Source: Candidatus Bartonella washoeensis Sb944nv (GTDB taxonomy: Bacteria; Pseudomonadota; Alphaproteobacteria; Rhizobiales; Rhizobiaceae). From it: a stretch of 64,000 nt of DNA. Both the position numbers and the translations under genes were made by a program. The DNA is taken from NCBI RefSeq assembly GCF_000278135.1, contig NZ_JH725025.1, positions 21,204 through 85,203 on the forward strand, written 5' to 3'. The notes below the pieces were generated by a model. The model did no database searches, was not told where the DNA came from, and saw nothing but the letters and a program-made list of their open reading frames with translations. This document shows, one piece after another, positions 1 to 64,000 of the stretch (position 1 is its first letter; each line of letters begins with the position of its first letter).

Positions 1-2
1 TA

Positions 3-332
3 TTAGATATGGCTGAGAAATTAAACATATCTGTACCATTTTTATCTTCTGTAGAAATTGGCAAAAAGTCTGTTCCGGTAGGAATGGAAGAAAAGATCAT
101 TGAACTCTACGCGTTAGATGAAGAGATGGCATCCCTTTTAAGAAGGGAAGCAGATGCTTCTCGCACAAGTTTTACAATCAAGCCTTCAAATCCGTTGAGT
201 CGTGAAATTGTTGGCATGTTTGTTAGACTTTTAGATGCTTTTTCACAGGAAGATTTAGAAGCATTCAAAAAATTCTTAGAAATGCTTAACGAAGTAAAAA
301 GAAAAGAGAATGCTACTTTTGTAGAGGCATGA
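3..332 (+). CDS. XRE-type helix-turn-helix regulator, 5' end cut by window
   Basis: The reading frame is open to the left edge (LDMAEKLNISVPFLSSVE...), which is the second half of a Cro/CI helix-turn-helix followed by a mostly helical tail of about 80 residues ending at the stop near 332. This layout is typical of HigA-like antitoxins or small phage repressors, usually downstream of a toxin gene, which would lie outside the window. It lies left of the 16-bp att repeat at 421, so it belongs to a neighbouring element or to the chromosome rather than to the prophage described here. Family confidence is good; the exact role is unknown because the N-terminus is missing. Confidence 0.6.
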   Translation, partial: LDMAEKLNISVPFLSSVEIGKKSVPVGMEEKIIELYALDEEMASLLRREADASRTSFTIKPSNPLSREIVGMFVRLLDAFSQEDLEAFKKFLEMLNEVKRKENATFVEA

Positions 333-420
333 TTTGAAAATCCTATTCCCTCACTTTTATCGACGCATCCCTCACCTTAAAAAAATATGGAAAATCAATA
401 AGTTATTTGAGATAAAATAC

Positions 421-436
421 AATGGTGCCCCCAGAG
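421..436 (+). repeat. att repeat, distal copy
   Basis: The 16 bases aatggtgcccccagag match exactly the copy at 39407-39422, which forms the 3' terminus of tRNA-Thr. Similarity stops after the 16 bases. The integrase starts 202 bp downstream, as expected for one end of an integrated element. Confidence 0.8.
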
Positions 437-563
437 GGCGAATCAGGCTTTATTAGCAAGAATCAAATTATATAAATATGTGCAAGGATGTATTGATGTC
501 TATAGCTTTTTATGATTCAATAAAAAAATTAAGTATTAAAGAAAAAATCTCAAATCAAAAATT

Positions 564-623
564 AAAGGTGGTCTAAAAGGTGGATCAAAAAAGGTGGACG
601 GTCGATGTGTGAAAAGGTGGACG
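564..623 (+). promoter_or_regulatory. Four AAGGTGG direct repeats upstream of integrase (arm-type sites)
   Basis: The heptamer aaggtgg, preceded by an A-run, occurs around 565, 577, 591 and 614 on the same strand, directly before the integrase start. The 17-base string aaggtggtctaaaaggt at 565-581 recurs exactly at 39331-39347 beside the other att copy. Shared direct repeats flanking both att sites are what integrase arm-type binding sites look like. Binding itself is inferred. Confidence 0.5.
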
Positions 624-637
624 AGAGGGGGCGTTAA

Positions 638-1795
638 GTGAGGGCGATTCATCGGTTATCAGCATCATTCGTAAAGACGTCTCCGCAGGGTAAATATTGT
701 GACGGGGCAGGGCTATGGTTAAATGTTAGAAAAGACAATACACGCTCTTGGTTTTTTCGCTATACGCACCACAATAAGCGCCGTGAAATGGGACTTGGTC
801 CTGTTACGAAACTTTCTTTAAAAGAAGCACGTGAGCTTGCTAGGCATTATAGTGATATTCTTAAAGAAGGCAATGATCCTATTGTGTTTCGAGAACAGAC
901 TATTTTAAAACAGCAAAGCAATATTTTCCAAGAAATTGCACAAGCGGCTTTTGAAAGCAAGAAAGCAGAGTTAAAAAATGAAGGTAAAAATGGTCGTTGG
1001 TTTTCTCCACTAGAGTTGCACGTTATTCCACACATAGGTAATTTACCTATAGAAAAATTAACAGCCAATATCATTCGCAATGTTCTTGCTCCACTTTGGC
1101 ATGAAAAAGCAGATACAGCGCGAAAGGCACTTAACCGTATCAATATTTGTTTGAAATATGCTGCGGCTCTTGGTTTGGATGTTGATCTACAAGCTTGTAT
1201 GAAGGCACGCGCGCTTTTAGGAAAACCACGTGCGACAGCAACAAATATTCCTGCTATGCCATGGCAAGAAGTGCCGGCTTTTTATCAAAACTTAAAGGAT
1301 AATATCCTTTCAAATTTAGCACTGAAGTTACTGATTTTGACGGGAGCACGGTCATATCCATTGCGCTATTTGCGTCTTGAACAAATTGACAAAAATATAT
1401 GGACGATACCAAAAGAAAACATGAAAGGTATTGTAGGGAAAGTTTCAGACTTTCGTGTGCCACTAAGTGATGAAGCTTTGAGAGTTATTGAAAAATCTCT
1501 TCCTTTTGAAAAAAATGGTTTTCTTTTTTCTGGTCTTAAAGGCAACCCCATTTCTGATGCTACCATGGCGAAATATATGACACTTTGCGGCTTAGCCTAT
1601 CGTCCACATGGTTTTCGTTCAAGCTTACGTGACTGGATAGCAGAGACAACCTCAACACCATTTGAAATTGCGGAATCTGTTCTTGCGCATTCAGTCGGTA
1701 GTTCAGTGACAAAGGCTTACATGCGAACAGACTTTTTAGAGCAACGCCGTGTCCTCTTAGAACAATGGGCGTCTTTTATATCAGGAGCGACTTGA
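638..1795 (+). CDS. int: Phage tyrosine integrase (DUF4102/P4-type)
   Basis: A 385-residue tyrosine recombinase that would catalyse integration and, with a directionality factor, excision at tRNA-Thr. The N-terminal arm-binding DUF4102-like domain (DGAGLWLNVR..., REMGLG, SLKEARELA) is followed by a core-binding segment and the catalytic domain. Visible catalytic motifs are the first Arg in TGARSYPLRYL, the HGFR box (His and second Arg) and the nucleophile Tyr in AYMRTD near the C-terminus. The start is GTG at 638; no better ATG lies nearby in frame. The gene points away from the att repeat at 421. It looks intact. Confidence 0.92.
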   Translation: MRAIHRLSASFVKTSPQGKYCDGAGLWLNVRKDNTRSWFFRYTHHNKRREMGLGPVTKLSLKEARELARHYSDILKEGNDPIVFREQTILKQQSNIFQEIAQAAFESKKAELKNEGKNGRWFSPLELHVIPHIGNLPIEKLTANIIRNVLAPLWHEKADTARKALNRINICLKYAAALGLDVDLQACMKARALLGKPRATATNIPAMPWQEVPAFYQNLKDNILSNLALKLLILTGARSYPLRYLRLEQIDKNIWTIPKENMKGIVGKVSDFRVPLSDEALRVIEKSLPFEKNGFLFSGLKGNPISDATMAKYMTLCGLAYRPHGFRSSLRDWIAETTSTPFEIAESVLAHSVGSSVTKAYMRTDFLEQRRVLLEQWASFISGAT

Positions 1796-1904
1796 TAATA
1801 TGTCTATTGTCGAGTCAGGTGTTTAAGAAACACTTAAGCGATTAGCGAATAGATTGCGATATAATCTCTCTCTTTCCCTACCTCAAAAGCGGGAAGGGGA
1901 GGAA

Positions 1905-3932
1905 TCATTTTATTGGCAAATTCATCTTATCGAAAAATAATCGATGCCTTTTCTTGGCATTATCTACAAGCTTGTCAAATGAAATCACTTCTATATAAGC
2001 TTTATAATTCTCGTTATATCCAAAATACCCCATGTTATCACCTGTTATTCTTAAATTCGAGTTTTTGCAACATTTCCTTATACTATCAGTTAAATCACAG
2101 ATAATATAACAATAACCAGGTATATCAAGAGAGTCTTTTATAGGACGACCATCGAATGTTTTTACTTTACCTTTTCTAATTTCGTCTAGATAATCAAACA
2201 CTTGTTTAATAGGATCTTTTTCCGTTCCCGATTGTGCATCATCTCTCATTGGGCGTTTAATTTCTATTATAAAAAGAGATGCCAATTTCATAGGCTCTTC
2301 ATCTGATATTAAAATAGGATTGTCGTATACATTTAAGGCACATATATCAGGTCTTTTATCTTCTGTAGAGCCTGTAATAGGCATTGCCTTCAATGAGATA
2401 TCGGAAGCTAAATAATCATGAAAAACTAACTTTTCATCTATTAACCATAAATTACAATTATCCATAGAAATGTCATTGGAATCACACTTCATTGGCATTA
2501 TGAGTTTGTGAATAACATTTTCTTTAGCGTAGCCTTTATCACTTTTCTTTAAAGCCTTTTCTAGAAGATCTAAGATAACTTTTCTGTGGCATAAGTAACC
2601 TATTAGATCAGAGCGATTAAGATCATTTACAGTTTCTACATATGCGCTAACTTTATTTAAGTATTCTTCATAAGTTGCGTTTTGTTCAGCGTGCAAAATA
2701 TCATGACCTTCTTTTAAAGCCTTTTCTTCTAATTTAGTAAGATGTTTATGAAGGAGAAGCTCTAAGCTTTGGTCAGAGCTTGATGGAGAAGCTATGTAGT
2801 CATTTTCAGTTAAATGTTTTAGAACTGTACGGTAACGTGGTGCTTTTTCAGCTACGAATTTTTCAATTATTTTCTTACTGTTTTGAATGTTTTGCTTTAA
2901 TTCTTTATCTAAGTATTTTTGAATCCTAGGGACTACAGCTTTCCGTATTTTATCAAATGATATATCTATTTTCTCTAGTAACCCTTCAGTATTTTCTTCA
3001 ATATCAAAGCCTATTCTTTCAGCACGTACTCTTTCATCCAAAAAAGGAGAGCTTACGTAGCAAGAGTAGATAAATTCACCTATATCATCTTGCAGTTTTG
3101 CATGAATACCAGGAACGTTATGAGATAATACTTCTTTTGTGATAACTCTGTTGGCTGCACAAAAATATAAAGCCTGATTTTCTAAAGGTAAGGACCTAAA
3201 TTTAATATGCATAATAGAAAAGTTATAATTTTCTATTTCTATTTTTTCATTAAAAACGGTTCCATGCATGTATTGTTTATATAGATCATTCAATAATATT
3301 TTTTCTGTTTCATCTTCAATAGTTATAGAAGGACAACTACCGGTTCTTGCAAAATACCAGAGACAATGTTCTAAGAGTGCCTTTGCGATAGATTGTAGTT
3401 TTTTAGGAATATGATTTTTATATTTTTGTTTTAGACCTGTTAACTCAACAACAGTTTCTCTCTTTGTACAATTATCTTGAAATTCGTGTAATGCTTTTAT
3501 ACCGAGAACAGCGTCGAATGAGAATTTACGCCCTTTTAATCCTTTATCTGTTTCATAAATACTCCTGATTTTTATATTATCAAAAGCTTTAAGCCATAAA
3601 AGTCGTCCTATACCATGGCAACCTTTTTCTCTTTTATGATCTGAATCTAAAGTTTCAAATGATTGAAAATTATGATCACTAAAGCCTGTACCATTATCGA
3701 TTACTTTAAAACCTATAATTGGTGTTTTGTTTCGTTTTTCAGTATCTTTTTCAAGTGATAGTGAAGCTTGCTCCGATCTTATGACTGAAATTATAATGTA
3801 GCGTGAGGAAAAATCATTTCCTATTTCTTCAATGGAATGAATAGAATTTACAACTGCTTCAAAAAGAGGCAGTAGAGCGTGATTTTCTGGTAAAGATGTA
3901 TTTCTTACGCGTCCACTTAAATTTGTTTTCAT
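1905..3932 (-). CDS. GHKL-type ATPase with C-terminal PD-(D/E)XK-like nuclease domain; candidate defence protein
   Basis: A 675-residue protein starting at ATG 3932, chosen because a GGGGCGAT ribosome site precedes it; a longer in-frame start at 3998 lacks one. The N-terminus is a Hsp90/MutL-like ATP-binding fold: N-box EAVVNSI (about residue 25), DNGTGF (79-84) and the glycine lid GCHGIGR (104-110). The middle is helical. The C-terminus contains an acidic residue in KRPDIC (about 529) followed by IIEIKRP (557-561), the D...ExK signature of restriction-like nucleases. It stands alone, leftward, beside the integrase, a common place for phage cargo. An anti-phage or DNA-interference role is inferred, not shown. 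I do not recognise a named system. Confidence 0.6.
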   Translation of the reverse strand: MKTNLSGRVRNTSLPENHALLPLFEAVVNSIHSIEEIGNDFSSRYIIISVIRSEQASLSLEKDTEKRNKTPIIGFKVIDNGTGFSDHNFQSFETLDSDHKREKGCHGIGRLLWLKAFDNIKIRSIYETDKGLKGRKFSFDAVLGIKALHEFQDNCTKRETVVELTGLKQKYKNHIPKKLQSIAKALLEHCLWYFARTGSCPSITIEDETEKILLNDLYKQYMHGTVFNEKIEIENYNFSIMHIKFRSLPLENQALYFCAANRVITKEVLSHNVPGIHAKLQDDIGEFIYSCYVSSPFLDERVRAERIGFDIEENTEGLLEKIDISFDKIRKAVVPRIQKYLDKELKQNIQNSKKIIEKFVAEKAPRYRTVLKHLTENDYIASPSSSDQSLELLLHKHLTKLEEKALKEGHDILHAEQNATYEEYLNKVSAYVETVNDLNRSDLIGYLCHRKVILDLLEKALKKSDKGYAKENVIHKLIMPMKCDSNDISMDNCNLWLIDEKLVFHDYLASDISLKAMPITGSTEDKRPDICALNVYDNPILISDEEPMKLASLFIIEIKRPMRDDAQSGTEKDPIKQVFDYLDEIRKGKVKTFDGRPIKDSLDIPGYCYIICDLTDSIRKCCKNSNLRITGDNMGYFGYNENYKAYIEVISFDKLVDNAKKRHRLFFDKMNLPIK

Positions 3933-4091
3933 TATCGCCCCTGATCTATAAAAGACAAGCAATTGTGTCATTTTACAGAGATTTGACTTCTTCTTCATCC
4001 TTAAAGGATTAAAATTTCGAAGCTGTTCATATCAAATATAGTTTATTAGAAGCTTTAAATTCATGAAATAATTAATTCAAAGATTAATTCT

Positions 4092-4163
4092 TTGAAATCC
4101 ACTGTTTTAAATGGGCGACGACATTCTTTACCGCATCCATGAGACGAGCAAAATTGAAAATCT
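4092..4163 (-). pseudogene. C-terminal fragment duplicating the adjacent small membrane protein gene
   Basis: On the minus strand this reads FNFARLMDAVKNVVAHLKQ and then a stop. It resembles the LDFSRIMDALVSIF tail of the small membrane protein at 4199-4408. It has no start or upstream frame. It probably is what remains of an ancestral tandem copy; the match is short. Confidence 0.35.
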
Positions 4164-4198
4164 ATTGGCTAAAAAATTTCGTGCGTTTCAAAGTGTAT

Positions 4199-4408
4199 TT
4201 AGAGTCGGATATTTGGTTTTTGTGTAAAGATACTTACTAATGCATCCATAATACGTGAAAAATCAAGCGCTAATAAGAGTATAATGAATACAATCCATTT
4301 CGTATAACGTGACATCATTTTCACACTTTGATAGGTGAGTATCAGTTCCTGAAGCATTGCTTTTTCTGCTTCTGTAAGCTCGGTATGTTTTTCAGTTTTT
4401 CTAGCCAT
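4199..4408 (-). CDS. Small phage membrane protein in lysis cassette (holin-like candidate)
   Basis: A protein of about 69 residues starting at MARKTEKHTEL (ATG 4408, preceded by GGATGGAAAC). It has a charged N-terminal half, then one strong hydrophobic segment (WIVFIILLLALDF) and a short C-terminal tail. It is the last gene of the leftward endolysin-Rz-Rz1 cassette and overlaps the end of Rz1 by a few bases, so it is probably translated with it. Position and size would allow a single-span holin or a lysis accessory, but no family is recognised. Confidence 0.5.
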   Translation of the reverse strand: MARKTEKHTELTEAEKAMLQELILTYQSVKMMSRYTKWIVFIILLLALDFSRIMDALVSIFTQKPNIRL

Positions 4409-4607
4409 GTTTCCATCCACACAAATACTCACCCTGCTTATTATGCTTTAAGATTTCTCTTGCTAAGTTTGAACTGATGGCGTTTAAATCTTGACGGTTT
4501 AAATAAATAGGCAACCACCCAACACAAGAAGAAACGACTTTATTTGTCGCGCAACCAGTTAGAGAGAGTAGCACGTACATCAGCATCACTTTTCTGATTA
4601 ATTTCAT
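4401..4607 (-). CDS. Rz1-like outer-membrane spanin lipoprotein
   Basis: A 68-residue protein with a short basic start (MKLIRKV), a hydrophobic stretch and the lipobox LTGC near residue 19, followed by SCVGWLPIYL...ILKHNKQGEYLCGW, a pattern found in Rz1/LysC-type phage lipoproteins. It is encoded in a different frame that overlaps the 3' end of the Rz-like gene (4540-4767), the nested arrangement known for spanin pairs. It should be lipidated, sit in the outer membrane and join the inner-membrane partner to fuse the membranes at lysis. Family assignment rests on architecture and context. Confidence 0.65.
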   Translation of the reverse strand: MKLIRKVMLMYVLLSLTGCATNKVVSSCVGWLPIYLNRQDLNAISSNLAREILKHNKQGEYLCGWKHG

Positions 4608-4767
4608 TTTCCACCTCCAGCCGTGTTTTTGCTGTCTTTAAAGAACTCTCTGTTTGCTTTTGTTGTTCTGCTTTTTTCCCAAGAGTAAAAGCTCTAGCTA
4701 AAATCATAAAAAAAGCGGCTAAAGCCGCACCTGTTACCATCAGATTTCTTTTCATCCATAAGATCAT
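4540..4767 (-). CDS. Rz-like inner-membrane spanin
   Basis: A protein of about 75 residues starting at ATG 4767, which overlaps the endolysin stop as ATGA; a longer frame to 4848 has no ribosome site. The N-terminal signal-anchor (MVTGAALAAFFMILARAF) is followed by a charged, coiled-coil-like periplasmic segment (KKAEQQKQTESSLKTAKTRL). This is the i-spanin layout. Its 3' part overlaps the Rz1-like gene in another frame. Together with the endolysin it forms a normal Gram-negative lysis cassette. Confidence 0.6.
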   Translation of the reverse strand: MILWMKRNLMVTGAALAAFFMILARAFTLGKKAEQQKQTESSLKTAKTRLEVENEINQKSDADVRATLSNWLRDK

Positions 4768-5426
4768 AAGCGGTGTTCCTGAAAACGTTTGGCCACAAAG
4801 AAAATGCCAGTACAAGCTGCTAAAACCATAATGGCAGCGAGAGCCCATTGGATGGGACCATTGCCTGCTAACAAACCTCCAAGACCTGAGAAAGAACCAA
4901 TAATTGGTGCAAGGGCTTCTGCTTTGAAAAGCCCTGTTGGTGCTTGTGTCTCGACTGTTTGATAATTGGAGGAAACATAAGCTCCTTTAGCCCATAATCC
5001 TGCTTCTGCTGCACGCCGGTGTGCGAGACCTTGTAAACGTTTGCCTCCCGCTTTGGTCCATTTCTGTAGTTCGGCAGGGACCGCTTCATATTCACCTTGA
5101 TTGAGCTTTTTTAACAGTGTCGAATTACAAAAGGCTGCTGTTCCTACATTATAACAAAAGGACACGAGTGCTGCGAATTGTTCATCCGTTAAGGAAACGC
5201 TAACAGCGCGTTCAACAGCATTTTCGAATTGTCTTAAATCTTGGCAAAGAAGTTCTTCTGCTTGCTTTTCAGTGATTGTCATGCCTTCATAAATAAAAGG
5301 TTTTCCGGCGTTGTTCGTATGTCCATAACCTATTGTCCACACACCAATAGCATCTTTATAGGCATTTAAACGCAAACCTTCCCATTGTTTAATGAGTGCA
5401 AGTCCTTCTGATGATATTTTTCGCAT
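4764..5426 (-). CDS. Phage endolysin, GH24 lysozyme with C-terminal membrane segment
   Basis: A muramidase of about 220 residues cutting peptidoglycan. The T4/lambdoid-type catalytic triad is visible: Glu in IKQWEGLRL, Asp in YKDAIGVW and Thr in TIGYGHT. The downstream FCYNVG and RRAAEAGLW motifs are typical of the family. ATG 5426 was chosen because GGAGAAGC precedes it. The C-terminal 40 residues hold a hydrophobic segment (WALAAIMVLAACTGIFFVA), unusual for simple GH24 enzymes, where a membrane anchor is more often N-terminal. The 3' end overlaps Rz. A broken second lysozyme lies at 25235-25585. Confidence 0.88.
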   Translation of the reverse strand: MRKISSEGLALIKQWEGLRLNAYKDAIGVWTIGYGHTNNAGKPFIYEGMTITEKQAEELLCQDLRQFENAVERAVSVSLTDEQFAALVSFCYNVGTAAFCNSTLLKKLNQGEYEAVPAELQKWTKAGGKRLQGLAHRRAAEAGLWAKGAYVSSNYQTVETQAPTGLFKAEALAPIIGSFSGLGGLLAGNGPIQWALAAIMVLAACTGIFFVAKRFQEHRL

Positions 5427-5438
5427 ATGCTTCTCCAT

Positions 5439-5464
5439 AAAAAAAAGCCCCACACAAGGCGGGG
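5439..5464 (-). terminator. Short intrinsic terminator between tail and lysis genes
   Basis: Read leftward, CCCC-GCCTTGTGT-GGGG is followed by a C and eight T. The stem is only 4-5 bp, so it is a modest terminator. It lies just before the endolysin ribosome site and would stop leftward transcription coming from the tail genes or from antisense of mazEF. Confidence 0.4.
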
Positions 5465-5513
5465 ATGTGTGAATATTAAAAATTGTAATGATTGCCTTTT
5501 ATTAAAAATCTCG

Positions 5514-5552
5514 TTTCATGTAACTTTCTTCTGTGTTATACGTTACATGAAA
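5514..5552 (+). promoter_or_regulatory. Perfect inverted repeat, probable mazEF operator
   Basis: TTTCATGTAAC (5514-5524) and GTTACATGAAA (5542-5552) form a perfect 11-bp inverted repeat with a 17-bp spacer, immediately upstream of the antitoxin ribosome site. Toxin-antitoxin operons commonly autoregulate at such palindromes. Confidence 0.6.
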
Positions 5553-5570
5553 CATAATGGAGATTTTGTT

Positions 5571-5795
5571 ATGGCTACAATGCATGTCAATGAACGTGTT
5601 CAAAAACATCGCAACGCACAAAGGAAAGCGGGATTACGCTTGATGCAAATTTGGGTGCCAGATACACGCCAACCGAACTTTGCAGAAGAGTGCCGCCGTC
5701 AGTGTCGTTTAGTGGCAAAAATGGATAAAACAGATACATCTATGCAGTTATTTATGGATCAATCTTTAATTGATGTTGATGGCTGGACAGAATGA
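5571..5795 (+). CDS. MazE-family antitoxin (DUF3018-like)
   Basis: A 74-residue protein starting at ATG 5571 behind GGAGA; the frame runs further upstream but without a ribosome site. The sequence (NERVQKHRNAQRKAGLR..IWVPDTR) matches the short antitoxin family paired with PemK/MazF toxins: a ribbon-helix-helix-like N-terminus and an acidic C-terminal tail (LIDVDGWTE) that would wrap the toxin. It overlaps the toxin start by 4 bases. Autoregulation is likely at the palindrome upstream. Confidence 0.75.
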   Translation: MATMHVNERVQKHRNAQRKAGLRLMQIWVPDTRQPNFAEECRRQCRLVAKMDKTDTSMQLFMDQSLIDVDGWTE

Positions 5796-6118
5796 AGCGT
5801 GGATCTCTCGTAACAATCGCTATGCAAGGCGATTTTGGTAAACCAAGACCTGCATTGATCATTCAAGCTAATCAATTCAGTGAACATACAAGTGTAACAG
5901 TTTTACCAATTACAAGTACACTTGTTTCGGCGCCATTACTTCGCATTACCCTTCAGCCAGATGCCAAAAATGGTTTACAAAAGCCTTCGCAAGTGATGAT
6001 TGATAAGATTATGACGGTGAGATGTGAAAAAGTTAGTCCTGCTTTTGGCTCCATTCATACAGATAAAATGTTAGAAATTGAACGCTGTTTGGCTGTATTT
6101 TTAGGAATAGTGAAATAA
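5792..6118 (+). CDS. MazF/PemK-family mRNA interferase toxin
   Basis: A 108-residue toxin beginning MKRGSLVTIAMQGDFGKPRPALIIQ, the usual MazF start with the GKPRPALI strand. The central RITLQPDAKNGL.KPSQVMIDKIMTV segment carries the conserved S-V-M-D-K/R-I motif, where MazF enzymes place catalytic residues. It would cleave single-stranded mRNA at a specific short sequence. The ATGA overlap with the antitoxin shows translational coupling. It looks complete. The pair sits between the lysis and tail modules on the opposite strand. Confidence 0.82.
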   Translation: MKRGSLVTIAMQGDFGKPRPALIIQANQFSEHTSVTVLPITSTLVSAPLLRITLQPDAKNGLQKPSQVMIDKIMTVRCEKVSPAFGSIHTDKMLEIERCLAVFLGIVK

Positions 6119-6180
6119 AAATTAGATTTCTTTTTCTTTCGGATAGGAATATGCTTTTTATTATCATCAGATAGTTTTGT

Positions 6181-7491
6181 TTATATATCCTCCTCATCCA
6201 TATGGATGACGCCTTCGCCTTCATCGCATGCATTGGGTGGAGCGTTTGGATCAAGGGTATCATCCTTGTCTGGTGTTGTGTTTGCAACGTTTCCAGCCGC
6301 ATCTTCTTGTGCTTTGTCAAAAAGTTCGCATTCTATTTTTGTAGTGTAACCACCCGTTTTATCAAGTTTGTGCTTAACGCTTTTGATGCGCCATTCTGCC
6401 GGAATATAAGGTCGGAAAGGGGGATCTTGAACAAGCTTTGCTTCTGCTTGCACAAAGGGATCACCACCGATATCACATGAGAAAGAAGACTTACCGCGTG
6501 ATGATTTATTGCGATAAGCAGCGATGGCCGCAACAGCTTCTGATTGATTATGGTAGGTATATTTGAGTTCATGAAATGGCGGGTTGCCAACTTTGACTTC
6601 TTTTTTTTCACCACTGCGGATATCATGATAGGTTGCGAGAACACCACCTTTTTTCTCTTCTTCTTGCTTTTCCGCTTCTTTTTCTGTTTTTTCTCCTATC
6701 TCTGCTTCAGATGGGTTTGGTAGATCATTTTCATCCATATGAATGGAGTTTTCATCATCATCTATCTCTTCTGGTGCTCGTGCGTCAGCCGCGGCTTTTT
6801 GGTCGTCTCCCACATCCGTTTCTAAGCCATTTGCTGCACCTGCTTCATCGCGTGCGCTGTATTTAAAATCCCAAGAGGTGCAATGTTTCTCATGGATGAC
6901 AACAACAGGGAGTGTTTCACCAGTGATGGCTTTGCCTTCACCCCGTTTGGCAAGCACAAGTTTACCGTCAACGGGCTTTGCTACCGCATCATATTCTTCT
7001 GCAAGGCGTGCGGCAAAAGCCATATCGCTTTCTGCTGTTTGATCAATGTGACGCACAACAATTTTTGCAAGAGAAGGATCAACCTTTGGTGTATAGCCAT
7101 TACGCTCTGCTATCTCTTGAACAATACTGCCAAGCGTTTGCTGGTGATAGGATTGGCTTTTAGGGGTTCGGTAAGACGTGTTCATTGACGCAGCGCGCCC
7201 TGTAACACTTAAGCTTTGTGGTGGGCTGCTCACAGAGATTTCGTCTATCAGATAGGCTCCCATATCGCGTGTTTTGCTACCTTCATAGCCAAGTGTCACG
7301 GAAATAACTGTTCCGATAAGAGGAATATCAAGAAAGCCATTATCACTGTCGCGTGCACGGTCATCAAGCTCTATGGTAATACGGTCGCTTTTGTTTTCTG
7401 CTTCATCGGTAATTTCAATTGATAAAACATAATCCATAAGCGTTTTGGTAATGTCTTCTCCATTTGCCAGAACCATGCAAAAAGGTTTCAT
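6181..7491 (-). CDS. P2 gpD-like tail protein (late control protein D)
   Basis: A 436-residue homologue of P2 gpD, the hub-like protein that caps the tail tube and is needed for tail assembly. The N-terminus (MKPFCMVLANGEDITKTLMDYVLSIEITDEA) and central VQEIAERNGYTPKVDPSLA...IDQTAESDMAFAARLAEEYDA region are typical. The C-terminal third is acidic and low-complexity (KTEKEAEKQEEEKKGG; two copies of SIHMDE/VIHMDEED), longer than in P2. It overlaps the gpX gene by 4 bases, giving the classical U-X-D order read leftward. Confidence 0.85.
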   Translation of the reverse strand: MKPFCMVLANGEDITKTLMDYVLSIEITDEAENKSDRITIELDDRARDSDNGFLDIPLIGTVISVTLGYEGSKTRDMGAYLIDEISVSSPPQSLSVTGRAASMNTSYRTPKSQSYHQQTLGSIVQEIAERNGYTPKVDPSLAKIVVRHIDQTAESDMAFAARLAEEYDAVAKPVDGKLVLAKRGEGKAITGETLPVVVIHEKHCTSWDFKYSARDEAGAANGLETDVGDDQKAAADARAPEEIDDDENSIHMDENDLPNPSEAEIGEKTEKEAEKQEEEKKGGVLATYHDIRSGEKKEVKVGNPPFHELKYTYHNQSEAVAAIAAYRNKSSRGKSSFSCDIGGDPFVQAEAKLVQDPPFRPYIPAEWRIKSVKHKLDKTGGYTTKIECELFDKAQEDAAGNVANTTPDKDDTLDPNAPPNACDEGEGVIHMDEEDI

Positions 7492-7697
7492 GATTTGCTA
7501 CCCCAAATTCTGATCACTGGTGTGGCTTTGGGATAGGGGAGGGATGGCAAGAGTATCGTGATACCTGCTTTTAAAATGGGTCCATAGTCTGCAAGCCCAA
7601 AATTTGCTGCATAGACGCGTTCAACAGCAAGTGCTTGTTGACCTTTGGCATAGTATTTCCAGCAAATGGCATCCACCATATCGCCATCTTTGGTCAT
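7488..7697 (-). CDS. P2 gpX-like tail protein
   Basis: A 69-residue LysM-like tail protein (GDMVDAICWKYYAKGQQALAVERVYAANFGLADYGPILKAG). The P2 gpX family is short and has this peptidoglycan-binding-like fold with a conserved AN.GLADYGP.L segment. It lies between gpU and gpD and overlaps gpD. It is required for tail assembly in P2-like phages. Confidence 0.82.
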   Translation of the reverse strand: MTKDGDMVDAICWKYYAKGQQALAVERVYAANFGLADYGPILKAGITILLPSLPYPKATPVIRIWGSKS

Positions 7698-7708
7698 TTA
7701 AAGGTCAC

Positions 7709-8089
7709 TCATAGGTCTTCACCATATTCTCTCAATTTAACAGTAAATTCTTGTTTTTTTGGGGTGCCGTTTTGATGAAAAACGCTTTGCTTTTCCTCTA
7801 CGGAAAGAATGACAAACTTACCTAAGATTTTGCCTTGACCCGTTACAAGGATATGAGGTCCTTCATGCGCTATTTGCCGTAAATATTCGAGCTGTCTGTG
7901 ACCACCTTTGAAATCTGGATAAATCACCCCTGCTAAAGAAAATTCTGCATTTGCAACAGCAGGCAATTGAAGAGCAGCCTTTCGCCCCAATCGCCCTTGC
8001 TCCACCCATGGAACACCATAAGACAGATCAAGTGTTTGATAAGCTGCTGTTTCGATTGAAAAAATAAAACCACCCAAAGCTAACATCAT
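7709..8089 (-). CDS. P2 gpU-like tail protein
   Basis: A 126-residue tail terminator-type protein: MMLALGGFIFSIETAAYQTLDLSYGVPWVEQGRLGRKAALQ... and GQGKILGKFVI match the P2 gpU family, with the usual length. It starts five bases after the tape measure stop and is followed by gpX 11 bases on, so the module is a single transcript. It caps tail length together with the tape measure protein. Confidence 0.85.
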   Translation of the reverse strand: MMLALGGFIFSIETAAYQTLDLSYGVPWVEQGRLGRKAALQLPAVANAEFSLAGVIYPDFKGGHRQLEYLRQIAHEGPHILVTGQGKILGKFVILSVEEKQSVFHQNGTPKKQEFTVKLREYGEDL

Positions 8090-8094
8090 GGCAT

Positions 8095-10647
8095 TTAATC
8101 CGAAAGGCTGGAGGCTATAGCTAAACGTTGCTGCTTCGCATAGCGTTCAAGTGCTTGATTGACGGCGTCTCTGATTTCGTTCTTGAGACCATTTGGTACT
8201 GAAATATTGAGATTTGTAATGGTTACACGGGCGTCTACTTCAACAGGCTTGTGAACTGTAATTGGCTTGGGAGCTTTAAAAGCAGCCACTTTTGCATTTG
8301 GAACTTCCATATGCTTTGTTTCGACTGTCCCTGTATTAAAACCACTCTTACGTTTTTCAAAAGGATTTTTGGTGACAACGGCTGTATCAACCATTCTTTT
8401 TGCGCGTGCATTGGTTTCATCGGTAAAGGTTTTAATCGTTTGCGTTGAAGTTTTGTTGATTGAAACATTAAAACCAAGTTTTTCTTTCACCCAATTAGGC
8501 ATCCAACTGGTTAATTTGCTTATCATGCCGCTAAACCATTCGGACAGGGCTTGCCACTTACTTTTGATGCCGTCCCACAAGCTGCCAATGAGATTGGCAC
8601 CTGCATCCATCAAATCGACCCCAAACAACCATTTAATCAATGCATTGATTTTTTTCGCTATCCAATAAAGTGGCGAAAAGTTTTTAAAGAGCGTAAAGAG
8701 TTTACTAAAAACATTACTGCATAAGCTAGAAAAAGAATCCCATAACTTTCCTAAAAAACTTATGACGGTATCCCAGTTTTTGTAGAGCAGATATCCAGCT
8801 CCAACAAGTGCTGCAATGCCACCGATTATCCAGCCTATGGGTGTTGTCATGATTGCGATACCAAGCGATATAAAAGCAGAACTAACGGCAGTTATTGCTG
8901 AAAGCAGAGAGCCTATAAGAGTCGCGGCAAGCGAAAGAAGAGCTGAACTAACAGAGACTAATGCTGAAAAGAGCGTTCTTGCAAGAGTTACAGCAAGCTT
9001 CATAAATGCTGAACACACTGTTCTTGTTGCTGAAAGCAGTGATTTACCGAGAGTTCTGGCAAGCCCTATAAAAGCTTTGTCAGCCGCGACTATTTTTGAA
9101 AATAGGGATTTTCCAAGAGTTGTAATAAGTCCCATAAATGCTGAACAAACTGAGCCTATTGCTGAAAACAGCGGTCCAGCAAAAGCAACAGCCAGTCTGA
9201 TAACAACTGCACCAACTACAGTTAAGGATGTAGCCAACCATCCATTGATTTTGTCCCAATTTTTGTAGAGCAGATATCCAGCTCCGACAAGTAATGCAAT
9301 GCCGCCAAGTATCCAGCCTATGGGAGTGGTCATGATTGCGATACCAAGCGATATAAAAGCAGAACCAACGGCGGTTATTGCTGGAATAACTGAAGCTATA
9401 AGAACTACTCCAACTGCGGCTAAAGATGCAGCTACCCAACCATTGAGTTTGTCCCAATATTTATAGAGTACAACAATTGCTGCAATGCCGCCAATTAGCC
9501 AACCAATAAGTGTTGTCATGATTGTATAGCCAAGTGTGACAAACGCTGCTCCCGCTACGGCTAATGACGTAATAAGTGGACCAAAAATGAATAAACCAAG
9601 CGCTACAAGACCTACCTTTAAGAGGGTTATTTCACCGATTAGTGGCTCCATCCATTGAAACCAGCTTTTAATTCTCTCTGTAAGATCACTGATGCCTTTT
9701 CTCAAATCAGAGGTAGGATTAAGCAAATCATTAAAGACTTTTTTTATAGTTTTAGCCCATCCAGCAACGGTTGTTTGAATGAGGTCGCGGTTTTCATCAA
9801 TCAGTCGAGAAAAACCGTCAATCATATCATTAATCACGGGCATGAAACGCGCACCAATAAAACTAGCGATACCGCCTATTTTTTTCTTAAACGCTCCCAT
9901 CTTGTCACTTAAATCTGCTGCATAGTGCGCGACATCGGCACCGATGAGCCATTTTCCTTTCCGCGCCTTTGCAAACAGCTCTTTAATGGGTGCCATCCCT
10001 TGTGCAAGCATGGCGGCCATTTCTTTGCCATCCCCACCAAACAGCAGAGCAGCAATATGCTGTCTTTGTGCTTGATTTTTCATCTTACTCATCTTGTCAG
10101 TAATTTCTTCTAACAAAACGGAGTTTGATTTGAGTTTTCCAGAGGCGTTTTTGACAGAAATGCCAAGCGCCTCAAATCCCATAATGCCTCTTTTTTGTCC
10201 AGCATATGCTTGTGCCGAACGCCTATTTAAAGTGGCTAGAGATTGTTGAAAGAGTTCGGCAGAATATCCTGAATTATCGGCTGCATCGCCCCATAATTGA
10301 AGCGATGCAACACTCATCCCCAAATGTCGTGATGCATGGTGAAGACTATCCCCCAGATGCATGGTTTTCATGGTGATGGCGGTCACACTTGCGACAAGAC
10401 CACCACCAGCAAGCCCTAAAGCACCAGTAAAGATCGAAGCACGGCTTGCCGCCGTGCTAAGGGCACCTTGAACACCTTTTAAACTTGATGTCATATTTTT
10501 TACCGCAGCAGAAAAGCGAGGAATACTCAATCTCTGTGAGAGTGTTTTCGACAATGTATCGAATTTTTTTTGAAGATGTTTAAGAGGTGCGGTGAGTTTG
10601 TCTTCAAGGGACAGTTTGACCTTTGCATCAGCAACTTTTTCACTCAT
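8095..10647 (-). CDS. Tail tape measure protein (P2 gpT-like) with internal repeats
   Basis: An 850-residue protein whose length would set tail length. The first 280 residues are soluble (KVKLSLEDKLTAPLKHLQKKFDTL..., LGMSVASLQLWGDAADNSGYS..LFGGDGKEMAAMLAQG), as in P2-like tape measures. Residues of about 330-640 are repeated hydrophobic blocks of the type IMTTPIGWILGGIAALVGAGYLLYKNW alternating with SAFISL/TLGKSLLSA units. DNA copies at about 8773-8900 and 9255-9384 are nearly identical. ATG 10647 overlaps the E' stop. Repeat expansion or contraction would change tail length. Confidence 0.85.
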   Translation of the reverse strand: MSEKVADAKVKLSLEDKLTAPLKHLQKKFDTLSKTLSQRLSIPRFSAAVKNMTSSLKGVQGALSTAASRASIFTGALGLAGGGLVASVTAITMKTMHLGDSLHHASRHLGMSVASLQLWGDAADNSGYSAELFQQSLATLNRRSAQAYAGQKRGIMGFEALGISVKNASGKLKSNSVLLEEITDKMSKMKNQAQRQHIAALLFGGDGKEMAAMLAQGMAPIKELFAKARKGKWLIGADVAHYAADLSDKMGAFKKKIGGIASFIGARFMPVINDMIDGFSRLIDENRDLIQTTVAGWAKTIKKVFNDLLNPTSDLRKGISDLTERIKSWFQWMEPLIGEITLLKVGLVALGLFIFGPLITSLAVAGAAFVTLGYTIMTTLIGWLIGGIAAIVVLYKYWDKLNGWVAASLAAVGVVLIASVIPAITAVGSAFISLGIAIMTTPIGWILGGIALLVGAGYLLYKNWDKINGWLATSLTVVGAVVIRLAVAFAGPLFSAIGSVCSAFMGLITTLGKSLFSKIVAADKAFIGLARTLGKSLLSATRTVCSAFMKLAVTLARTLFSALVSVSSALLSLAATLIGSLLSAITAVSSAFISLGIAIMTTPIGWIIGGIAALVGAGYLLYKNWDTVISFLGKLWDSFSSLCSNVFSKLFTLFKNFSPLYWIAKKINALIKWLFGVDLMDAGANLIGSLWDGIKSKWQALSEWFSGMISKLTSWMPNWVKEKLGFNVSINKTSTQTIKTFTDETNARAKRMVDTAVVTKNPFEKRKSGFNTGTVETKHMEVPNAKVAAFKAPKPITVHKPVEVDARVTITNLNISVPNGLKNEIRDAVNQALERYAKQQRLAIASSLSD

Positions 10648-10815
10648 TTTGTTTTATACCTTTCTGCTGCTTGATTACGCCAGAATATTAATTCTTCCAG
10701 CTCCATTTCCATCATGTCTGAAAGGGACCAATGAAAAACGAGAGCAATATCGGCTATGAGTTTAGCGGCGGTTTCCCAGTCGAGGTGTCCCGCCGCTTGA
10801 TAAAAGACTCTAGAA
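10644..10815 (-). CDS. gpE' extension frame of tail assembly chaperone
   Basis: In the -1 frame after gpE, an open frame reads AAGHLDWETAAKLIADIAL, then VFHWSLSDMMEMELEELI and FWRNQAAERY, ending in a TGA that overlaps the tape measure ATG. This is the P2 E' type sequence. It lacks a good start of its own, so it is expected to be made as an E-E' fusion by -1 frameshifting in the overlap. A run of four T inside TCT-TTT-ATC (just before the AAGHLD segment) would let tRNA-Phe slip back one base. The slip site is an inference. Confidence 0.6.
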
Positions 10816-11041
10816 TTTCCCCAATGCTCGACAAATCATTAATATCGAGTTCTCCTACAGCTTCGTGCGGCCATTCAGAAAGGCGTGCAACCATAGCGAT
10901 TGTTTGTTCAACACCTTCTTTCTTATCGATTGCTTGCACATCTTTTGTTTTGGGACGCTGTAAGGTAATTGTGGTATGCTCTTTTCCTTCAAAGGTCACA
11001 GGGATAAGCAATTGATGTGTCATGCTTGTTTGTACTGTCAT
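10754..11041 (-). CDS. gpE-like tail assembly chaperone (phage tail assembly protein)
   Basis: A 95-residue protein (HQLLIPVTFEGKEHTTITLQRPKTKDVQAID...EAVGELDINDLSSIGEILESFIKRR) of the P2 gpE / gp41 family that chaperones tape measure folding. It follows the tail tube gene by two bases and overlaps the E' frame at its 3' end, the standard FII-E-E'-T order. Confidence 0.8.
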   Translation of the reverse strand: MTVQTSMTHQLLIPVTFEGKEHTTITLQRPKTKDVQAIDKKEGVEQTIAMVARLSEWPHEAVGELDINDLSSIGEILESFIKRRDTSTGKPPLNS

Positions 11042-11043
11042 TT

Positions 11044-11536
11044 TTACATTCCTAAAAAGTTTTTATGATCTGCTAATTGATTGACGCCATTGAATTTCCT
11101 GACCATGTTGAGGGTGTCTATCTCAACAATTTCAGTGTCTTTCTGGACATATTTGAAATACTGCAATGTGAAGGTAGCTGTGGATGTTGCTTTGCTCCCC
11201 GGTTGCCATTCTGCCATTTCAAAGCCTTTACAAAGTCCTCTCATGGTAATGACAACACCTTCTGCGGGTGTGCCTTGCGCTTGCATTGAACTTCGTAATG
11301 AAATGTTGACATCAGACCGTTCCAACAGCGCCATCAACTCTGGAGAGCAATCAGAAATGGTCATGGAGAGGATGAGAGTCTCGAGCCCAAGATCAACCTC
11401 AATAGACGAATCCATGCCACCCCCGCGATAGTTTTCAACGACCAAGTTCAAATTTGGTAGTGTTACGCTTTCACATTTTGCTTGATAGGGAATGCCGTCG
11501 ACATGATTGTTTGCATTGGTAATTTACGCTCGAGCT
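11044..11536 (-). pseudogene. Tail tube protein (P2 gpFII-like) with its start lost
   Basis: The frame from 11451 to 11044 gives NLVVENYRGGGMDSSIEVDLGLETL...YFKYVQKDTEIVEIDTLNMVRKFNGVNQLADHKNFLGM, a contractile-tail tube protein. The frame extends upstream through ITNANNHVDGIPYQAKCES and VTLPNL, the normal N-terminus of the family, but ends at an in-frame TAA with no ATG, GTG or TTG between; the residue expected to be near the start is encoded by ATT after that stop. The gene therefore appears to have lost its first codons at the edge of the degenerate region. An internal restart would give a truncated tube protein. Confidence 0.6.
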
Positions 11537-14001
11537 TCGCATCCAATCTAGTATCATAGAAGAACGTTATTTTGATTGCCTCCAAGGGCAACAGCATCAA
11601 GTAAAACATCAAACAGGTTTTACAGGTCCCGTGCGACGTTTGCGCAGTTATTACACTTGTGAAGAGAAGACTTTGGCTTGTTGCCGTCTCAGAATCAGAT
11701 AGGCTCTGCCGTACTACCAGTAGTGGTTCTTTGACCTTACAAGGGCATACCGAAATCATGGCTGATTAACTTCTTTTTTTGCAAGGGTTTTGTAGAGAAA
11801 TCAATAGCTCTTGGAAAGTCGCAGCGTTGGCCCACCGCTATGAAAAAACAAGCGGATACAACTCAGAAATTATCCTAGAAGTGCCAGACAAGGAAAAAAA
11901 CTTTGTGAAAAAGGAAAATTAAAAGAGCAACCTGCACCTTTGATTGATCGTGATGCTCCCTGAGATAAAAATGCAATGTTTGCACTGTGGTTAGCGAAAG
12001 AGCAATAAGGTCAAGTTACCCTATTGCTGAAGAAAAGCAAAAATTCTTCTCTTTAGATAGGGGCTGGGCTGGTCCAGCCAACGGGGATATTTGGGAACAC
12101 ATCCGTCTGATGCAACTCAACTTGACATCGCAGCTACTTCTTATCACTTAAAGCAGTGAAAAGATGGATAATATAGATGAATAGAGTGTTAAAAAATGAT
12201 GGATATACTTTACGATGAAAAATTAAAATCTGTTGATCCAGTCACACCAGCTGCTGCTTATATTGGTGGCAAAAGCAGGTTAGCCAAAACTATTGTCAAA
12301 ATCATTGAAGATATCCCCCTCATAGCATTTACGCTGAACTTTTTATTGGCATGGGGGAATATTCTTTAGATGGGAATTGACCCCAACCTCTGAAATTATC
12401 AATGATCTTTTAAGAGATATGATGAATTTTTTTTCGGGTGTTGTAATGCCGCTAGCATCCTTTTATAGAATTGTTAGAGGTTCAGATTAGTAGCCGTGAG
12501 GAGTTTCAACGTTTAATACAGCAGGATCCAGAAAACCTAACGTATTTAGACGGGCTTCAAGGTTTTTATATTTAAAGCGATTAAGTTTTAGCGGGAAGGT
12601 ATCCAATTGTACGATGAGTGTTGAAATCGGACGTAGTGCGCGGTTTAATACTTTTAAACTTGAAGGCGTATTAAAACTTATTTACCCTTGTTTAGCAGGT
12701 GTTACTGTTGAACATTTAGGCTGGTCTGATTTTATTATGCGTTATGATCGTTCAAACACCTTGTTTTATCTTGAGTTGCCCTACTGGAGCATGAGGATTA
12801 TTACGGAAAGAATTTAAGCGGTAAGATTATCCGACGATGTCTAGGCTCCTTGCGCAACTAAAGGGAAAGTTTCTTCTGTCTTTAAATGATGTGACAGAAG
12901 TCTGAAAGACTTTTAGTCAATTCCATATAAAAAAGGTGAGAACAGTTTATTTGTGTAACTCTCCAAATAATATAATTGCTGTAAGGAACATTTCATCACC
13001 AATTGTGATATTTAGGAGAAGAGAAAAGACTGATTAAAGGGTCTTTAATGATCTTTCAAGATTCTTGAAGATCCCTTTAAAGATCATTTTAAAAAATGAA
13101 TTTGTACAAAACTTGCTGGCAAGCTACACTGATTTATTAGAAATGGCATTGTATTGAACCCCTTTGAGTTTAAAACCGCTACACTCACCATTGAATTTCA
13201 CTAAATAATTGCTCTGAAAACAACAACAAGAAAGTTTTATGTTGCAATGCTTTGTACTGGTTTGATTTCTGTTCTCGGTATATTCCTAATTACATTACTG
13301 AAAGTAATTTACGAATCTTGCGTTTGAATCCTTTTGGTGTTCATTGAAAACATGGTTAATTTTCAATTTCTTAGGTAGTTGTTTTCAGAAGCAGTCAATC
13401 CTTTTGATTTGATTATCTTTAACTTTAAAGTTTTATTTAATTTCTATGACGTTCAGTAAACTTAGCTCTTGTTTTGGTATCTTATCATTTCATTTTATAG
13501 ACTGTGCAGCGCTTGCAGTATCAGAATTTTTAATATTAGCATCACGAAAGGTGGATATCATTCCTTCTTTCAGTAAGGATATTTAATCTATTTCCCTAGC
13601 AAATTGCGAAGTAGTTTAGAATCTATAGTCGCGCTAGGATTTCCAAGGGGGCATTCGCCTTCGATATGCTAGCCAAACGCTTTTCAAAATTAAAAAATTA
13701 CAGCTGCAATATGATTAAATCCTTCTAACCACGGCAGTGAATCACATAATTATAAAATAAGCCAAATTTTTATAGGTAGCTAAATATTTATAATTATTAA
13801 AAATACTTAAAAATCTGCGTGAGACATAGTAAATATTTGTAATTAAATCATTTATTAAGAAAATAATTTACATAAATGCAAAAAATGAAATGATAAGTCA
13901 TATGCTATCATTGGCAGTTGTTTTTAATTAATAATGTATTGATTTATTTTTATATTAGTATATTGGCGATACCTTGAAACTTAGAGATAATAGGGGGGCA
14001 A
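11537..14001. other. Degenerate 2.5-kb region without intact genes
   Basis: No open frame of convincing length remains. Coding-like remnants include a rightward stretch at about 11900-12130 (PAPLIDRD, DKNAMFALWLAKEQ, RGWAGPANGDIWEH in broken frames) that I cannot assign, and the Dam methylase remnant listed separately. From about 12830 to 13990 I see only AT-rich DNA with short hairpins, for example around 13030-13090. It lies between the tail module and the metabolic operon, where P2-like sheath, fibre and baseplate genes would be expected. Confidence 0.6.
12196..12825 (+). pseudogene. D12-class DNA adenine methylase (Dam-like), multiply frameshifted
   Basis: The start reads DILYDEKLKSVDPVTPAAAYIGGKSRLAKTIV..IIEDIP, with the AdoMet-binding YIGGKSRLA motif of phage Dam-type methylases. 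Further pieces follow in shifting frames: AELFIGMG, FRWELTPTSEIINDLLRD, the ISSREEFQRLIQQDPENLT stretch and the C-terminal MSVEIGRSARFNTFKLEGVL. At least three indels and one stop interrupt it. Originally it would have modified GATC or a similar site in phage DNA. It is now non-functional. Confidence 0.7.
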
Positions 14002-15150
14002 TTGTTTAAGTCAGCACTTACTTACTATGAAAGGTCTGCTTTAACACAAGAAGCAAATCTTGCGGATGGTCATGCATATTACAATCTTCACGAGAGCTTT
14101 AATGATATTATTGTGGGATTAAAAGATAGTTGGGACTGGGCAAAATCACACAAAATACCTGAGATATAGGCGCGTTTCATTCAAAAATGGGGTGAGTTGT
14201 CAAAATCACCAACGATGGCGAAACATGCGGAATATCTCATTTGCCCGACAGCCTCTAATTCTATTGATATAGTAGGTGCATACTTAGCTTGCTCTCGAAA
14301 AAGGACTGCTCTCTTATTACCATGTTTTGATAATCTCCCTCTACTAATGAGAAGGCGCAACGTAAACTTAGTACCGCTCCTAGAAGATGATTTATTTATT
14401 TTCTCTTCAGATAAAGATGCACTTTCGAACTATTTTATTGAAAATAGTTTAGACGCTTTATTTATAGTAAATCCAAACAATCCTACAGGGATGATCTTTA
14501 ATGAAAACCAGCTTTCAAATATCGCTGACGTGTGTCGCGAGCGTACTGTCATACTGATTATTGATGCTACATTTAGTTTTTATGATCGTAAAAAACCAGA
14601 TTATCATAAGATATTGGATAGTTCAGGTGTTAAATATGTAATCATTGAAGATTCTGGTAAGACTTTTCCAACGCAAGATATGAAAGCTAGCTTAATGCTC
14701 TTCCATTCTGAGCTTAAAAGTGCAATACAACAAATTTACGAGGAAATATTTTTATGCGTGTCTCCCTTTATTTTGGAAGTAATCAGCAGAATTGTTGAGA
14801 AAGCATCCGAGATTGGATTAGAAGAAGTGCTATGGAAAGAAGTGGATGTTAGGCGTACTAATTTTCGTAATATATTAAATCAAACAAATTTAGAGATAGC
14901 AAAAAAATCTGTTGAATCGGCTATGCCGTTAGAGTGGATTGATTGCTCGGCGACAGGGTTTAGTGATCTTGAATTCGTGCAGCACTGCAAAGCTTTTGGC
15001 TTGTGTCTTTTGCCTGGTAGATATTTCTATTGGAGTAGGCCTGATGAATTAGGGCATCAATTTGTGAGGGCAAGTTTAATGAAGCAAGACAGTGTATTTG
15101 AATTGGCATTGCAGAGGTTACGTGAAGCTGTGTCCAGTGCTTGGAGATAG
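14002..15150 (+). pseudogene. PLP-dependent aminotransferase (fold type I) interrupted by an in-frame TAG; first gene of metabolic operon
   Basis: The C-terminal 317 residues (TTG 14197 onward) form a class I/II aminotransferase: CPTASNSIDIV, NPNNPTG (92-98), the aspartate in IIDATFSFY and the PLP lysine in EDSGKTFP (K155). The same frame continues upstream to a TTG at 14002 behind AGGGGGG and encodes ...TQEANLADGHAYYNLHESF...WAKSHKIPEI, which looks like the missing N-terminus. It is broken only by TAG at 14167-14169. Thus either one point mutation has inactivated the gene or a truncated enzyme starts at 14197. Its likely role is transamination of an amino-acid precursor for the pathway. The next gene starts 10 bases after its stop. 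Confidence 0.65.
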
Positions 15151-15160
15151 GGGGGTGAAT

Positions 15161-16585
15161 ATGCAAACATTAGGCTCTAACGTTGCTCAAGATATAGAAA
15201 GGTTTAAAATAGATTGGGCTTTCTTAAAGCCAGAATTACCTTGGCTTCAATATAAGGTACTGTCTAGATGGTCCTATACACGTGATATGCTAAAGTTAAA
15301 AGTGAGATCTAACGACGTTAGCCTGCGCAAATGGAAGCTTCAGAGATTAGGAGAATTAGTCGATTGGGCTTTTACATCAGTGCCTTTTTATCGTGATCTA
15401 TATAAAGAGATAGGCTATAGTGTAGGAGAAATTCGATCATATGATGATTTTACGCGACTGCCAATAATTTCACGAGAACATTTACCTTTTGTAGGAGATC
15501 TTAATTCATATCATTTGTCAAGTCACTTGCTCCATGACGAGCTGCGTGGACTTGAAACTACTGGGTCTACAGGTAAACCAGTACAAATAATGATGGATCA
15601 ATCACTCACTGAAATTGATACAATCCATCGCATGAATATGTTTGAAGAAATGTCGGGCAATCAACTTAATCCCAAAGAATGGATATATAATATTAATCAT
15701 GCTCATTGGTGGCATACTAATTTATGTGGGTTTTATAGAGTTTTTACGGTATCTCAACGTTGCCCGATAGAGTCAATCAAGCAGCATATTCAGCTGCTCA
15801 GACCTAAATTTATTTCTTCAATATTTAGTGCCGCAGAAAAATTAGCAGATTCTAATATAGATTTAGTGGGGCTGGGAGTCACTTGCTTGAGTACTAATTC
15901 TGAAACTTCGACTAGAACCCAACGGGATAAGTTAGAGGTTTCATTAAATGTAAAAGTTCGAGATGAGTACAGTAGTGAGGAAGTCGGTTTGATGGCATAT
16001 GAATGTACAGAAGGAAACTACCACTTCTTGGAGCATGACACGCATATTGAGCTGATTACTGATAGCGATAGTGATTTGGGCAGGATTGTTGGCACTTCAC
16101 TATGGAACATGGCTATGCCTATAATCCGCTATGATCAAGGTGACTTTGGGCAGTGGCATGGGCAAACAGCTGGAAGTAATAATGGTTGGGCTGGAGAAAA
16201 GTGTTGCTGTGGGTCATCCTATAGACGAATAAAAGCAATACATGGAAGAATAGACGATGCATTTATAAGTATAAGTAATAGATTAGTACCTTCAGGCATG
16301 ATGTTAGAAATTGCAGAAAAATGGTTGAGTCATGATGACGCTGGCATCATTGAATTTAGAGTAATACAAGAAGAAGTTAATAAGATACGAATTTTAACGA
16401 TTTGGAAAAGCGGTACGCCTTCCAACAAAGCGATGCAATGCATTAAGAACTTTACGAATGAAATGTGTTATCTTTTTCACTCAAAAATAGATATTGAGTT
16501 GGTCACTGTAGATCATATTCCTCCTTTGAATAAACTCAAAAGGCGTATATTCTTTAACAATATAAAAAAACAGCTTAATTTTTAG
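15161..16585 (+). CDS. PaaK-like adenylate-forming enzyme (phenylacetate-CoA ligase family)
   Basis: A 474-residue ANL-superfamily member starting at ATG 15161 behind AGGGGGTG. It has the nucleotide-binding TTGSTGKP loop (133-140), the DEYSSEEVGLMAYEC segment, IRYDQGDFGQ, the Cys-rich turn EKCCCGSSYRRIKAIHGRIDD typical of PaaK/CoF proteins, and a C-terminal lysine region LNKLKRRIFF. It should activate a carboxylate as an acyl-adenylate, handing it to CoA, a carrier or an amine. No carrier protein is encoded nearby, so direct transfer or CoA is more likely. Substrate unknown. It appears intact. Confidence 0.75.
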   Translation: MQTLGSNVAQDIERFKIDWAFLKPELPWLQYKVLSRWSYTRDMLKLKVRSNDVSLRKWKLQRLGELVDWAFTSVPFYRDLYKEIGYSVGEIRSYDDFTRLPIISREHLPFVGDLNSYHLSSHLLHDELRGLETTGSTGKPVQIMMDQSLTEIDTIHRMNMFEEMSGNQLNPKEWIYNINHAHWWHTNLCGFYRVFTVSQRCPIESIKQHIQLLRPKFISSIFSAAEKLADSNIDLVGLGVTCLSTNSETSTRTQRDKLEVSLNVKVRDEYSSEEVGLMAYECTEGNYHFLEHDTHIELITDSDSDLGRIVGTSLWNMAMPIIRYDQGDFGQWHGQTAGSNNGWAGEKCCCGSSYRRIKAIHGRIDDAFISISNRLVPSGMMLEIAEKWLSHDDAGIIEFRVIQEEVNKIRILTIWKSGTPSNKAMQCIKNFTNEMCYLFHSKIDIELVTVDHIPPLNKLKRRIFFNNIKKQLNF

Positions 16586-16595
16586 GGAAAATTCA

Positions 16596-17485
16596 ATGCA
16601 TTCATATATGATTGCGATTATCTATGACGAAATGCATCCTCTTCTAGAAAGAGTGCACGCTACGCTTATAAAAAAAACTTTAATACAGAGTTTATTCACT
16701 GGTCAGAAATCAGAATATTAGCAGCCCCAAACGAAGTTACCTCAAATCTTGATGAATTTGATGCTATTTTTATGGACCGCTTGGCAGAATTTAGGTGTTC
16801 TTATCACTCCCAATTTATACAGCTTGCAAATCTACCTTCAGTCAACGACGCGATAATTAACCAACCATTGTCTTATCAATTAGCTCGCGATAAAGCTCTT
16901 ACAGCAATCTACTTGGGTAAGCTTGGTTTTCCAATCCCAGAGACTCATATATTCCAAAGCTTAAACCAATTCAACGAGTTTCTATTAAATAAGGATATAG
17001 CTTTAGTGGCTAAATCAACATTGGGTTTTTGCTCGAATGAAGTACAGATATTTGCAGCAAAAAATCCACCTCTGGATGAAATAAAAAAATGGTTAAACCG
17101 TGATGGACAATTTATAATTCAGTTTCTCATTGAAAATCCGGGTAGATTTATTTGGCGATGCGATATTGTCAGCGGCGAAGTTAAGGTTTGTAATAAAAGG
17201 TATGCTTTTAATTCCGGTGGATTATACCCAATTTGCAATGGTACACATGGAGGACACATTGAGATTTTGCCTCCAGAAAAATTTGATAATCTCGCTACTG
17301 CTTTGGCTATTGATGCCGTTAAGGCTCTTGGGCTTGATATTGCAGGCGTAGATATAATAGAAGGGGCTGGGAGGAATTTTTACCTTATTGAAGTTAACCC
17401 AGAGCCAGACATTTTAATGGATCGATTTGAGTTTCCAGATGCGATTGTGGAACTGTTAATAAATAAAGCTCGAAAGGTAGCTTGA
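16596..17485 (+). pseudogene. RimK/GshB-like ATP-grasp ligase, split by a one-base slip at an A8 run
   Basis: ATG 16596 opens MHSYMIAIIYDEMHPLLERV up to a run of eight A (16670-16677); the frame then ends at KSEY. In the -1 frame the protein continues ...KKNFNTEFIHWSEIRILAAPNEV...FDAIFMDRLAEF and through an ATP-grasp domain: VAKSTLGFCSNEV, FIIQFLIENPGRFIWRCDIV and the metal-binding IDAVKALGLDIAGVDI / FYLIEVNPEPD. One extra A would restore a single protein of about 296 residues. It could be a decayed gene, a phase-variable gene, or one expressed by slippage on A-AAA-AAA. Its role would be amide or peptide bond formation. Its stop overlaps the ABC gene start. Confidence 0.65.
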
Positions 17486-18537
17486 TGGTTAAGATGAATA
17501 ATCAACAAACTCTAGTTGATGTAAGGGATATCTCAAAGGTTTACAAAAGTCAGAAAGCCTTCTGGGATTATTTTCTTCCCTCAAAGAGGCAAGAAAATAA
17601 TGATAAATATGCATTAAAAAACGTAACGCTTCAGTTAAAAGCTGGAGAGTGTTTAGGACTTTTGGGCCCAAATGGAGCAGGAAAATCCACATTAGTCAAA
17701 ACAATTTGCGGCTTACAAAAAGCTGATTGCGGCAAGGTTAGGGTGTTGGGTTCTTCCCCTTCACATCGCGATTATGATTTCTTAAGAAGAATCGGCGTTG
17801 TTTTTGGACATAAGTCTAGCCTATGGTGGGATCTGCCTGTTAAAGACAGTTATGCTGTATTACAGAAAATCTATGATATAGATCGCAAAAATTTCATGTT
17901 AAAGCTGGAAGAGCTTACGCAAGCTTTGGGTCTGTCTTCAATCCTTAATAGGAAGGTTCGAAATTTAAGCCTTGGGGAAAGGGTTAAATGTGAAGTTGTT
18001 GCCGCCCTTATTCATGACCCCGACTTACTGATATTAGATGAGCCGACTGTTGGGCTGGATATCCTATCCAAATATGAGTTGCGCAAATATCTTCACAGTC
18101 TTGTTAAGCAGCAAAATAAAGGAATTATCATAACAAGCCATGATATGGCGGATATAGAACATTGTGCTTCGAGGATTGTTTTTCTCAAGGAAAGTGAAAT
18201 TATTTTTGATGGTTCTGTTAGTACAGTATCAGAAAAAGTTGGCAATTTTGTAACAAGCTCACTTGTTGTACAAGAATGCCCACTTTCGGATGATTTTATT
18301 GAACAAGTCAAGGCAGCTGTTGATTATATTTCAACTCAAGGTGAAATAATTTCAAAAGCTATGACGCAATCGAAAATGGAATGGCTGATTGACGCAGATA
18401 TCAAAGATAAAATGTTTGAATGTTTACAAAAGCTTGTCATGGATCAGCCAAATATCTTAATTCAATTTTCTCCGCCTTCTCTTGAAGACATTTATTTAAA
18501 ACAATTTAAGGACAGTGGGAAGCAAGAATGCGTTTAA
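17485..18537 (+). CDS. ABC-2 type exporter, ATP-binding subunit
   Basis: A 350-residue ATPase starting at ATG 17485, sharing one base with the preceding stop. It has Walker A GPNGAGKST, Q-loop region RRIGVVFGHKSSLWWDLPV, signature LSLGERVKCE, Walker B DLLILDEPT and the switch His in ITSHD. The long N-terminal extension before the core and the wwDLPV segment resemble the ATPases that pair with DUF990-type permeases. It would energise export of the pathway product together with the two membrane proteins that follow. Intact, with a C-terminal regulatory-like domain of about 100 residues. Confidence 0.88.
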   Translation: MVKMNNQQTLVDVRDISKVYKSQKAFWDYFLPSKRQENNDKYALKNVTLQLKAGECLGLLGPNGAGKSTLVKTICGLQKADCGKVRVLGSSPSHRDYDFLRRIGVVFGHKSSLWWDLPVKDSYAVLQKIYDIDRKNFMLKLEELTQALGLSSILNRKVRNLSLGERVKCEVVAALIHDPDLLILDEPTVGLDILSKYELRKYLHSLVKQQNKGIIITSHDMADIEHCASRIVFLKESEIIFDGSVSTVSEKVGNFVTSSLVVQECPLSDDFIEQVKAAVDYISTQGEIISKAMTQSKMEWLIDADIKDKMFECLQKLVMDQPNILIQFSPPSLEDIYLKQFKDSGKQECV

Positions 18538-19365
18538 AACCTTTCCTGATGCTAAAGACAGTGCGGCTATATCTGGGTTGTGCAAAGCTATTCGCTTTTA
18601 TAGCCGTCAAGGAGATCCTTATTGATAAATATATGCTCATAATCGATCTATTATTGGCAACGAGTATTCCTTTTATCACGCAATATATTATTTGGAACTA
18701 TATTTACGCAGGCAATGCAGAGGAAAGTGTAAGCGGGTATAATTTTCAGCAATTAATGTTCTACTTTGCAATTTCTATAGCATTCTGGCGGCTTAACAAT
18801 TCTTACAGTGTGATTGAATATTTTGCACGAAACATTCAAGCTGGTGAACTCGAACCCCGTTTACTGTGGCCTATACCCATTCCGGTTCAAAGATTTTGGG
18901 ATTTTTTGGGTGGTGCTATTATCTATGCATGGCCAATTATTATCATTGTGGCTGTTTGTTTTTTTTTTCGAAGTCGAAACTATAAGCTTCTTCTATTGGT
19001 TCTGGACGATTATCTATATCATAGAGACACAAATATTGTGTTATTTAATTGGCCTTTTTATGGCGCTTAGCACATTTAAATTTGTTCGGCCTGATTTTCT
19101 TTTAGCGCTGTTATCTGCGCTGCAAGGCATATTAGGCGGGACCATGTTGCCCCCAAGCTTTTGGCCTGAAACTATAGCACCTATCATGTTTTATAATCCG
19201 TTCAGATTTATTATCGCCGCACCCGCTGAACTTATTATCGACCCCAATATTGATAATCTAATCTCATATTCTCTTCAGTTAAACTTGTATATGTTTGTAT
19301 TCATTGTTCTTTGTGCAATTTATTGGAAAGTTGTTATGACTAAATATGAAACAGCAGGAGGTTAA
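18528..19365 (+). pseudogene. ABC-2 permease (first subunit), split at a T10 run
   Basis: The first frame (ATG 18528, overlapping the ATPase end) encodes two or three membrane segments up to VAVCFFF; at the ten-T run 18959-18968 it leaves the coding frame and stops at 19070. The +1 frame carries on with FFFEVETISFFYWFWTIIYIIETQILCY, the LGGTMLPPSFWPETIAPIMFYNPFRFI motif typical of the family, and a final membrane helix. Nine T would give one continuous permease of about 278 residues. As written it is broken unless slippage during transcription or replication restores it. Partner of the ATPase and of the next permease. Confidence 0.7.
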
Positions 19366-19369
19366 AATT

Positions 19370-20140
19370 ATGGGAAAATTTCTACCTTATGTTTCAAATA
19401 GTTTGAAAAACTCTAGCGCCTATAAAGCCAATCTCGTGGGGTACATTGCCTTAACATTTATCGTGACCCTTATTAGATTATTATATGCTGATTCCATTTA
19501 TCAAAATACGAGCTCATTAAAAGGATGGACGCTAGAAGAATTTAACGGCCTTATTTTTTTTATGTTAGTGATATCATTATTACTAAACACTTTTGCTTCA
19601 TCGATAAATAATTTTTTTTATGCGCTTCTTTCAGGTAAATTAGAGCCGCTCTTAATGCAGCCAGTTCCTCTTGTTTATCATATGTTATTGCGATGGGCGA
19701 ATAATAATAACTTACTAATACTCTTTGGCTTACTGATTTTAAACGCATTGTATGTTAATATGCTCAAATTGGATTTCACTCTGCTGTCTATAACAATTAC
19801 TTTGTTGACAGTTTTTTTTACTGTCATTTCCAATCTGGCTTTTGTAACGTTTCTGCATTCTATTTCACTTTTAAGCCAAAAATATCTTCCTGTTGAATAT
19901 ATACATAGCGAGATGTTCAAACTCAATCTATTGCCACCGCATCTATTTGGCATGATGAGTTTGATAGCTATAATCTCTCTTGTGCCCTCATTGGTAGGTG
20001 CGGGTGTAACTGTAACGGCATTATTAAACCCATATTCAAGTTTAATATATTATTATTGGCTTTCAACTGTAATCTGTGTCATTATTGCTTGGCAATTCTT
20101 TAGAGTTTTAATGAAAAAACGGATTTCACTTGGCGGGTGA
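19370..20140 (+). CDS. ABC-2 permease (second subunit)
   Basis: A membrane protein of about 256 residues with some six hydrophobic segments (IALTFIVTLIRLLYA, FNGLIFFMLVISLLLNTFA, LLILFGLLILNALYV, LLSITITLLTVFFTVI, MMSLIAIISLVPSLVGAG, LIYYYWLSTVICVIIAWQFF). ATG 19370 is preferred because AGGAGG lies seven bases upstream. The ELFSGKLEP-like LLSGKLEPLLMQPVPL segment is shared with the first permease (IQAGELEPRLLWPIPI), as in two-permease exporters of this type. Intact. It overlaps the upstream frame slightly and the next gene follows within eight bases. Confidence 0.8.
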   Translation: MGKFLPYVSNSLKNSSAYKANLVGYIALTFIVTLIRLLYADSIYQNTSSLKGWTLEEFNGLIFFMLVISLLLNTFASSINNFFYALLSGKLEPLLMQPVPLVYHMLLRWANNNNLLILFGLLILNALYVNMLKLDFTLLSITITLLTVFFTVISNLAFVTFLHSISLLSQKYLPVEYIHSEMFKLNLLPPHLFGMMSLIAIISLVPSLVGAGVTVTALLNPYSSLIYYYWLSTVICVIIAWQFFRVLMKKRISLGG

Positions 20141-20147
20141 GGGGACT

Positions 20148-21470
20148 ATGGCAAAAACAAAAGGTTTAATTTTTCCAGTAATTCTCGTAACGAGCGAACG
20201 GATGAAGGCTGAAGTAGAAGATATCGTAAAGAGATATACTCATCTAATCGGCGAGTATATTATAATTCAAGAATGTTACAATCAAACTTCTAGCACACCT
20301 CAAAAAAACTGTATCCAGATTAGTGATATGGAAAATATTGAAGTTTTAAAGAGCTTAGCTGTTAAAATCACTGACAGCTTTAAGCCTACACACATTGTTG
20401 CTATGGAAGAGTTTGCAGTTTCAAGTGCGCATTATCTTGAAAATTTTTTCAAACTAGAGCCAAAGCTAAGCTTAGAGCAAATGCTAAGGTTCAGGAATAA
20501 GGCTATGATGGCGGAGCAAATCAGCAAAACCGGAAAACTTGTTCAACCTGTGCAATATACAAAAGAAGACGTATTCAATAACCGTACTACGTATCCGATT
20601 GTAATAAAACCCATAGATCAAGCAGCTTCAATTGGGGTCATGTTATGCAAAAATCAAAACGAAGCATTAAATGCTCTTAAAAAGATATCAGACCCTATAA
20701 TACAAGAATATATTAGTGATAACCTATATCATATTGATGTCTTGGTAGAAAATACTAAGTGCATTTTCTATTCTGTAGGATGTTACCAAGAAAATGCTGG
20801 TTATGGGGCTATTAATGGTGCTCCTCTGGTTTCTATAATTGAAACAGACAGACAAAAGCTGCTTCGGTGGAACGAGTTTATTACAGAAGCCATCGAAACT
20901 TTTAATCCTCCAAATGGCGCGCTTCATATTGAAGCGTTTTATCGTGATTCAAGTCCACACCTATTTCTAGAAATTGGGTTGCGTCCAGCAGGTGGTTTAA
21001 TTCCGATGATGATTAAAGCTTCTTCAGATATTGATATAATTGAAGGACATTTCTTACTTTCTATTGGTGTGAGTGTAGAAGAAAAATACGCTAAGCCTAG
21101 ATTAAAAGCTGCTTCATTAATTCACTTTCCCAAGCTACCGAATAATATTTCACAGATTAATGTTGAAAATATTTTTTTACCAGAAACAGGCTATAAATCT
21201 GAAGTTTATTATATGAAAACAGCTTCAGTAGGCGAAAGTGCTGCCGCTGAAATGAGCTACTCCAATACTCTAGCAGATATTGTTTTTACCTCAACAAACC
21301 GTCAATCTGTAGTAGCTGATACCCAGCATGCATTATGTAAATTTTCTGTAAATACCATTCATAAAGATTTCAATTTCAATGTAATGGTTAAAGCGGGTAT
21401 TGAGACAAGCGACGTATTATTTCAAATGCAGAAAGCCGCTTTAGAAGATGGGTTTATTTTACCTGGATGA
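20148..21470 (+). CDS. ATP-grasp ligase (carboxylate-amine ligase type)
   Basis: A protein of about 440 residues starting at ATG 20148 (GAGGGG upstream). It shows an N-terminal Rossmann-like half, then an ATP-grasp core: YPIVIKPIDQAASIGVMLCKNQNEAL, PIIQEYISDNLYHIDVLVEN, the ANGALHIEAFYRD-like strand GALHIEAFY and the metal site LFLEIGLRPAGGLI. The EIGLRPAGG motif is typical of ligases related to L-amino-acid ligases and carbamoyl phosphate synthase-like enzymes. It most likely joins a carboxylate to an amino group with ATP hydrolysis. Intact. Its stop overlaps the ATG of the next gene as ATGA. Confidence 0.78.
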   Translation: MAKTKGLIFPVILVTSERMKAEVEDIVKRYTHLIGEYIIIQECYNQTSSTPQKNCIQISDMENIEVLKSLAVKITDSFKPTHIVAMEEFAVSSAHYLENFFKLEPKLSLEQMLRFRNKAMMAEQISKTGKLVQPVQYTKEDVFNNRTTYPIVIKPIDQAASIGVMLCKNQNEALNALKKISDPIIQEYISDNLYHIDVLVENTKCIFYSVGCYQENAGYGAINGAPLVSIIETDRQKLLRWNEFITEAIETFNPPNGALHIEAFYRDSSPHLFLEIGLRPAGGLIPMMIKASSDIDIIEGHFLLSIGVSVEEKYAKPRLKAASLIHFPKLPNNISQINVENIFLPETGYKSEVYYMKTASVGESAAAEMSYSNTLADIVFTSTNRQSVVADTQHALCKFSVNTIHKDFNFNVMVKAGIETSDVLFQMQKAALEDGFILPG

Positions 21471-22642
21471 AAATTATTGGCATCCTCGTTTATTTTCGAA
21501 AAACATCAGACTCAAGCTCTAGCACGTGATTTCTACTATCTATATAAGATGATATTTTCTTTAAAGGATAAGCTATTTTCAGGAAGTCAAAAACAGTGGT
21601 TTAAAAATTTAGGATTAAGTGACCAGTTAATTTCTGTATTGCAGAGATTCAAGATACAAGGTGATTGTATCCCATACCGTTGGGACTTTTTTATTTCAGG
21701 TAAATTTCAGGTAATCAGATAAAAGTGATTGAATTGAATGCTGGCTTAGCTCTAGGGGGCATATGCCAAAAGAAGCTTCAAGAGCTGAAAAATATTCTAG
21801 ATTGCAACAGTAACGAAACTTGGGTTCATCCTTTATTTGGATTGGCAGACTATCTAAAAAAATACATCCATAAACTTAAAGTAAATAGAATTCTCATTAT
21901 TGAGGATGATGATTACTATATACATGAACCTGAAGCAACTCGGTGGGTTATGAATGGATTACAGCATTGCGGAATCGAAAAAATAGAGGTCATTACAGCA
22001 GCTAAATTGCAGAGTATTTCTGTTGATGAACCTGTTATCGCTCTTGAACTATTTTCTTATATTGATGTGGATCGAAATGTAGATAGATATAAAACCTATT
22101 TTGCACTGATAAAAGAAAAATTTCTTTATCCGACAATTTCACCTCTATCCGAAATTCTAATGAATAAAATGAACTTAGCTTTGATCTATAAAGCTTTAAA
22201 TAGAGGATTACTGTCACCTGAAGAGCGCATTTTAGTTGATAAGTATATTCCTAAGACATTCGTTCTGGATAATAATACTATGGAAATTATCCTTACGATG
22301 AACAAAAACAATTATGTAATGAAACCTTCTATTGGGTGTGGGGGGAGAGGAGTTGTAGTAGGAAGAGATGTTTCTGAAGAAATATGGCGACAAAAGATTG
22401 AAGATATACTTGTAAGTGAAGAAAAATACATTGTTCAAAGTTTCGTTGAGAGTAATAAATACGATGTTACGATAGTTGATAAAGATAAAAAAAACAGCAA
22501 AGAATATTCCAATGTCGTATTTGGCTTATATATGTTCAATGAAAAATTTTGTGGGGGTCTAGTCCGTGCTGGGAATGGTGGGCATATTATCAACGTACAA
22601 ACTGGCAGTGCTTTAGGTATATTAAGAGTCAATGCTTTTTAA
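21467..22642 (+). pseudogene. Glutathionylspermidine-synthase-like ATP-grasp protein with two frameshifts
   Basis: The ATG at 21467 (ATGA overlap) opens MKIIGILVYF, then the frame is lost; removing one T near 21489-21492 would link it to EKHQTQALARDFYYLYKMIF...IPYRWDFFISG. That frame is broken by a perfect 11-bp tandem duplication (21693-21714). Without it the protein would run FISGNQIKVIELNAGLALGG and on through IIEDDDYYIHEPEA, YVMKPSIGCGGRGVVVGRD, YIVQSFVES and GLYMFNEKFCGGLVRAG, a circularly permuted ATP-grasp pattern like Gsp synthase C-terminal domains. It would be about 385 residues if restored. Role: a second or third ligation step in the pathway. Confidence 0.65.
21693..21714 (+). repeat. 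Perfect 11-bp tandem duplication disrupting an ATP-grasp gene
   Basis: ATTTCAGGTAA occurs twice back to back (21693-21703 and 21704-21714). Deleting one unit restores an uninterrupted ATP-grasp frame with the family motif VIELNAG, so the duplication is the lesion. Confidence 0.85.
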
Positions 22643-22683
22643 TAGAGAGAATAAAATTATTTCAAATAGAGGTTATTAATTTA

Positions 22684-23664
22684 ATGACTGATAATGAATT
22701 AGAAGAATTAGAACGGATCCACCTTATAGCCATAAAGCCGCATTTAAAAGAGCTGTCGGAACGAAAATCGTATAAAGGTTTAGGGCGTTTATTGATTATG
22801 GTTTTTGTTTACCTAACTGTTCTATTGCTCGCAATTAAATTTGATAGCATCTACACTTGGATTTTTGCAGACGTACTTCTGGGCCTTCTATTTTCGGGTT
22901 TGTTTTCAGTTATGCATTATTGTGGTCATGGCACGTTGCTTGCCAGCAGAAAATTAAATCGTATTTTGGGAACGCTTTTTTCAATGCCTATATTAATGAA
23001 TTTTTCATTATATAAGTTTTTTCACTTTGTGCATCATCAAAGAACATCTCAACTAGGGGATACAGAACCAAAAGGAGAGCTTAATTCTTTTCCGAGCTAT
23101 TTTTTGGCTTTATCAAATCTAGATTTTATCTACGGCTTTTTCAGATTATCTATTGCAAGTTTATTCAACTATCGTTCATTCTTTATTAAGAATAGGAAAC
23201 AGCTTAACCATGTGAAGCTGGATACGATATTTCTTCTAGGATGGATAGTTTTTATTGCATTTGTAACTTTCTATTATCCAAAGTTCAGCTTAATGGGATA
23301 TTGGTTGCCGTTGCAAATTGGCTTATCATTTAACTTTTATACATCTTTTGCTGAGCACTATGAATGTAGCTTGAGTAAAAATAAATTATCAAATACACGA
23401 ACGGTTTATCTTAAGAGTAGGATTCTAAAATATTTTCTTTTTAACAGCAACTATCATGCAGAACACCATTTTTTACCATCGGTACCGCCGTGGAATTTAC
23501 CTAAAGTCAATTTTTATATAAAGGAAAGCTTGCAGCATACGCAGAAATCATATTATCAGATACACAAGGAACAACTTAAAAAAATTGTTAACAGGCAGCA
23601 ACGACCCGCTGAAACAAATGATGGTTTCGTAAAAAATTTTAATTTCAAGCTTGAAAAGCTTTAA
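22684..23664 (+). CDS. Membrane fatty-acid desaturase family protein
   Basis: A 326-residue di-iron membrane enzyme starting at ATG 22684 behind AGAGGTT. All three histidine boxes are present: HYCGH (HX3H), HFVHHQ (HX2HH) and HAEHHF (HX2HH), with hydrophobic segments between them (LLIMVFVYLTVLLLAI, IFADVLLGLLFSGLFS, FLLGWIVFIAFVTFYY). It could desaturate or hydroxylate an acyl chain or the pathway intermediate. From memory, the phaseolotoxin cluster of Pseudomonas also carries a desaturase beside ATP-grasp ligases, which is a useful parallel only. It is the last tightly coupled gene of the operon and appears intact. Confidence 0.82.
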   Translation: MTDNELEELERIHLIAIKPHLKELSERKSYKGLGRLLIMVFVYLTVLLLAIKFDSIYTWIFADVLLGLLFSGLFSVMHYCGHGTLLASRKLNRILGTLFSMPILMNFSLYKFFHFVHHQRTSQLGDTEPKGELNSFPSYFLALSNLDFIYGFFRLSIASLFNYRSFFIKNRKQLNHVKLDTIFLLGWIVFIAFVTFYYPKFSLMGYWLPLQIGLSFNFYTSFAEHYECSLSKNKLSNTRTVYLKSRILKYFLFNSNYHAEHHFLPSVPPWNLPKVNFYIKESLQHTQKSYYQIHKEQLKKIVNRQQRPAETNDGFVKNFNFKLEKL

Positions 23665-24134
23665 ATAGCTTAACTATGAGCACTTAAAATAGTAGATTCT
23701 ATAATGCAAGGGGGAATTCCGTAATGACATCAGGATATATGACACAAAGTATGGGATTATTAGAACCGCATAGTTATCAGGTCGAGAAGGTAAATAGTGT
23801 GGTGTTTTGAAGGGAAACCAATTGGTTGTCCACGTTGTATTGGCGAGCTAGGATGTGAGCTGCGGTATCCGTTATCGCGACATGGGTATTTGGGAAGGAG
23901 TATTGGAAATACTTATTAATCCCCTCAACTATTAGTGACAGCATGTTAATGCAAGCCATTATAAGATTTTATCCGGATAATATCTTGGATTAGAGTGATT
24001 ATAAGAGAAACTGTCCTCATAGCTCATTGATATATAAAATTTTTGATGAATGTGTAAAAAGATTTACTATTTCTGAAGGCGAGCTGTGAAGAGGACAGAT
24101 CAGTGAAATTGAACTAATAGAACGAAAATTCATC
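23665..24134 (+). other. Intergenic stretch with a degraded coding remnant
   Basis: No intact gene. A GGGGGAATTCCGTAATG start-like site near 23710 opens MTSGYMTQSMGLLEPHSYQ, which stops after about 35 codons; broken frames at 23770-23930 look formerly coding but I cannot assign them. The downstream dehydrogenase probably has its own promoter here. Confidence 0.35.
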
Positions 24135-25112
24135 ATGAAAAAATCTTCTCGTAATTATAGACAACGCTTGTTGTTGGCTACAGGTGCTTTACCGTCTCTG
24201 AAAAACCATCTTGTGCAATTGCAGACCGCAGGTTTTCAGATCATTCATATAGAAAATCCTAAGAATTTTGAAGAAATACGCGCTTATTTTCCGGATGTGA
24301 CCCACTATATCTTAGGAGGACCAGAATATATTGGTCACCGAGAGTTATCCAAATTGAGCAAGCTAGAACATTTGGTGCTTCTAGGCACAGGTATTCCGAG
24401 CTTTGTGAATGAAGAGGCGATTCGCAATACAGGTATTCGACTATCAAACACACCCCATATGAATTGCAACGGGGTAGCCGAATATGCACTTTCCATGTTG
24501 ATTAGCTCTCTTGCAGGTACCTTCAACAGTTATGCACAAATGCGGAATGGTTCGGCTTGGTGGCAAAAGCCCAGAAAAGAGCTCTCGGAAAGCCGAATTG
24601 GCATCTTAGGACTTGGAGAGATCGGTTCTCTTCTTGCCCGAAAGATACGTCTCATTTCAGAAGCGAAGATTCTCTATGTCAGCCGAAGTTCAAAACCTAC
24701 GCTTGAGAAAGAACTCAGCCTTATGCAATCCGATCTCAAAGGTCTCGTTTCAACTTGTGATGCTTTGGTTATGTGTATTCCTTTCAATAATTCGACCAAA
24801 GGAATCATCAATCGGGTTAATCTGGCGTACGCGAATCCGAAGTTATCTATACTTTGTTTTTCCAATCCGAGAACAGTTGTAGCTGCAGATATTAAAGAGC
24901 TGCTTAAGGCTGGCAGTTTAAGTTTTTTTTATATGGATGGATATTATCAAGAGTGGGAAAACAATAAAGGTATAACTGATGATCCTCAAGGGCTTCTGTC
25001 ACTTGGTCCGGATCAATTTTATGCCACATCTCATATTGCCGCTCAAACAGAAAAGGCGATAGAGATTCAATTGAATCGTGCGATTTTTCTTATATTGGAT
25101 GGGGTACAATAA
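24135..25112 (+). CDS. D-isomer-specific 2-hydroxyacid dehydrogenase family protein
   Basis: A 325-residue NAD(P)-dependent dehydrogenase. It has the N-terminal substrate domain (THYILGGPEYIGHRELSKLSKLEHLVLLGTGI), then the Rossmann motif RIGILGLGEIGSLLARKI, the VMCIPFNNSTKGIINRVNLAY segment and the substrate-binding Arg in FSNPRTVV. The catalytic His is in TSHIAAQT. Members reduce 2-keto acids or oxidise 2-hydroxy acids such as phosphoglycerate. It follows the desaturase by 470 bp on the same strand and may supply a 2-keto or 2-hydroxy acid to the pathway. The last 20 residues are normal; it seems intact. Confidence 0.8.
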   Translation: MKKSSRNYRQRLLLATGALPSLKNHLVQLQTAGFQIIHIENPKNFEEIRAYFPDVTHYILGGPEYIGHRELSKLSKLEHLVLLGTGIPSFVNEEAIRNTGIRLSNTPHMNCNGVAEYALSMLISSLAGTFNSYAQMRNGSAWWQKPRKELSESRIGILGLGEIGSLLARKIRLISEAKILYVSRSSKPTLEKELSLMQSDLKGLVSTCDALVMCIPFNNSTKGIINRVNLAYANPKLSILCFSNPRTVVAADIKELLKAGSLSFFYMDGYYQEWENNKGITDDPQGLLSLGPDQFYATSHIAAQTEKAIEIQLNRAIFLILDGVQ

Positions 25113-25234
25113 TGTAAAGTTGTGATTTAAGTTCTAGCCTTCTACCTTCCTTTTAAATTAATTATTTTAAGTAGGAATGTGCTAATTATGATTATAATAA
25201 GGTGGCGAGGAGAAAATTCTATCAGGTTGAGGAT

Positions 25235-25585
25235 GAGTTTAAGAATAGCCTATACAACCAGCTTCAGCAGCTCATCGTTGTACCAGCTCTTTAGAGACCT
25301 TATGTCTACCCGCCCAGATTGTAGCTGAAAGATGCCAATGCATCGGGTTGGAGATCTGTCAGCGGCGCATTAATCAGCTGTAGCAAGCACGTGCTGCAAT
25401 CATCACATCTTGCCGCAACAACTCTTCGGCCTGTTTTTATCAATACTCATTGAAAATACCTCATCATCTTTGACGACATGATCGCAACCGATGGTGGGAT
25501 AGCCTGCCGGACAAAAATAAAAGGTTCGATAAAACCCCTCTAACCGTTTAATCATGTTTAGTCCGTTTTGTGTGATATGTCTCAT
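25235..25585 (-). pseudogene. Second phage lysozyme, degraded
   Basis: The start MRHITQNGLNMIKRLEGFYRTFYFCPAGYPTIGCDHVV is a GH24 lysozyme N-terminus with the catalytic Glu and the PTIG.DH motif. The frame shifts soon after; pieces such as LTDLQPDALASFSYNLGG and LVQR*AAEAG follow, with the region between them deleted. It is unrelated in detail to the intact endolysin at 4764-5426, so the prophage once had a second lysis module here. Confidence 0.7.
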
Positions 25586-25607
25586 TTTTCCAGTGTCTCT
25601 ATAATTT

Positions 25608-25874
25608 TCAGCTTCTTGCTGCCGTATTCAAACACGCTATGCCATTGCTCTTTCCTGAGGATTTTCTAGGCTCAATCATCAACGTAAAAAGGTTAATTCT
25701 GTATTGCTTAGCAGTGACATAATCTTTAAGCTCATACCAAGCCTTGTGAGCTAGCGTGATATCCATTTTCTTGACCGTATATTCAAAAGCATTCAGCAGC
25801 GCTTTCAGCTCTGCATCGGTGCATTTTTCGTTTTGAAGGTTCTCAATTATGGCTTTGTAAAATAGTTTGCTCAT
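25608..25874 (-). CDS. Hypothetical phage protein
   Basis: An 88-residue protein (MSKLFYKAIIENLQNEKCTDAELKALLNAFEYTVKKMDITLAHKAWYELKDY...) with helical character and no recognised family. It lies between the broken lysozyme and the broken holin, so it belonged to the same lysis region. The last residues (SNGIACLNTAARS) look out of frame, which suggests a frameshifted C-terminus. Confidence 0.4.
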   Translation of the reverse strand: MSKLFYKAIIENLQNEKCTDAELKALLNAFEYTVKKMDITLAHKAWYELKDYVTAKQYRINLFTLMIEPRKSSGKSNGIACLNTAARS

Positions 25875-25959
25875 GGCGTTATCTCATTGTTTTCAATTGC
25901 TTTTACAATTACAGTAACGTTTTATTCTGGGCGCTTATCAAGTGAATAAAATCATGTTT

Positions 25960-26500
25960 TTCAAGGATTTGAGCGTAATTTTGTTAAGGCACGCTGACCA
26001 AAACAGAAAGACATCACAGAAGCAAACAACGTTTGTGTTACAACGTCTCATACAGCGATCAGTCCGTCACAAATGCCTATACCCTGATCCAATGGCTTGA
26101 AGAGAGAAGTGGGTTTTAACGATAGCGAAGAGAATGAAAAATGCATAGGTAAAATAACCGGAAGCATCGAGGCACGCAAAGCCTCTACGCATTTTATACC
26201 GCTGGGCTAACTAGCATGAGCATAGAGTGCTTTGCTTTCAGCAACATCAGCCTGAATCTATATTTCTTCAAGGCGTTGTGTATGGCCTTGGTGTTGCGCT
26301 TCCATTTGTAGATCCAGAATAGTCAGCTCATGTTTACGGTTGGTATGGTCACGACAGAGTTTCAGAAAATTTTGGAACGCGGATGATAAAAAGCTCAACA
26401 GGTTTCCAAGTAATGATTGAGCCTGCAAATCATGCAGAATGCGGATGTCATTAGCAGCTTTTTCATCTGCTAAGCCAACTTCCTTTAGTTTTTTTTGTCT
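25960..26500 (-). pseudogene. 3TM-type phage holin, degraded
   Basis: Leftward fragments read LLGNLLSFLSSAFQNFLKL, CRDHTNRKHELTILDLQMEAQHQGHTQRLEEI, IQADVAESKALYAHAS, CVEALRASMLPVI and further pieces that resemble the three-membrane-span holin family (normally ...VEALRASVRPVITYAF...). They are interrupted by stops and frameshifts. Together with the lysozyme remnant this marks the relic of a second lysis cassette next to terminase. Confidence 0.5.
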
Positions 26501-26521
26501 TACCTCAGTAGACAGCTTACT

Positions 26522-27160
26522 CTAGCAGAGACTTAAATTCTGTTCACGGGCAGGTACATCTGCAATCATCACCGGATCACCTTCATTATCCATACTGATA
26601 GGATAGGCATCAACCTCATCCAAAATCAGATAACGAATAGGCATGGAACGTAAACCAGCAGCATTGTTGGCTCCTGTAAGTATCAATGCTCTACCATCAA
26701 ATTCTTTCGAAAACATTGTATTGCCGCTGTCTCGTGCGTGGGCAGGGGCAATGCGTTCGCTTAAAGCAGGGCTAGCTGAAATCATCGGATCAAGACGAGA
26801 CTTTGACAGTTTCTTAGCGGTCTCAACTGTCGGCATCACATAAAGTGCCGGTCCTGGACTATGATGAATGGCATAACCACAAAAGTTCAACGCTGCTTCC
26901 GACATTCCAACCTGTGCCCCTTTCATGACAATGGTTGTTTCAGTCGGATCATAAACAGAAAGATTATCCATGATCTCTCGTAAATAGGGGGTACGTATAG
27001 TCCTCCATAATCCAGGCTCAGCACTCGTGACTGTACTCAAATAACGATTTTTATCAGCCCACTCGGAAACAGTATAAGGCGGGTCAGGACGGCGTCCTTC
27101 ATTCGCATAGCAAAAAAAGAGTCCAGCACCAGAGGATGGGGGAGAAGCATCATTTGTCAT
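26522..27160 (-). pseudogene. Terminase large subunit (GpA family), truncated
   Basis: The N-terminal 200 residues are well conserved: PPYTVSEWADKNRYLSTVTSAEPGLWRT..PYLREIMD, the ATPase loop MKGAQVGMSEA, VMPTVETAKKLSKSRLDPMI and the Walker B strand RYLILDEVDAYP. The protein then runs into DVPAREQNLSLC and stops, so roughly the C-terminal two thirds, with the nuclease domain, are missing compared with a typical GpA of about 600 residues. It overlaps the small subunit gene by 11 bases. DNA packaging cannot work with this gene alone. Confidence 0.8.
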
Positions 27161-27755
27161 GTTCTGGATTCTCTTCTAAAATGTTGGGATCGTGAAAAGA
27201 AACAGGGACGACATTTTCCATTAAAGCTTTGCGCATATGATGATCGATAGCTCCAATAAGGCTCGCAGCATCACATCCCACTTGCGCCGCAATTTCAGCA
27301 CCAAAGCGATAGGCAAAATTGAGCATTGTATCTCGATGCGCTCTTCCAAAGTTCCATGCTTCTTTTCTTACTTCTTCACGATCAACAGTTGTTTCGCGTA
27401 ACTTTTCCAGAGCAATCTTTTCTTTTGCTAGCGCAACTTGCATTCGCTCCAGTTTTATCTTGTATTCGTTGGCTCCATCTGTCGAGGCTTGTTTGATCTT
27501 TGTCCGCCGTTGTCCATCAGATGCTAAAAGTGGGGCAGGGCGCTTTGTAGGATTCTCATTCCAGATGGCTGTGGCAAGGGTTTCATTGACAGAACCATCT
27601 TCAAAAAGAGCCGCATCAAATTTACCTGTCTTAAATCGTGAAACCACCGCATTAGGAGAGACACACATCTTTTTCGCAAATGCACGAACCGAGAGACCAT
27701 GCCGATGCTTCTTATTCATTTCCATCTCTTTTGCTAAATATTTTTCAACATTCAT
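27150..27755 (-). CDS. Terminase small subunit-like DNA packaging protein
   Basis: A protein of up to 201 residues with an N-terminal helix-turn-helix (HGLSVRAFAKKMCVSPNAVVSRFKTGKF) followed by a long helical segment (YKIKLERMQVALAKEKIALEKLRETTVDREEV) and a C-terminal domain, the layout of Nu1/small terminase proteins. It overlaps the large subunit start. ATG at 27719 (MNKKHRHG) is an alternative start. It probably bound the phage packaging site; now orphaned by the truncation of its partner. Confidence 0.6.
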   Translation of the reverse strand: MNVEKYLAKEMEMNKKHRHGLSVRAFAKKMCVSPNAVVSRFKTGKFDAALFEDGSVNETLATAIWNENPTKRPAPLLASDGQRRTKIKQASTDGANEYKIKLERMQVALAKEKIALEKLRETTVDREEVRKEAWNFGRAHRDTMLNFAYRFGAEIAAQVGCDAASLIGAIDHHMRKALMENVVPVSFHDPNILEENPEHDK

Positions 27756-27770
27756 CTTTTTTTTAGATTG

Positions 27771-27787
27771 GTATCATGATATGATAC
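27771..27787 (+). promoter_or_regulatory. Palindrome upstream of higBA, probable operator
   Basis: GTATCAT-GAT-ATGATAC is a perfect 7-bp inverted repeat with a 3-bp centre, 27 bp before the higB start and just behind the divergent small terminase gene. HigA antitoxins bind such palindromes. Confidence 0.55.
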
Positions 27788-27813
27788 ACAAAAGAGCGAA
27801 TGAAGGTGATTTG

Positions 27814-28095
27814 GTGATTGAATCTTTTGCAGATAAGCGTTGTAAAGATCTTTTAGAAGGTAATTCGCCCATAGGCTTTCCCTCAACTCTAGTACGTATA
27901 GCCCAAAGAAAATTGTTTATGCTCGATAAAGCGGTTGATCTCAAAGATTTGCGCAGTCCTCCGGGAAATCGTCTAGAGGCATTGAAAGGAGAGCGTAAAG
28001 GTCAATATTCTATTCGTATTAATGACCAGTTTCGTATTTGTTTTGAGTGGCATTCTAATAGCGCCTATGAAGTTGAAATCGTAGATTATCATTGA
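27814..28095 (+). CDS. higB: HigB-family (RelE-like) toxin
   Basis: A 93-residue ribosome-dependent mRNA interferase-type toxin. The start GTG at 27814 is chosen because AAGGTGAT precedes it and because HigB proteins begin VI.SFADKRC; the open frame extends further upstream only by chance. Motifs DLRSPPGNRLEALKG.RKGQYSIRINDQFRICFEW and EVEIVDYH are those of the HigB/plasmid maintenance killer family, with the usual length. It is followed 16 bases later by its antitoxin. It looks active. Confidence 0.88.
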   Translation: MIESFADKRCKDLLEGNSPIGFPSTLVRIAQRKLFMLDKAVDLKDLRSPPGNRLEALKGERKGQYSIRINDQFRICFEWHSNSAYEVEIVDYH

Positions 28096-28111
28096 TCTGT
28101 AGGAGGTCGAG

Positions 28112-28405
28112 ATGAAAAATTATATTGCTATTCATCCCGGAGAAATTTTACGGGAGGAATATTTAAAAGAATATGCTCTCTCTGCTTATGCTCTTGCAAA
28201 AGCATTGAATGTTCCACGTACGAGGATAGAACGTATTGTTGCTGAAAACAGTCCAGTAACTCCCGATACAGCACTAAGATTAGCCTATTTTTTTGATACC
28301 ACTGCTGAATTTTGGCTTAACATGCAAGCTGCTTACGACGTTAGTATATTACAAACTGAAAAAGCAGACGAATTTTCTAAAATCAATAAATTTGAATGTG
28401 CTTAA
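28112..28405 (+). CDS. higA: HigA-family antitoxin
   Basis: A 97-residue XRE-type DNA-binding antitoxin (IHPGEILREEYLKEYALSAYALAKALNVPRTRIERIVAENSPVTPDTALRLAYFFDTTAEFWLNMQAAYD), a nearly textbook HigA. The ribosome site AGGAGGTCGAG is perfect, stronger than that of the toxin, as expected for antitoxin excess. It should neutralise HigB and repress the operon at the upstream palindrome. Intact. Confidence 0.9.
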   Translation: MKNYIAIHPGEILREEYLKEYALSAYALAKALNVPRTRIERIVAENSPVTPDTALRLAYFFDTTAEFWLNMQAAYDVSILQTEKADEFSKINKFECA

Positions 28406-28520
28406 TGATCTTTCCACTCAGGAGATTTTCGAGGTAACAGATAATTGACGGTCCGGTATAATCGGGTATATATTCCGGTATGCAAGTGGATACACTTCAA
28501 GTCACACAAGAATTATTGGT

Positions 28521-29062
28521 TCTCAAAAAAAACCTTTGAAGAAGGATGCGGCTATACAAAAGAAGATTTGGAAGCCGTGCATTCTCTACCATTGACAAAT
28601 GAAGAACTTGCACGCTTAAAGCCAGCCAAAGGTATTTTACTACCCTCCTTCTTTAAATATGTAACAGAAGAGCGCCATAAACGTGGGTGAAGTCTTTAAA
28701 AAGCCAGTGACAGCTAAACCAAACTAGCTCTCCACTTTAAAATAATGAGATTTTATAGTATAATGAGATAAATATGATTTTTTTAAGATATTGACATACT
28801 GTTGTCTTGTTTAACATTTAGGAAAACGAATTAGCTTTATGCTCTAACTAATTGAAGTTATTAAGATGTGGGTTATAATTGAAGCTATATATTCATTTAT
28901 TTTAAGTGTAATAATAATAGCACTGGGATCAGATTTGTTATATTCTTCATGGTGAACTTACGTGTTATTGCCTCTTTTAAGAAACAAGGAAAAGACTGGC
29001 GAACACGTAGGGGTGAAGTCTTTAAAAAGCAAGTGGCAGCTAAACCAACCACCTCCCCACTT
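28521..29062 (+). pseudogene. Remnants of BrnA-type antitoxin, rearranged around a 38-bp repeat
   Basis: The first part reads SKKTFEEGCGYTKEDLEAVHSLPLTNEELARLKPAK..LLPSFFKYVTEERHKRG, like the N-terminal half of a BrnA antitoxin, but its start codon is lost and a one-base insertion stops it at KRG. A second part near 28950-29062 gives VIASFKKQGKDWRTR, a BrnA C-terminal helix, fused to a second copy of RGEVFKK.V.AKP. The 38-base segment at 28685-28722 recurs at 29011-29048 with two changes. Nothing functional remains. The AT-rich stretch between holds nothing else I can see. Confidence 0.5.
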
Positions 29063-29088
29063 TTGAAGGGAGGGAGGGAGTTTTAAAC

Positions 29089-29367
29089 TTAAGCAACCTT
29101 TTTAATGGGGATCTCCAAGTCTGGATTGTAAGCTTTCAACAAAGGGTCAATAGTTGTGGGAAACTCTGAAGCTCCAAAGTCTGTAAGAACTGCTAAAATC
29201 TTTGTAATATTGGGCACCTCATCTTGAAGTTTTAAAATCAAAGCGTTTTCCACTACACCCATGACCTGCACCAGCGTGTTACAATCCTCATCTCCAGCGC
29301 TTTGATGATTAGAAAATTGAGACAACGCCATCCACAAATCACATAAGAAATCGACACTGCACTTCAT
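29089..29367 (-). CDS. Hypothetical phage protein following antirepressor
   Basis: A 92-residue protein starting at ATG 29367, behind GGAGGTG and overlapping the antirepressor stop as ATGA; the frame continues upstream without need. It is mildly acidic and helical (MKCSVDFLCDLWMALSQFSNHQSAGDEDCNTLVQVMGVVENALILKLQDEV...). No family recognised. Translational coupling suggests co-expression with the antirepressor. Confidence 0.55.
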   Translation of the reverse strand: MKCSVDFLCDLWMALSQFSNHQSAGDEDCNTLVQVMGVVENALILKLQDEVPNITKILAVLTDFGASEFPTTIDPLLKAYNPDLEIPIKKVA

Positions 29368-30098
29368 TGTACACCTCCATGGATTTGTTCTCTCAAACAT
29401 GCCAATCCTCTGGATGTGATTTTTGTTGAGGGGAGCACCTTTTCTGTACCATCCGGTCTTTGAATAGTAATAGCAGGACAGTCCATAAATCCTTTCTTGA
29501 TCTTATCCTGATAAGGTAACAGAGGCGCCCCTGGAGCACGCCGATACACCCAATCATGTTTACGCAAGTAATCCGTTAAATCTTTTGGTCGTACCTCTAA
29601 CATCTTTGCTGCTTCAATTAAGCCAAACAAACCATCAGAACGTTTTAAGCCTTCCAAAGCTTTTGCTTTTGGTGTTAACTCAGAAATAACATGATCTTTC
29701 TGCTCTATTTGGCTTTGTAGATGATTCAAGACTCCCAGCAATGCTTCGGGCTTGGAGTAGTCAACTTGTGGTGTTGCTACTTGTTTCAAAAGCCGTTCAC
29801 ATTTGATAAAGTATTGACGTGCTTCGTGCCCTTTGTCATTACGCTCGATCATCGAAAGGTGTTTAGCCATATCTAATGTGAGGTAGTATTCTATGCTTGG
29901 GCGCCCACCTTTTTCTAAATTTTTAGAAAAACCTATAAAGTCTTGATTTTCTCGAAAGTTACATTCTTTAATGCGATTTTTAATCCAATCTGCAAACTTT
30001 GATGTTATTTCTAAAAATGTGTGCAACTCACGCGCGTTAACGGTTTGAACAGTTTCCTGTCCAACAGTTTGTTCCAATATTGGAATGAGAGTGTTCAT
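29364..30098 (-). CDS. Phage antirepressor, AntA/AntB domain plus KilA-C domain
   Basis: A 244-residue protein. Residues of about 20-110 are an AntA/AntB domain (TVNARELHTFLEITSKFADWIKNRIKECNFRENQDFI..., YYLTLDMAKHLSMIERNDKGHEARQYFIKCERLL). Residues of about 150-240 are a phage antirepressor C-terminal KilAC domain (RSDGLFGLIEAAKMLEVRPKDLTDYLRKHDWVYRR...TSRGLACLREQIHG). Such proteins inactivate phage repressors. The start at 30098 follows CAGGAGTTCTT. That ribosome site is complementary to two segments of the C4-like RNA encoded just upstream, so antisense control is likely. Confidence 0.85.
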   Translation of the reverse strand: MNTLIPILEQTVGQETVQTVNARELHTFLEITSKFADWIKNRIKECNFRENQDFIGFSKNLEKGGRPSIEYYLTLDMAKHLSMIERNDKGHEARQYFIKCERLLKQVATPQVDYSKPEALLGVLNHLQSQIEQKDHVISELTPKAKALEGLKRSDGLFGLIEAAKMLEVRPKDLTDYLRKHDWVYRRAPGAPLLPYQDKIKKGFMDCPAITIQRPDGTEKVLPSTKITSRGLACLREQIHGGVQ

Positions 30099-30127
30099 AA
30101 GAACTCCTGTTGGTTAGATGTTTTTGA

Positions 30128-30340
30128 TTGACACTCTAAAAGAGTGCCGGGCGCTCAAAAACACGGCCAACAGCCCGTCGTTACGCTTTTCCCAAAAGGG
30201 TATTGTATAGCGTAACCACACCCGACAAAACTACTATATGCCACACGCATATAATGAGTCAAAGTTTTTAATTGGCGGAGAAGAGATTGTTTCGGCAATC
30301 TATCCGCTGCTGGTTTAAGGTGTTTTTGAGGCACCTGATT
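30128..30340 (-). ncRNA. C4-like antisense RNA / leader upstream of first antirepressor
   Basis: Read leftward, the segment folds into several hairpins: AGGTG/CACCT (30318-30336), AGATTG/CAATCT, ATATGC/GCATAT, TTACGC/GCGTAA enclosing CCC/GGG, and CACTCT/AGAGTG. Two unpaired segments match the antirepressor mRNA just downstream: the RNA of 30167-30173 (CTGTTGG) is complementary to CCAACAG of the ribosome site (30107-30113), and the RNA of 30155-30163 to TCAAAAACA (30119-30127). This two-part complementarity is the hallmark of phage P1/P7 C4 antisense RNAs. A paralogue lies at 31223-31433 with compensating changes. The outer limits are approximate. Confidence 0.7.
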
Positions 30341-30407
30341 CGAAAATAGACATTGACGCAATAATGTCAAGAATAAAAATAATTTTTATCTAAAAATAAT
30401 CACATAC

Positions 30408-30464
30408 TGTACAGTGTACATATTGGAATTGTTATTTATCAATACATTAAGTGTACAATGTACA
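30408..30464. promoter_or_regulatory. Two TGTACA-N-TGTACA operator-like palindromes
   Basis: TGTACAGTGTACA (30408-30420) and TGTACAATGTACA (30452-30464) are 13-bp palindromes with centres 44 bp apart, about four helical turns. They sit upstream of the first C4-like leader and antirepressor. The geometry suggests cooperative binding by a dimeric repressor. No CI-type repressor gene is visible inside the prophage. Confidence 0.55.
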
Positions 30465-30484
30465 GTCAATTTGAAAATTCTGTC

Positions 30485-30506
30485 GCTAGCGATAGTTCGC
30501 GCTAGC
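30485..30506. repeat. Hairpin in the gap between the two antirepressor units
   Basis: GCTAGCG (30485-30491) and CGCTAGC (30500-30506) form a perfect 7-bp stem with an 8-base loop. No T-run follows on either strand. The surrounding 30465-30660 holds no gene I can support. Confidence 0.4.
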
Positions 30507-30660
30507 CTGCCCCGCAACAGACCCAACCCGCTGGGAAGTACCTTTTGCATTGTTTTTATTGTGTTTTTTTTCTGAAACAGGAGAGGCATAATTGGCAATC
30601 TTCTTTAAATTAACATCCTCTCCACTCTGAAAGAGGAGAAGATGAAATCAGTTTTTAAAT

Positions 30661-31194
30661 CTAAGCCGCTTTTACGACAGATCTAGCTAATACCTGTTTT
30701 GCTTCTTTAATGAGAGCTTTGTATTTTCTGTTTTCTTCATCTACTCTGAAGGCATCAAGAAGACGCATATGAATAGGACCTAAAAGATATAAAACTTTTT
30801 CGCCAGCATTCATACCTTCCCAATAGCTTGGTAAATCAAAGCGCGTATCATTATCATAATCAACAGCTTGGTTTCTTAGTTTCTTTTCACACTCGATAAA
30901 GTAACGACGGGCTTGACGTCCTTTCTCATTACGTTCAACCATAGAAAGCTCTTTCGCCATGTCTAAAGTGAGATGATATTCTGTACTTGGACGACCGCTT
31001 TTAGGTTTTACTCTTTTTTGAGTAAAACTCATAAAGTCTTGATTTTCTTGAAAATCATACTCTTCTATCCGCCGTGCGATCCAATCATTGAAACGTACAT
31101 TAACTTCTAAAAACGTATGCAATTCTCGTGCATTGACGGTTTGAACAGTTTCTTGATCAATCATTTGTTCTGTAATTTTAATAAGAGTGTTCAT
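30661..31194 (-). CDS. Phage antirepressor, AntA/AntB domain (second copy)
   Basis: A protein of about 177 residues starting at ATG 31194 behind AAGGAGTTC. Its AntA/AntB domain (NTLIKITEQMIDQETVQTVNARELHTFLEVNVRFNDWIARRIEEYDFQENQDFMSF..., YHLTLDMAKELSMVERNEKGRQARRYFIECEKKL) is clearly paralogous to the 29364-30098 gene. The C-terminal part differs (YWEGMNAGEKVLYLLGPIHMRLLDAF...) and lacks KilAC. It has its own C4-like leader, so the two units arose by duplication or recombination of a leader plus AntA module with swapped C-termini. Confidence 0.82.
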   Translation of the reverse strand: MNTLIKITEQMIDQETVQTVNARELHTFLEVNVRFNDWIARRIEEYDFQENQDFMSFTQKRVKPKSGRPSTEYHLTLDMAKELSMVERNEKGRQARRYFIECEKKLRNQAVDYDNDTRFDLPSYWEGMNAGEKVLYLLGPIHMRLLDAFRVDEENRKYKALIKEAKQVLARSVVKAA

Positions 31195-31222
31195 AATGAA
31201 CTCCTTGTTGATTAGGTTTTCA

Positions 31223-31433
31223 TTGACACCCAGAAGGGTATCGGGCGCTGAAAACACGGCAACAAGCCCGTCGTTATGCTTTCCCCACAAGGGTATTGTA
31301 TAGCATAACCACACCCGACGAAGCTATTATATGCGCGCAGCATATAATGAGTCAAAGCCTTTAATATACAGAAGACTGATTATTTCGGTAATCAATCCGC
31401 TTGTTGTTTTAAGGTGTTTTCAGGCACCTGATT
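31223..31433 (-). ncRNA. C4-like antisense RNA / leader upstream of second antirepressor
   Basis: Paralogue of the 30128-30340 element with the same hairpin order. The stem TTATGC/GCATAA replaces TTACGC/GCGTAA and TGATTA/TAATCA replaces AGATTG/CAATCT, so base changes are compensated while the TTTCGG loop is kept. The RNA of 31260-31266 (CTTGTTG) is complementary to CAACAAG in the antirepressor ribosome site (31204-31210), and the RNA of 31249-31255 (GTTTTCA) to TGAAAAC (31216-31222). The target and antisense segments therefore changed together relative to the first copy. Confidence 0.7.
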
Positions 31434-31510
31434 TAACGATATATGTTTTCTGTGAATCTTGTCAAGAAAGAAAATCTTATTGTGTAGCAGATAGGCATAG
31501 CATAAGAACA

Positions 31511-32095
31511 TTATTTAGCTTTCTTATTGGCGGCATATTCTTGACGAGCAAGTTGTCTCTGTATATTGGCAATTAATCTCTCATTGGCATATTGTGCAAT
31601 AGAACTTGCAATTTCTGGCTTGGACATCACTCCAGCAATTGAGGGTCCTTCTTGTTTTGCAATGGGGAATTGATCTCCATCCGCTCTTTGAAAGACATTA
31701 CCATTCAGCTTTTTTAAATCAACACGCTTTGGAAAACTTCCACCTTTGATAAAAGCATGAGGTAAGATTTCTTTTTTTCCAAACATTTTGTAAGTTACAC
31801 CGCGTTTTGTTTCTCTTGCTTGAAAAAATTTAAGAGGTATCGGTGTTCCAGAACCAATGATATCTGTCTCAAGGAACTTTGCTGTAGCCTTTTCTTTAAT
31901 ATAAACGCCTTGCTTGATACGCTTTGATTTGGCTGATGTAACATCGGCAATTTGTTTTTCTGCAAAGCGTTCGATTTGTTTTGCTGCGGTGTTTAGAGCA
32001 TTCCGCAAAGCCCAATTAAGGCGTGTTGCTTGAAGACTTGTAAAGGTATCCTTCACCTGTTGAAGATACCATTTTTGACGGATGATTAATTTCAA
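31511..32095 (-). CDS. Phage minor tail protein Z-like
   Basis: A 194-residue protein with LNWALRNALNTAAKQIERFAEKQIADVTSAKSKRIKQGVYIKEKATAKFLETDIIGSGTPIPLKFFQAR and later PKRVDLKKLNGNVFQRADGDQFPIAKQEGPSIAGVM, a pattern of prophage minor tail protein Z. It is separated from the main tail module by 20 kb, among antirepressors and toxin genes. That position suggests the structural gene order was shuffled or that it belongs to a different phage. Intact. Confidence 0.6.
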   Translation of the reverse strand: MKLIIRQKWYLQQVKDTFTSLQATRLNWALRNALNTAAKQIERFAEKQIADVTSAKSKRIKQGVYIKEKATAKFLETDIIGSGTPIPLKFFQARETKRGVTYKMFGKKEILPHAFIKGGSFPKRVDLKKLNGNVFQRADGDQFPIAKQEGPSIAGVMSKPEIASSIAQYANERLIANIQRQLARQEYAANKKAK

Positions 32096-32098
32096 CTT

Positions 32099-32419
32099 CT
32101 AAGTCTTTTTTGTGGTAGGTGTTGATGACTTAGAAGCTTTAGATGCTTTTGGCTGTTCTGGTGTGATTTCCTCTACCACTGGTTCAGTTGATGTTTGTAC
32201 AATTTCTTTTTCTGCTTTCTCAACCTTTTCAACTGCCTTATCATGTTTTGCTGTTGTTTTGATCTCAACAAAAGGTTTTACAGCATTGGCACGCTTGAGA
32301 CGTGCATAGACCTGATTGGAAATTTCAACAAATGGGGTAGTTTGTGTTGAAGGTTCAAAACGAACGGTGCTTTTATTGTCGCCAACGACACACATTGGCT
32401 TAGTGATGACAGCTTTCAT
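32099..32419 (-). CDS. Hypothetical phage protein with low-complexity tail
   Basis: A protein of about 106 residues starting at ATG 32419 behind AAGGAGCT. The first 55 residues are ordered (MKAVITKPMCVVGDNKSTVRFEPSTQTTPFVEISNQVYARLKRANAVKPF); the rest is Lys/Glu/Ser/Thr-rich (KAVEKVEKAEKEIV, KASKASKSSTPTTKK). It ends three bases before the tail Z-like gene and probably shares its transcript. Function unknown. Confidence 0.5.
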   Translation of the reverse strand: MKAVITKPMCVVGDNKSTVRFEPSTQTTPFVEISNQVYARLKRANAVKPFVEIKTTAKHDKAVEKVEKAEKEIVQTSTEPVVEEITPEQPKASKASKSSTPTTKKT

Positions 32420-32763
32420 CATAGCTCCTTTTGGGGAATTATTTAATGACATCATGAGTCAAATATTGATTTTTATTCTGTGAAAAATTGATTAGCCAGA
32501 ATTAGCAAGAAAACAGGGCTTTCTAGCCACGTTTCAAGTTCACATTTTACTGAATTTTTGGGAATATTTTTGAATTTTAGACACAATACGACTAGTGCAG
32601 TGATGTCATTAAATATGATTTTTCACATCATGTCAACAAAAAAATCATGATCTTGTGTTTTTTTATTTTTTTACCTAAATATGGTGTTTCAAAAGATGTC
32701 TTTTATTTTCCTCAATGCAACATTTTTGTTGCATTGAAACATTTTAGATGTTATGTTATTATA
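32420..32763. other. Intergenic control region between divergent units
   Basis: A gap between the leftward phage genes and rightward hicAB. The hexamer-rich, AT-rich sequence must hold both promoters. The motif GATGTCATTAAAT at about 32600 recurs inverted as ATTTAATGACATCAT near 32440-32454, a pair that could be an operator. Nothing coding is seen. Confidence 0.35.
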
Positions 32764-32946
32764 ATGAATAGTCAAGAATTGAAAAGATATCTTATAAAGC
32801 ATGGTTGCAGTTTTACTTCAGGGAAGGGAGGGCATTTGCTTGTAAAGCGTGGTTTTAAAAAGTCCGTTTTACCTATGCATGGTACGCGAAAAGAATTAGG
32901 AACAGGATTAGTCCAGAAGATCCTTAAAGATCTTGACCTGAAATAA
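32764..32946 (+). CDS. hicA: HicA-family toxin
   Basis: A 60-residue double-stranded-RNA-binding-fold mRNA interferase: MNSQELKRYLIKHGCSFTSGKGGHLLVKRGFKKSVLPMHG.RKELGTGLVQKILKDLDL. The catalytic His is in GGHLLV (His24). ATG 32764 gives the normal HicA length; the frame extends upstream only as noise. It is followed 20 bases later by hicB, the usual order. Intact. Confidence 0.85.
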   Translation: MNSQELKRYLIKHGCSFTSGKGGHLLVKRGFKKSVLPMHGTRKELGTGLVQKILKDLDLK

Positions 32947-32966
32947 ATCTGAATATGGAGATGTAA

Positions 32967-33389
32967 ATGAAATATGCAATCAAATTTATCAAAGATGACA
33001 ATGATACTCTTCTGGTCATTTCTAAAGACTTTCAGGAATTTATTACCTATGGTAACGACGAAAAAGAAGCTTTGGAACAGGCTAAAAATGCACTTTTAAC
33101 AGTCATTATGGGGCGTTTTCAAGATCGTGAACCTATTCCCTTTGGACATCGTGATATTGCCTATCCTTTTGTTGAAGTATCTTCATTGGTGACTTTAAAA
33201 ATTGCAATACATAACGCTATGATTGAAAAAAACTTACGCAAAGCTGATCTCGTACGTCTTTTAAAACTTCATCCAATACAAATTGACCGATTGTTGGATT
33301 TAAACCACGCAACAAAATTAGATGCCTTAGAGTCCACTCTCATTGCTCTTGGAAAAGAGGTTGCCATTAATATCCAAGATGCCGCTTGA
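32967..33389 (+). CDS. hicB: HicB-family antitoxin
   Basis: A 140-residue antitoxin. The N-terminal half is the degraded RNase H-like HicB fold (YAIKFIKDDNDTLLVISKDFQEFITYGNDEKEALEQAKNALLTVI). The C-terminal half is a helix-turn-helix (KIAIHNAMIEKNLRKADLVRLLKLHPIQIDRLLDLNHATKLDALESTLIALG) for autoregulation. Preceded by GGAGATGTAA. It should neutralise HicA and repress the pair. Intact. Confidence 0.85.
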   Translation: MKYAIKFIKDDNDTLLVISKDFQEFITYGNDEKEALEQAKNALLTVIMGRFQDREPIPFGHRDIAYPFVEVSSLVTLKIAIHNAMIEKNLRKADLVRLLKLHPIQIDRLLDLNHATKLDALESTLIALGKEVAINIQDAA

Positions 33390-33392
33390 AAA

Positions 33393-33941
33393 CTACCGGT
33401 TTTGCGTAAAATGTTTATAAAGCGCATTAAGAGCAATACGCAATGAAAGCACAAGATGTGGCAGTGATAGATCTTCTATCACAAGATACTGTAATGCGGC
33501 ATGAAGGTTATATTGACGGTATAAATATTGAGCTTCTTGAACAACGCCTTTTACAGCTGAAAGATGTTCTGTTGCCGTCTGTACCCATTTTTCTCTTGCT
33601 CCGTCATCAGAAGTTGTAGGCATTTCATCATAAATTGCATTAGGCAATGCTTTTGCACATAGGTAATTGTTTTTCACTTCAAGATATTTTTGCGCAGCAT
33701 CATATTGGTCTTGATTGATTTCGCCTTGCAAATAAAGTCGCCCGATATAGGTATAGGTACCGGAAAGCGGATTTTTAGCTTCTTGTAATGTCAAACCAAA
33801 GCGTTTTGCACGCATTTTAATTGCCAATTGATCAACAGGATCACGCGGTGTTTTTGCTCGCGAGATGCGTCCATTTGGTTCTCTGATACACCCCTGAATC
33901 CGTGGACGTCCGCGTTTTGCACGTTTTTTTCTCTTTGTCAT
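33393..33941 (-). CDS. Hypothetical phage protein
   Basis: A 182-residue protein with a very basic start (TKRKKRAKRGRPRIQGC), a segment resembling a helical packing domain (DPVDQLAIKMRAKRFGLTLQEAKNPLSGTYIGRLYLQGEI...) and a C-terminal helical part. The lysine/arginine-rich N-terminus suggests nucleic-acid binding. It lies just downstream of ssb in a leftward replication block. I do not recognise a named family. Confidence 0.5.
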   Translation of the reverse strand: MTKRKKRAKRGRPRIQGCIREPNGRISRAKTPRDPVDQLAIKMRAKRFGLTLQEAKNPLSGTYTYIGRLYLQGEINQDQYDAAQKYLEVKNNYLCAKALPNAIYDEMPTTSDDGAREKWVQTATEHLSAVKGVVQEAQYLYRQYNLHAALQYLVIEDLSLPHLVLSLRIALNALYKHFTQNR

Positions 33942-33951
33942 ATTTTTTCAA

Positions 33952-34406
33952 TCAAAATGGTATGCTATCATTAAAAGATGTACTGTAATCAGCGGCTCCT
34001 GAAGCTACAGCATAACTTTTTGTAGTGACAGATGAAGGGGCAGGGGATGCAGGTTGATTTTTCTTTGCATCAAGTAAATACAATTCGCCTTTGAATTGTG
34101 GTAAGACAATCTCTGTTGAAGAATATTCACTACCGTTTTTATCTTTCCATTTCCGTGTTTGTAATTTTCCTTCTATGTGTAAACTTTTGAACCTTTGCTT
34201 AGGTATTGAAGAGCAATTTTTGCTAAATGGGGATTGAAAACTACCACGGAATGCCATTCTGTCCTTTCTATTTTTTGATTGGTCTTTTTATCTGTATAGC
34301 TTTCAGAAGTCGCCATACGAAAATTGACCACTTCTGCTCCAGAAGTCATAGTTTTGCTTTCGGGATCAGCACCAAGGCGCCCGATTAATGTCACTTTATT
34401 TAGCAT
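33952..34406 (-). pseudogene. ssb: Phage single-stranded DNA-binding protein, frameshifted
   Basis: The first frame gives an OB-fold SSB start (MLNKVTLIGRLGADPESKTM, EVVNFRMATSESYTDKKTNQKIERTEWHSVVVF...LSKGSKVYT) and stops. Two bases later in frame the protein continues IEGKLQTRKWKDKNGSEYSSTEIVLPQFKGELYLLD, ending NDSIPF, the acidic partner-binding tip. An extra AC in an ACAC repeat at the join (GTTTACACATAG) explains the shift; removing two bases restores an SSB of about 150 residues. A second chromosomal ssb is presumably present elsewhere. Confidence 0.75.
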
Positions 34407-34599
34407 ATTTGTAGCCCCATTAGATTTGCAATTTATACATGAAAAATCTTATCATGATTTGCATATTTATTCAAATAATTCAGATTATTAATAACAGTTT
34501 TTAAAGTATTAAATTACATTTAATATGCAAAAAAACATAGATAGTTCAGTATTTATTTAAAACTCTTGATATACATACATAAATGTATTAACATAAGAT

Positions 34600-34901
34600 A
34601 TGAAAATAAGATTTGAATGGGATGAAACTAAAGCAAAAAGTAATCTTAGAAAGCACCGTGTAAGTTTTGAAATAGCGGCACGTGTTTTTGCAGATCCATT
34701 CGCTATGGTTAAACAGGACCGTATTGAAAACGGAGAATATCGTTGGCAAACTTTGGGGCTTGTGGATGGCTTTTTACTGCTGCTTGTAGCGCATACTGTC
34801 TCCATGATGATAAAGATGGCATAGAGGTAATCCGTATTATTTCAGCGCGGCGCGCCAATTCGAAAGAGAGGAAACGTTATGAAGAAGAAAGTTCGTTATG
34901 A
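34600..34901 (+). pseudogene. brnT: BrnT-family toxin with a one-base frameshift
   Basis: The frame opens MKIRFEWDETKAKSNLRKHRVSFEIAARVFADPFAM...NGEYRWQTLGLVDGFLLLLVAHTV, a standard BrnT. It then shifts and would stop at MIKMA. In another frame the family's C-terminus follows at once: HDDKDGIEVIRIISARRANSKERKRYEE, ending at 34901. A single-base indel near GTCTCC (about 34798-34803) accounts for it. The toxin, a RelE-like ribonuclease, loses its catalytic C-terminal region as written. Its partner brnA overlaps the last 23 bases. Confidence 0.75.
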
Positions 34902-35184
34902 AATTGATGTAGGTAACTTATCACCTTTGACAGATAAACAGAGAGTTGAAGTTGATAAACTGGCTGCAATGCCAGACAGTGCAATTGATCATAGTGATAT
35001 TCCACCACTCAATGATGCATTTTGGAAAAACGCCGTTCGTAATCCATTCTATAAACCCACTAAAACTGTTACAACAGTGCGTGTGGATTCAGATGTGCTA
35101 GCGTGGCTTAAGAGTCAAGGGAAAGGGTATCAAACGCGGATTAACGCCATTTTACGTGACGCCATGCTTCGTTCGATGCGTTAA
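34879..35184 (+). CDS. brnA: BrnA-family antitoxin
   Basis: A 101-residue antitoxin: N-terminal toxin-neutralising part (YEIDVGNLSPLTDKQRVEVDKLAAMPDSAIDHSDIPPL) and a C-terminal ribbon-helix-helix DNA-binding domain (TVTTVRVDSDVLAWLKSQGKGYQTRINAILRDAMLRSM). It begins inside the 3' end of brnT behind AGAGGAAACGTT, the usual overlap. It remains intact although the toxin is frameshifted, so the system is probably no longer addictive. Confidence 0.82.
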   Translation: MKKKVRYEIDVGNLSPLTDKQRVEVDKLAAMPDSAIDHSDIPPLNDAFWKNAVRNPFYKPTKTVTTVRVDSDVLAWLKSQGKGYQTRINAILRDAMLRSMR

Positions 35185-35196
35185 CTTTTCCTCCAC

Positions 35197-35532
35197 TTAA
35201 AGCGCATCAAGCGGTTTCCGATAGTTTTTTATGCCTTTGTTGATTTCATCAATCAGAGGTTCGTAATTGAGAACGCTTTTCGGAATACCACCCCCATAAA
35301 CCCACGCTTTCACCTGCGCTTTTGTGCTAAAATCTGCATTTTCTGGTATGGTGTAATACTGGCCGCCATCAAACTTTTCACACTCTCTTGTGCCATCTTC
35401 ATATTCGTAGAGGTTGTAAAAATACTCTTCTGCTCCATCGCCCCATGGAACATAGCCAACCGCCGTTGCAACAAACTCTTTTTGCCTTGGCTGTTTACGT
35501 TTTTTTAAGAACAGATGTTTTAAAATACCCAT
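35197..35532 (-). CDS. Hypothetical phage protein
   Basis: A protein of about 111 residues from ATG 35532 (MGILKHLFLKKRKQPRQKEFVATAVGYVPWGDGAEEYFYNLYEYEDGTRECEKFDGGQYY...). The basic start is followed by a beta-rich part with repeated aromatic/acidic residues. No signal peptide. No family recognised. It faces brnTA convergently. Confidence 0.5.
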   Translation of the reverse strand: MGILKHLFLKKRKQPRQKEFVATAVGYVPWGDGAEEYFYNLYEYEDGTRECEKFDGGQYYTIPENADFSTKAQVKAWVYGGGIPKSVLNYEPLIDEINKGIKNYRKPLDAL

Positions 35533-35699
35533 GCTTTTAGTCCATAATTTTACCAATTGGTCTATTTGCCTCAAATTTGACCGTACAGAGTCGTTTTTAC
35601 CTCCAACGTGGTAATTTCAAAAAATACCAAATCGCTCTGTACGGTGCTTTTTTGTAGATTTAAACGCATGTCTAATCCAAAAATGATCAGCACTTTTCA

Positions 35700-36329
35700 C
35701 TATTTTGCTGTCTCAAATGTTTTTATTTTTCCCCCAATGCCATTTAAAACTTTTTCAAGCTCTTGTTTGTGAACAACCCTTAATGGACTAAAATGCTCTC
35801 TTGCTGCCTTTTCTTTCAGCCTTTTTGCACGGGTGTTCAAAACAGCTTTGCGAACAAGACTGGCTTTGGTCAAAAGCCTGTTTTCTAGATCATGACACAA
35901 TCTCACAAGCTCGCGAGTGCTAGGGAAAAACGTATCGGATAAACCTTCTATCTCATCACACAAAATCCGTTTAACCGTTGTCATCAGTGACCATGCAGAA
36001 ACATTTTCCAAAACCATTCCATAGGTCAACGCCATCCCCGCATGATCTGCCTGTTGTGATATCTTTAAACCACATGAAAGCATCCGAAGTGCTTTGGCTA
36101 TGTCCTCTTTGCTCGCTTTTACTGAAAACAGCTCTTGCAATTGATCACAAGCATCTAAGGCTATCGTTTCCTGCTGTTTGGTTAACTGGCTGCCATCCTT
36201 CAAAACCAAAGGGAACCCCTCTGCTATCATCCCGTGAATGTGCTTCAAAGAAACCTCTAGATCCGATATCAAGGACGCTGTCTGCGAGGCGTTCACTAAT
36301 GCTTTTTTGCTTTTGAGGGTAATTTCCAT
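35700..36329 (-). CDS. Hypothetical phage replication-region protein
   Basis: A 209-residue, largely helical protein (EITLKSKKALVNASQTASLISDLEVSLKHIHGMIAEGFPLVLKDGSQLTKQQETIALDACDQLQEL... and LVRLCHDLENRLLTKASLVRKAVLNTRAKRLKEKAAREHF). Its first 185 bases overlap the 3' end of the DUF1376 gene in another frame. Position next to a replication initiator-like gene suggests a DNA replication accessory, but I do not recognise it. Confidence 0.5.
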   Translation of the reverse strand: MEITLKSKKALVNASQTASLISDLEVSLKHIHGMIAEGFPLVLKDGSQLTKQQETIALDACDQLQELFSVKASKEDIAKALRMLSCGLKISQQADHAGMALTYGMVLENVSAWSLMTTVKRILCDEIEGLSDTFFPSTRELVRLCHDLENRLLTKASLVRKAVLNTRAKRLKEKAAREHFSPLRVVHKQELEKVLNGIGGKIKTFETAK

Positions 36330-37206
36330 AGTTTTGTCCTTTCTTTAAATCCTCGATAGCCTTTCGCACCCAGTTACGCCATGTTGCTTTCCAATCAGTT
36401 TTGCATGCATCCTTGCCTGCTTTAGCTTTCCAATAATCTCGAAATTTTGCGATTTCGACTTTTACACGCTCTGGGGGTAAGCCCTCTTCGATTGCAAAAT
36501 CGTAATCGGGTTCAAAATCCTCTGGCAATCGACAACCGCGATTAGCTTGCGCTTGTTTTGCTTTTTGGGGAACTTTCTCTTGCTCGTGAGGGGATGGTTG
36601 GGTTTCTGATGTTGTTGCGATTTGCTCTGGTAGGCTTTCGCAAGCATGAACCTCTGTTGGTTCATGAATCAAATTGGTCGTTTCTAAATTTTCTGAATCG
36701 ATTTCTTTTTTTGCTAATACGATAGTATTAGTTTTTTTATAACTGTTAATGTTATTGTTATATGGTATCGATTGCGTATCGCTTTCGTATTCAGTTCGTA
36801 TAGAATCCGTATTACTTCCGTATTTAGTTTGTATAGATTCCGTATTACACTTTACATCTTTTTCTTTAGATTTTTTCCATCTAGCACTAACAGCTTTTGA
36901 TGCAGCTTCCGATTTTCCCACGCTATCATTTAATTCTGCTTCAACATCTAGATTCCATAAACGACCATCTTCTAAACGAATAATATGACCAGTGCTCTGT
37001 AAAACGTCTAATGCTTTTACAAATGCTTTCACTGAATAGCCAGTATAATTAGCCCAAACCTTAATGCTATTTAAAAGAGGTTCACCCGTGTGAAGCATTT
37101 GCAACCGTAACCTCATGTATATATTGCCTTCAATAGAAGACAAACAAGTGAGATCAAGAATCCATTTATCGGCAAAAAGCCTTGTCCAAGGTATTTTACT
37201 GGACAT
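36145..37206 (-). CDS. DUF1376-like phage replication protein
   Basis: A 353-residue protein. The N-terminus (WTRLFADKWILDLTCLSSIEGNIYMRLRLQMLHTGEPLLNSIKVWANYTGYSVKAFVKALDVLQSTGHIIRLEDGRLWN) is a winged-helix DUF1376-type domain found in phage replication genes. A linker with degenerate repeats (IQTKYGSNTDS / IRTEYESDTQS) follows, then a C-terminal domain (EPDYDFAIEEGLPPERVKVEIAKFRDYWKAKAGKDACKTDWKATWRNWVRKA) common in phage helicase-loader-like proteins. It overlaps both neighbours. Likely recruits host helicase. Confidence 0.65.
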   Translation of the reverse strand: MSSKIPWTRLFADKWILDLTCLSSIEGNIYMRLRLQMLHTGEPLLNSIKVWANYTGYSVKAFVKALDVLQSTGHIIRLEDGRLWNLDVEAELNDSVGKSEAASKAVSARWKKSKEKDVKCNTESIQTKYGSNTDSIRTEYESDTQSIPYNNNINSYKKTNTIVLAKKEIDSENLETTNLIHEPTEVHACESLPEQIATTSETQPSPHEQEKVPQKAKQAQANRGCRLPEDFEPDYDFAIEEGLPPERVKVEIAKFRDYWKAKAGKDACKTDWKATWRNWVRKAIEDLKKGQNYGNYPQKQKSISERLADSVLDIGSRGFFEAHSRDDSRGVPFGFEGWQPVNQTAGNDSLRCL

Positions 37207-37675
37207 GTATACCCCCTTCTTTCATTAAATATAAAATTGCTAAAGCGTCTGCTTCGTTGTCATCTTTAGGTGCATGTCCTTTTGCACATACTGCCTTAAT
37301 CATTTCTTCTTTTGAGGCATTGCCTTTTCCTGTTGTTGCCTTCTTAATTGTGCCAACAGGAATGCCTTTGTAAGGAATTCTGTGATGTTCACACCAAGCG
37401 TTTAAGATCCCTAGCAAGCCACCATAAACATGAGAAGCATCTGTCCCTACATGCCGGCGCACTTCTTCAAAATACACTGCGTCAATTTCATCAACGGATC
37501 TCTTTAGTTCAGTAAGCCATTGCTTAAAGCGTAAATAACGCATACCACCGCCTTCAAAATGATGTGATTGAAAATGTTCTGTATCGCTTGTTATACGACC
37601 ATCCGCACCGCAAATCGCCCAGCTTGTCTTGGTACCTAGATCAAGACATAGAATGGTTTGTGCATTGATGATCAT
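37196..37675 (-). CDS. RuvC-like Holliday junction resolvase (phage type)
   Basis: A 159-residue RNase H-fold nuclease: LCLDLGTKTSWAIC (first Asp), AVYFEEVRRHVGTDASHVYGGLLGIL (Glu), IPVGTIKKATTGKGNASKEEMI and APKDDNEADALAILYL (last Asp pair), the catalytic pattern of phage RuvC-like resolvases. It would cut branched DNA during replication or recombination. It overlaps the DUF1376 gene by 11 bases and starts the leftward replication block. Confidence 0.75.
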   Translation of the reverse strand: MIINAQTILCLDLGTKTSWAICGADGRITSDTEHFQSHHFEGGGMRYLRFKQWLTELKRSVDEIDAVYFEEVRRHVGTDASHVYGGLLGILNAWCEHHRIPYKGIPVGTIKKATTGKGNASKEEMIKAVCAKGHAPKDDNEADALAILYLMKEGGIHVQ

Positions 37676-37812
37676 AATCCCCCCTTAAGGCTGTTGTGTA
37701 TTTATACGTGCGCTGTGACAGAGCGCTTAGAAATTGCCTGTCTTGCAAAAATGTTTTTGAAAAAGTAACCTCCCAATGATTCTAAAAAAGTGGGGAGGGG
37801 AAAGATGCAAGA

Positions 37813-38163
37813 ATGGATAAATATATTTCTTACAGCTTTTTGTCATTTATTGCATCTCTTTTATTGGCACTTATTTTAAGACACAAAGACAAGAAAGGAC
37901 TAGAAAAACAATTTATAGAACGCGACAAACAAACTGTCGCTCTTGAAAAGATTGCCATGTGCTCAGAACAAAACGTGAAAATTTTATTAAAAGATAAAGA
38001 TATACGTACTTTGAAAGAGCTACTACATATTGAAGCAGACTTTGATTTACTAGAAACAGAACAAGGTATTTCACGTATCGCTATAAGGATGCAAATCAAA
38101 TATACAATCGGTTGGTTCTGCAATCACATACGCACGCAGATATCTTTTAGGTATGCTTCTTAA
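37813..38163 (+). CDS. Small membrane-anchored protein fused out of frame to recombinase remnant
   Basis: A 116-residue frame. The N-terminus has one membrane segment (FLSFIASLLLALILRHK) followed by a charged helical region (KKGLEKQFIERDKQTVALEKIAMCSEQNVKILLKDKDIRTLKELLHIEADFDLL). The last 20 residues (WFCNHIRTQISFRYAS) are the ERF recombinase sequence read in the wrong frame, so the gene has lost its own 3' end in a deletion that joined it to the remnant beside it. Confidence 0.45.
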   Translation: MDKYISYSFLSFIASLLLALILRHKDKKGLEKQFIERDKQTVALEKIAMCSEQNVKILLKDKDIRTLKELLHIEADFDLLETEQGISRIAIRMQIKYTIGWFCNHIRTQISFRYAS

Positions 38164-38407
38164 TGTCGTGAGTGAAGATGATGATACGGATGGGAACACA
38201 CCTATTAAAAAGGCTTTTCCACAAAAGATCAATGAAATCAGAAGATTAATAGTACAAACAAAGACAGAAGAAGAAAAGATACTTTCTTATGCGAATGTTG
38301 AAAAACTTGATGATATCTCTGATCAAAGAGCGCAAACCATTTTGCACCTTTTAAAAGATAAACAAAATAAGCAAATGGCACCAACACAACAACAAACGGC
38401 GGTGTGA
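38093..38407 (+). pseudogene. ERF-family single-strand annealing recombinase, C-terminal remnant
   Basis: The frame reads NIQSVGSAITYARRYLLGMLLNVVSEDDDTDGN, the highly conserved core of phage ERF proteins, and continues to the C-terminus (KINEIRRLIVQTKTEEEKILSYANVEKLDDISDQ...). The first half of the protein is missing. An internal ATG at 38153 exists but a product from it would lack the annealing domain. It lies directly before the exonuclease, the usual annealase-exonuclease order. Confidence 0.65.
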
Positions 38408-38408
38408 G

Positions 38409-39032
38409 ATGGAACAAAGGACAGCAGAATGGTTTCAAGCGCGCTTGGGTAAAGTCACAGCATCTCATGTTTACAACGTACTCAGTAAGACAGCAAAAGG
38501 ATTGCCGACAAGCAAATATGAAGACTACAAAATCAAACTCATCACAGAGCGCTTAACAGGGGAAATAAGCCAATCTTATATAACACAGGCTATGCAATGG
38601 GGCATTGAACATGAAGAGGATGCCCTGAAAGATTATGAATTCATTTATGACACCAATGTCACAAAATGCGGATTTATTCAACACCCCAAAATGGAAATGG
38701 CTGGTGCAAGTCCTGATGGGCTTATTGGAGAAGACGGTTTAATCAAAGTCAAATGCCCACAATCAACGAGCCATCTTCGTTTTTTTATGTATGACGAAAT
38801 CAAACCTGAATATATCGCACAGATGCAATTCCAAATGGCATGCACAGGACGCAAATGGTGTCATTTCATTAGCTATAATCCACAATTTGTAGGGAGATCT
38901 ACGGGTTTAAGAATGAAAATCAAACGCATCTTCCGTGATGAGAAACACATTGAAGAGATTAATAAAGCTGTTGAATCCTTTTTAGCAGAAATAGAGCAAG
39001 ATATGAAGCAAATTTTGACAAAAGCCGCTTGA
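38409..39032 (+). CDS. Lambda-exonuclease/YqaJ-family protein with altered active site
   Basis: A 207-residue member of the viral recombinase nuclease family, starting two bases after the ERF stop. It shows EWFQARLGKVTASHVYNVL, HEEDALKDY (Glu70), AGASPDGLIG (Asp103) and the motif that is normally xEIKCP. Here that motif is LIKVKCP (111-117), so the second catalytic acid is replaced by Lys113 (codon AAA at 38745-38747, one base from GAA). The Lys of the motif (Lys115) remains. Loss of the metal-binding Glu should abolish nuclease activity. Otherwise full length. Confidence 0.8.
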   Translation: MEQRTAEWFQARLGKVTASHVYNVLSKTAKGLPTSKYEDYKIKLITERLTGEISQSYITQAMQWGIEHEEDALKDYEFIYDTNVTKCGFIQHPKMEMAGASPDGLIGEDGLIKVKCPQSTSHLRFFMYDEIKPEYIAQMQFQMACTGRKWCHFISYNPQFVGRSTGLRMKIKRIFRDEKHIEEINKAVESFLAEIEQDMKQILTKAA

Positions 39033-39105
39033 AGTTTATGGGGGTGCTTCTCTCCTCCCGAGTGCCCCCACCCATAATTAATATAAAAAAGAGAAAGATA
39101 ATGAG

Positions 39106-39309
39106 ATGATATTTGATGATGGCGATAGATATGTAACGACACGTGAGTGTGCACAGCTTTTTAGTGTATCTACAACAACGATTCGCAATTGGGCGCTTCA
39201 AGGAGAGTTCCCCCAACCCTATAAGCTAGGGAGAGCAGTAAGGTGGAGAAAGAAAGAGATCTTAGCATTTACACCAAAGAAAAATAAGGAGCAAATAAGA
39301 ACAAATTAG
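39106..39309 (+). CDS. Helix-turn-helix excisionase/AlpA-like protein
   Basis: A 67-residue MerR-like winged HTH: DRYVTTRECAQLFSVSTTTIRNWALQGEFPQPYKLGRAVRWRKKEILAF. This is the signature of AlpA/excisionase-type regulators. Its place just inside the tRNA-proximal att site makes a directionality factor or integrase regulator plausible. It is followed by the right-hand copies of the AAGGTGG arm-like repeats. Confidence 0.7.
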   Translation: MIFDDGDRYVTTRECAQLFSVSTTTIRNWALQGEFPQPYKLGRAVRWRKKEILAFTPKKNKEQIRTN

Positions 39310-39330
39310 ATAAAGTTATATAAACTATAG

Positions 39331-39349
39331 AAGGTGGTCTAAAAGGTAG
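39331..39349 (+). promoter_or_regulatory. Arm-type repeat copies near tRNA-side att
   Basis: aaggtggtctaaaaggt at 39331-39347 is identical to 565-581 near the other end, giving two heptamer-like units (AAGGTGG and AAGGTAG). It lies 58 bases from the att repeat. Confidence 0.45.
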
Positions 39350-39408
39350 TCTGAAAATTGCCAATTAAAGAAAAAATCCATATATTTCAATATGTTAAAG
39401 ACACAAAA

Positions 39409-39484
<76 letters not shown>

Positions 39485-39692
39485 ATAACCATGCACAGGC
39501 ACTAGCACAAACTAATAAAAAGGAAAATAGAAAATTATCAGTTTTTGTGCACATTTTTAAAAAACTTTATCACAAATTATAAAATAATCAGATTCTTTAT
39601 TTTTTTACCATCTCTTTCAAAAATTTCAGATATTATTCTCACGTTAATATTTAGTCAAAGCATGGGTAAGAATCCATCATTTCGTTATTAGA

Positions 39693-41051
39693 TCACGAAT
39701 CAGAAGAGGCTCCTTGAGTAGAAAGATATTTTTCTAGCCAGTGAATATTATAATTACCATCTGTAACATCTTGATTGTTAATGAGATCGCGAAAGAGAGG
39801 CAATGTGGTTTTGATTCCATCAACCACAAATTCATCTAAAGCACGCCGTAAACGCATCATGCATTCTAAACGTGTGCGTCCGTGAACAATCAGCTTTCCA
39901 ATCATGCTATCATAATAAGGTGGAATGCGATAACCTGAATAAGCACCTGAATCAACCCGAATTCCTAAACCTCCAGGTGTATGAAAATGTGTAATAGTTC
40001 CTGGTGATGGAGTAAAGTTAACCGGATCTTCCGCATTGATACGGCATTCAATAGCATGGCCAGAAAAACAGATATCGTCTTGTGCAACTGAAAGGCCGCA
40101 GTCTGATGCAATACGAATTTGCTCATGAACTAAATCTATACCTGTAATTGCTTCAGTTACAGGATGCTCAACTTGTAAACGCGTATTCATCTCAATAAAA
40201 TAGAATTCGCCATTTTCATAGAGAAATTCAATGGTGCCTGCTCCACGATATCCAAGTTGCGCACAAGCTTTTGCGACAATATCGCCAATTTTTTTTCTTT
40301 CAGTTTCATTAAGAGCAGGTGAAGTAGCTTCTTCCCATATTTTTTGATGACGTCGTTGAAGTGAACAATCGCGTTCTCCTAAATGGATAGCATTTCCTGC
40401 TCCATCACCTACAATTTGAATTTCAATATGGCGTGGCTTTTCTAAATATTTCTCAATATAAACAGCGTCATCACCGAAAGCTGCTGCCGCTTCTGAACGG
40501 GTTGTTTCGAGAGCTAGAGCAAATTCTTTCTCAGAATGAACAACTTTCATGCCGCGTCCACCACCACCGGCAGAAGCTTTAATAATAACGGGATAACCAA
40601 TTTCACTCGCAGTACGTAAAGCCTCTATTTCTTCAGTGATAGCTCCATCGGAACCTGGTACTACGGGAATTCCGAGTTTTTTAGCGGTTTTCTTTGCTTC
40701 GATTTTGTCGCCCATGATTCGAATATGAGCAGCCGTTGGGCCAATAAATGTAATATCATGGGCTTCTAGAACATCTGCAAACTTTGCATTTTCCGAAAGA
40801 AAGCCATAGCCTGGGTGAACAGCATCAGCCCCTGTAATTTCGCACGCAGCGATAATTTGCTGAATACTCAAATAAGAATCACGAGCTGGGGGAGGCCCAA
40901 TACAAACACTTTCATCAGAAAGACGAACATGCATTGCATCAGCGTCAGCAGTTGAGTGAACCGCTACAGTTTTTATTCCAAGTTCTTTGCAGGCGCGCAA
41001 AACGCGAAGAGCAATTTCTCCCCGATTAGCAATGAGGACTTTCTGAATCAT
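39693..41051 (-). CDS. accC: Biotin carboxylase subunit of acetyl-CoA carboxylase
   Basis: A 452-residue ATP-grasp enzyme that carboxylates biotin on AccB, the first step of fatty-acid synthesis. Clear family sequence: [43 protein letters not shown]-binding [42 protein letters not shown] and catalytic [16 protein letters not shown]. Normal length. It follows accB by 14 bases in a leftward operon. Chromosomal, outside the prophage. Confidence 0.96.
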
Positions 41052-41065
41052 AATTGCTCCTCGCT

Positions 41066-41560
41066 TTATTCAACAACAATAAGTGGTTCACCAAACTCAA
41101 CGGGTTGGCCATCTTTAACAAAAATAGTGGTCACCGTACCTGAGCGTGGTGATGGAATTTGATTCATCGTTTTCATCGCTTCAATGATAAGTAACGTTTG
41201 TCCTTCAGAAACATTTTGCCCTACTTCTACAAAAGATTGAGCTCCTGGCGAAGGTGCAAGATAGGCTGTACCAACCATTGGAGACGTTATTGCATTCTTT
41301 AATTTGTCTTCTTGTGGAGAGATTTCAGTTATTGGAGCAGGAGTAGAAGGTACAGCAACAGTAGGAGTGGAAATAGGAGCGTAAATTGTTTGTTCGGGAG
41401 TGGTGGAAGTGTTTTGCCTTGATACACAAATACGAAGTCCACCTTGTTCAAGTTCAATATTTGTCAAATGTGTATCATTCAAAATTTCAGCAAGGTCACG
41501 GATAATTTTCGTATCAATTGCGGCGGTATGTTTTGCCGCGTCCACTTTTTTTGTTGCCAT
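41066..41560 (-). CDS. accB: Biotin carboxyl carrier protein of acetyl-CoA carboxylase
   Basis: A carrier of about 164 residues from ATG 41560 (AAGGAG upstream; a longer frame to 41596 is not needed). The biotinyl domain at the C-terminus has the acceptor lysine in [12 protein letters not shown] and the flanking [33 protein letters not shown]. The central linker is Pro/Thr/Ala-rich ([18 protein letters not shown]), as usual. Works with AccC and the carboxyltransferase encoded elsewhere. Confidence 0.95.
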
Positions 41561-41817
41561 TTTATTTCTAACTCCTTGATCAATGAAGATCGTCATTATT
41601 TAATTCTTATGACTTAATATCTCTAGATTAGGGATGCGCTTTTAACGAGGCTTCTATATAAAAGCTATTTAGTTTTTTCAGAATTATAGTTTGCAATTTA
41701 AAATCAGTGTCTACTCAAAAGAACTGTACTTATAAGCCTGTTATTAAAAAAGAGAAAGCATAAAATCACCTCATTTACGGTATTGTTGACAAAGTTAACG
41801 CGCTAAGGAAAAAATGT

Positions 41818-42690
41818 TCACTCCATATCTTCTATAGCTTCTTTTAGAATATCTTCGCTCACAGCTCCGATAAGCACTTTATCACCAACGATGTAAGAAG
41901 GGGTTCCGGTAATATTGAGTTGAGAGGCAATTCGAATATTTTCTTTAAATGAGTTTTGCAGGTTAGGGTTTTTTATTGCATTGCGCAGCTTTTTCTCATC
42001 TGCTCCTAATGAAACTGCTACTTTTATAGCTTGAGCTTCATTTGCACGACTCATATGCGTTAAAAGCGCTTTATGGAACTGAGAATATTTCTCTGGAAAT
42101 TGTTTTCGAAAAACATAAGCAACACTATGTGCCGCCATAGAATCAGATCCTAAAATTGGTAAATCTTTGATAATAATCCGTAGGTCTGGGTATTTTTTTA
42201 TTAAGTTTTCTATATATGAATAGGAAATTTTACAATATCTGCAATTGTAATCGAAAAAATCAACGAGCACTCTTTTGCCATTTGGATTTCCTAAAACAGC
42301 ATCATGAGGAGATTGAAAAATTTCCTTTTTTAATAAATTGATAACGGAAGCTTGTTCTTGAGATTCTTGCTTGCTTTGTTTTTCCAGCTTTTCTTGAAGG
42401 ATAAGCTGCATTTCAATCATAATTTCTGGATGAGTGAGTAAATATTCTCTTACAATCTTTTGAATATCCTGATCATCGATATGTGGTGTAATTTTTTCTT
42501 TAAGTTGATTTAAAAAGGTGGGATCTTCCAAAAGTTGTTTTTTAAGATTTTCTGAGTTCAAATAATTTGGTGTTTTCTCGCTTGATTTTGTGTTTGATAG
42601 AGAAGGTGAGCAGATTAAAATACTCAAGATAACTATTGCTAAAAATTTTGCACTGAGCGTTGTTTTTTTATGTTGAGATAGATAGGGCAT
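41818..42690 (-). CDS. DsbA-family periplasmic thiol-disulfide oxidoreductase
   Basis: A 290-residue protein with an N-terminal signal segment (LSAKFLAIVILSILICSPSLS), a charged helical N-terminal extension (LLTHPEIMIEMQLILQEKLEKQ) and a thioredoxin-fold DsbA-like domain: VDFFDYNCRYCKISYSYIE with the CRYC redox motif, MAAHSVAYVFRKQFPEKYSQFHKALL and the cis-Pro loop ITGTPSYIVGD. The extension resembles the dimerisation part of DsbG/ScsC-type proteins, so it may be an isomerase or oxidase for envelope proteins. Complete. Confidence 0.85.
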   Translation of the reverse strand: MPYLSQHKKTTLSAKFLAIVILSILICSPSLSNTKSSEKTPNYLNSENLKKQLLEDPTFLNQLKEKITPHIDDQDIQKIVREYLLTHPEIMIEMQLILQEKLEKQSKQESQEQASVINLLKKEIFQSPHDAVLGNPNGKRVLVDFFDYNCRYCKISYSYIENLIKKYPDLRIIIKDLPILGSDSMAAHSVAYVFRKQFPEKYSQFHKALLTHMSRANEAQAIKVAVSLGADEKKLRNAIKNPNLQNSFKENIRIASQLNITGTPSYIVGDKVLIGAVSEDILKEAIEDME

Positions 42691-43046
42691 CCGTATACCT
42701 TCATATTTCTCTTGTGATATTGATTAAACTCTATGAAAAGCATTGCGTATGTGAAACAAAGCAATTAACTATTTTGCAAATCTAGTGTTTTACAGAAAAA
42801 ATATCAATTTTTTTCTTTTTTTAAAGAATATTTCATGTAACGCATATTTTTACAGTGATTATATTTTTTGTATTATCTCAATCTTGTTCTTTATTTTATC
42901 AAATGTTGTTTTTATTTATGATGCTATAAAAAATATTTTCATGCCTATTTACTGTGGAAAAAATCACATTAACAATCTAATAAGAGAGCATTTGTATTGA
43001 CTTTTTGCTGTTACTTTATTGAGCACAGTGGAACAAGTTAAGTCGA
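42691..43046. other. Divergent intergenic region, very AT-rich
   Basis: Lies between the leftward DsbA-like gene and rightward glpD and must contain both promoters. A rightward 71-codon frame here is T-rich and without ribosome site, so I do not call it. No riboswitch-like or hairpin structure stands out. Confidence 0.4.
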
Positions 43047-44561
43047 ATGATGAAAAGTGAAATTATGAAAACCATAACGCATTATGACCTGTTTATTATC
43101 GGAGGAGGAATAAACGGATGTGGATTGGCAAGGGATGCAGCTGGACGCGGATTTAAAGTCGGATTAGCTGAAATGAATGATCTTGCATCAGGGACATCAA
43201 GTGCATCAACAAAGCTTATTCATGGTGGTCTTCGTTATCTTGAACACTATGAGTTTAGGCTTGTTCGTGAAGCGCTGAAAGAACGTGAGATCCTTTGGCG
43301 TATAGCTCCACATATTGTGCGTCCTTTGCGTTTTATCCTCCCTTATCATAAAAAAATGCGTCCTGCTTGGATATTACGTTTTGGACTTTTTATTTATGAT
43401 TATCTCGGTAACTGGAATCAAAAACTGTGGCGCAGTAAAACAGTTAATTTTTCAAAAAATTTTAGCTCTACACTTAAGGAAGAATACCATAAAGGTTTTG
43501 AATATTCTGATGCAAGAGTAGATGATGCTCGTTTGGTAATTGCTAATGCGCGTGATGCAGAAAAATGGGGGGCTGATATAAAAGTACAGACAGAAGTTCT
43601 GTCTTTAAAAAGAGAAGAAAAAAAATGGCTTATAATTCTTCGAGATAAGTTAAGCGGCAGAGAATATTGCGTTAAAGCTTCTTATGTTGCAAATATGACT
43701 GGTCCTTGGATTAATCATATTTTGGCAGATGTATTAAATTCTAAAGAGCATCCACCCGTACGACTTGTCAAAGGTTCTCATATTCTGGTTCCAAAGCTTT
43801 ATGCTCATGATCGTGCTTATATTTTTCAAAACGGTGATGGACGTATTATATTTTCCATTCCGTATCAAGAAGAGTTTACATTGCTTGGGACAACAGATTG
43901 TGACTATCAAGGTAATCCTGCTGATGTTCATATTACAGATACAGAGATTGAGTATATCTGTACAGCAGCAAGTGAATATTTCACACAACCGGTATTGCGT
44001 AATAACATTGTCTGGACTTACTCCGGTATTCGTCCGCTTTATGATGATGGAGCTTCAAAAGCACAAGAAATTACACGTGATTATGTTTTGCAAGAAATGG
44101 GTACAGAAAGTATGCCACGGATTCTTAATCTTTATGGTGGAAAAATTACAACTTATCGCAAATTGGCTGAAGATGCGATGAAATTTGTTGAAAAAGCGCT
44201 TGGTAAAAAGGGATCACAGTGGACAGCCAACTCAGCTCTTCCTGGCGGTGATTTTCCATATAACAGGCTGGATACAGTTGAAAATAAGATCGCTCTTTTG
44301 ATTCCAGGTTTAGATGCCTTCACATACCGTAGACTTGCTCGATCTTATGGTTCGGAAGCATTGTTGATATTTGCAAATGGTAAGGCAGATAGAGGAAAAA
44401 ATTTTGGACATGGACTTTATGAAGTAGAAGTGAAATGGTTAATGGAAAAGGAATGGGCTAAAACGTGTGAAGATGTGCTATGGCGTCGTTCAAAACTTGG
44501 GCTTTTGTTTAATAAAGAAGAGGTTGATGCTCTTTCTGCTTACATGAAAAGCAAACAATAG
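43047..44561 (+). CDS. glpD: Aerobic glycerol-3-phosphate dehydrogenase
   Basis: A 504-residue FAD enzyme at the cytoplasmic membrane oxidising glycerol-3-phosphate to DHAP and feeding electrons to quinone. FAD-binding start YDLFIIGGGINGCGLARDAAGRG, then GTSSASTKLIHGGLRYLEHYEFRLVREALKERE, the substrate-binding VRLVKGSHILVPKL and FSIPYQEEFTLLGTTDCDY, and the C-terminal NLYGGKITTYRKLAEDA. The start could be 43047 or ATG 43065; the second gives the usual length. No glpR or glpF adjoins it. Confidence 0.93.
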   Translation: MMKSEIMKTITHYDLFIIGGGINGCGLARDAAGRGFKVGLAEMNDLASGTSSASTKLIHGGLRYLEHYEFRLVREALKEREILWRIAPHIVRPLRFILPYHKKMRPAWILRFGLFIYDYLGNWNQKLWRSKTVNFSKNFSSTLKEEYHKGFEYSDARVDDARLVIANARDAEKWGADIKVQTEVLSLKREEKKWLIILRDKLSGREYCVKASYVANMTGPWINHILADVLNSKEHPPVRLVKGSHILVPKLYAHDRAYIFQNGDGRIIFSIPYQEEFTLLGTTDCDYQGNPADVHITDTEIEYICTAASEYFTQPVLRNNIVWTYSGIRPLYDDGASKAQEITRDYVLQEMGTESMPRILNLYGGKITTYRKLAEDAMKFVEKALGKKGSQWTANSALPGGDFPYNRLDTVENKIALLIPGLDAFTYRRLARSYGSEALLIFANGKADRGKNFGHGLYEVEVKWLMEKEWAKTCEDVLWRRSKLGLLFNKEEVDALSAYMKSKQ

Positions 44562-45026
44562 AGAGTGAACAAAGTTTATGATGATATGCAGTCTTTACAA
44601 AGTTTATAGCACCTTATTGTGGTATCCATTTGCGCACTAAATTACAAAAAGCTGAAAGAAGATAGACCATAATGGCATGATCATGCAATGTCTTGATCTA
44701 TTATTTATAGGATTTTAAATATCTTAGATGCTGTGCCAAATGCTGTCGATATAATATTTAAAGAATAAGATGAATGGAGAAGAACAGTATTTCCACGGAT
44801 TCTCTATAAGTTATATGCGTGTTTTATAAAGTCAGTTGAGTCATCATATATCCAGAAGTCGTTCCGTTAGGAACAGGATGTTTTGTTTTTTCTTTATTGG
44901 TTTTGAGAAAGTTTTATGTCAATTGAGAAAGACAATTGGAGAGAGCGTGTTTTATGCTTTCAATTGATAGTAAAAGATAAAAAAAATTTCTGTAAAGTAG
45001 TAAAAAGCAGATATTTATATGGATAA
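44562..45026 (+). other. Intergenic region between glpD and dusA
   Basis: No open frame of note. A small hairpin GTTCC-GTTA-GGAAC at 44861-44874 is followed, six bases on, by a T-rich run (TTTTGTTTTTTC) and might be a weak terminator, though it is 300 bp past glpD. Confidence 0.3.
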
Positions 45027-46046
45027 ATGGAAAGCACTTCACGGAGATATAAGAGTAATACTCCTATGATATTTTATAGTCTTCCTTCATCAGTAAAATT
45101 TGCGGTAGCACCAATGTTGGGCTGGACAGATAAACATTGCAGATTTTTTTATCGTCTTTTAACGAAAAATGCACTGCTTTATACAGAAATGATTGTAGCA
45201 GATGCTGTAATCCATGGTGCTCGAAAACAACTATTATCTTTGAACGATAAAGAACATCCAATTTCGTTGCAATTAGGAGGATCAGATCCGCAAAAATTAG
45301 CAGAGGCTGCTCGAATTGCAGAAGATTTTGGTTATGATGAGATAAATCTCAATGTTGGATGTCCGTCAAATCGCGTGCAGTCTGGGGCGTTTGGTGCTTG
45401 TTTGATGTTACATCCCGACATTGTAGCAAATGCTGTAGAAGCGATGAAAAAAGTTGTTACAGTTTCTGTAACTGTTAAATGTCGTGTTGGTGTGGACGAG
45501 CAGGATGAAGAAACAGCTTTAGACCTTTTAGCTGATCAAGTTTGGAATGCTGGAGGTGATGCACTTTGGGTACATGCACGTAAAGCTTGGTTAAAAGGAT
45601 TAAGTCCAAAGGAGAATCGTGATATTCCTCCACTTAATTATGAAAGAGTTTATAAATTAAAACGCAAATATCATAATAAATTCATTGGGATAAATGGAGG
45701 AATTAAATCAATTTATGAGATTAAAGAACATCTGACTTTGTGTGATGCTGCCATGATTGGTCGAAAGGTTTATCATGATCCAATTTTTTTAAAGCATATT
45801 GATTCTGAAATATATGGTGAGTCGCAGAGTGATCTTAGTGATGGTGATCTTATTGAGGCCATGTGTGATTATGCTGCCAAACATATCGCCTCAGGGGGTA
45901 GGCTTTCTCATGTAACACGTCATATGATTGGTTTGTTTCATGGTCGAGATGGGGCGCGTCGATGGCGACAAATATTATCAAATGATGCAACAAAAAGAGA
46001 TGCTGGCGTACATGTTTTAAAAGAAGCTTTTTCTGCTCTCATTTAG
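45027..46046 (+). CDS. dusA: tRNA-dihydrouridine synthase A
   Basis: A 339-residue flavoenzyme reducing uridine to dihydrouridine in the tRNA D-loop. DusA family sequence: KFAVAPMLGWTDKHCRFFYRLL, TEMIVADAVIHG, PISLQLGGSDP, the catalytic Cys in INLNVGCPSNRVQSGAFGACLM, the KCRVGVDEQD segment and the C-terminal ARRWRQILS. A start at ATG 45066 (MIFYSLPSS) is also possible and fits the shorter N-termini of the family. Complete. Confidence 0.93.
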   Translation: MESTSRRYKSNTPMIFYSLPSSVKFAVAPMLGWTDKHCRFFYRLLTKNALLYTEMIVADAVIHGARKQLLSLNDKEHPISLQLGGSDPQKLAEAARIAEDFGYDEINLNVGCPSNRVQSGAFGACLMLHPDIVANAVEAMKKVVTVSVTVKCRVGVDEQDEETALDLLADQVWNAGGDALWVHARKAWLKGLSPKENRDIPPLNYERVYKLKRKYHNKFIGINGGIKSIYEIKEHLTLCDAAMIGRKVYHDPIFLKHIDSEIYGESQSDLSDGDLIEAMCDYAAKHIASGGRLSHVTRHMIGLFHGRDGARRWRQILSNDATKRDAGVHVLKEAFSALI

Positions 46047-46392
46047 TAACGTTTTATCATATCAAGAGGTACTAAAGTTTAGATTTGCTAAAGCTTTTAA
46101 AGTAATCCAAACTTGTAACTTTTAAAAAGTTATCCTCTTTCTTGTGTAGAGGATGCTGAATCAGATGTTGAAGGAGTGTGAATTATCAATGCCTCTCTCA
46201 ATATTGAAATAGGATAAGCCTTTGAAATATTGTCATTTATACATCAATAAAAACAGTTATTGAGTGCAAAAATTTTCGTTAATAATATTTAATGTGTTTA
46301 AAACGCTTCTTTTAAAAAACAACAAATTATTCATATCCTGTTTATATGACAAGGATTTTAATTACACATTATAGATTTGAAAAGGTATCTTC
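46047..46392 (+). other. Intergenic region upstream of cobT
   Basis: I looked for a cobalamin riboswitch before cobT and do not find its conserved box; the sequence is AT-rich and without clear structure. A promoter for cobT is expected close to 46340. Confidence 0.35.
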
Positions 46393-47400
46393 ATGGCCAT
46401 CAGTCCGTTTGATGATTTTCGTGCTTTACTTACAAATTTACCTATTGCTGATGAGTTTTCTATAATTCTGGCAAAAAAACGCCAAGCAAGTTTAACAAAG
46501 GAGCAAGGAGCGCTAGGAAAATTAGGAGATATAGCGGTTTGGTATGCAGGATGGAGAGGTGCTGAAAAACCTCTCGTAACCCGGCCTTTAGTCGCTATTT
46601 TTTCTGGAAATCATGGCATCACAGATGAGAATATTACACCATTTCCGCAATCTATGACACAAAAGATGGTACAAAATTTTGCAGCTGGTGGTGCTGCTAT
46701 CAATCAAATTTGCATGGCTTATGATCTTGGGTTGAAGATATTTGATTTGGCACTAGAATATCCAACAATGAATATTACCAAAGATGCAGCAATGGATGAG
46801 CGGAGCACTGCTGCTACAATGGCATTTGGAATGGAATCCATTGCTGGTGGAACAGATCTCTTGTGTATTGGTGAAATGGGGGTTGGAAATACAACGATAG
46901 CTTCAGCTTTATGTTTAGCATTGTTTGGTGGGGAAGTTGAGGAATGGATAGGCAACGATATGGGAGTAGAAGAGAAATTTTATCAGCGTAAAATAGCTGC
47001 AATTAAGACAGCTTTTTCTTTGCATAAGAATCATCTTAATGATCCTTTTCAAATAATGCGTTGCTTAGGAGGACGTGAAATTGCCGCTATGGTGGGTGCC
47101 ATTTTAGCTGCAAGAATGGAAAAAATACCGGTTATTTTGGATGGTTTTGTGGCAACAGCTGCAGCAGCAGTACTTTATAAAATGCATCCAAGAGTTCTCG
47201 ATCATACTCTTGTTGGGCACGTTTCTTCTGAACCAGCACATCGCAAGCTTTTAGAAAAAATTGACAAAGAACCACTCCTAGATCTGGGAATGAGTCTTGG
47301 TGAAGGGACCGGTGCGGCTATGGCAGCTGGTATTGTTAAGGCTGCTGTTTTAACTCATGCACAAATGGCAGTGTTCGAACAAGAAGATTTGATCATTTAA
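46393..47400 (+). CDS. cobT: Nicotinate-nucleotide-dimethylbenzimidazole phosphoribosyltransferase
   Basis: A 335-residue enzyme that makes alpha-ribazole phosphate for the lower ligand of cobalamin. Family motifs: LVAIFSGNHGITDENITPFPQSMTQKMVQNFAAGGAAINQ, LCIGEMGVGNTTIASAL, ILDGFVATAAAA and the catalytic Glu in SLGEGTGAAMA. It begins after AAAGGTATCTTC. No other cobalamin gene is in the window, so it may serve salvage or remodelling of imported corrinoids. Complete. Confidence 0.93.
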   Translation: MAISPFDDFRALLTNLPIADEFSIILAKKRQASLTKEQGALGKLGDIAVWYAGWRGAEKPLVTRPLVAIFSGNHGITDENITPFPQSMTQKMVQNFAAGGAAINQICMAYDLGLKIFDLALEYPTMNITKDAAMDERSTAATMAFGMESIAGGTDLLCIGEMGVGNTTIASALCLALFGGEVEEWIGNDMGVEEKFYQRKIAAIKTAFSLHKNHLNDPFQIMRCLGGREIAAMVGAILAARMEKIPVILDGFVATAAAAVLYKMHPRVLDHTLVGHVSSEPAHRKLLEKIDKEPLLDLGMSLGEGTGAAMAAGIVKAAVLTHAQMAVFEQEDLII

Positions 47401-47419
47401 AAAAAGATTAAAAAATTTT

Positions 47420-47911
47420 TTAAGAGTTTTGTTCATTTGTTTTTTCGTGCAGTTTTATATAGTTGAGTGGTAGTTCCGTTGTATATTTAATCTGTTCCAT
47501 CGCGAAAGAAGACGAAACGTCACGGATATCGATTTTAGTAATCAATTTTTTGTAAAAAAGATCATAAGCTTCAATATTGGGAACAACAACACGCAATAAA
47601 TAGTCAATATTTCCACTCATTCTATAGAATTCAATCACTTCACGAAATTCCTGCACAATTTTTGAAAAACGTTTAAACCATTCGTGGCTATGTGTGTTCG
47701 TACGAATAGAAACAAAAACTGTAACGCTTGCATTTACTTTTTCTGGAGAAAGAACGGCAACACGGCGTTGAATAACACCGTCTTCTTCAAGTTTTTGAAT
47801 TCTGCGCCAACAAGGAGTGGTAGAAAGTCCAATTCTTTTAGCGATATCAGCGACAGAGAGTGTCGCATTTTCTTGCAAAAGATGTAAAATTTTTCGATCA
47901 AGACGATCCAT
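47420..47911 (-). CDS. Lrp/AsnC-family transcriptional regulator
   Basis: A protein of about 163 residues: N-terminal HTH (MDRLDRKILHLLQENATLSVADIAKRIGLSTTPCWRRIQKLEEDGVIQRR) and C-terminal RAM ligand-binding/oligomerisation domain (VTVFVSIRTNTHSHEWFKRFSKIVQEFREVIEFYRMSGNIDYLLRVVVPNIEAYDLFYKKLI). The CWRRIQKLE recognition helix is typical. ATG 47911 is preferred to the frame start at 47926. Its 3' end converges on cobT. Probably senses an amino acid. Confidence 0.9.
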   Translation of the reverse strand: MDRLDRKILHLLQENATLSVADIAKRIGLSTTPCWRRIQKLEEDGVIQRRVAVLSPEKVNASVTVFVSIRTNTHSHEWFKRFSKIVQEFREVIEFYRMSGNIDYLLRVVVPNIEAYDLFYKKLITKIDIRDVSSSFAMEQIKYTTELPLNYIKLHEKTNEQNS

Positions 47912-47934
47912 GTTTTTCTTTCTCAATATCCAGT

Positions 47935-48564
47935 TTATAAAAATTTACGCACTAAACTGCGCAGGTACACAATCAGCTCATCATTAAACCATGGATTTCT
48001 TCGTAACCAAGAAGTGTTTCGCCATGATGGGTGGGGTAAAGGCATGACATTGTAGCCTTGAGGTTGACGTATGGAGAGAATGTTTTTCCAATCATTGACG
48101 GTTGCTGAGACAGTTTTATGTTTTTGCTCTGCAATATGCCATTTTTGCGCGTAACTTCCAATAGCAAGGACAAGTTTTATTTGTGGCATCGCTTGAAATA
48201 CCTTTTCATGCCATATTTCTTGACATTCACGCCTTGGCGGTAAATCAGATTTATTTTGATCATAGCCTGGAAAACAAAATCCCATAGGAACAATAGCAAA
48301 GAGAGATCTATTATAAAATTCCTCACGCGTGACACCAAGCCAATACCGTAATCTTTCCCCAGAACGATCATTAAAAGGAATAGAAGTTTCATGTACACGC
48401 AGCCCAGGCGCTTGCCCTGCGATTGCTATCAAAGCCGTACTGGATAAATAAACCACGGGGTTCGGTTCATGTGGCAGAGGAGGGAGATAATGTGGATGCT
48501 TGATACAAACACGACAAGAATAAATTTCTTTCTCAAGTTTAAAAATTTTCTGTTGTTTTTTCAT
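47935..48564 (-). CDS. Uracil-DNA glycosylase superfamily protein
   Basis: A 209-residue protein with the UDG-fold motifs ALIAIAGQAPGLRVHETSIPFNDRSGERLRYWLGV (the GQAPG loop of family 4-like enzymes) and a C-terminal VMPLPHPSWRN, the HPS motif. A Cys-containing start (YSCRVCIKH) hints at a metal site but has fewer Cys than Fe-S UDGs. It may excise uracil or act in a related repair step; the subfamily common in Rhizobiales is little characterised. It lies just upstream (in transcription) of the Lrp gene. Confidence 0.8.
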   Translation of the reverse strand: MKKQQKIFKLEKEIYSCRVCIKHPHYLPPLPHEPNPVVYLSSTALIAIAGQAPGLRVHETSIPFNDRSGERLRYWLGVTREEFYNRSLFAIVPMGFCFPGYDQNKSDLPPRRECQEIWHEKVFQAMPQIKLVLAIGSYAQKWHIAEQKHKTVSATVNDWKNILSIRQPQGYNVMPLPHPSWRNTSWLRRNPWFNDELIVYLRSLVRKFL

Positions 48565-48606
48565 TGGTAAATAAGAAATTAAAGAATGCGCTACAAAAGA
48601 AATACT

Positions 48607-49167
48607 TCACTCTGTTCGAGGATTCGCTTTTCGCCATTTCCGCGGTTTTTGAAAACTTGATTGCCATATTCCTTTTTTTTTCTTTCTAGCTTCTTCCTCT
48701 TCTTTAGGATAGTCATGGTAGCTTACAGCCCAACCATTATTTACAATCATTGCGTTGATGTTACTGATTTTTTTTGTTTTACATGTCGCAAGAATACGGC
48801 GATATTTATCTTTTTTGTACCAATGACATGTAACAGGCTGGTTTACTATGAGTTGTTCTAAATAATTTTTTGCCTCAAGACCGCATGGATAGCGTGCTTT
48901 TTTTGTACCACAAAATTGGTGAAGCTCAGGAGCATCAATCCCTGCAAGCCGAATCATGACAGAGGAAATCATGATTGAATCACCATCAATAACAAATGCA
49001 TGCCCCTCGAGTGATTCTTTGGAAATAAAGGCTGCTTTTTTAGGGTGTGGTTGAGTATACTGAAAATAAATTATCGCAACGATAAGAATGGTAGCGACGA
49101 TAATGATGCTGAAACCTACAGCCTTTAAGTTAAAGTTTCTTAAATCAAAATGAGTTTTTTTCTTCAT
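48607..49167 (-). CDS. Thermonuclease (SNase-like) family protein, membrane-anchored or secreted
   Basis: A 186-residue protein. An N-terminal hydrophobic segment (AVGFSIIIVATILIVAIIYFQYT) acts as signal anchor. The SNase-like OB-fold follows: GHAFVIDGDSIMISSVMIRLAGIDAPELHQFC (Asp and Arg of the active site), CGLEAKNYLEQLI, and KYRRILATCKTKKISNINAMIVNNGWAVSYHDY. A basic C-terminal tail (KKKKGIWQSSFQKPRKWRKANP) ends it. It would degrade nucleic acid in the envelope. Intact. Confidence 0.85.
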   Translation of the reverse strand: MKKKTHFDLRNFNLKAVGFSIIIVATILIVAIIYFQYTQPHPKKAAFISKESLEGHAFVIDGDSIMISSVMIRLAGIDAPELHQFCGTKKARYPCGLEAKNYLEQLIVNQPVTCHWYKKDKYRRILATCKTKKISNINAMIVNNGWAVSYHDYPKEEEEARKKKKGIWQSSFQKPRKWRKANPRTE

Positions 49168-49555
49168 GAAATCAAAAAAATGCTACCATAGGATGCATAA
49201 TTTAGAGAGGATTTGCTTATAATTTTTACAGTAGGCTTCCCTTGCCTTGACAAAAAAACGTACCACTTAATTATAATAGAAAAATTTTTGTATATTCAAC
49301 TTACTTTATAGCTTGATTAAATATAAAAAAGATCAAACACTATAATCATATCGATAATCAAAATTTACAAGGGATGAAAAAAATAAATCAATCCCATTCA
49401 AATTTATACAACAATATACAAACAAAATACACTATCAGCTTATATTTTTTATTTTAAAAAAGCAAAAGAATACTCAGTCCAAAAGACGTTTAAAGAGTAA
49501 CACAAGCCGCATTACTCTCAGTGACAGCAATTATTATTTAAATGATGCACATTAA
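49168..49555. other. Intergenic region, nothing evident
   Basis: AT-rich DNA without a credible frame or RNA gene between the nuclease gene and rpmG. It presumably holds the nuclease promoter near 49200. Confidence 0.35.
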
Positions 49556-49723
49556 TTATTTAATTTTTGTTTCTTTAAATTCGACGTGCTTTTTTACAAT
49601 TGGATCATATTTACGTTTGCTCATCTTATCTGTCATTGTGCGGCTATTTTTCTTCGTCACATAGAAAAAGCCTGTATCTGCAGTCGACAAAAGTTTGATC
49701 TTAATGGTTGCTGCCTTAGCCAT
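49556..49723 (-). CDS. rpmG: 50S ribosomal protein L33
   Basis: A 55-residue ribosomal protein: [20 protein letters not shown], then [20 protein letters not shown] and [15 protein letters not shown]. The cysteine-free (C-minus) form of L33 has this sequence and length in alphaproteobacteria. The start ATG 49723 follows AGGACTCTTAAAT. Essentially certain by sequence. Confidence 0.95.
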
Positions 49724-49767
49724 ATTTAAGAGTCCTATTTATATTGAAAATGGATATCATTTTAATA

Positions 49768-50037
49768 TCAAAGTTTATTTTTGATACACTCAGATTTTGC
49801 CGCAACAGTACGGATGTTGTAAAAAAAAGTCAAGAGCTGATTAATTTCCTCCTTAAATGGAACAAATACTAAAATGATATATAAACTTAAAAAGTAGGCT
49901 ATTTTAGCTGAAAAATTAAATGATTTAAGGATATATATTGTCTTATAAAGAATGATTAACGTAATGCTTATACCGATTCCATAGTAAAAAATATAAATTA
50001 TAATTAGCAGTAGTAAGTTTGTGTTCTTTGAGAACAT
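49768..50037 (-). CDS. Hypothetical small membrane protein
   Basis: An 89-residue frame rich in Ile/Leu/Tyr with three possible membrane segments (LLLLIIIYIFYYGIGISITLIILY, AYFLSLYIILVFVPF, and a weaker one). No recognised family. It lies upstream of rpmG in the same direction. GGGGATG overlaps its start. It may be a real poorly conserved gene or part of the degenerate DNA to its right. Confidence 0.3.
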   Translation of the reverse strand: MFSKNTNLLLLIIIYIFYYGIGISITLIILYKTIYILKSFNFSAKIAYFLSLYIILVFVPFKEEINQLLTFFYNIRTVAAKSECIKNKL

Positions 50038-51267
50038 CCCCCTAACTGCGTAAGCTCGGCTGTATAAAGGTGAGAAAAGATGCTAGCAAGGAGAAAGAGA
50101 GCAAACGTGAAAATCCATTGCTCTCTGATTATCCATGGTATAATGAAAATTCTAATAAAATCCAGGATCGTGCAATACATAAAGGGATAGCGCTAATCTT
50201 TTGCATAATCGCTCAAAATTAAGCTATAAAATGGGATGCCTATTTTTATTATATCTCTAATGATAGATAAATTAAAGCGTGTTACAAGGGTTATATTTCT
50301 ATTTGGAAGTACCATAAACAAATACTGTTACTGTTGAGGTAAGAACGTGAAAAAACATAGGGGCAATAAATATGTTAGCCCTCTTTAAATTTTTCTTTCA
50401 TTTCCAAGCCAGTTAAATTGGTAATCTTAGAAAGTACAATAAGGATGTAGCTAGCAGCAAAAGTAGAAATCGTTATGTTCTCACTTTTCCTAAAAGTGTT
50501 GGGTTGCAATCTTAATATAATAGCACAAATGAAAAATACCAAACTACGTTTTTTTGATCACGCGCAACCGTTGATCTCAAGGATAAATATAATTGTCATT
50601 GTGAATGTGATATAAATCTTAACATGAACCCTACGCATATTAATTCAAAAAAATAAAGTGCTAAAAAGCTTCAAAAGCCAATAAGAATCATAAGCAATAT
50701 TGTTTTGAGAATACTCAGATATCCTTTGTTTCGAGAAGCAAAAACGGTTGCAATAATTATGGTGATTTCATCATTTGTTGTGCTGTAACCGATGGCACCA
50801 TTTAAACCACCTCTTTTGGTCACCAGCAGTAAGATATGCTGTGTTCTCATTCCCAATGCTGTCTCAAAATTTTCAATGGTTGTAATTGCAGCAATGATTG
50901 TATGCAGAGAATTATTTTGAATATCGGAATTTTTACCACGAGGATAGCTTCATTGTGCCTTTATTCATCGATTTTATGAAAAGCTGATTTTTCAGTGAGA
51001 GGAAGATAACTCTGTCCATGGCAGCTTTTCCAATCCGTTTAATATTCGGACTTTTTCTAGATTTTTATATGCTCGTTACTGATAAAGAATAAAATACATA
51101 AAACCATATGAGGCAGAAGGGTATTTTTTCCTTTAAATAATATGATGCAATATACATCGTGGATGAAAATTCAGTTTAAAAAATATTTCTAAATTATTCT
51201 TTTTATTGTTGTTTTTCATCAAGCGTATGGTGTTTAAGGATTAATTTTTGCGCAGTTTTTTTGGTTT
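50038..51267. other. 1.2-kb region without intact genes, probable gene decay
   Basis: Only short frames occur. A leftward one at 50671-50856 and its broken surroundings encode hydrophobic stretches (TRGGLNGAIGYS-like, NDEITIIIATVFASRNKGYLSILKTILLMILIGF) that look like pieces of a former membrane protein. The 200 bases before 51268 contain the T-rich end region of rnr. No RNA gene or repeat recognised. Confidence 0.4.
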
Positions 51268-53361
51268 TTATCTAATATTATTTTTTTCATAAAAAGTACG
51301 TTTTCGTTTTTTCGTTATAAATTTGTTTTTATGATAGGATGCAGATGAAAAGGCTATTGGGCGAGGTTCTGTTAAGAGTTCAAAGCATAAAGCACCAGCA
51401 AAAGGTTGTACTTTTATAAGCTTCACCTCTACTATATCACTTAATTGATAGCCTTTATGGCTACGTTTTCCTATAAGAACATGTTGTGCTTCATCAAAAT
51501 GATAATAATCATTTTTAAGTGTAGAAATAGGCACAAAACCATCAGTATTGAGTTTTTCAAGCGAGATAAAAAGACCTGCCTTTGTAACTCCGGAGATGCG
51601 ACCTGTAAAAGTACAACCAATTTTGCTGGTTAAATAGTGTGCGACGAGCCGATCAATGGTTTCTCTTTCAGCCATCATTGCACGGCGTTCATATAAAGAA
51701 ATTTGTGTAGCAATTTCTGTAAGATTTTGTTCTTGTTCATCTGTTAGGTGGTCGTCACCTAATTGCAGAGCTTTAATGAGTGCTCGATGAATAATAAGAT
51801 CAGCATAACGGCGGATCGGTGATGTAAAATGTGTATAGTTATGTAAATTCAAACCAAAGTGGCCAATATTTTTTGGATTGTATTCAGCTTGAGATTGCGC
51901 GCGTAGAATAACTTGGTTGACCAATTCTTGTCGCGGTGTATTCATAACTTTTGCCAGAACACTGTTAAGCCGTGCTGAGGTAAGTTCGCTTCCACGAGAG
52001 AGTGATATATCCAAACTTTGAAGAAAGCTTCGGAGTATTTCTTGCTTAGCAAGAGAAGGTTTATCATGAATACGATAAATGAGGGGTTGATGATGTTCTT
52101 TTAATGTTTCACAAGCTGCAATGTTAGCTTGTATCATAAATTCTTCAATCAAACGATGTGCTTCTAGCTGTGTTTCACTCACAACATCTTGGATGCAACC
52201 ATTTTCATTGAGAATAATCTTTTTTTCTGTTATTTCTAATTCTAGTGGTTGTCGACGATTACGTGCAGTTTTTAGACATACATAAGCTTCCCACAATGGT
52301 TGCAAGACGCTCTCAAAAAGGGGAGCTGTTTTTTCATTTATATTTCCTTCAATTGCCAACTGTACTTCTTGATAAGAAAGTTTGGCGATTACACGCACCA
52401 TAATACGATGAAAACTATGTTTTCGTTTGTTACCATTTGCATCAAAAACCATACGAACTGCTAAAGCTGGTCTCTCTTTTTTTTCACGCAGAGAGCATAA
52501 ATCATTGGAAATACGTTCTGGCAGCATTGGTACAACATAATTAGGAAAATATACAGAATTTCCCCTCTTCAAGGCTTCTTTATCTAAAGCACTTCCTGTT
52601 TTTACATAGTAAGAAACATCTGCGATTGCGACGACAACAATCCAACCATCGCTATTTGCAGGATCTTTATCCCTTGTTGCATAAACTGCATCATCGTGAT
52701 CTTTTGCATCTAATGGATCAATTGTAATGAGTGGTAATTGCCGCCAATCTTCGCGATTGACTATGCTAGCAGGTTTTACATTTTTTACTTGTTTAAGAAC
52801 ATCTTCAGGAAAAGTATAGGGAATTTTTTTCGAAAGAAGAGCAATCATTGAGAGTGTTTTTTCATTCTCAATATGTCCTAAAACGTTCTTGATTTGCGCA
52901 CTCTTTAGTCCATAACCAGTATTTTTTTTTATTACAACTTCAACGAGATCACCAGATTCTACCTTAATTTTTGAAGGCGTATCAATAAATAGTTCTTCAG
53001 TTTTGCGTTCTATAGGTTCAAGGTGCCATTTGTTGTTTTCTAATTTGTGCACAATACCAAATATGCTTTTGGGTGATATATCTATTTTACGAATAATTCG
53101 TCCTGTATAAGGAGCACGTTGAGAATCTTTATTTTTTGCTTTTTTATGCTGTTTTGGGATTAAGTTATGATTTTTTAAATCACGTAATATATCTCTTAAC
53201 CAGATGCGAGAATCACTTTTTAAGTTAAAAGCTCTAGCTATTTCACGTTTACTTGATCGATTAGGATTATCATTGATAAAAGAGAGAATTTCTGCCTTCT
53301 TGGGCAATCGTTCCAAATTCAGCGATTGGAAATATTTTGTTTCTTTTTTACCTTTAGCCAA
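51268..53361 (-). CDS. rnr: Ribonuclease R
   Basis: A 697-residue 3'-5' exoribonuclease that degrades structured RNA. N-terminal helix-turn-helix (SKREIARAFNLKSDSRIWLRDILRDL), cold-shock domains (SIFGIVHKLENNKWHLEPI), and the RNB catalytic domain (PLITIDPLDAKDHDDAVYA with the metal-binding Asp cluster; VAIADVSYYVKTGSALDKEALKRGNSVYFPNYVVPMLPERISNDLCSL). YTHFTSPIRRYADLI and a C-terminal S1 domain (GCTFTGRISGVTKAGLFISL) follow. It starts four bases after the topA stop, so the two are co-transcribed. Confidence 0.95.
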   Translation of the reverse strand: MAKGKKETKYFQSLNLERLPKKAEILSFINDNPNRSSKREIARAFNLKSDSRIWLRDILRDLKNHNLIPKQHKKAKNKDSQRAPYTGRIIRKIDISPKSIFGIVHKLENNKWHLEPIERKTEELFIDTPSKIKVESGDLVEVVIKKNTGYGLKSAQIKNVLGHIENEKTLSMIALLSKKIPYTFPEDVLKQVKNVKPASIVNREDWRQLPLITIDPLDAKDHDDAVYATRDKDPANSDGWIVVVAIADVSYYVKTGSALDKEALKRGNSVYFPNYVVPMLPERISNDLCSLREKKERPALAVRMVFDANGNKRKHSFHRIMVRVIAKLSYQEVQLAIEGNINEKTAPLFESVLQPLWEAYVCLKTARNRRQPLELEITEKKIILNENGCIQDVVSETQLEAHRLIEEFMIQANIAACETLKEHHQPLIYRIHDKPSLAKQEILRSFLQSLDISLSRGSELTSARLNSVLAKVMNTPRQELVNQVILRAQSQAEYNPKNIGHFGLNLHNYTHFTSPIRRYADLIIHRALIKALQLGDDHLTDEQEQNLTEIATQISLYERRAMMAERETIDRLVAHYLTSKIGCTFTGRISGVTKAGLFISLEKLNTDGFVPISTLKNDYYHFDEAQHVLIGKRSHKGYQLSDIVEVKLIKVQPFAGALCFELLTEPRPIAFSSASYHKNKFITKKRKRTFYEKNNIR

Positions 53362-53364
53362 AAT

Positions 53365-55926
53365 TTATGTCTCTTTTGTTTTAGAAGAAGCTCTTTTTGA
53401 AGTTATTTTTTTACCGGATTCTTTAGCTGATATTAGTTCTAAAGCTTCTGAAAGCGTCACATTAATTGGATCTTTATCTTTTGGCAATGTTGCATTAATT
53501 TTACCCCAATTAACATATGGGCCATAACGTCCATTGCGTATGGTGACAGTTCCTCCATCTGGGTGTTCCCCTAATGTTGCGAGTGCTGAAATTGTTGTTC
53601 TGCTTCGTTTTGTTTTATTTTCTTGTTTTTCGGCAAGCACTGTAACTGCACGATTAATGCCAATATCAAAAATTTCATCTGCGTGGAGAAGAGGAGCATA
53701 TTTTCCATCATGCATAAGATAGGGACCATATCGGCCAATTGTAGCTTTGATTATTTTCCCTGTTTCAGGGTGAATACCGATTTCACGGGGCAGGGATAGT
53801 AAGGCCAAAGCTTTATCAAAAGTAATTTTTTCTGTTTGCCATTCTTTTGGTAGTCCTGCGCGCTTAGCTTCTTTGTTTTCGCCAAGTTGAATATATGGTC
53901 CGAAGCGACCATTGCGAAGAGAGATATCTTTTCCTGTTTTAGGATCGATACCAAGTGTAACAGGTTCATCATTACGCATGGCTTCATTCTCTTCTCCTGT
54001 ATCTGTGCCAAGTTGGCGTGTATATTTGCATTCGGGATAATTCGAGCAGCCCACAAATGCACCATAACGCCCTAGTTTTAAGGATAACTGGCCATTTGTA
54101 CAAAGAGGACAGGAACGGACATCGCTTCCATCTTCACGCACAGGAAAGGCAAGAGGTGCTAATGTTACGTTTAAAACATCAAGGACATTTGTTATACGCA
54201 GTTCTTGAATACTGGCAATAGATGCATTAAATCCATTCCAAAAATCGTGCAACACGTCTTTCCAAGAAAGTTTTCCATCTGATATAAGATCTAATTTTTC
54301 CTCAAGATCTGCTGTGAAACCATATTCCACGTAGCGATTAAAAAAATTTTCAAGAAAAGCTGTAACAATACGCCCTTTAACATCAGGTATAAGCTTACGT
54401 TTATCAATTACGATATATCCACGATCACATAATGTAGCCAATGTCGATGCATAGGTTGAAGGACGACCAATTCCTAGCTCTTCAAGCTTTTTAATTAATG
54501 AAGCTTCAGAATAACGAGGAGGTGGTTCTGTGGAGTGTTGTATAGATTCAACTTTTTCTTTTGTAAGGGCTTCGCCAGTGTTCATTTGTGGCAGACGTGT
54601 TGTTTCATTTTCTTCACTGTTTTCTTCATCTCGTTGATCAGTGTAGACGGAAATAAAACCATCAAAACGAATAACAGACCCCGTAGCACGTAAATTTGCG
54701 TGATTTTCTCCTTGCTGTGCTTCAATTTCAACAGTTGTACGTTCAATTTCAGCGGAACGCATTTGACTGGCAATAGCGCGCTTCCATATTAGCTCATAGA
54801 GTTTTGCTTGATCATTGTCTAGAAAATCGCGTATTTGACTAGGAATACGTTGAAAATCAGTAGGGCGTATAGCTTCATGTGCTTCTTGTGCATTCTTTGC
54901 TTTTGTTGAATAAAAACGTGGTTTTTCAGGAATGTAATTACTACCAAAGGATTCATGAATTATTTTTCGTGCTGTATCAATGGCTTCTGGTGCTATTTGT
55001 ACACCATCAGTACGCATATAGGTAATAAGTCCTGCCATTTCACCATTAATTTCAATACCTTCATAAAGCTTTTGAGCAATTTGCATAGTACGAGAAGCTG
55101 AAAAACCTAGTTTTGAAGAAGCTGCTTGCTGTAAAGTGGATGTTGTAAACGGAGGAGAAGGATTTCTTTTACTGGGCTTTGCTTCAACACTTAATGTACG
55201 ATATTCTGCTTCCTCCAACATAAGGCGAATCTGATCTGCTTGTTCTTGAGATTGAATATCGAGTTTGCCAATCTTTTTTTGATTAAACATCGTTAATCGT
55301 GCTGGAAAACTATCATTTCGGATGGTTTTCAAGTGTGTTGTAATGGTCCAATAATCTTCTTTAATAAAATGTTCTATTTCTGATTCACGATCACAAATAA
55401 TACGCAAAGCAACTGATTGAACACGACCAGCCGAACGTGCACCGGGAAGTTTTCGCCATAAAACAGGGGAGAGTGTAAATCCGACAAGGTAATCGAGAGC
55501 ACGACGTGCAAGGTATGCATCTACAAGTGATATATCAATATCACGTGGATTATTCATGGCATCAAGCACAGATTTTTTAGTAATTGCATTAAATACAACT
55601 CGTTTAACAGGTTTATTCTTTAAAACTTTTTTTTGACGAAGAACATCCAGAATATGCCATGAAATAGCTTCCCCTTCACGATCAGGGTCCGTTGCTAAGA
55701 TGAGGCTATCGGCTTCTTTGACTGCTTTTGCTATTTCATTCAAACGTTTAGCAGAGGCAGAATCTACATCCCATTTCATAGAGAAATCTTGATCAGGTAG
55801 AACAGAACCATCTTTTGCAGGCAAATCACGAACATGTCCAAATGATGCTACGACTTTGTATTGAGATCCAAGATATTTATTAATTGTTTTGGCTTTTGCT
55901 GGAGATTCAACGATAACGATATTCAT
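53365..55926 (-). CDS. topA: DNA topoisomerase I
   Basis: A type IA topoisomerase of about 853 residues relaxing negative supercoils. ATG 55926 (MNIVIVESPAKAKTINKYLG) is the family start; the frame extends to 55992 without need. Toprim domain (DSLILATDPDREGEAISWHIL), the active Tyr in AGLITYMRTDGVQIAP, a C4 zinc finger (CPLCTNGQLSLKLGRYGAFVGCSNYPEC) and several C-terminal topoisomerase repeats (LRNGRFGPYIQLG, ATIGRYGPYLMHDGKYAPL, IRNGRYGPYVNWG). Leftward operon with rnr. Confidence 0.96.
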   Translation of the reverse strand: MNIVIVESPAKAKTINKYLGSQYKVVASFGHVRDLPAKDGSVLPDQDFSMKWDVDSASAKRLNEIAKAVKEADSLILATDPDREGEAISWHILDVLRQKKVLKNKPVKRVVFNAITKKSVLDAMNNPRDIDISLVDAYLARRALDYLVGFTLSPVLWRKLPGARSAGRVQSVALRIICDRESEIEHFIKEDYWTITTHLKTIRNDSFPARLTMFNQKKIGKLDIQSQEQADQIRLMLEEAEYRTLSVEAKPSKRNPSPPFTTSTLQQAASSKLGFSASRTMQIAQKLYEGIEINGEMAGLITYMRTDGVQIAPEAIDTARKIIHESFGSNYIPEKPRFYSTKAKNAQEAHEAIRPTDFQRIPSQIRDFLDNDQAKLYELIWKRAIASQMRSAEIERTTVEIEAQQGENHANLRATGSVIRFDGFISVYTDQRDEENSEENETTRLPQMNTGEALTKEKVESIQHSTEPPPRYSEASLIKKLEELGIGRPSTYASTLATLCDRGYIVIDKRKLIPDVKGRIVTAFLENFFNRYVEYGFTADLEEKLDLISDGKLSWKDVLHDFWNGFNASIASIQELRITNVLDVLNVTLAPLAFPVREDGSDVRSCPLCTNGQLSLKLGRYGAFVGCSNYPECKYTRQLGTDTGEENEAMRNDEPVTLGIDPKTGKDISLRNGRFGPYIQLGENKEAKRAGLPKEWQTEKITFDKALALLSLPREIGIHPETGKIIKATIGRYGPYLMHDGKYAPLLHADEIFDIGINRAVTVLAEKQENKTKRSRTTISALATLGEHPDGGTVTIRNGRYGPYVNWGKINATLPKDKDPINVTLSEALELISAKESGKKITSKRASSKTKET

Positions 55927-56169
55927 AATTTTACCTGAATTGAAATAAAAAACTTTTTTATAAACTCCTTTTATAGGAATAGCCAATGCCAATTGGTGAA
56001 GAGCACATAAAAAACAGTAAATTTATACAAGTTTTGATTGTTATTATTAAAATACACCTTATATAAAAGCGCACGACTTATTTTCCGCAGTTAATACAAA
56101 AATATACGGCGAATATTAAGATAATGTCTATTGAGAAATAGGAGGGGAAATGCTCAAGGATAGAAGATT

Positions 56170-56376
56170 ATGTTTATAAATCATTTAAAAGTTATCCAAT
56201 ATATTACAGATATGTCAAAACAGATGAACCAGATGGCGCGTCAAGCTCGGAGCCCCCTTTTAGCTTTACTCTTGGATATGGTGGCTAAAGAGGGGCAAAG
56301 TATTATTAATAGTGCTAAGCCTCTTGGAGAAGATCCAAATTCGACAATGAGACATAACCACCAGAGTGTCGAATAA
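56170..56376 (+). CDS. Small conserved-looking hypothetical protein
   Basis: A 68-residue helical protein (MFINHLKVIQYITDMSKQMNQMARQARSPLLALLLDMVAKEGQSIIN...). The QARSPLLALLLDMVAKEG segment resembles a small uncharacterised protein common in Rhizobiales. Its 3' end overlaps the end of dprA on the other strand by 62 bases. A weak ribosome site (GGATAGAAGATT) precedes it. Function unknown. Confidence 0.5.
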   Translation: MFINHLKVIQYITDMSKQMNQMARQARSPLLALLLDMVAKEGQSIINSAKPLGEDPNSTMRHNHQSVE

Positions 56377-57541
56377 GCTTTCCAGAAAGCTCGAGTTCAA
56401 CCAAAAAAAGGTAAAGGTTTTGTAGTGAAACACCTGAGTGGGTGCTCAGTGTGTCTATATCAATTGGAGTTATTGAGAGGGCGGAGAGGATGGCTCTACG
56501 TTCTTCTGCGTCATCTCCAATTGAAGGGTGACTATTGGTTTCTTTATTATGTGAACTAAAACTTTCTTTTTCAAGTTGAAGAGTGACAGGTTCTTCAAAG
56601 AAATTAAGTTGAGAATTAATGTCCCTCGGGGTTAATGGTGCAAGCGTTTCTACGATGTCAGAGGGATGCGTGGTTAGTAGGGCACCATCCTTGATGAGAT
56701 TGTTTGTACCAACGGACCTTGGGTCAAGTGGAGACCCAGGAATGGCAAAAATCAATCGCCCCATTTCGGCAGCTTGACGTGCAGTAATGAGAGATCCTGA
56801 TCGCAGTGCAGCTTCTACAACCAAGATTCCGAGTGATAAGCCTGAAATAATGCGGTTTCTTCTTGGAAAATCAATAGCTCGTGGCTTCCATGCAATGGGC
56901 ATTTCACTGATAATTGCTCCACCGTTGGCGATAATATCCTCATAAAGTTTTTTGTTTTCAGGAGGATAGATGTGATCAATTCCACCAGCCATCACTGCGA
57001 CTGTACCTGTTAACAAACTTGCTTGATGTGCAATGCTATCAATTCCACGGGCTAATCCTGAAATAATTGTAAAACCAGCATCCCCAAGAAAACGAGCAAA
57101 TTGAGCGGCCAGTTTTTTGCCCGCTGCCGAGGCATTTCGAGATCCCACAATTCCAACAGAAGTTTTTTGAAAAATCGAAACATTGCCTTTTACGGCAATA
57201 AGTGGCGGTGATGCTTCTGTAACTTTAAGAAAGGTTGGATAATCTGGTTCTCCTATACCAATCAACCGAACACCTAATCTTTCGGCCTCTTGCATTTCTT
57301 TTTCTGCATCTTCTAATGTTGCTATTTTGATAGGCGTACAAAGACCATCCTTTCTGCTAAGCTCAGAAAGTGCAGCCAGAGCATTTTCTGCTGTTTTATA
57401 ATGATCAATAAGATTGCGAAAACTAACTGCTCCAATATTTTCGCTACGCAACAACCGTAACCAGTTTAGACGTTGACGATCAGTGAGCAGGATGCCTTTA
57501 TTTATCCCCGTTTTGAATACCAATCTTGCTTTCTTTCCCAA
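56315..57541 (-). CDS. dprA: DNA processing protein DprA
   Basis: A 408-residue protein that loads RecA on incoming single-stranded DNA. Rossmann-like DprA domain: [94 protein letters not shown] and [16 protein letters not shown]-terminal winged helix ([39 protein letters not shown]) completes it. It overlaps the 3' end of plsY. Intact, so natural-transformation machinery or its residue may exist. Confidence 0.93.
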
Positions 57542-58133
57542 CTAATAATCTACCGATATTTGCGTAATGTTTTATAACCACGAATATACTCATCGCGACC
57601 AGCATACAATGAGCGTAAAAATAAGGATAGGAAAAATAAACAAATATTGGAGTGACAATAACAGCAATGAGTGCAGATAATGAAGAGTAGCGTGTAAGCA
57701 GAAAAAAGAGCATCCACACAATAATGAAAACAATTGCTGCTGGCCAATAGAATCCTAAACACACACCTAGATAAGTCGCAACTCCCTTGCCACCTTTAAA
57801 TTTAAGCCATATGGGGAAAAGATGCCCCAAGAAAGTGAAAAAACCAGCTAGAAAAACAATGAGGTTATTTTCTATCGGATCACTTAAAAGTTTTATAACA
57901 AAAACAACAACAGTTCCCTTCAATATATCGCAAAGAAGCGTAAGAGCAGCAACTTTTTTATTTCCTGTTCGTAAAACATTTGTAGCTCCAATATTTCCAG
58001 AGCCAATTGTTCTTACATCACCAAGTTTGGCTAATTTTGTAAAAAGTAGTCCAAATGGGATAGATCCAATGAGATAAGATATCAGGAAAATAAACCATGG
58101 TGTGGACTGAGAAAGTGTTTCTAATTCATTCAT
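57498..58133 (-). CDS. plsY: Glycerol-3-phosphate acyltransferase PlsY
   Basis: A 211-residue integral membrane enzyme that acylates glycerol-3-phosphate using acyl-phosphate, the first step of phospholipid synthesis. The three loop motifs are seen: [33 protein letters not shown] and the [16 protein letters not shown] loop. Several membrane segments ([60 protein letters not shown]). Followed by overlapping dprA. Complete. Confidence 0.94.
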
Positions 58134-58150
58134 TAAGAATCTCGTTGAGC

Positions 58151-59446
58151 TTATTGATCAAGTTTAAAAATTGATTGTCCTTTAACAAAGGTTTGCAGAA
58201 CACGTCCTTGGAAGCGTGCATTCTCAAAAGGAGTGTTTTTTGAACGTGAATACAGCTTCTCTGTAGAAACTACCCATGGCTCATCAAGATCAATCAAAAT
58301 AAGGTCTGCATAAGCACCTTTTCTGAGCGTTCCTGCATCGATTCCAAAAATTTTTGCAGGTGCCGTTGATAAAAGTTCAGTTAACCTTAGAAGAGATATG
58401 CTTTCATTGTGATAAAGGCGTAAAGCAGCACTCAATAAAGTTTCCATGCCAATAGCACCTGCAGCTGCATCATTAAATGGTAAATGCTTTCTATCTGTGC
58501 TCTGAGGATCATGGGAAGAAACGATAATATCCACTGTTCCATCTTTTATTGCTTCAATCATTGCTGTACGATCTTCTTCTGTACGCAATGGGGGCATGAG
58601 ACGGAAAGAGGTACGATATTCACCAATATCATTTTCATTAAAAGATAAGTGATTAATCGATACACCAGCTGAAATGTTTGCATTCCTTTGCTTGCCTAGA
58701 CGAAGTGCATCAGCAGACAGTGCTGTCGATATTTGTGCCGCATGATAGCGGGTTTTTGTTAATGCTGCCAATCGTAAATCTCTTTCGAGTGGGATGACCT
58801 CTGCTTCACGAGGTATTCCAGAAAGTCCAAGCCAACTTGCCAACAGACCTTCGTTCATAACGCCTTGTCCTGTAAGATCTGCATCTTGTGTTTCATGCAT
58901 TAATGTGACGTTGAAATCGCGCGCATAAGTCATTGCACGCCGCATAACAGAAGAACTTTGAAGTGTTTTTTTTCCTTCACTGAAGGCAATTACTCCTGCA
59001 TCCTTTAGCAAACCAAATTCGGTTATTTCTTGTCCATGAAAACCTTGAGTGATTGCAGCAACGGGATAAATATTGACAGATGAGATTTCCTGCGCTGTAT
59101 GCGTAATGAATTTAACAAGTGCTACATTATCGATAACTGGATTCGTATCCGGCATCATAAGAAAGGAAGTAATACCACCTGCTGCTGCAGATTGACTTGC
59201 TGATGCAATTGTTTCACGGTATTCATTTCCTGGTTCCCCAACAAAGACGCGAGCATCAACAAGTCCAGGAAGAATTGCTTTGTTTTGCGCATTAATAATT
59301 TCTGCTCCTTCAGGGATTCCCTGATTCAGGGCTTCTTTTCCAGCCGCTGAAATCAATCCATTTTCAACAATAACTGTGCCAATTTCATCAATTACACGTG
59401 AAGGATCAATAATACGGGCATTTTGAAAAACAATTGGCTTTATCAT
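58151..59446 (-). CDS. Dihydroorotase-like protein (probably non-catalytic, PyrX type)
   Basis: A 431-residue amidohydrolase-fold protein overlapping the end of pyrB. In active dihydroorotases the strand after LPGLVD carries an HxH metal site; here it reads [24 protein letters not shown], so both His are replaced. Later residues are conserved ([47 protein letters not shown]). This matches the pyrC-like partner of pyrB seen in Brucella and similar to inactive PyrX subunits of aspartate carbamoyltransferase. It may support PyrB assembly; a catalytic PyrC should be encoded elsewhere. Confidence 0.85.
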
Positions 59447-60408
59447 TTTTTCTCTCCACTTGCTTTAAGGCGTGAATCTAACAAAGCCTCCATGACAGCC
59501 ATACGCACAGCGATTCCCATTTCTACTTGTGTATGAATCATACTTTGTGGTCCATCTGCTATGTCAGATGCTATTTCTATACCACGGTTTATTGGACCAG
59601 GATGCAGAATAATGCAATCGCTTTTGGCGTAACTTAAATGTTCTTTATGTAAGGCAAAATAGTGAAAATATTCACGAATAGAAGGAATAAAAGAACCTGT
59701 CATACGTTCATGTTGTAAGCGCAGCATCATAATGACATCAGCACCTTTTAGGCCTTTTTTCATTGTGTTAAAAACTTCGACGCTCATATCTTCGATTGCT
59801 GCGGGTAAGAGTGTTGAGGGAGCGACAACACGAACACGTGCTCCTAAAGCGTTGAGAATGAGGATATTGGAACGTGCAACACGTGAATGCAAAATATCTC
59901 CACAAATTGCAACAGTTAATCCTTCAATACGCCCCTTTGTTCTTTTAATGGTTAGAGAATCTATTAAAGCTTGTGTTGGATGTTCATGCGCACCATCACC
60001 TGCATTAATAACACAACAATCAACTTTTTTAGCTAACAAAGCAGCTGCTCCAGCACAACTATGGCGAACAACAAGTATATCTGGTTTCATTGCATTGAGT
60101 GTTGTGGCTGTATCAATCAGTGTTTCTCCTTTTTTTACAGATGAATTGTTAATAGCCATACTCATCACGTCTGCTCCTAACCGTTTTCCGGCTAATTCAA
60201 ACGAAGATTGTGTTCGTGTGGAAGCTTCAAAGAAAAGATTAATTTGAGTGCGTCCACATAAAATAGATTGTTTTCTATCATTTTTTTTAAAAAAGGGAAC
60301 ATTCGCATTTGCACGATCAAGTAATAGGGTAAGGTCTTGTACACTCAGATCTTTAATACCTAACAGATGTTGGTGGGGGAAAATGGGAAAAAAAGTGTTT
60401 TGAGTCAT
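59443..60408 (-). CDS. pyrB: Aspartate carbamoyltransferase catalytic subunit
   Basis: A 321-residue enzyme joining carbamoyl phosphate and aspartate in pyrimidine synthesis. Motifs: [21 protein letters not shown] (carbamoyl-phosphate binding), [65 protein letters not shown] and [20 protein letters not shown]. It overlaps the pyrC-like gene by 4 bases (ATGA-type), so the two proteins are made together. No pyrI is present. Intact. Confidence 0.95.
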
Positions 60409-60504
60409 AGCATTCTCTTCTATCTCTCTCTAAAGAGATTAAACAAGCATTTGTTCTGATGTGATAAATATTTTTTAACTGCAAAAAAACAAATAGTCTA
60501 TGAT

Positions 60505-62169
60505 GTGAATGATTTGAATAATAGGAATATGCCTATGAGTGCTGTGTCTGCGCAAAATGCCCGCCGAAAAAATGCTTTTCTCAGTGATACGCTTATGTTT
60601 CGCATTGCTTCTACATTGCCTACATTTTTATTAGCAAGTTTTGAGGAAATAGGGGGGTTTGTAGCGAGTCGGGAAGCATGGGAGCTTTCTTATTTGGCGA
60701 ATCGTTATCGTCCAATCTTGCGTTATAATAACGAATGGGGGCGGACAATAGAAAAATTAGAGATACACTCTTCTTACCAAGCTCTCCAGCAATATTCTAG
60801 GCAAGCTGGTTTGGTCACTTCACTTTGGGAGAATACAACATCAGAAAATGGAGTACGTTATCAAGCGCGTGCTATTCGCTTAGCTTTATCTGCTAGTCTA
60901 GAAACAGGGCATTTGAATGAAGTTATTATAACAAGTGCTACTATTGCAGTTTTAATTAGTGATCTTGAGCTCTTCAAAAAATGGCAAAATGTCCTCTTGT
61001 CACGTCAATATGATTTATCATTCCAGCCTATTAATAATAAAAAGGCGGCTTCGTTGACTTGTGCTTTTGACGATGTTGAGAATGAGAAAGGTGAGAAATA
61101 TTCTTTCAATTGTCCAAGTGTTAAGAAAGTTTCTTTTGATGAAAGAATGGGGCGCGATCTGTATCGTTTAAATGTTATAAAAACCAATGTTATTAATCCT
61201 ATAGTTGATGGATATCTTGTTAGTGCAGAGTTAGATGGTCATTTAAGCTGCTTTTTAGTGCCACGCATGCAAGAAAATGGCGCATTAAATGGCGCTATAT
61301 CAATTCGTCATTTAGTGCAGCGTTCTGGAGAATCTTCTACGCCAGAGGGCGTTATTGATTTTCAAGGTAGTTATGGTTGGCTTTTGGGAAATGCTGGAGA
61401 GGGACTTAAGGTCATTAAAGATATCGAAACGATGATGCGTTTTGATCAATCTGTAATATCGGCAGGTGTTTTGCGAGCTGCGCTTCAATTTGGCATAGAT
61501 TTTTTTCGGCAAAAAATGCCGAACCAGCCTTTACCACCACTAACAGAAAGGATTTTTGCAGATATTGCATTGGATATTGCTGCTTCACAAGCATTGGTTT
61601 TGCGTTTAGCACGAGCATTTGACAATGCTGCAAATGATCGTTCTGAAGCAGCTTTTGCGCGAATTATGACACCTATTATTGCTTATCATGTGAGCCAATT
61701 AGTTGTTCCTATTATTGGTGAAATTATTGCACAGCTTGGCATTGAAAGCTTTGTAGAGGGCAATCCATTATCGCAAATGTTGTGTAATGGGCCTGCGCGG
61801 ATTGTGAGAAATAATTCTGCTAATCAATTGGTAAAAGATGCAATTCTCATAGCTGAAAAAGCACCGGGATTGTTCCAGAAATTGTTAGAAAAAATTGCAC
61901 TTGATATTGGTCCTGCTGGTCCACGGGCAATTGAGATTATTAAGTCTGCTGTAGAGATGGCATCGGCAAACGAGGGGGCGGGAAGATTTTTTGTTGAACA
62001 AGTCGCATACGCAGCTGCAGCTGCAGCTTTACGTTCAACGAATATAGAGTATGTTGCAAATGCTTATATGGAAAGCCGTCTTGGAGGACAATGGAGATCT
62101 TCCTATGGTATGCTGATTGCACGATATAATGCAGGACATTTGTTAAATGTTCTTTATCCTTCAATATGA
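60505..62169 (+). CDS. Acyl-CoA dehydrogenase-like protein (AidB-like)
   Basis: A 554-residue protein with acyl-CoA dehydrogenase-fold features: N-terminal helical domain ([22 protein letters not shown]..., [40 protein letters not shown]), a middle beta part with [21 protein letters not shown], and a C-terminal helical part ([31 protein letters not shown]..., [25 protein letters not shown]). The closest pattern is the AidB/isovaleryl-CoA dehydrogenase group, with a longer C-terminus. Start could be 60505, 60529 or 60535. Role unclear; AidB-like proteins are flavoproteins tied to alkylation response. Confidence 0.75.
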
Positions 62170-62633
62170 TGAAGACTTTGGATTCTATTGAGAGCACCTT
62201 GCAATATGAATGCAGCAGCAGCAGAATCAATCCGATTTGCTCTTTTAGCCCGCGATATGTTCATTTCTAAAAGAGAGCGTTCTGCGGCAATTGTTGATAA
62301 GCGTTCGTCCCAAAAAACAAATGGAATTTCTGTATATGCCTCCATATTGCTGACAAAAGTTCTGGTTGCTTGAGCACGAGGGCCGCTGCTTCCATTCATG
62401 TTAAGAGGTAAGCCAATGATAACAACCCCTACGTTTTCGCGATCAAAAATTTGTATAAGTGTGCGAGCATCTAACATAAATTTTTTTCGCTGAAGTACAG
62501 AACGTGGGTTTGAAAGAAATAATCCTCTATCAGAAACTGCAATTCCGATAGTTTTTGTGCCCAAATCCAAACCTGCTATTGTTTGTCCAGGTAAAAGATG
62601 TGCAGTAACTGTATCGATGTCAATAACGGCCAT
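62154..62633 (-). CDS. ruvX: RuvX/YqgF pre-16S rRNA nuclease (Holliday junction resolvase-like)
   Basis: A 159-residue RNase H-fold protein: [31 protein letters not shown] (first Asp), [25 protein letters not shown] and [44 protein letters not shown] (DERLST motif and last Asp). The YqgF family matures 16S rRNA 5' ends. Its 3' end overlaps the acyl-CoA dehydrogenase-like gene tail. Complete. Confidence 0.92.
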
Positions 62634-62783
62634 GTGTCTATGATTAAGCTTTTTAATATTTCAGGTCTATACCTTTGATATTTTATATTCGCGTTATCAA
62701 TATTCTTGCGCTTGTAAACTTAGCCTTGTATAGCCAGAAGATAAATAAATGAATATCAAAATAAAAAAACAGAAAGGCATAGT

Positions 62784-63071
62784 ATGTCTGTTGATCAAGA
62801 AACAGTCAAGCGGGTGGCACATTTAGCGCGCATTGCTGTCCAAGAAGATGAAGCAGAACGTATGACAAAAGAGCTCAATGTCATTTTAGGTTTTGTGGAA
62901 CAGTTGAATGAAGTTGATGTGAGTGGCGTTGATCCATTAACATCAGTGACGCCAATGACTTTACGAATGCGAGAAGATAGCGTCACAGATGGTAATAAAG
63001 TGGCAGATATCGTAGCAAATGCGCCTGTTACGGAAGAAAATTTTTTTCTTATCTCAAAAGTTGTTGAGTAA
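62784..63071 (+). CDS. gatC: Asp-tRNA(Asn)/Glu-tRNA(Gln) amidotransferase subunit C
   Basis: A 95-residue subunit ([70 protein letters not shown]), of normal length, that wraps GatA and GatB in the amidotransferase making Gln-tRNA(Gln) and Asn-tRNA(Asn). Start ATG 62784 behind GAAAGGCATAGT. gatA follows 31 bases later on the same strand. Clear family match. Confidence 0.95.
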
Positions 63072-63102
63072 ATTTTTATATTTTTAAAATTTGAGTACCA
63101 AT

Positions 63103-64000
63103 ATGACCGATTTAACAACCCTCACAATTGCACAAGCCCGTGATTCTCTTATAAAGAGAGAGTTTAAAGCAACTGAATTAACAGAAGCTTATTTAAAAGC
63201 GATTGAATCAGCAAATCCAACCTTAAATGCTTATGTAGCAATAACAGCAGAACAAGCAAGAAAAATGGCTGCTGAATCAGATAACCGCTTAGCTAGAGGG
63301 CAGGCGGGTATTTTAGAGGGAATTCCATTAGGAATTAAAGATCTTTTTGCAACACAAGGTGTTCATACTCAAGCCTGTTCGCATATCCTTGATGGTTTTA
63401 AGCCGCATTATGAATCAACAGTGACCGCTAATTTATGGCAAGATGGGGCTGTTATGTTAGGTAAACTTAACATGGATGAGTTTGCAATGGGATCCTCTAA
63501 CGAAACATCATATTATGGTCCAGTTATTAGTCCATGGCAAAAAAAAGGCTCCAATGAAAAACTTGTTCCAGGTGGTTCTTCAGGTGGTTCTGCAGCTGCT
63601 GTTGCAGCACGGATTTGTGCTGGTGCAACGGCAACGGATACAGGCGGCTCAATACGTCAGCCAGCTGCATTTACTGGTACAGTAGGAATTAAACCAACTT
63701 ATGGACGTTGTTCACGGTGGGGTGTTATAGCTTTTGCTTCATCACTTGATCAAGCAGGACCTATTGCTAGAGATGTTCGTGATTGTGCTATTTTGCTTAA
63801 ATCAATGGCTTCCTTTGATGAAAAAGATTCTACTTCCGTGAATATACCAGTGCCTGATTATGAGAGATATCTTGGTCAATCAATCAAAGGAATGAAGATT
63901 GGTATTCCGAAAGAGTACCATATGAAAGGAATGTCTTCTGAAATTATCGAGCTCTGGCAAAAAGGAATAAATTGGCTAAAAGAAGCAGGTGCAGAAATTA
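63103..64000 (+). CDS. gatA: Asp-tRNA(Asn)/Glu-tRNA(Gln) amidotransferase subunit A, 3' end cut by window
   Basis: About 299 residues of the amidase subunit are in the window. The Ser-Ser-Lys triad is visible: Lys in [22 protein letters not shown] and the [16 protein letters not shown] motif. YGPVISPW and GLIKPTYGR-like [36 protein letters not shown] follow. It hydrolyses glutamine to supply ammonia for misacylated tRNA. Start ATG 63103. Nothing unusual up to the window edge. Confidence 0.95.

What the first reader, a model, noticed from the sequence alone, without database searches (positions are those of the whole stretch)
14002..25112. Rightward metabolic operon replaces the head/baseplate region of a P2-like prophage
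Seen: nine same-strand genes, most overlapping or within about 45 bp: aminotransferase, PaaK-like adenylating enzyme, three ATP-grasp proteins, an ABC ATPase with two permeases, a desaturase, and then a 2-hydroxyacid dehydrogenase. They stand between tail and terminase genes, where head, baseplate, sheath and fibre genes would be expected. Known: ATP-grasp ligases with an adenylating enzyme and an exporter can make small peptides without an NRPS. Inference: a previously undescribed exported peptide-like or acylated compound, mobile with a phage relic. I know of no such cluster described in Bartonella.
Basis: partly seen in the sequence, partly recalled or inferred. Interest (0 to 1): 0.8.

Follow-up and report, generated by a model that had tools for sequence, protein, structure and literature searches.

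The report
Decaying arginine-compound cluster inside Bartonella prophage
A virus remnant in a Bartonella genome carries a set of genes that once probably built and exported a small compound made from arginine, related to part of the pathway for the antibiotic indolmycin; here several of the genes are broken, but a related, apparently whole set sits on a plasmid of another Bartonella.

Summary
The rightward gene run is real (14002-25112) and sits between tail and terminase genes of an incomplete prophage. First, it is broken: 4 of 9 genes carry stops or frameshifts, and two of the 'three' ATP-grasp proteins look like pieces of one gene. Second, it can be placed: the 'aminotransferase' belongs to the PLP-dependent arginine-oxidase family, its nearest solved relative being the enzyme of the Pseudoalteromonas luteoviolacea indolmycin locus; the last gene is nearest to dehydrogenases beside such enzymes there and in Pseudomonas; the adenylating enzyme is PaaK-like. 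Inferred: a non-NRPS pathway in which oxidised (probably 4,5-dehydro) arginine is coupled by adenylating and ATP-grasp ligases and exported by an ABC transporter. Of 71 Bartonella genomes searched, 4 hold this type, each broken or truncated in its own way, yet dN/dS is mostly below 0.3, so it was selected until recently. Two others (B. doshiae; B. kosoyi plasmid pTLV-1) hold a second type with open frames, related to actinobacterial clusters. It is not an indolmycin cluster: one TrpRS in 6 of 6 carriers, and no genes seen for the tryptophan-derived half. The product is unknown.

The parts
14002..15150 (+). PLP-dependent arginine-oxidase family gene (Ind4/MppP/RohP kin), cut by an in-frame stop at 14167-14169
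15161..16585 (+). PaaK-like adenylating enzyme, 474 aa, open
16596..17485 (+). RimK-like ATP-grasp ligase, frameshifted near its start
17482..18537 (+). ABC transporter ATPase, 351 aa, open
18528..19365 (+). ABC permease 1, frameshifted (two overlapping frames)
19346..20140 (+). ABC permease 2 (ABC2_membrane_6), open
20130..22642 (+). long ATP-grasp gene with two ATP-grasp parts (20130-21470 and about 21471-22642), cut by an in-frame stop and a frameshift
22684..23664 (+). membrane desaturase/hydroxylase fold, open; best NCBIfam model GntB (L-Arg hydroxylase) but far below its cut-off
24135..25112 (+). 2-hydroxyacid-dehydrogenase-fold reductase, 325 aa, open; nearest to the dehydrogenases of the indolmycin locus and of Pseudomonas loci
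4764..11451 (-). prophage tail genes, tape measure, endolysin
26522..27755 (-). terminase large (short, 212 aa) and small subunits
638..1795 (+). prophage integrase
421..39422 (.). possible extent of the prophage: 16-bp direct repeat at 421 and 39407, the second at the edge of tRNA-Thr (39409-39484)

Best explanation
It is a recently decayed, prophage-borne biosynthetic gene cluster of the arginine-oxidase / PaaK-like-ligase / ATP-grasp kind. Working copies most likely did the following (inferred from relatives, not shown). The PLP enzyme used O2 to oxidise L-arginine, probably to a 4,5-dehydro-2-imino (or 2-keto) arginine. The dehydrogenase-fold enzyme reduced this to a dehydro-D-arginine. 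The PaaK-like enzyme activated a carboxylic acid as adenylate and joined it to that amino acid. The RimK-like and long ATP-grasp ligases added further residues. The membrane desaturase-fold enzyme oxidised or hydroxylated the product, and the ABC transporter exported it. Shown here: gene content, sequence kinship, lesions, and a past excess of synonymous over non-synonymous change. In this genome the first step, two ligase genes and one exporter subunit are broken, so the product is probably not made now.
For: PLP enzyme: PDB 7n79 at 250.7 bits, 5dj1 (MppP) 137.2, 6c3a (RohP by recall; the PDB table says 'Uncharacterized protein') 129.8. The 366 residues of 7n79 printed lie unchanged in ORF L020:9980-11125 of P. 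luteoviolacea HI1; a TrpRS of that genome has coordinates inside the same locus. Mansson 2016 places an aminotransferase and a TrpRS in the indolmycin cluster of this species (PMC5069768, passages). Both family motifs are there: NLADGHAY before the stop, EDSGKTFPTQDMK after it. In the tree the window row falls with the 7n79 enzyme, apart from MppP and RohP (99/99). Dehydrogenase: 38% and 217 bits to the one next to the 7n79 gene, 40% to Pseudomonas ones, against 57.8 bits for the best PDB match. Similar gene sets: PLP-RimK-ABC-permease-permease-DH in a Bdellovibrionales contig, and PLP-DH with PaaK-like and ABC-permease-permease in 3 Pseudomonas. Selection: dN/dS 0.06-0.27 in 24 of 24 segment-by-pair comparisons, 0.07-0.46 in 7 against G235. 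Decay: lesions differ among the copies.
Against: No activity was tested; arginine is inferred from relatives at about 28-40% identity. The window PLP row is a long branch with no starred group of its own. The PaaK-like enzyme is only 26% identical to that of the indolmycin locus. The right half (long ATP-grasp gene, desaturase) matched no arginine-oxidase locus outside Bartonella at E 1e-5, so it may do separate chemistry. dN/dS rests on pieces, in some cases on few differences; three of the 7 comparisons with G235 exceed 0.3 (0.34, 0.38, 0.46); dS varies from 0.02 to 0.40 between segments of one pair, so recombination disturbs it.
Confidence: 0.7

Rival explanations
1. As above, but the PLP enzyme is a hydroxylase (MppP/RohP type) and the product carries hydroxy- or cyclic arginine (enduracididine-like), the membrane desaturase acting as a GntB-like arginine hydroxylase.
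For: NCBIfam's best models are MppP (153.6 bits) and, for the desaturase, GntB (71.4 bits). The enzyme of the indolmycin locus itself also has MppP as its best NCBIfam model (149.1 bits), so this score does not part the two kinds.
Against: Both scores are far below the curated cut-offs (450 and 380). The PDB comparison and the tree favour the 7n79 side. A dehydrogenase partner fits the indolmycin-type route (recalled).
Confidence: 0.2
2. A generic peptide or acyl-amino-acid cluster in which the PLP enzyme is an ordinary aminotransferase and the dehydrogenase makes a 2-hydroxy acid.
For: Pfam names are generic.
Against: Both oxidase-family motifs are present, and the PDB ranking puts the arginine-oxidase family (250.7 to 129.8 bits) far above the next entry (36.1 bits).
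Confidence: 0.08
3. The lesions are sequencing or assembly errors and the cluster works in this strain.
For: Raw reads are not available here; the three window lesions compared with G057 and 220B are absent from both, and the stop compared with G235 is absent there.
Against: Five lesions in one 11-kb stretch, while the region at 39.7-64 kb gives many long frames; each of the other 3 copies is also broken or truncated, at other places.
Confidence: 0.08

Closest known systems
Indolmycin cluster (Pseudoalteromonas luteoviolacea, locus L020; Streptomyces griseus ind genes, recalled)
   Same: PLP arginine oxidase next to a dehydrogenase-fold reductase, plus a PaaK-like adenylating enzyme.
   Different: No aromatic aminotransferase, methyltransferase or TrpRS was seen among the window's cluster genes; the window adds RimK-like and long ATP-grasp ligases, a membrane desaturase and an ABC exporter; carriers have a single TrpRS.
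Pseudomonas loci L024-L026 (P. psychrophila HA-4, P. sp. TH41, P. sp. PB120)
   Same: PLP oxidase, dehydrogenase, PaaK-like enzyme, ABC ATPase and two permeases, all related to the window's.
   Different: No match to the window's ATP-grasp or desaturase proteins at E 1e-5; besides, a second PLP enzyme (2 of 3), a further ABC protein (2 of 3) and an FAD oxidase relative (1 of 3). Product unknown to me.
Second Bartonella type: B. doshiae (L011/L013) and B. kosoyi plasmid pTLV-1 (L008/L012), with Actinopolyspora xinjiangensis (L022), an actinobacterial MAG (L015) and, in part, Streptomyces sp. NRRL S-31 (L014)
   Same: PLP oxidase, dehydrogenase, PaaK-like and ATP-grasp enzymes.
   Different: FAD oxidase, 465-aa protein without Pfam match, MATE exporter and enolase-superfamily protein; frames open; PLP 38-39% identical to the window's. 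In L014 no match to the ATP-grasp, 465-aa and enolase proteins.
MppP (mannopeptimycin) and RohP (azomycin) arginine hydroxylases
   Same: Same enzyme family and motifs.
   Different: 28-30% identity; on the other side of a 99/99 branch.

Membership tests
Indolmycin biosynthesis | PLP-dependent arginine oxidase nearest to the indolmycin-locus enzyme | tested here: met
   best of the solved structures; similarity only. Among unsolved relatives it is no nearer to it (38.9%) than to several others (39.6% at most)
Indolmycin biosynthesis | Partner dehydrogenase-fold reductase | tested here: met
   38%, 217 bits to L020's; similarity only
Indolmycin biosynthesis | PaaK-like condensing enzyme (role recalled from Du 2015, not held) | tested here: inconclusive
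   26%, 135 bits to L020's
Indolmycin biosynthesis | Genes for the tryptophan-derived acid (aromatic aminotransferase, C-methyltransferase) | tested here: not met
   none among the family matches of the genes at 14002-25112; not searched for by family elsewhere in the genome
Indolmycin biosynthesis | Extra, resistant TrpRS | tested here: not met
   one TrpRS in 6 of 6 Bartonella carriers; 4 matches in the P. luteoviolacea genome, 3 over the cut-off
MppP (TIGR04462) | Score over the curated cut-off of 450 bits | tested here: not met
   153.6 bits for the piece after the stop
GntB L-arginine hydroxylase (NF041365) | Score over the curated cut-off of 380 bits | tested here: not met
   71.4 bits
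Arginine-oxidase family (Ind4/MppP/RohP) | N-terminal NxADGHAY-type motif and EDxGKxxPTxDxK (motifs as seen in the rows) | tested here: met
   both present, parted by the stop
Arginine-oxidase family (Ind4/MppP/RohP) | O2-dependent oxidation of L-arginine | not testable with these tools
   needs an enzyme assay
P2-like prophage | Tail and terminase genes | tested here: met
   the name P2 is recalled, PHROG gives functions only
P2-like prophage | Contractile-tail sheath gene | tested here: not met
   no PF04984 match in the genome at E 0.001: defective or otherwise built

The most novel reading that the evidence does not exclude
Bartonella has twice taken up mobile non-NRPS pathways, one with a prophage and one with a plasmid, that make different exported dehydro-arginine peptides. 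Such arginine mimics would act on rival bacteria in the arthropod gut or on host arginine metabolism; selection kept the prophage type in several species until it was recently and repeatedly lost.
Probability: 0.3. Interest if true: 0.8.

Novelty: new variant of a known kind. Interest (0 to 1): 0.58.

Why it matters
Bartonella, with its small genome, is not known to me for specialised metabolites, and the listings I saw showed none. An arginine-oxidase cluster carried by a prophage, with a cousin of open frames on a B. kosoyi plasmid, gives named, assayable enzymes and a testable metabolite. It also shows a biosynthetic cluster caught during loss, with signs of past selection and fresh, different lesions in four genomes. 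Because no NRPS or PKS gene was seen in these clusters, standard mining may miss them; [quoted passage not shown]

Tried and rejected
Considered and rejected: an ordinary aminotransferase (PDB ranking and motifs); an indolmycin cluster proper (missing genes, single TrpRS); a cargo common in viruses (the viral-contig scan with the PLP alignment gave 6 loci, all with partial, weak matches; the PaaK-like protein matched 4 phage records at 22-24%). Led nowhere: plasmid search with the second ATP-grasp part (no match); with the first part and the desaturase only weak matches (58 and 264 records, the listed ones below 31% identity); the PLP family is on 2 plasmid records, pTLV-1 and a Streptomyces one at 26.5%. 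RimK relatives at E 1e-30 in 143 genomes of the Bdellovibrionales MAG's class: only the MAG itself. First ATP-grasp part at E 1e-10 in 151 genomes of the family: own genome only, but these were drawn from a larger group and cannot have included G235, which holds it. Desaturase in 17 genomes holding PLP relatives: 2 of 17, weak, linkage not checked. Own-genome paralogue of the dehydrogenase as tree outgroup: none at E 1e-5, so no dehydrogenase tree was built. The small ORFs in the 470-bp gap were listed and not explained.
Full report
What is there. The window lies in a 1.97-Mb genome in 11 contigs. It is of the genus Bartonella: genomes of its own genus include contigs with the lengths and loci of B. 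doshiae NCTC 12862 (165,876 bases), B. kosoyi plasmid pTLV-1 (41,483) and Bartonella sp. 220B (16,802). From 14002 to 25112 the + strand carries nine genes: PLP enzyme, PaaK-like adenylating enzyme, RimK-like ATP-grasp ligase, ABC ATPase, two permeases, a long ATP-grasp gene, a membrane desaturase-fold enzyme and a 2-hydroxyacid-dehydrogenase-fold enzyme. The phage genes next to it on both sides are on the minus strand: tail, tape measure and endolysin genes to the left, terminase to the right. An integrase (638-1795), a tRNA-Thr (39409-39484) and a 16-bp direct repeat at 421 and 39407 suggest a prophage of about 39 kb. The same scan also gave repeats of 17 and 15 bp nearby; I chose the 16-bp one because it lies at the tRNA edge and because in G235 the two ends of the window's prophage meet at just these 16 positions, though not with the exact 16-mer.

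It is broken. The PLP frame is cut at 14167-14169. The RimK-like gene and permease 1 are frameshifted. The long ATP-grasp gene has a stop at 21468-21470 and a frameshift further on. So 4 of 9 genes are broken; PaaK-like, ATPase, permease 2, desaturase and dehydrogenase are open. In G235 the frame of the first ATP-grasp part continues into the second for 557 aa in all before it too breaks. The 'three ATP-grasp proteins' are therefore probably two genes, though no full-length intact copy of the long one was seen.

Other copies. A search with the adenylating enzyme of the 71 Bartonella genomes held found matches in 6. Four have the window's type: this genome, Bartonella sp. 220B (G002), G057 and G235. 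220B keeps PaaK-like, RimK-like, ATPase and both permease frames open, has a broken PLP gene and a truncated ATP-grasp gene, and no match to the rest on its 16.8-kb contig. G057 keeps only the RimK-like frame whole and has no match to the genes after permease 2 in the 20-kb stretch. G235 has fragments of the PaaK-like gene, open RimK-like, ATPase and permease frames, a truncated ATP-grasp gene, and no matching PLP, desaturase or dehydrogenase gene in the 32 kb fetched. The three window lesions compared (stop in the PLP gene; shifts in the RimK-like gene and permease 1) are absent in G057 and 220B, and the stop in the ATP-grasp gene is absent in G235. Intact copies of several genes thus exist among relatives.

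Past selection. On ungapped codons in the window's frame, dN/dS is 0.06-0.27 in 24 of 24 comparisons (8 segments, 3 pairs) and 0.07-0.46 in 7 segments against G235, where the three values above 0.3 rest on 24, 16 and 3 differences. dS varies from 0.02 to 0.40 between segments of one pair (window and 220B), which points to recombination between copies. The reading is long use, then recent and separate loss.

What the enzymes are. The PLP piece after the stop matches PDB 7n79 at 250.7 bits, MppP (5dj1) at 137.2 and 6c3a at 129.8; the next, a lyase, is at 36.1. The PDB table calls 7n79 'Aminotran_1_2 domain-containing protein' and 6c3a 'Uncharacterized protein'; that they are the indolmycin arginine desaturase Plu4 and the hydroxylase RohP is recalled. 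For 7n79 it is borne out in part: its 366 printed residues lie unchanged in an ORF of P. luteoviolacea HI1, and a TrpRS match of that genome has coordinates within the same locus. PMC5069768 (passages) describes an aminotransferase and a TrpRS in the indolmycin cluster of this species. PMC7497351 (passages) says that MppP and RohP hydroxylate and deaminate L-arginine with O2, whereas Ind4 forms a C=C bond. A tree of 20 rows puts the window on the 7n79 side of a 99/99 branch against MppP plus RohP. Within that side its place is unresolved, its branch is long, and the other 17 rows of that side, the 7n79 gene included, came through searches with my own queries. Left out of the tree were the broken 220B copy, the second copy of the B. 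doshiae locus, and five weak loci. The window's dehydrogenase is 38% identical (217 bits) to the one beside the 7n79 gene and 40% to Pseudomonas ones; its best PDB match has 57.8 bits. The adenylating enzyme is about 31% identical to those of B. doshiae and Pseudomonas and 26% to the indolmycin-locus one. That the latter condenses an acid with dehydroarginine is recalled from Du 2015, which is not held.

Second type. B. doshiae and B. kosoyi pTLV-1 carry PLP oxidase, dehydrogenase, FAD oxidase, a 465-aa protein without Pfam match, MATE exporter, ATP-grasp, PaaK-like and enolase-superfamily genes, with open frames. The shared block of about 11.4 kb is 94% identical. Relatives of the eight proteins at 35-53% identity, by protein, are in Actinopolyspora xinjiangensis and an actinobacterial MAG; Streptomyces sp. 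NRRL S-31 has relatives of five of the eight.

Reach of the family. The genome-contig scan with the PLP alignment gave 22 loci. Five of them (L030-L034) match only short stretches weakly and were left out of the printed table and of the tree. Of the 17 others, 2 are Bartonella; 8 (P. luteoviolacea, Pseudomonas L024-L026, the Bdellovibrionales contig L021, and actinobacterial L014, L015, L022) carry a dehydrogenase relative next to or near the PLP gene; 7 (L016-L019, L023, L027, L029) do not. The scan used two short peptide patterns, so it is not exhaustive.

Against indolmycin itself: the 6 Bartonella carriers have one TrpRS each, while the P. luteoviolacea genome has 4 matches, 3 over the cut-off. 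Other genomes with such loci have one (Actinopolyspora, Pseudomonas PB120) or two (Streptomyces NRRL S-31). No gene for the tryptophan-derived half was seen among the window's cluster genes.

Literature. Searches for Bartonella with biosynthetic gene clusters, indolmycin, arginine oxidases, B. kosoyi plasmids and Bartonella P2-like prophages listed no paper whose title or shown start of abstract describes such a cluster in Bartonella. Several listings were cut (for example 20 of 4,632 papers, 12 of 20). Beyond listings I saw passages only: PMC7497351, PMC5069768, PMC5025454, PMC10367076 on GntC and GntB and PMC9414547 on B. harrusi and plasmids. Most subscription papers are not held, so this is weak evidence of absence.

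Noticed in passing
L008 12281-24352 (pTLV-1) and L013 4822-16952 (B. doshiae): The 11.4-kb cluster block is shared at 94%, and the stretch that borders it on one side in the plasmid lies on its other side in B. doshiae, as if a circle had inserted.
   Followed up: partly
L010 16617-17210 and window 38891-39485: The same prophage end borders tRNA-Thr in the window but tRNA-Phe in G057: kin prophages seem to use different tRNA genes.
   Followed up: partly
window 27319-28405: HigB-like toxin gene and a helix-turn-helix gene behind it on the + strand (the second just below its Pfam cut-off); the listed start of the first overlaps the terminase small subunit on the other strand and is probably too far upstream.
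   Followed up: no
window 38409-39032: YqaJ-type viral recombinase near the tRNA end.
   Followed up: no
window 23724-23919: Short open frames, one of 28 codons behind a purine-rich stretch that could bind ribosomes, in the gap before the dehydrogenase; possibly remains of a lost gene.
   Followed up: partly
L041 10649-12915 (Rhizobium leguminosarum WSM1689 plasmid): A desaturase related to the window's (27.5%) lies next to an annotated PGM1-related peptide ligase, near three annotated 2OG-Fe oxygenases.
   Followed up: no
L016, L017, L018, L023, L027: Arginine-oxidase family genes in Obscuribacterales, Bdellovibrionaceae and proteobacterial MAGs without matches to the dehydrogenase or PaaK-like proteins in the stretch: perhaps other pathways.
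   Followed up: no
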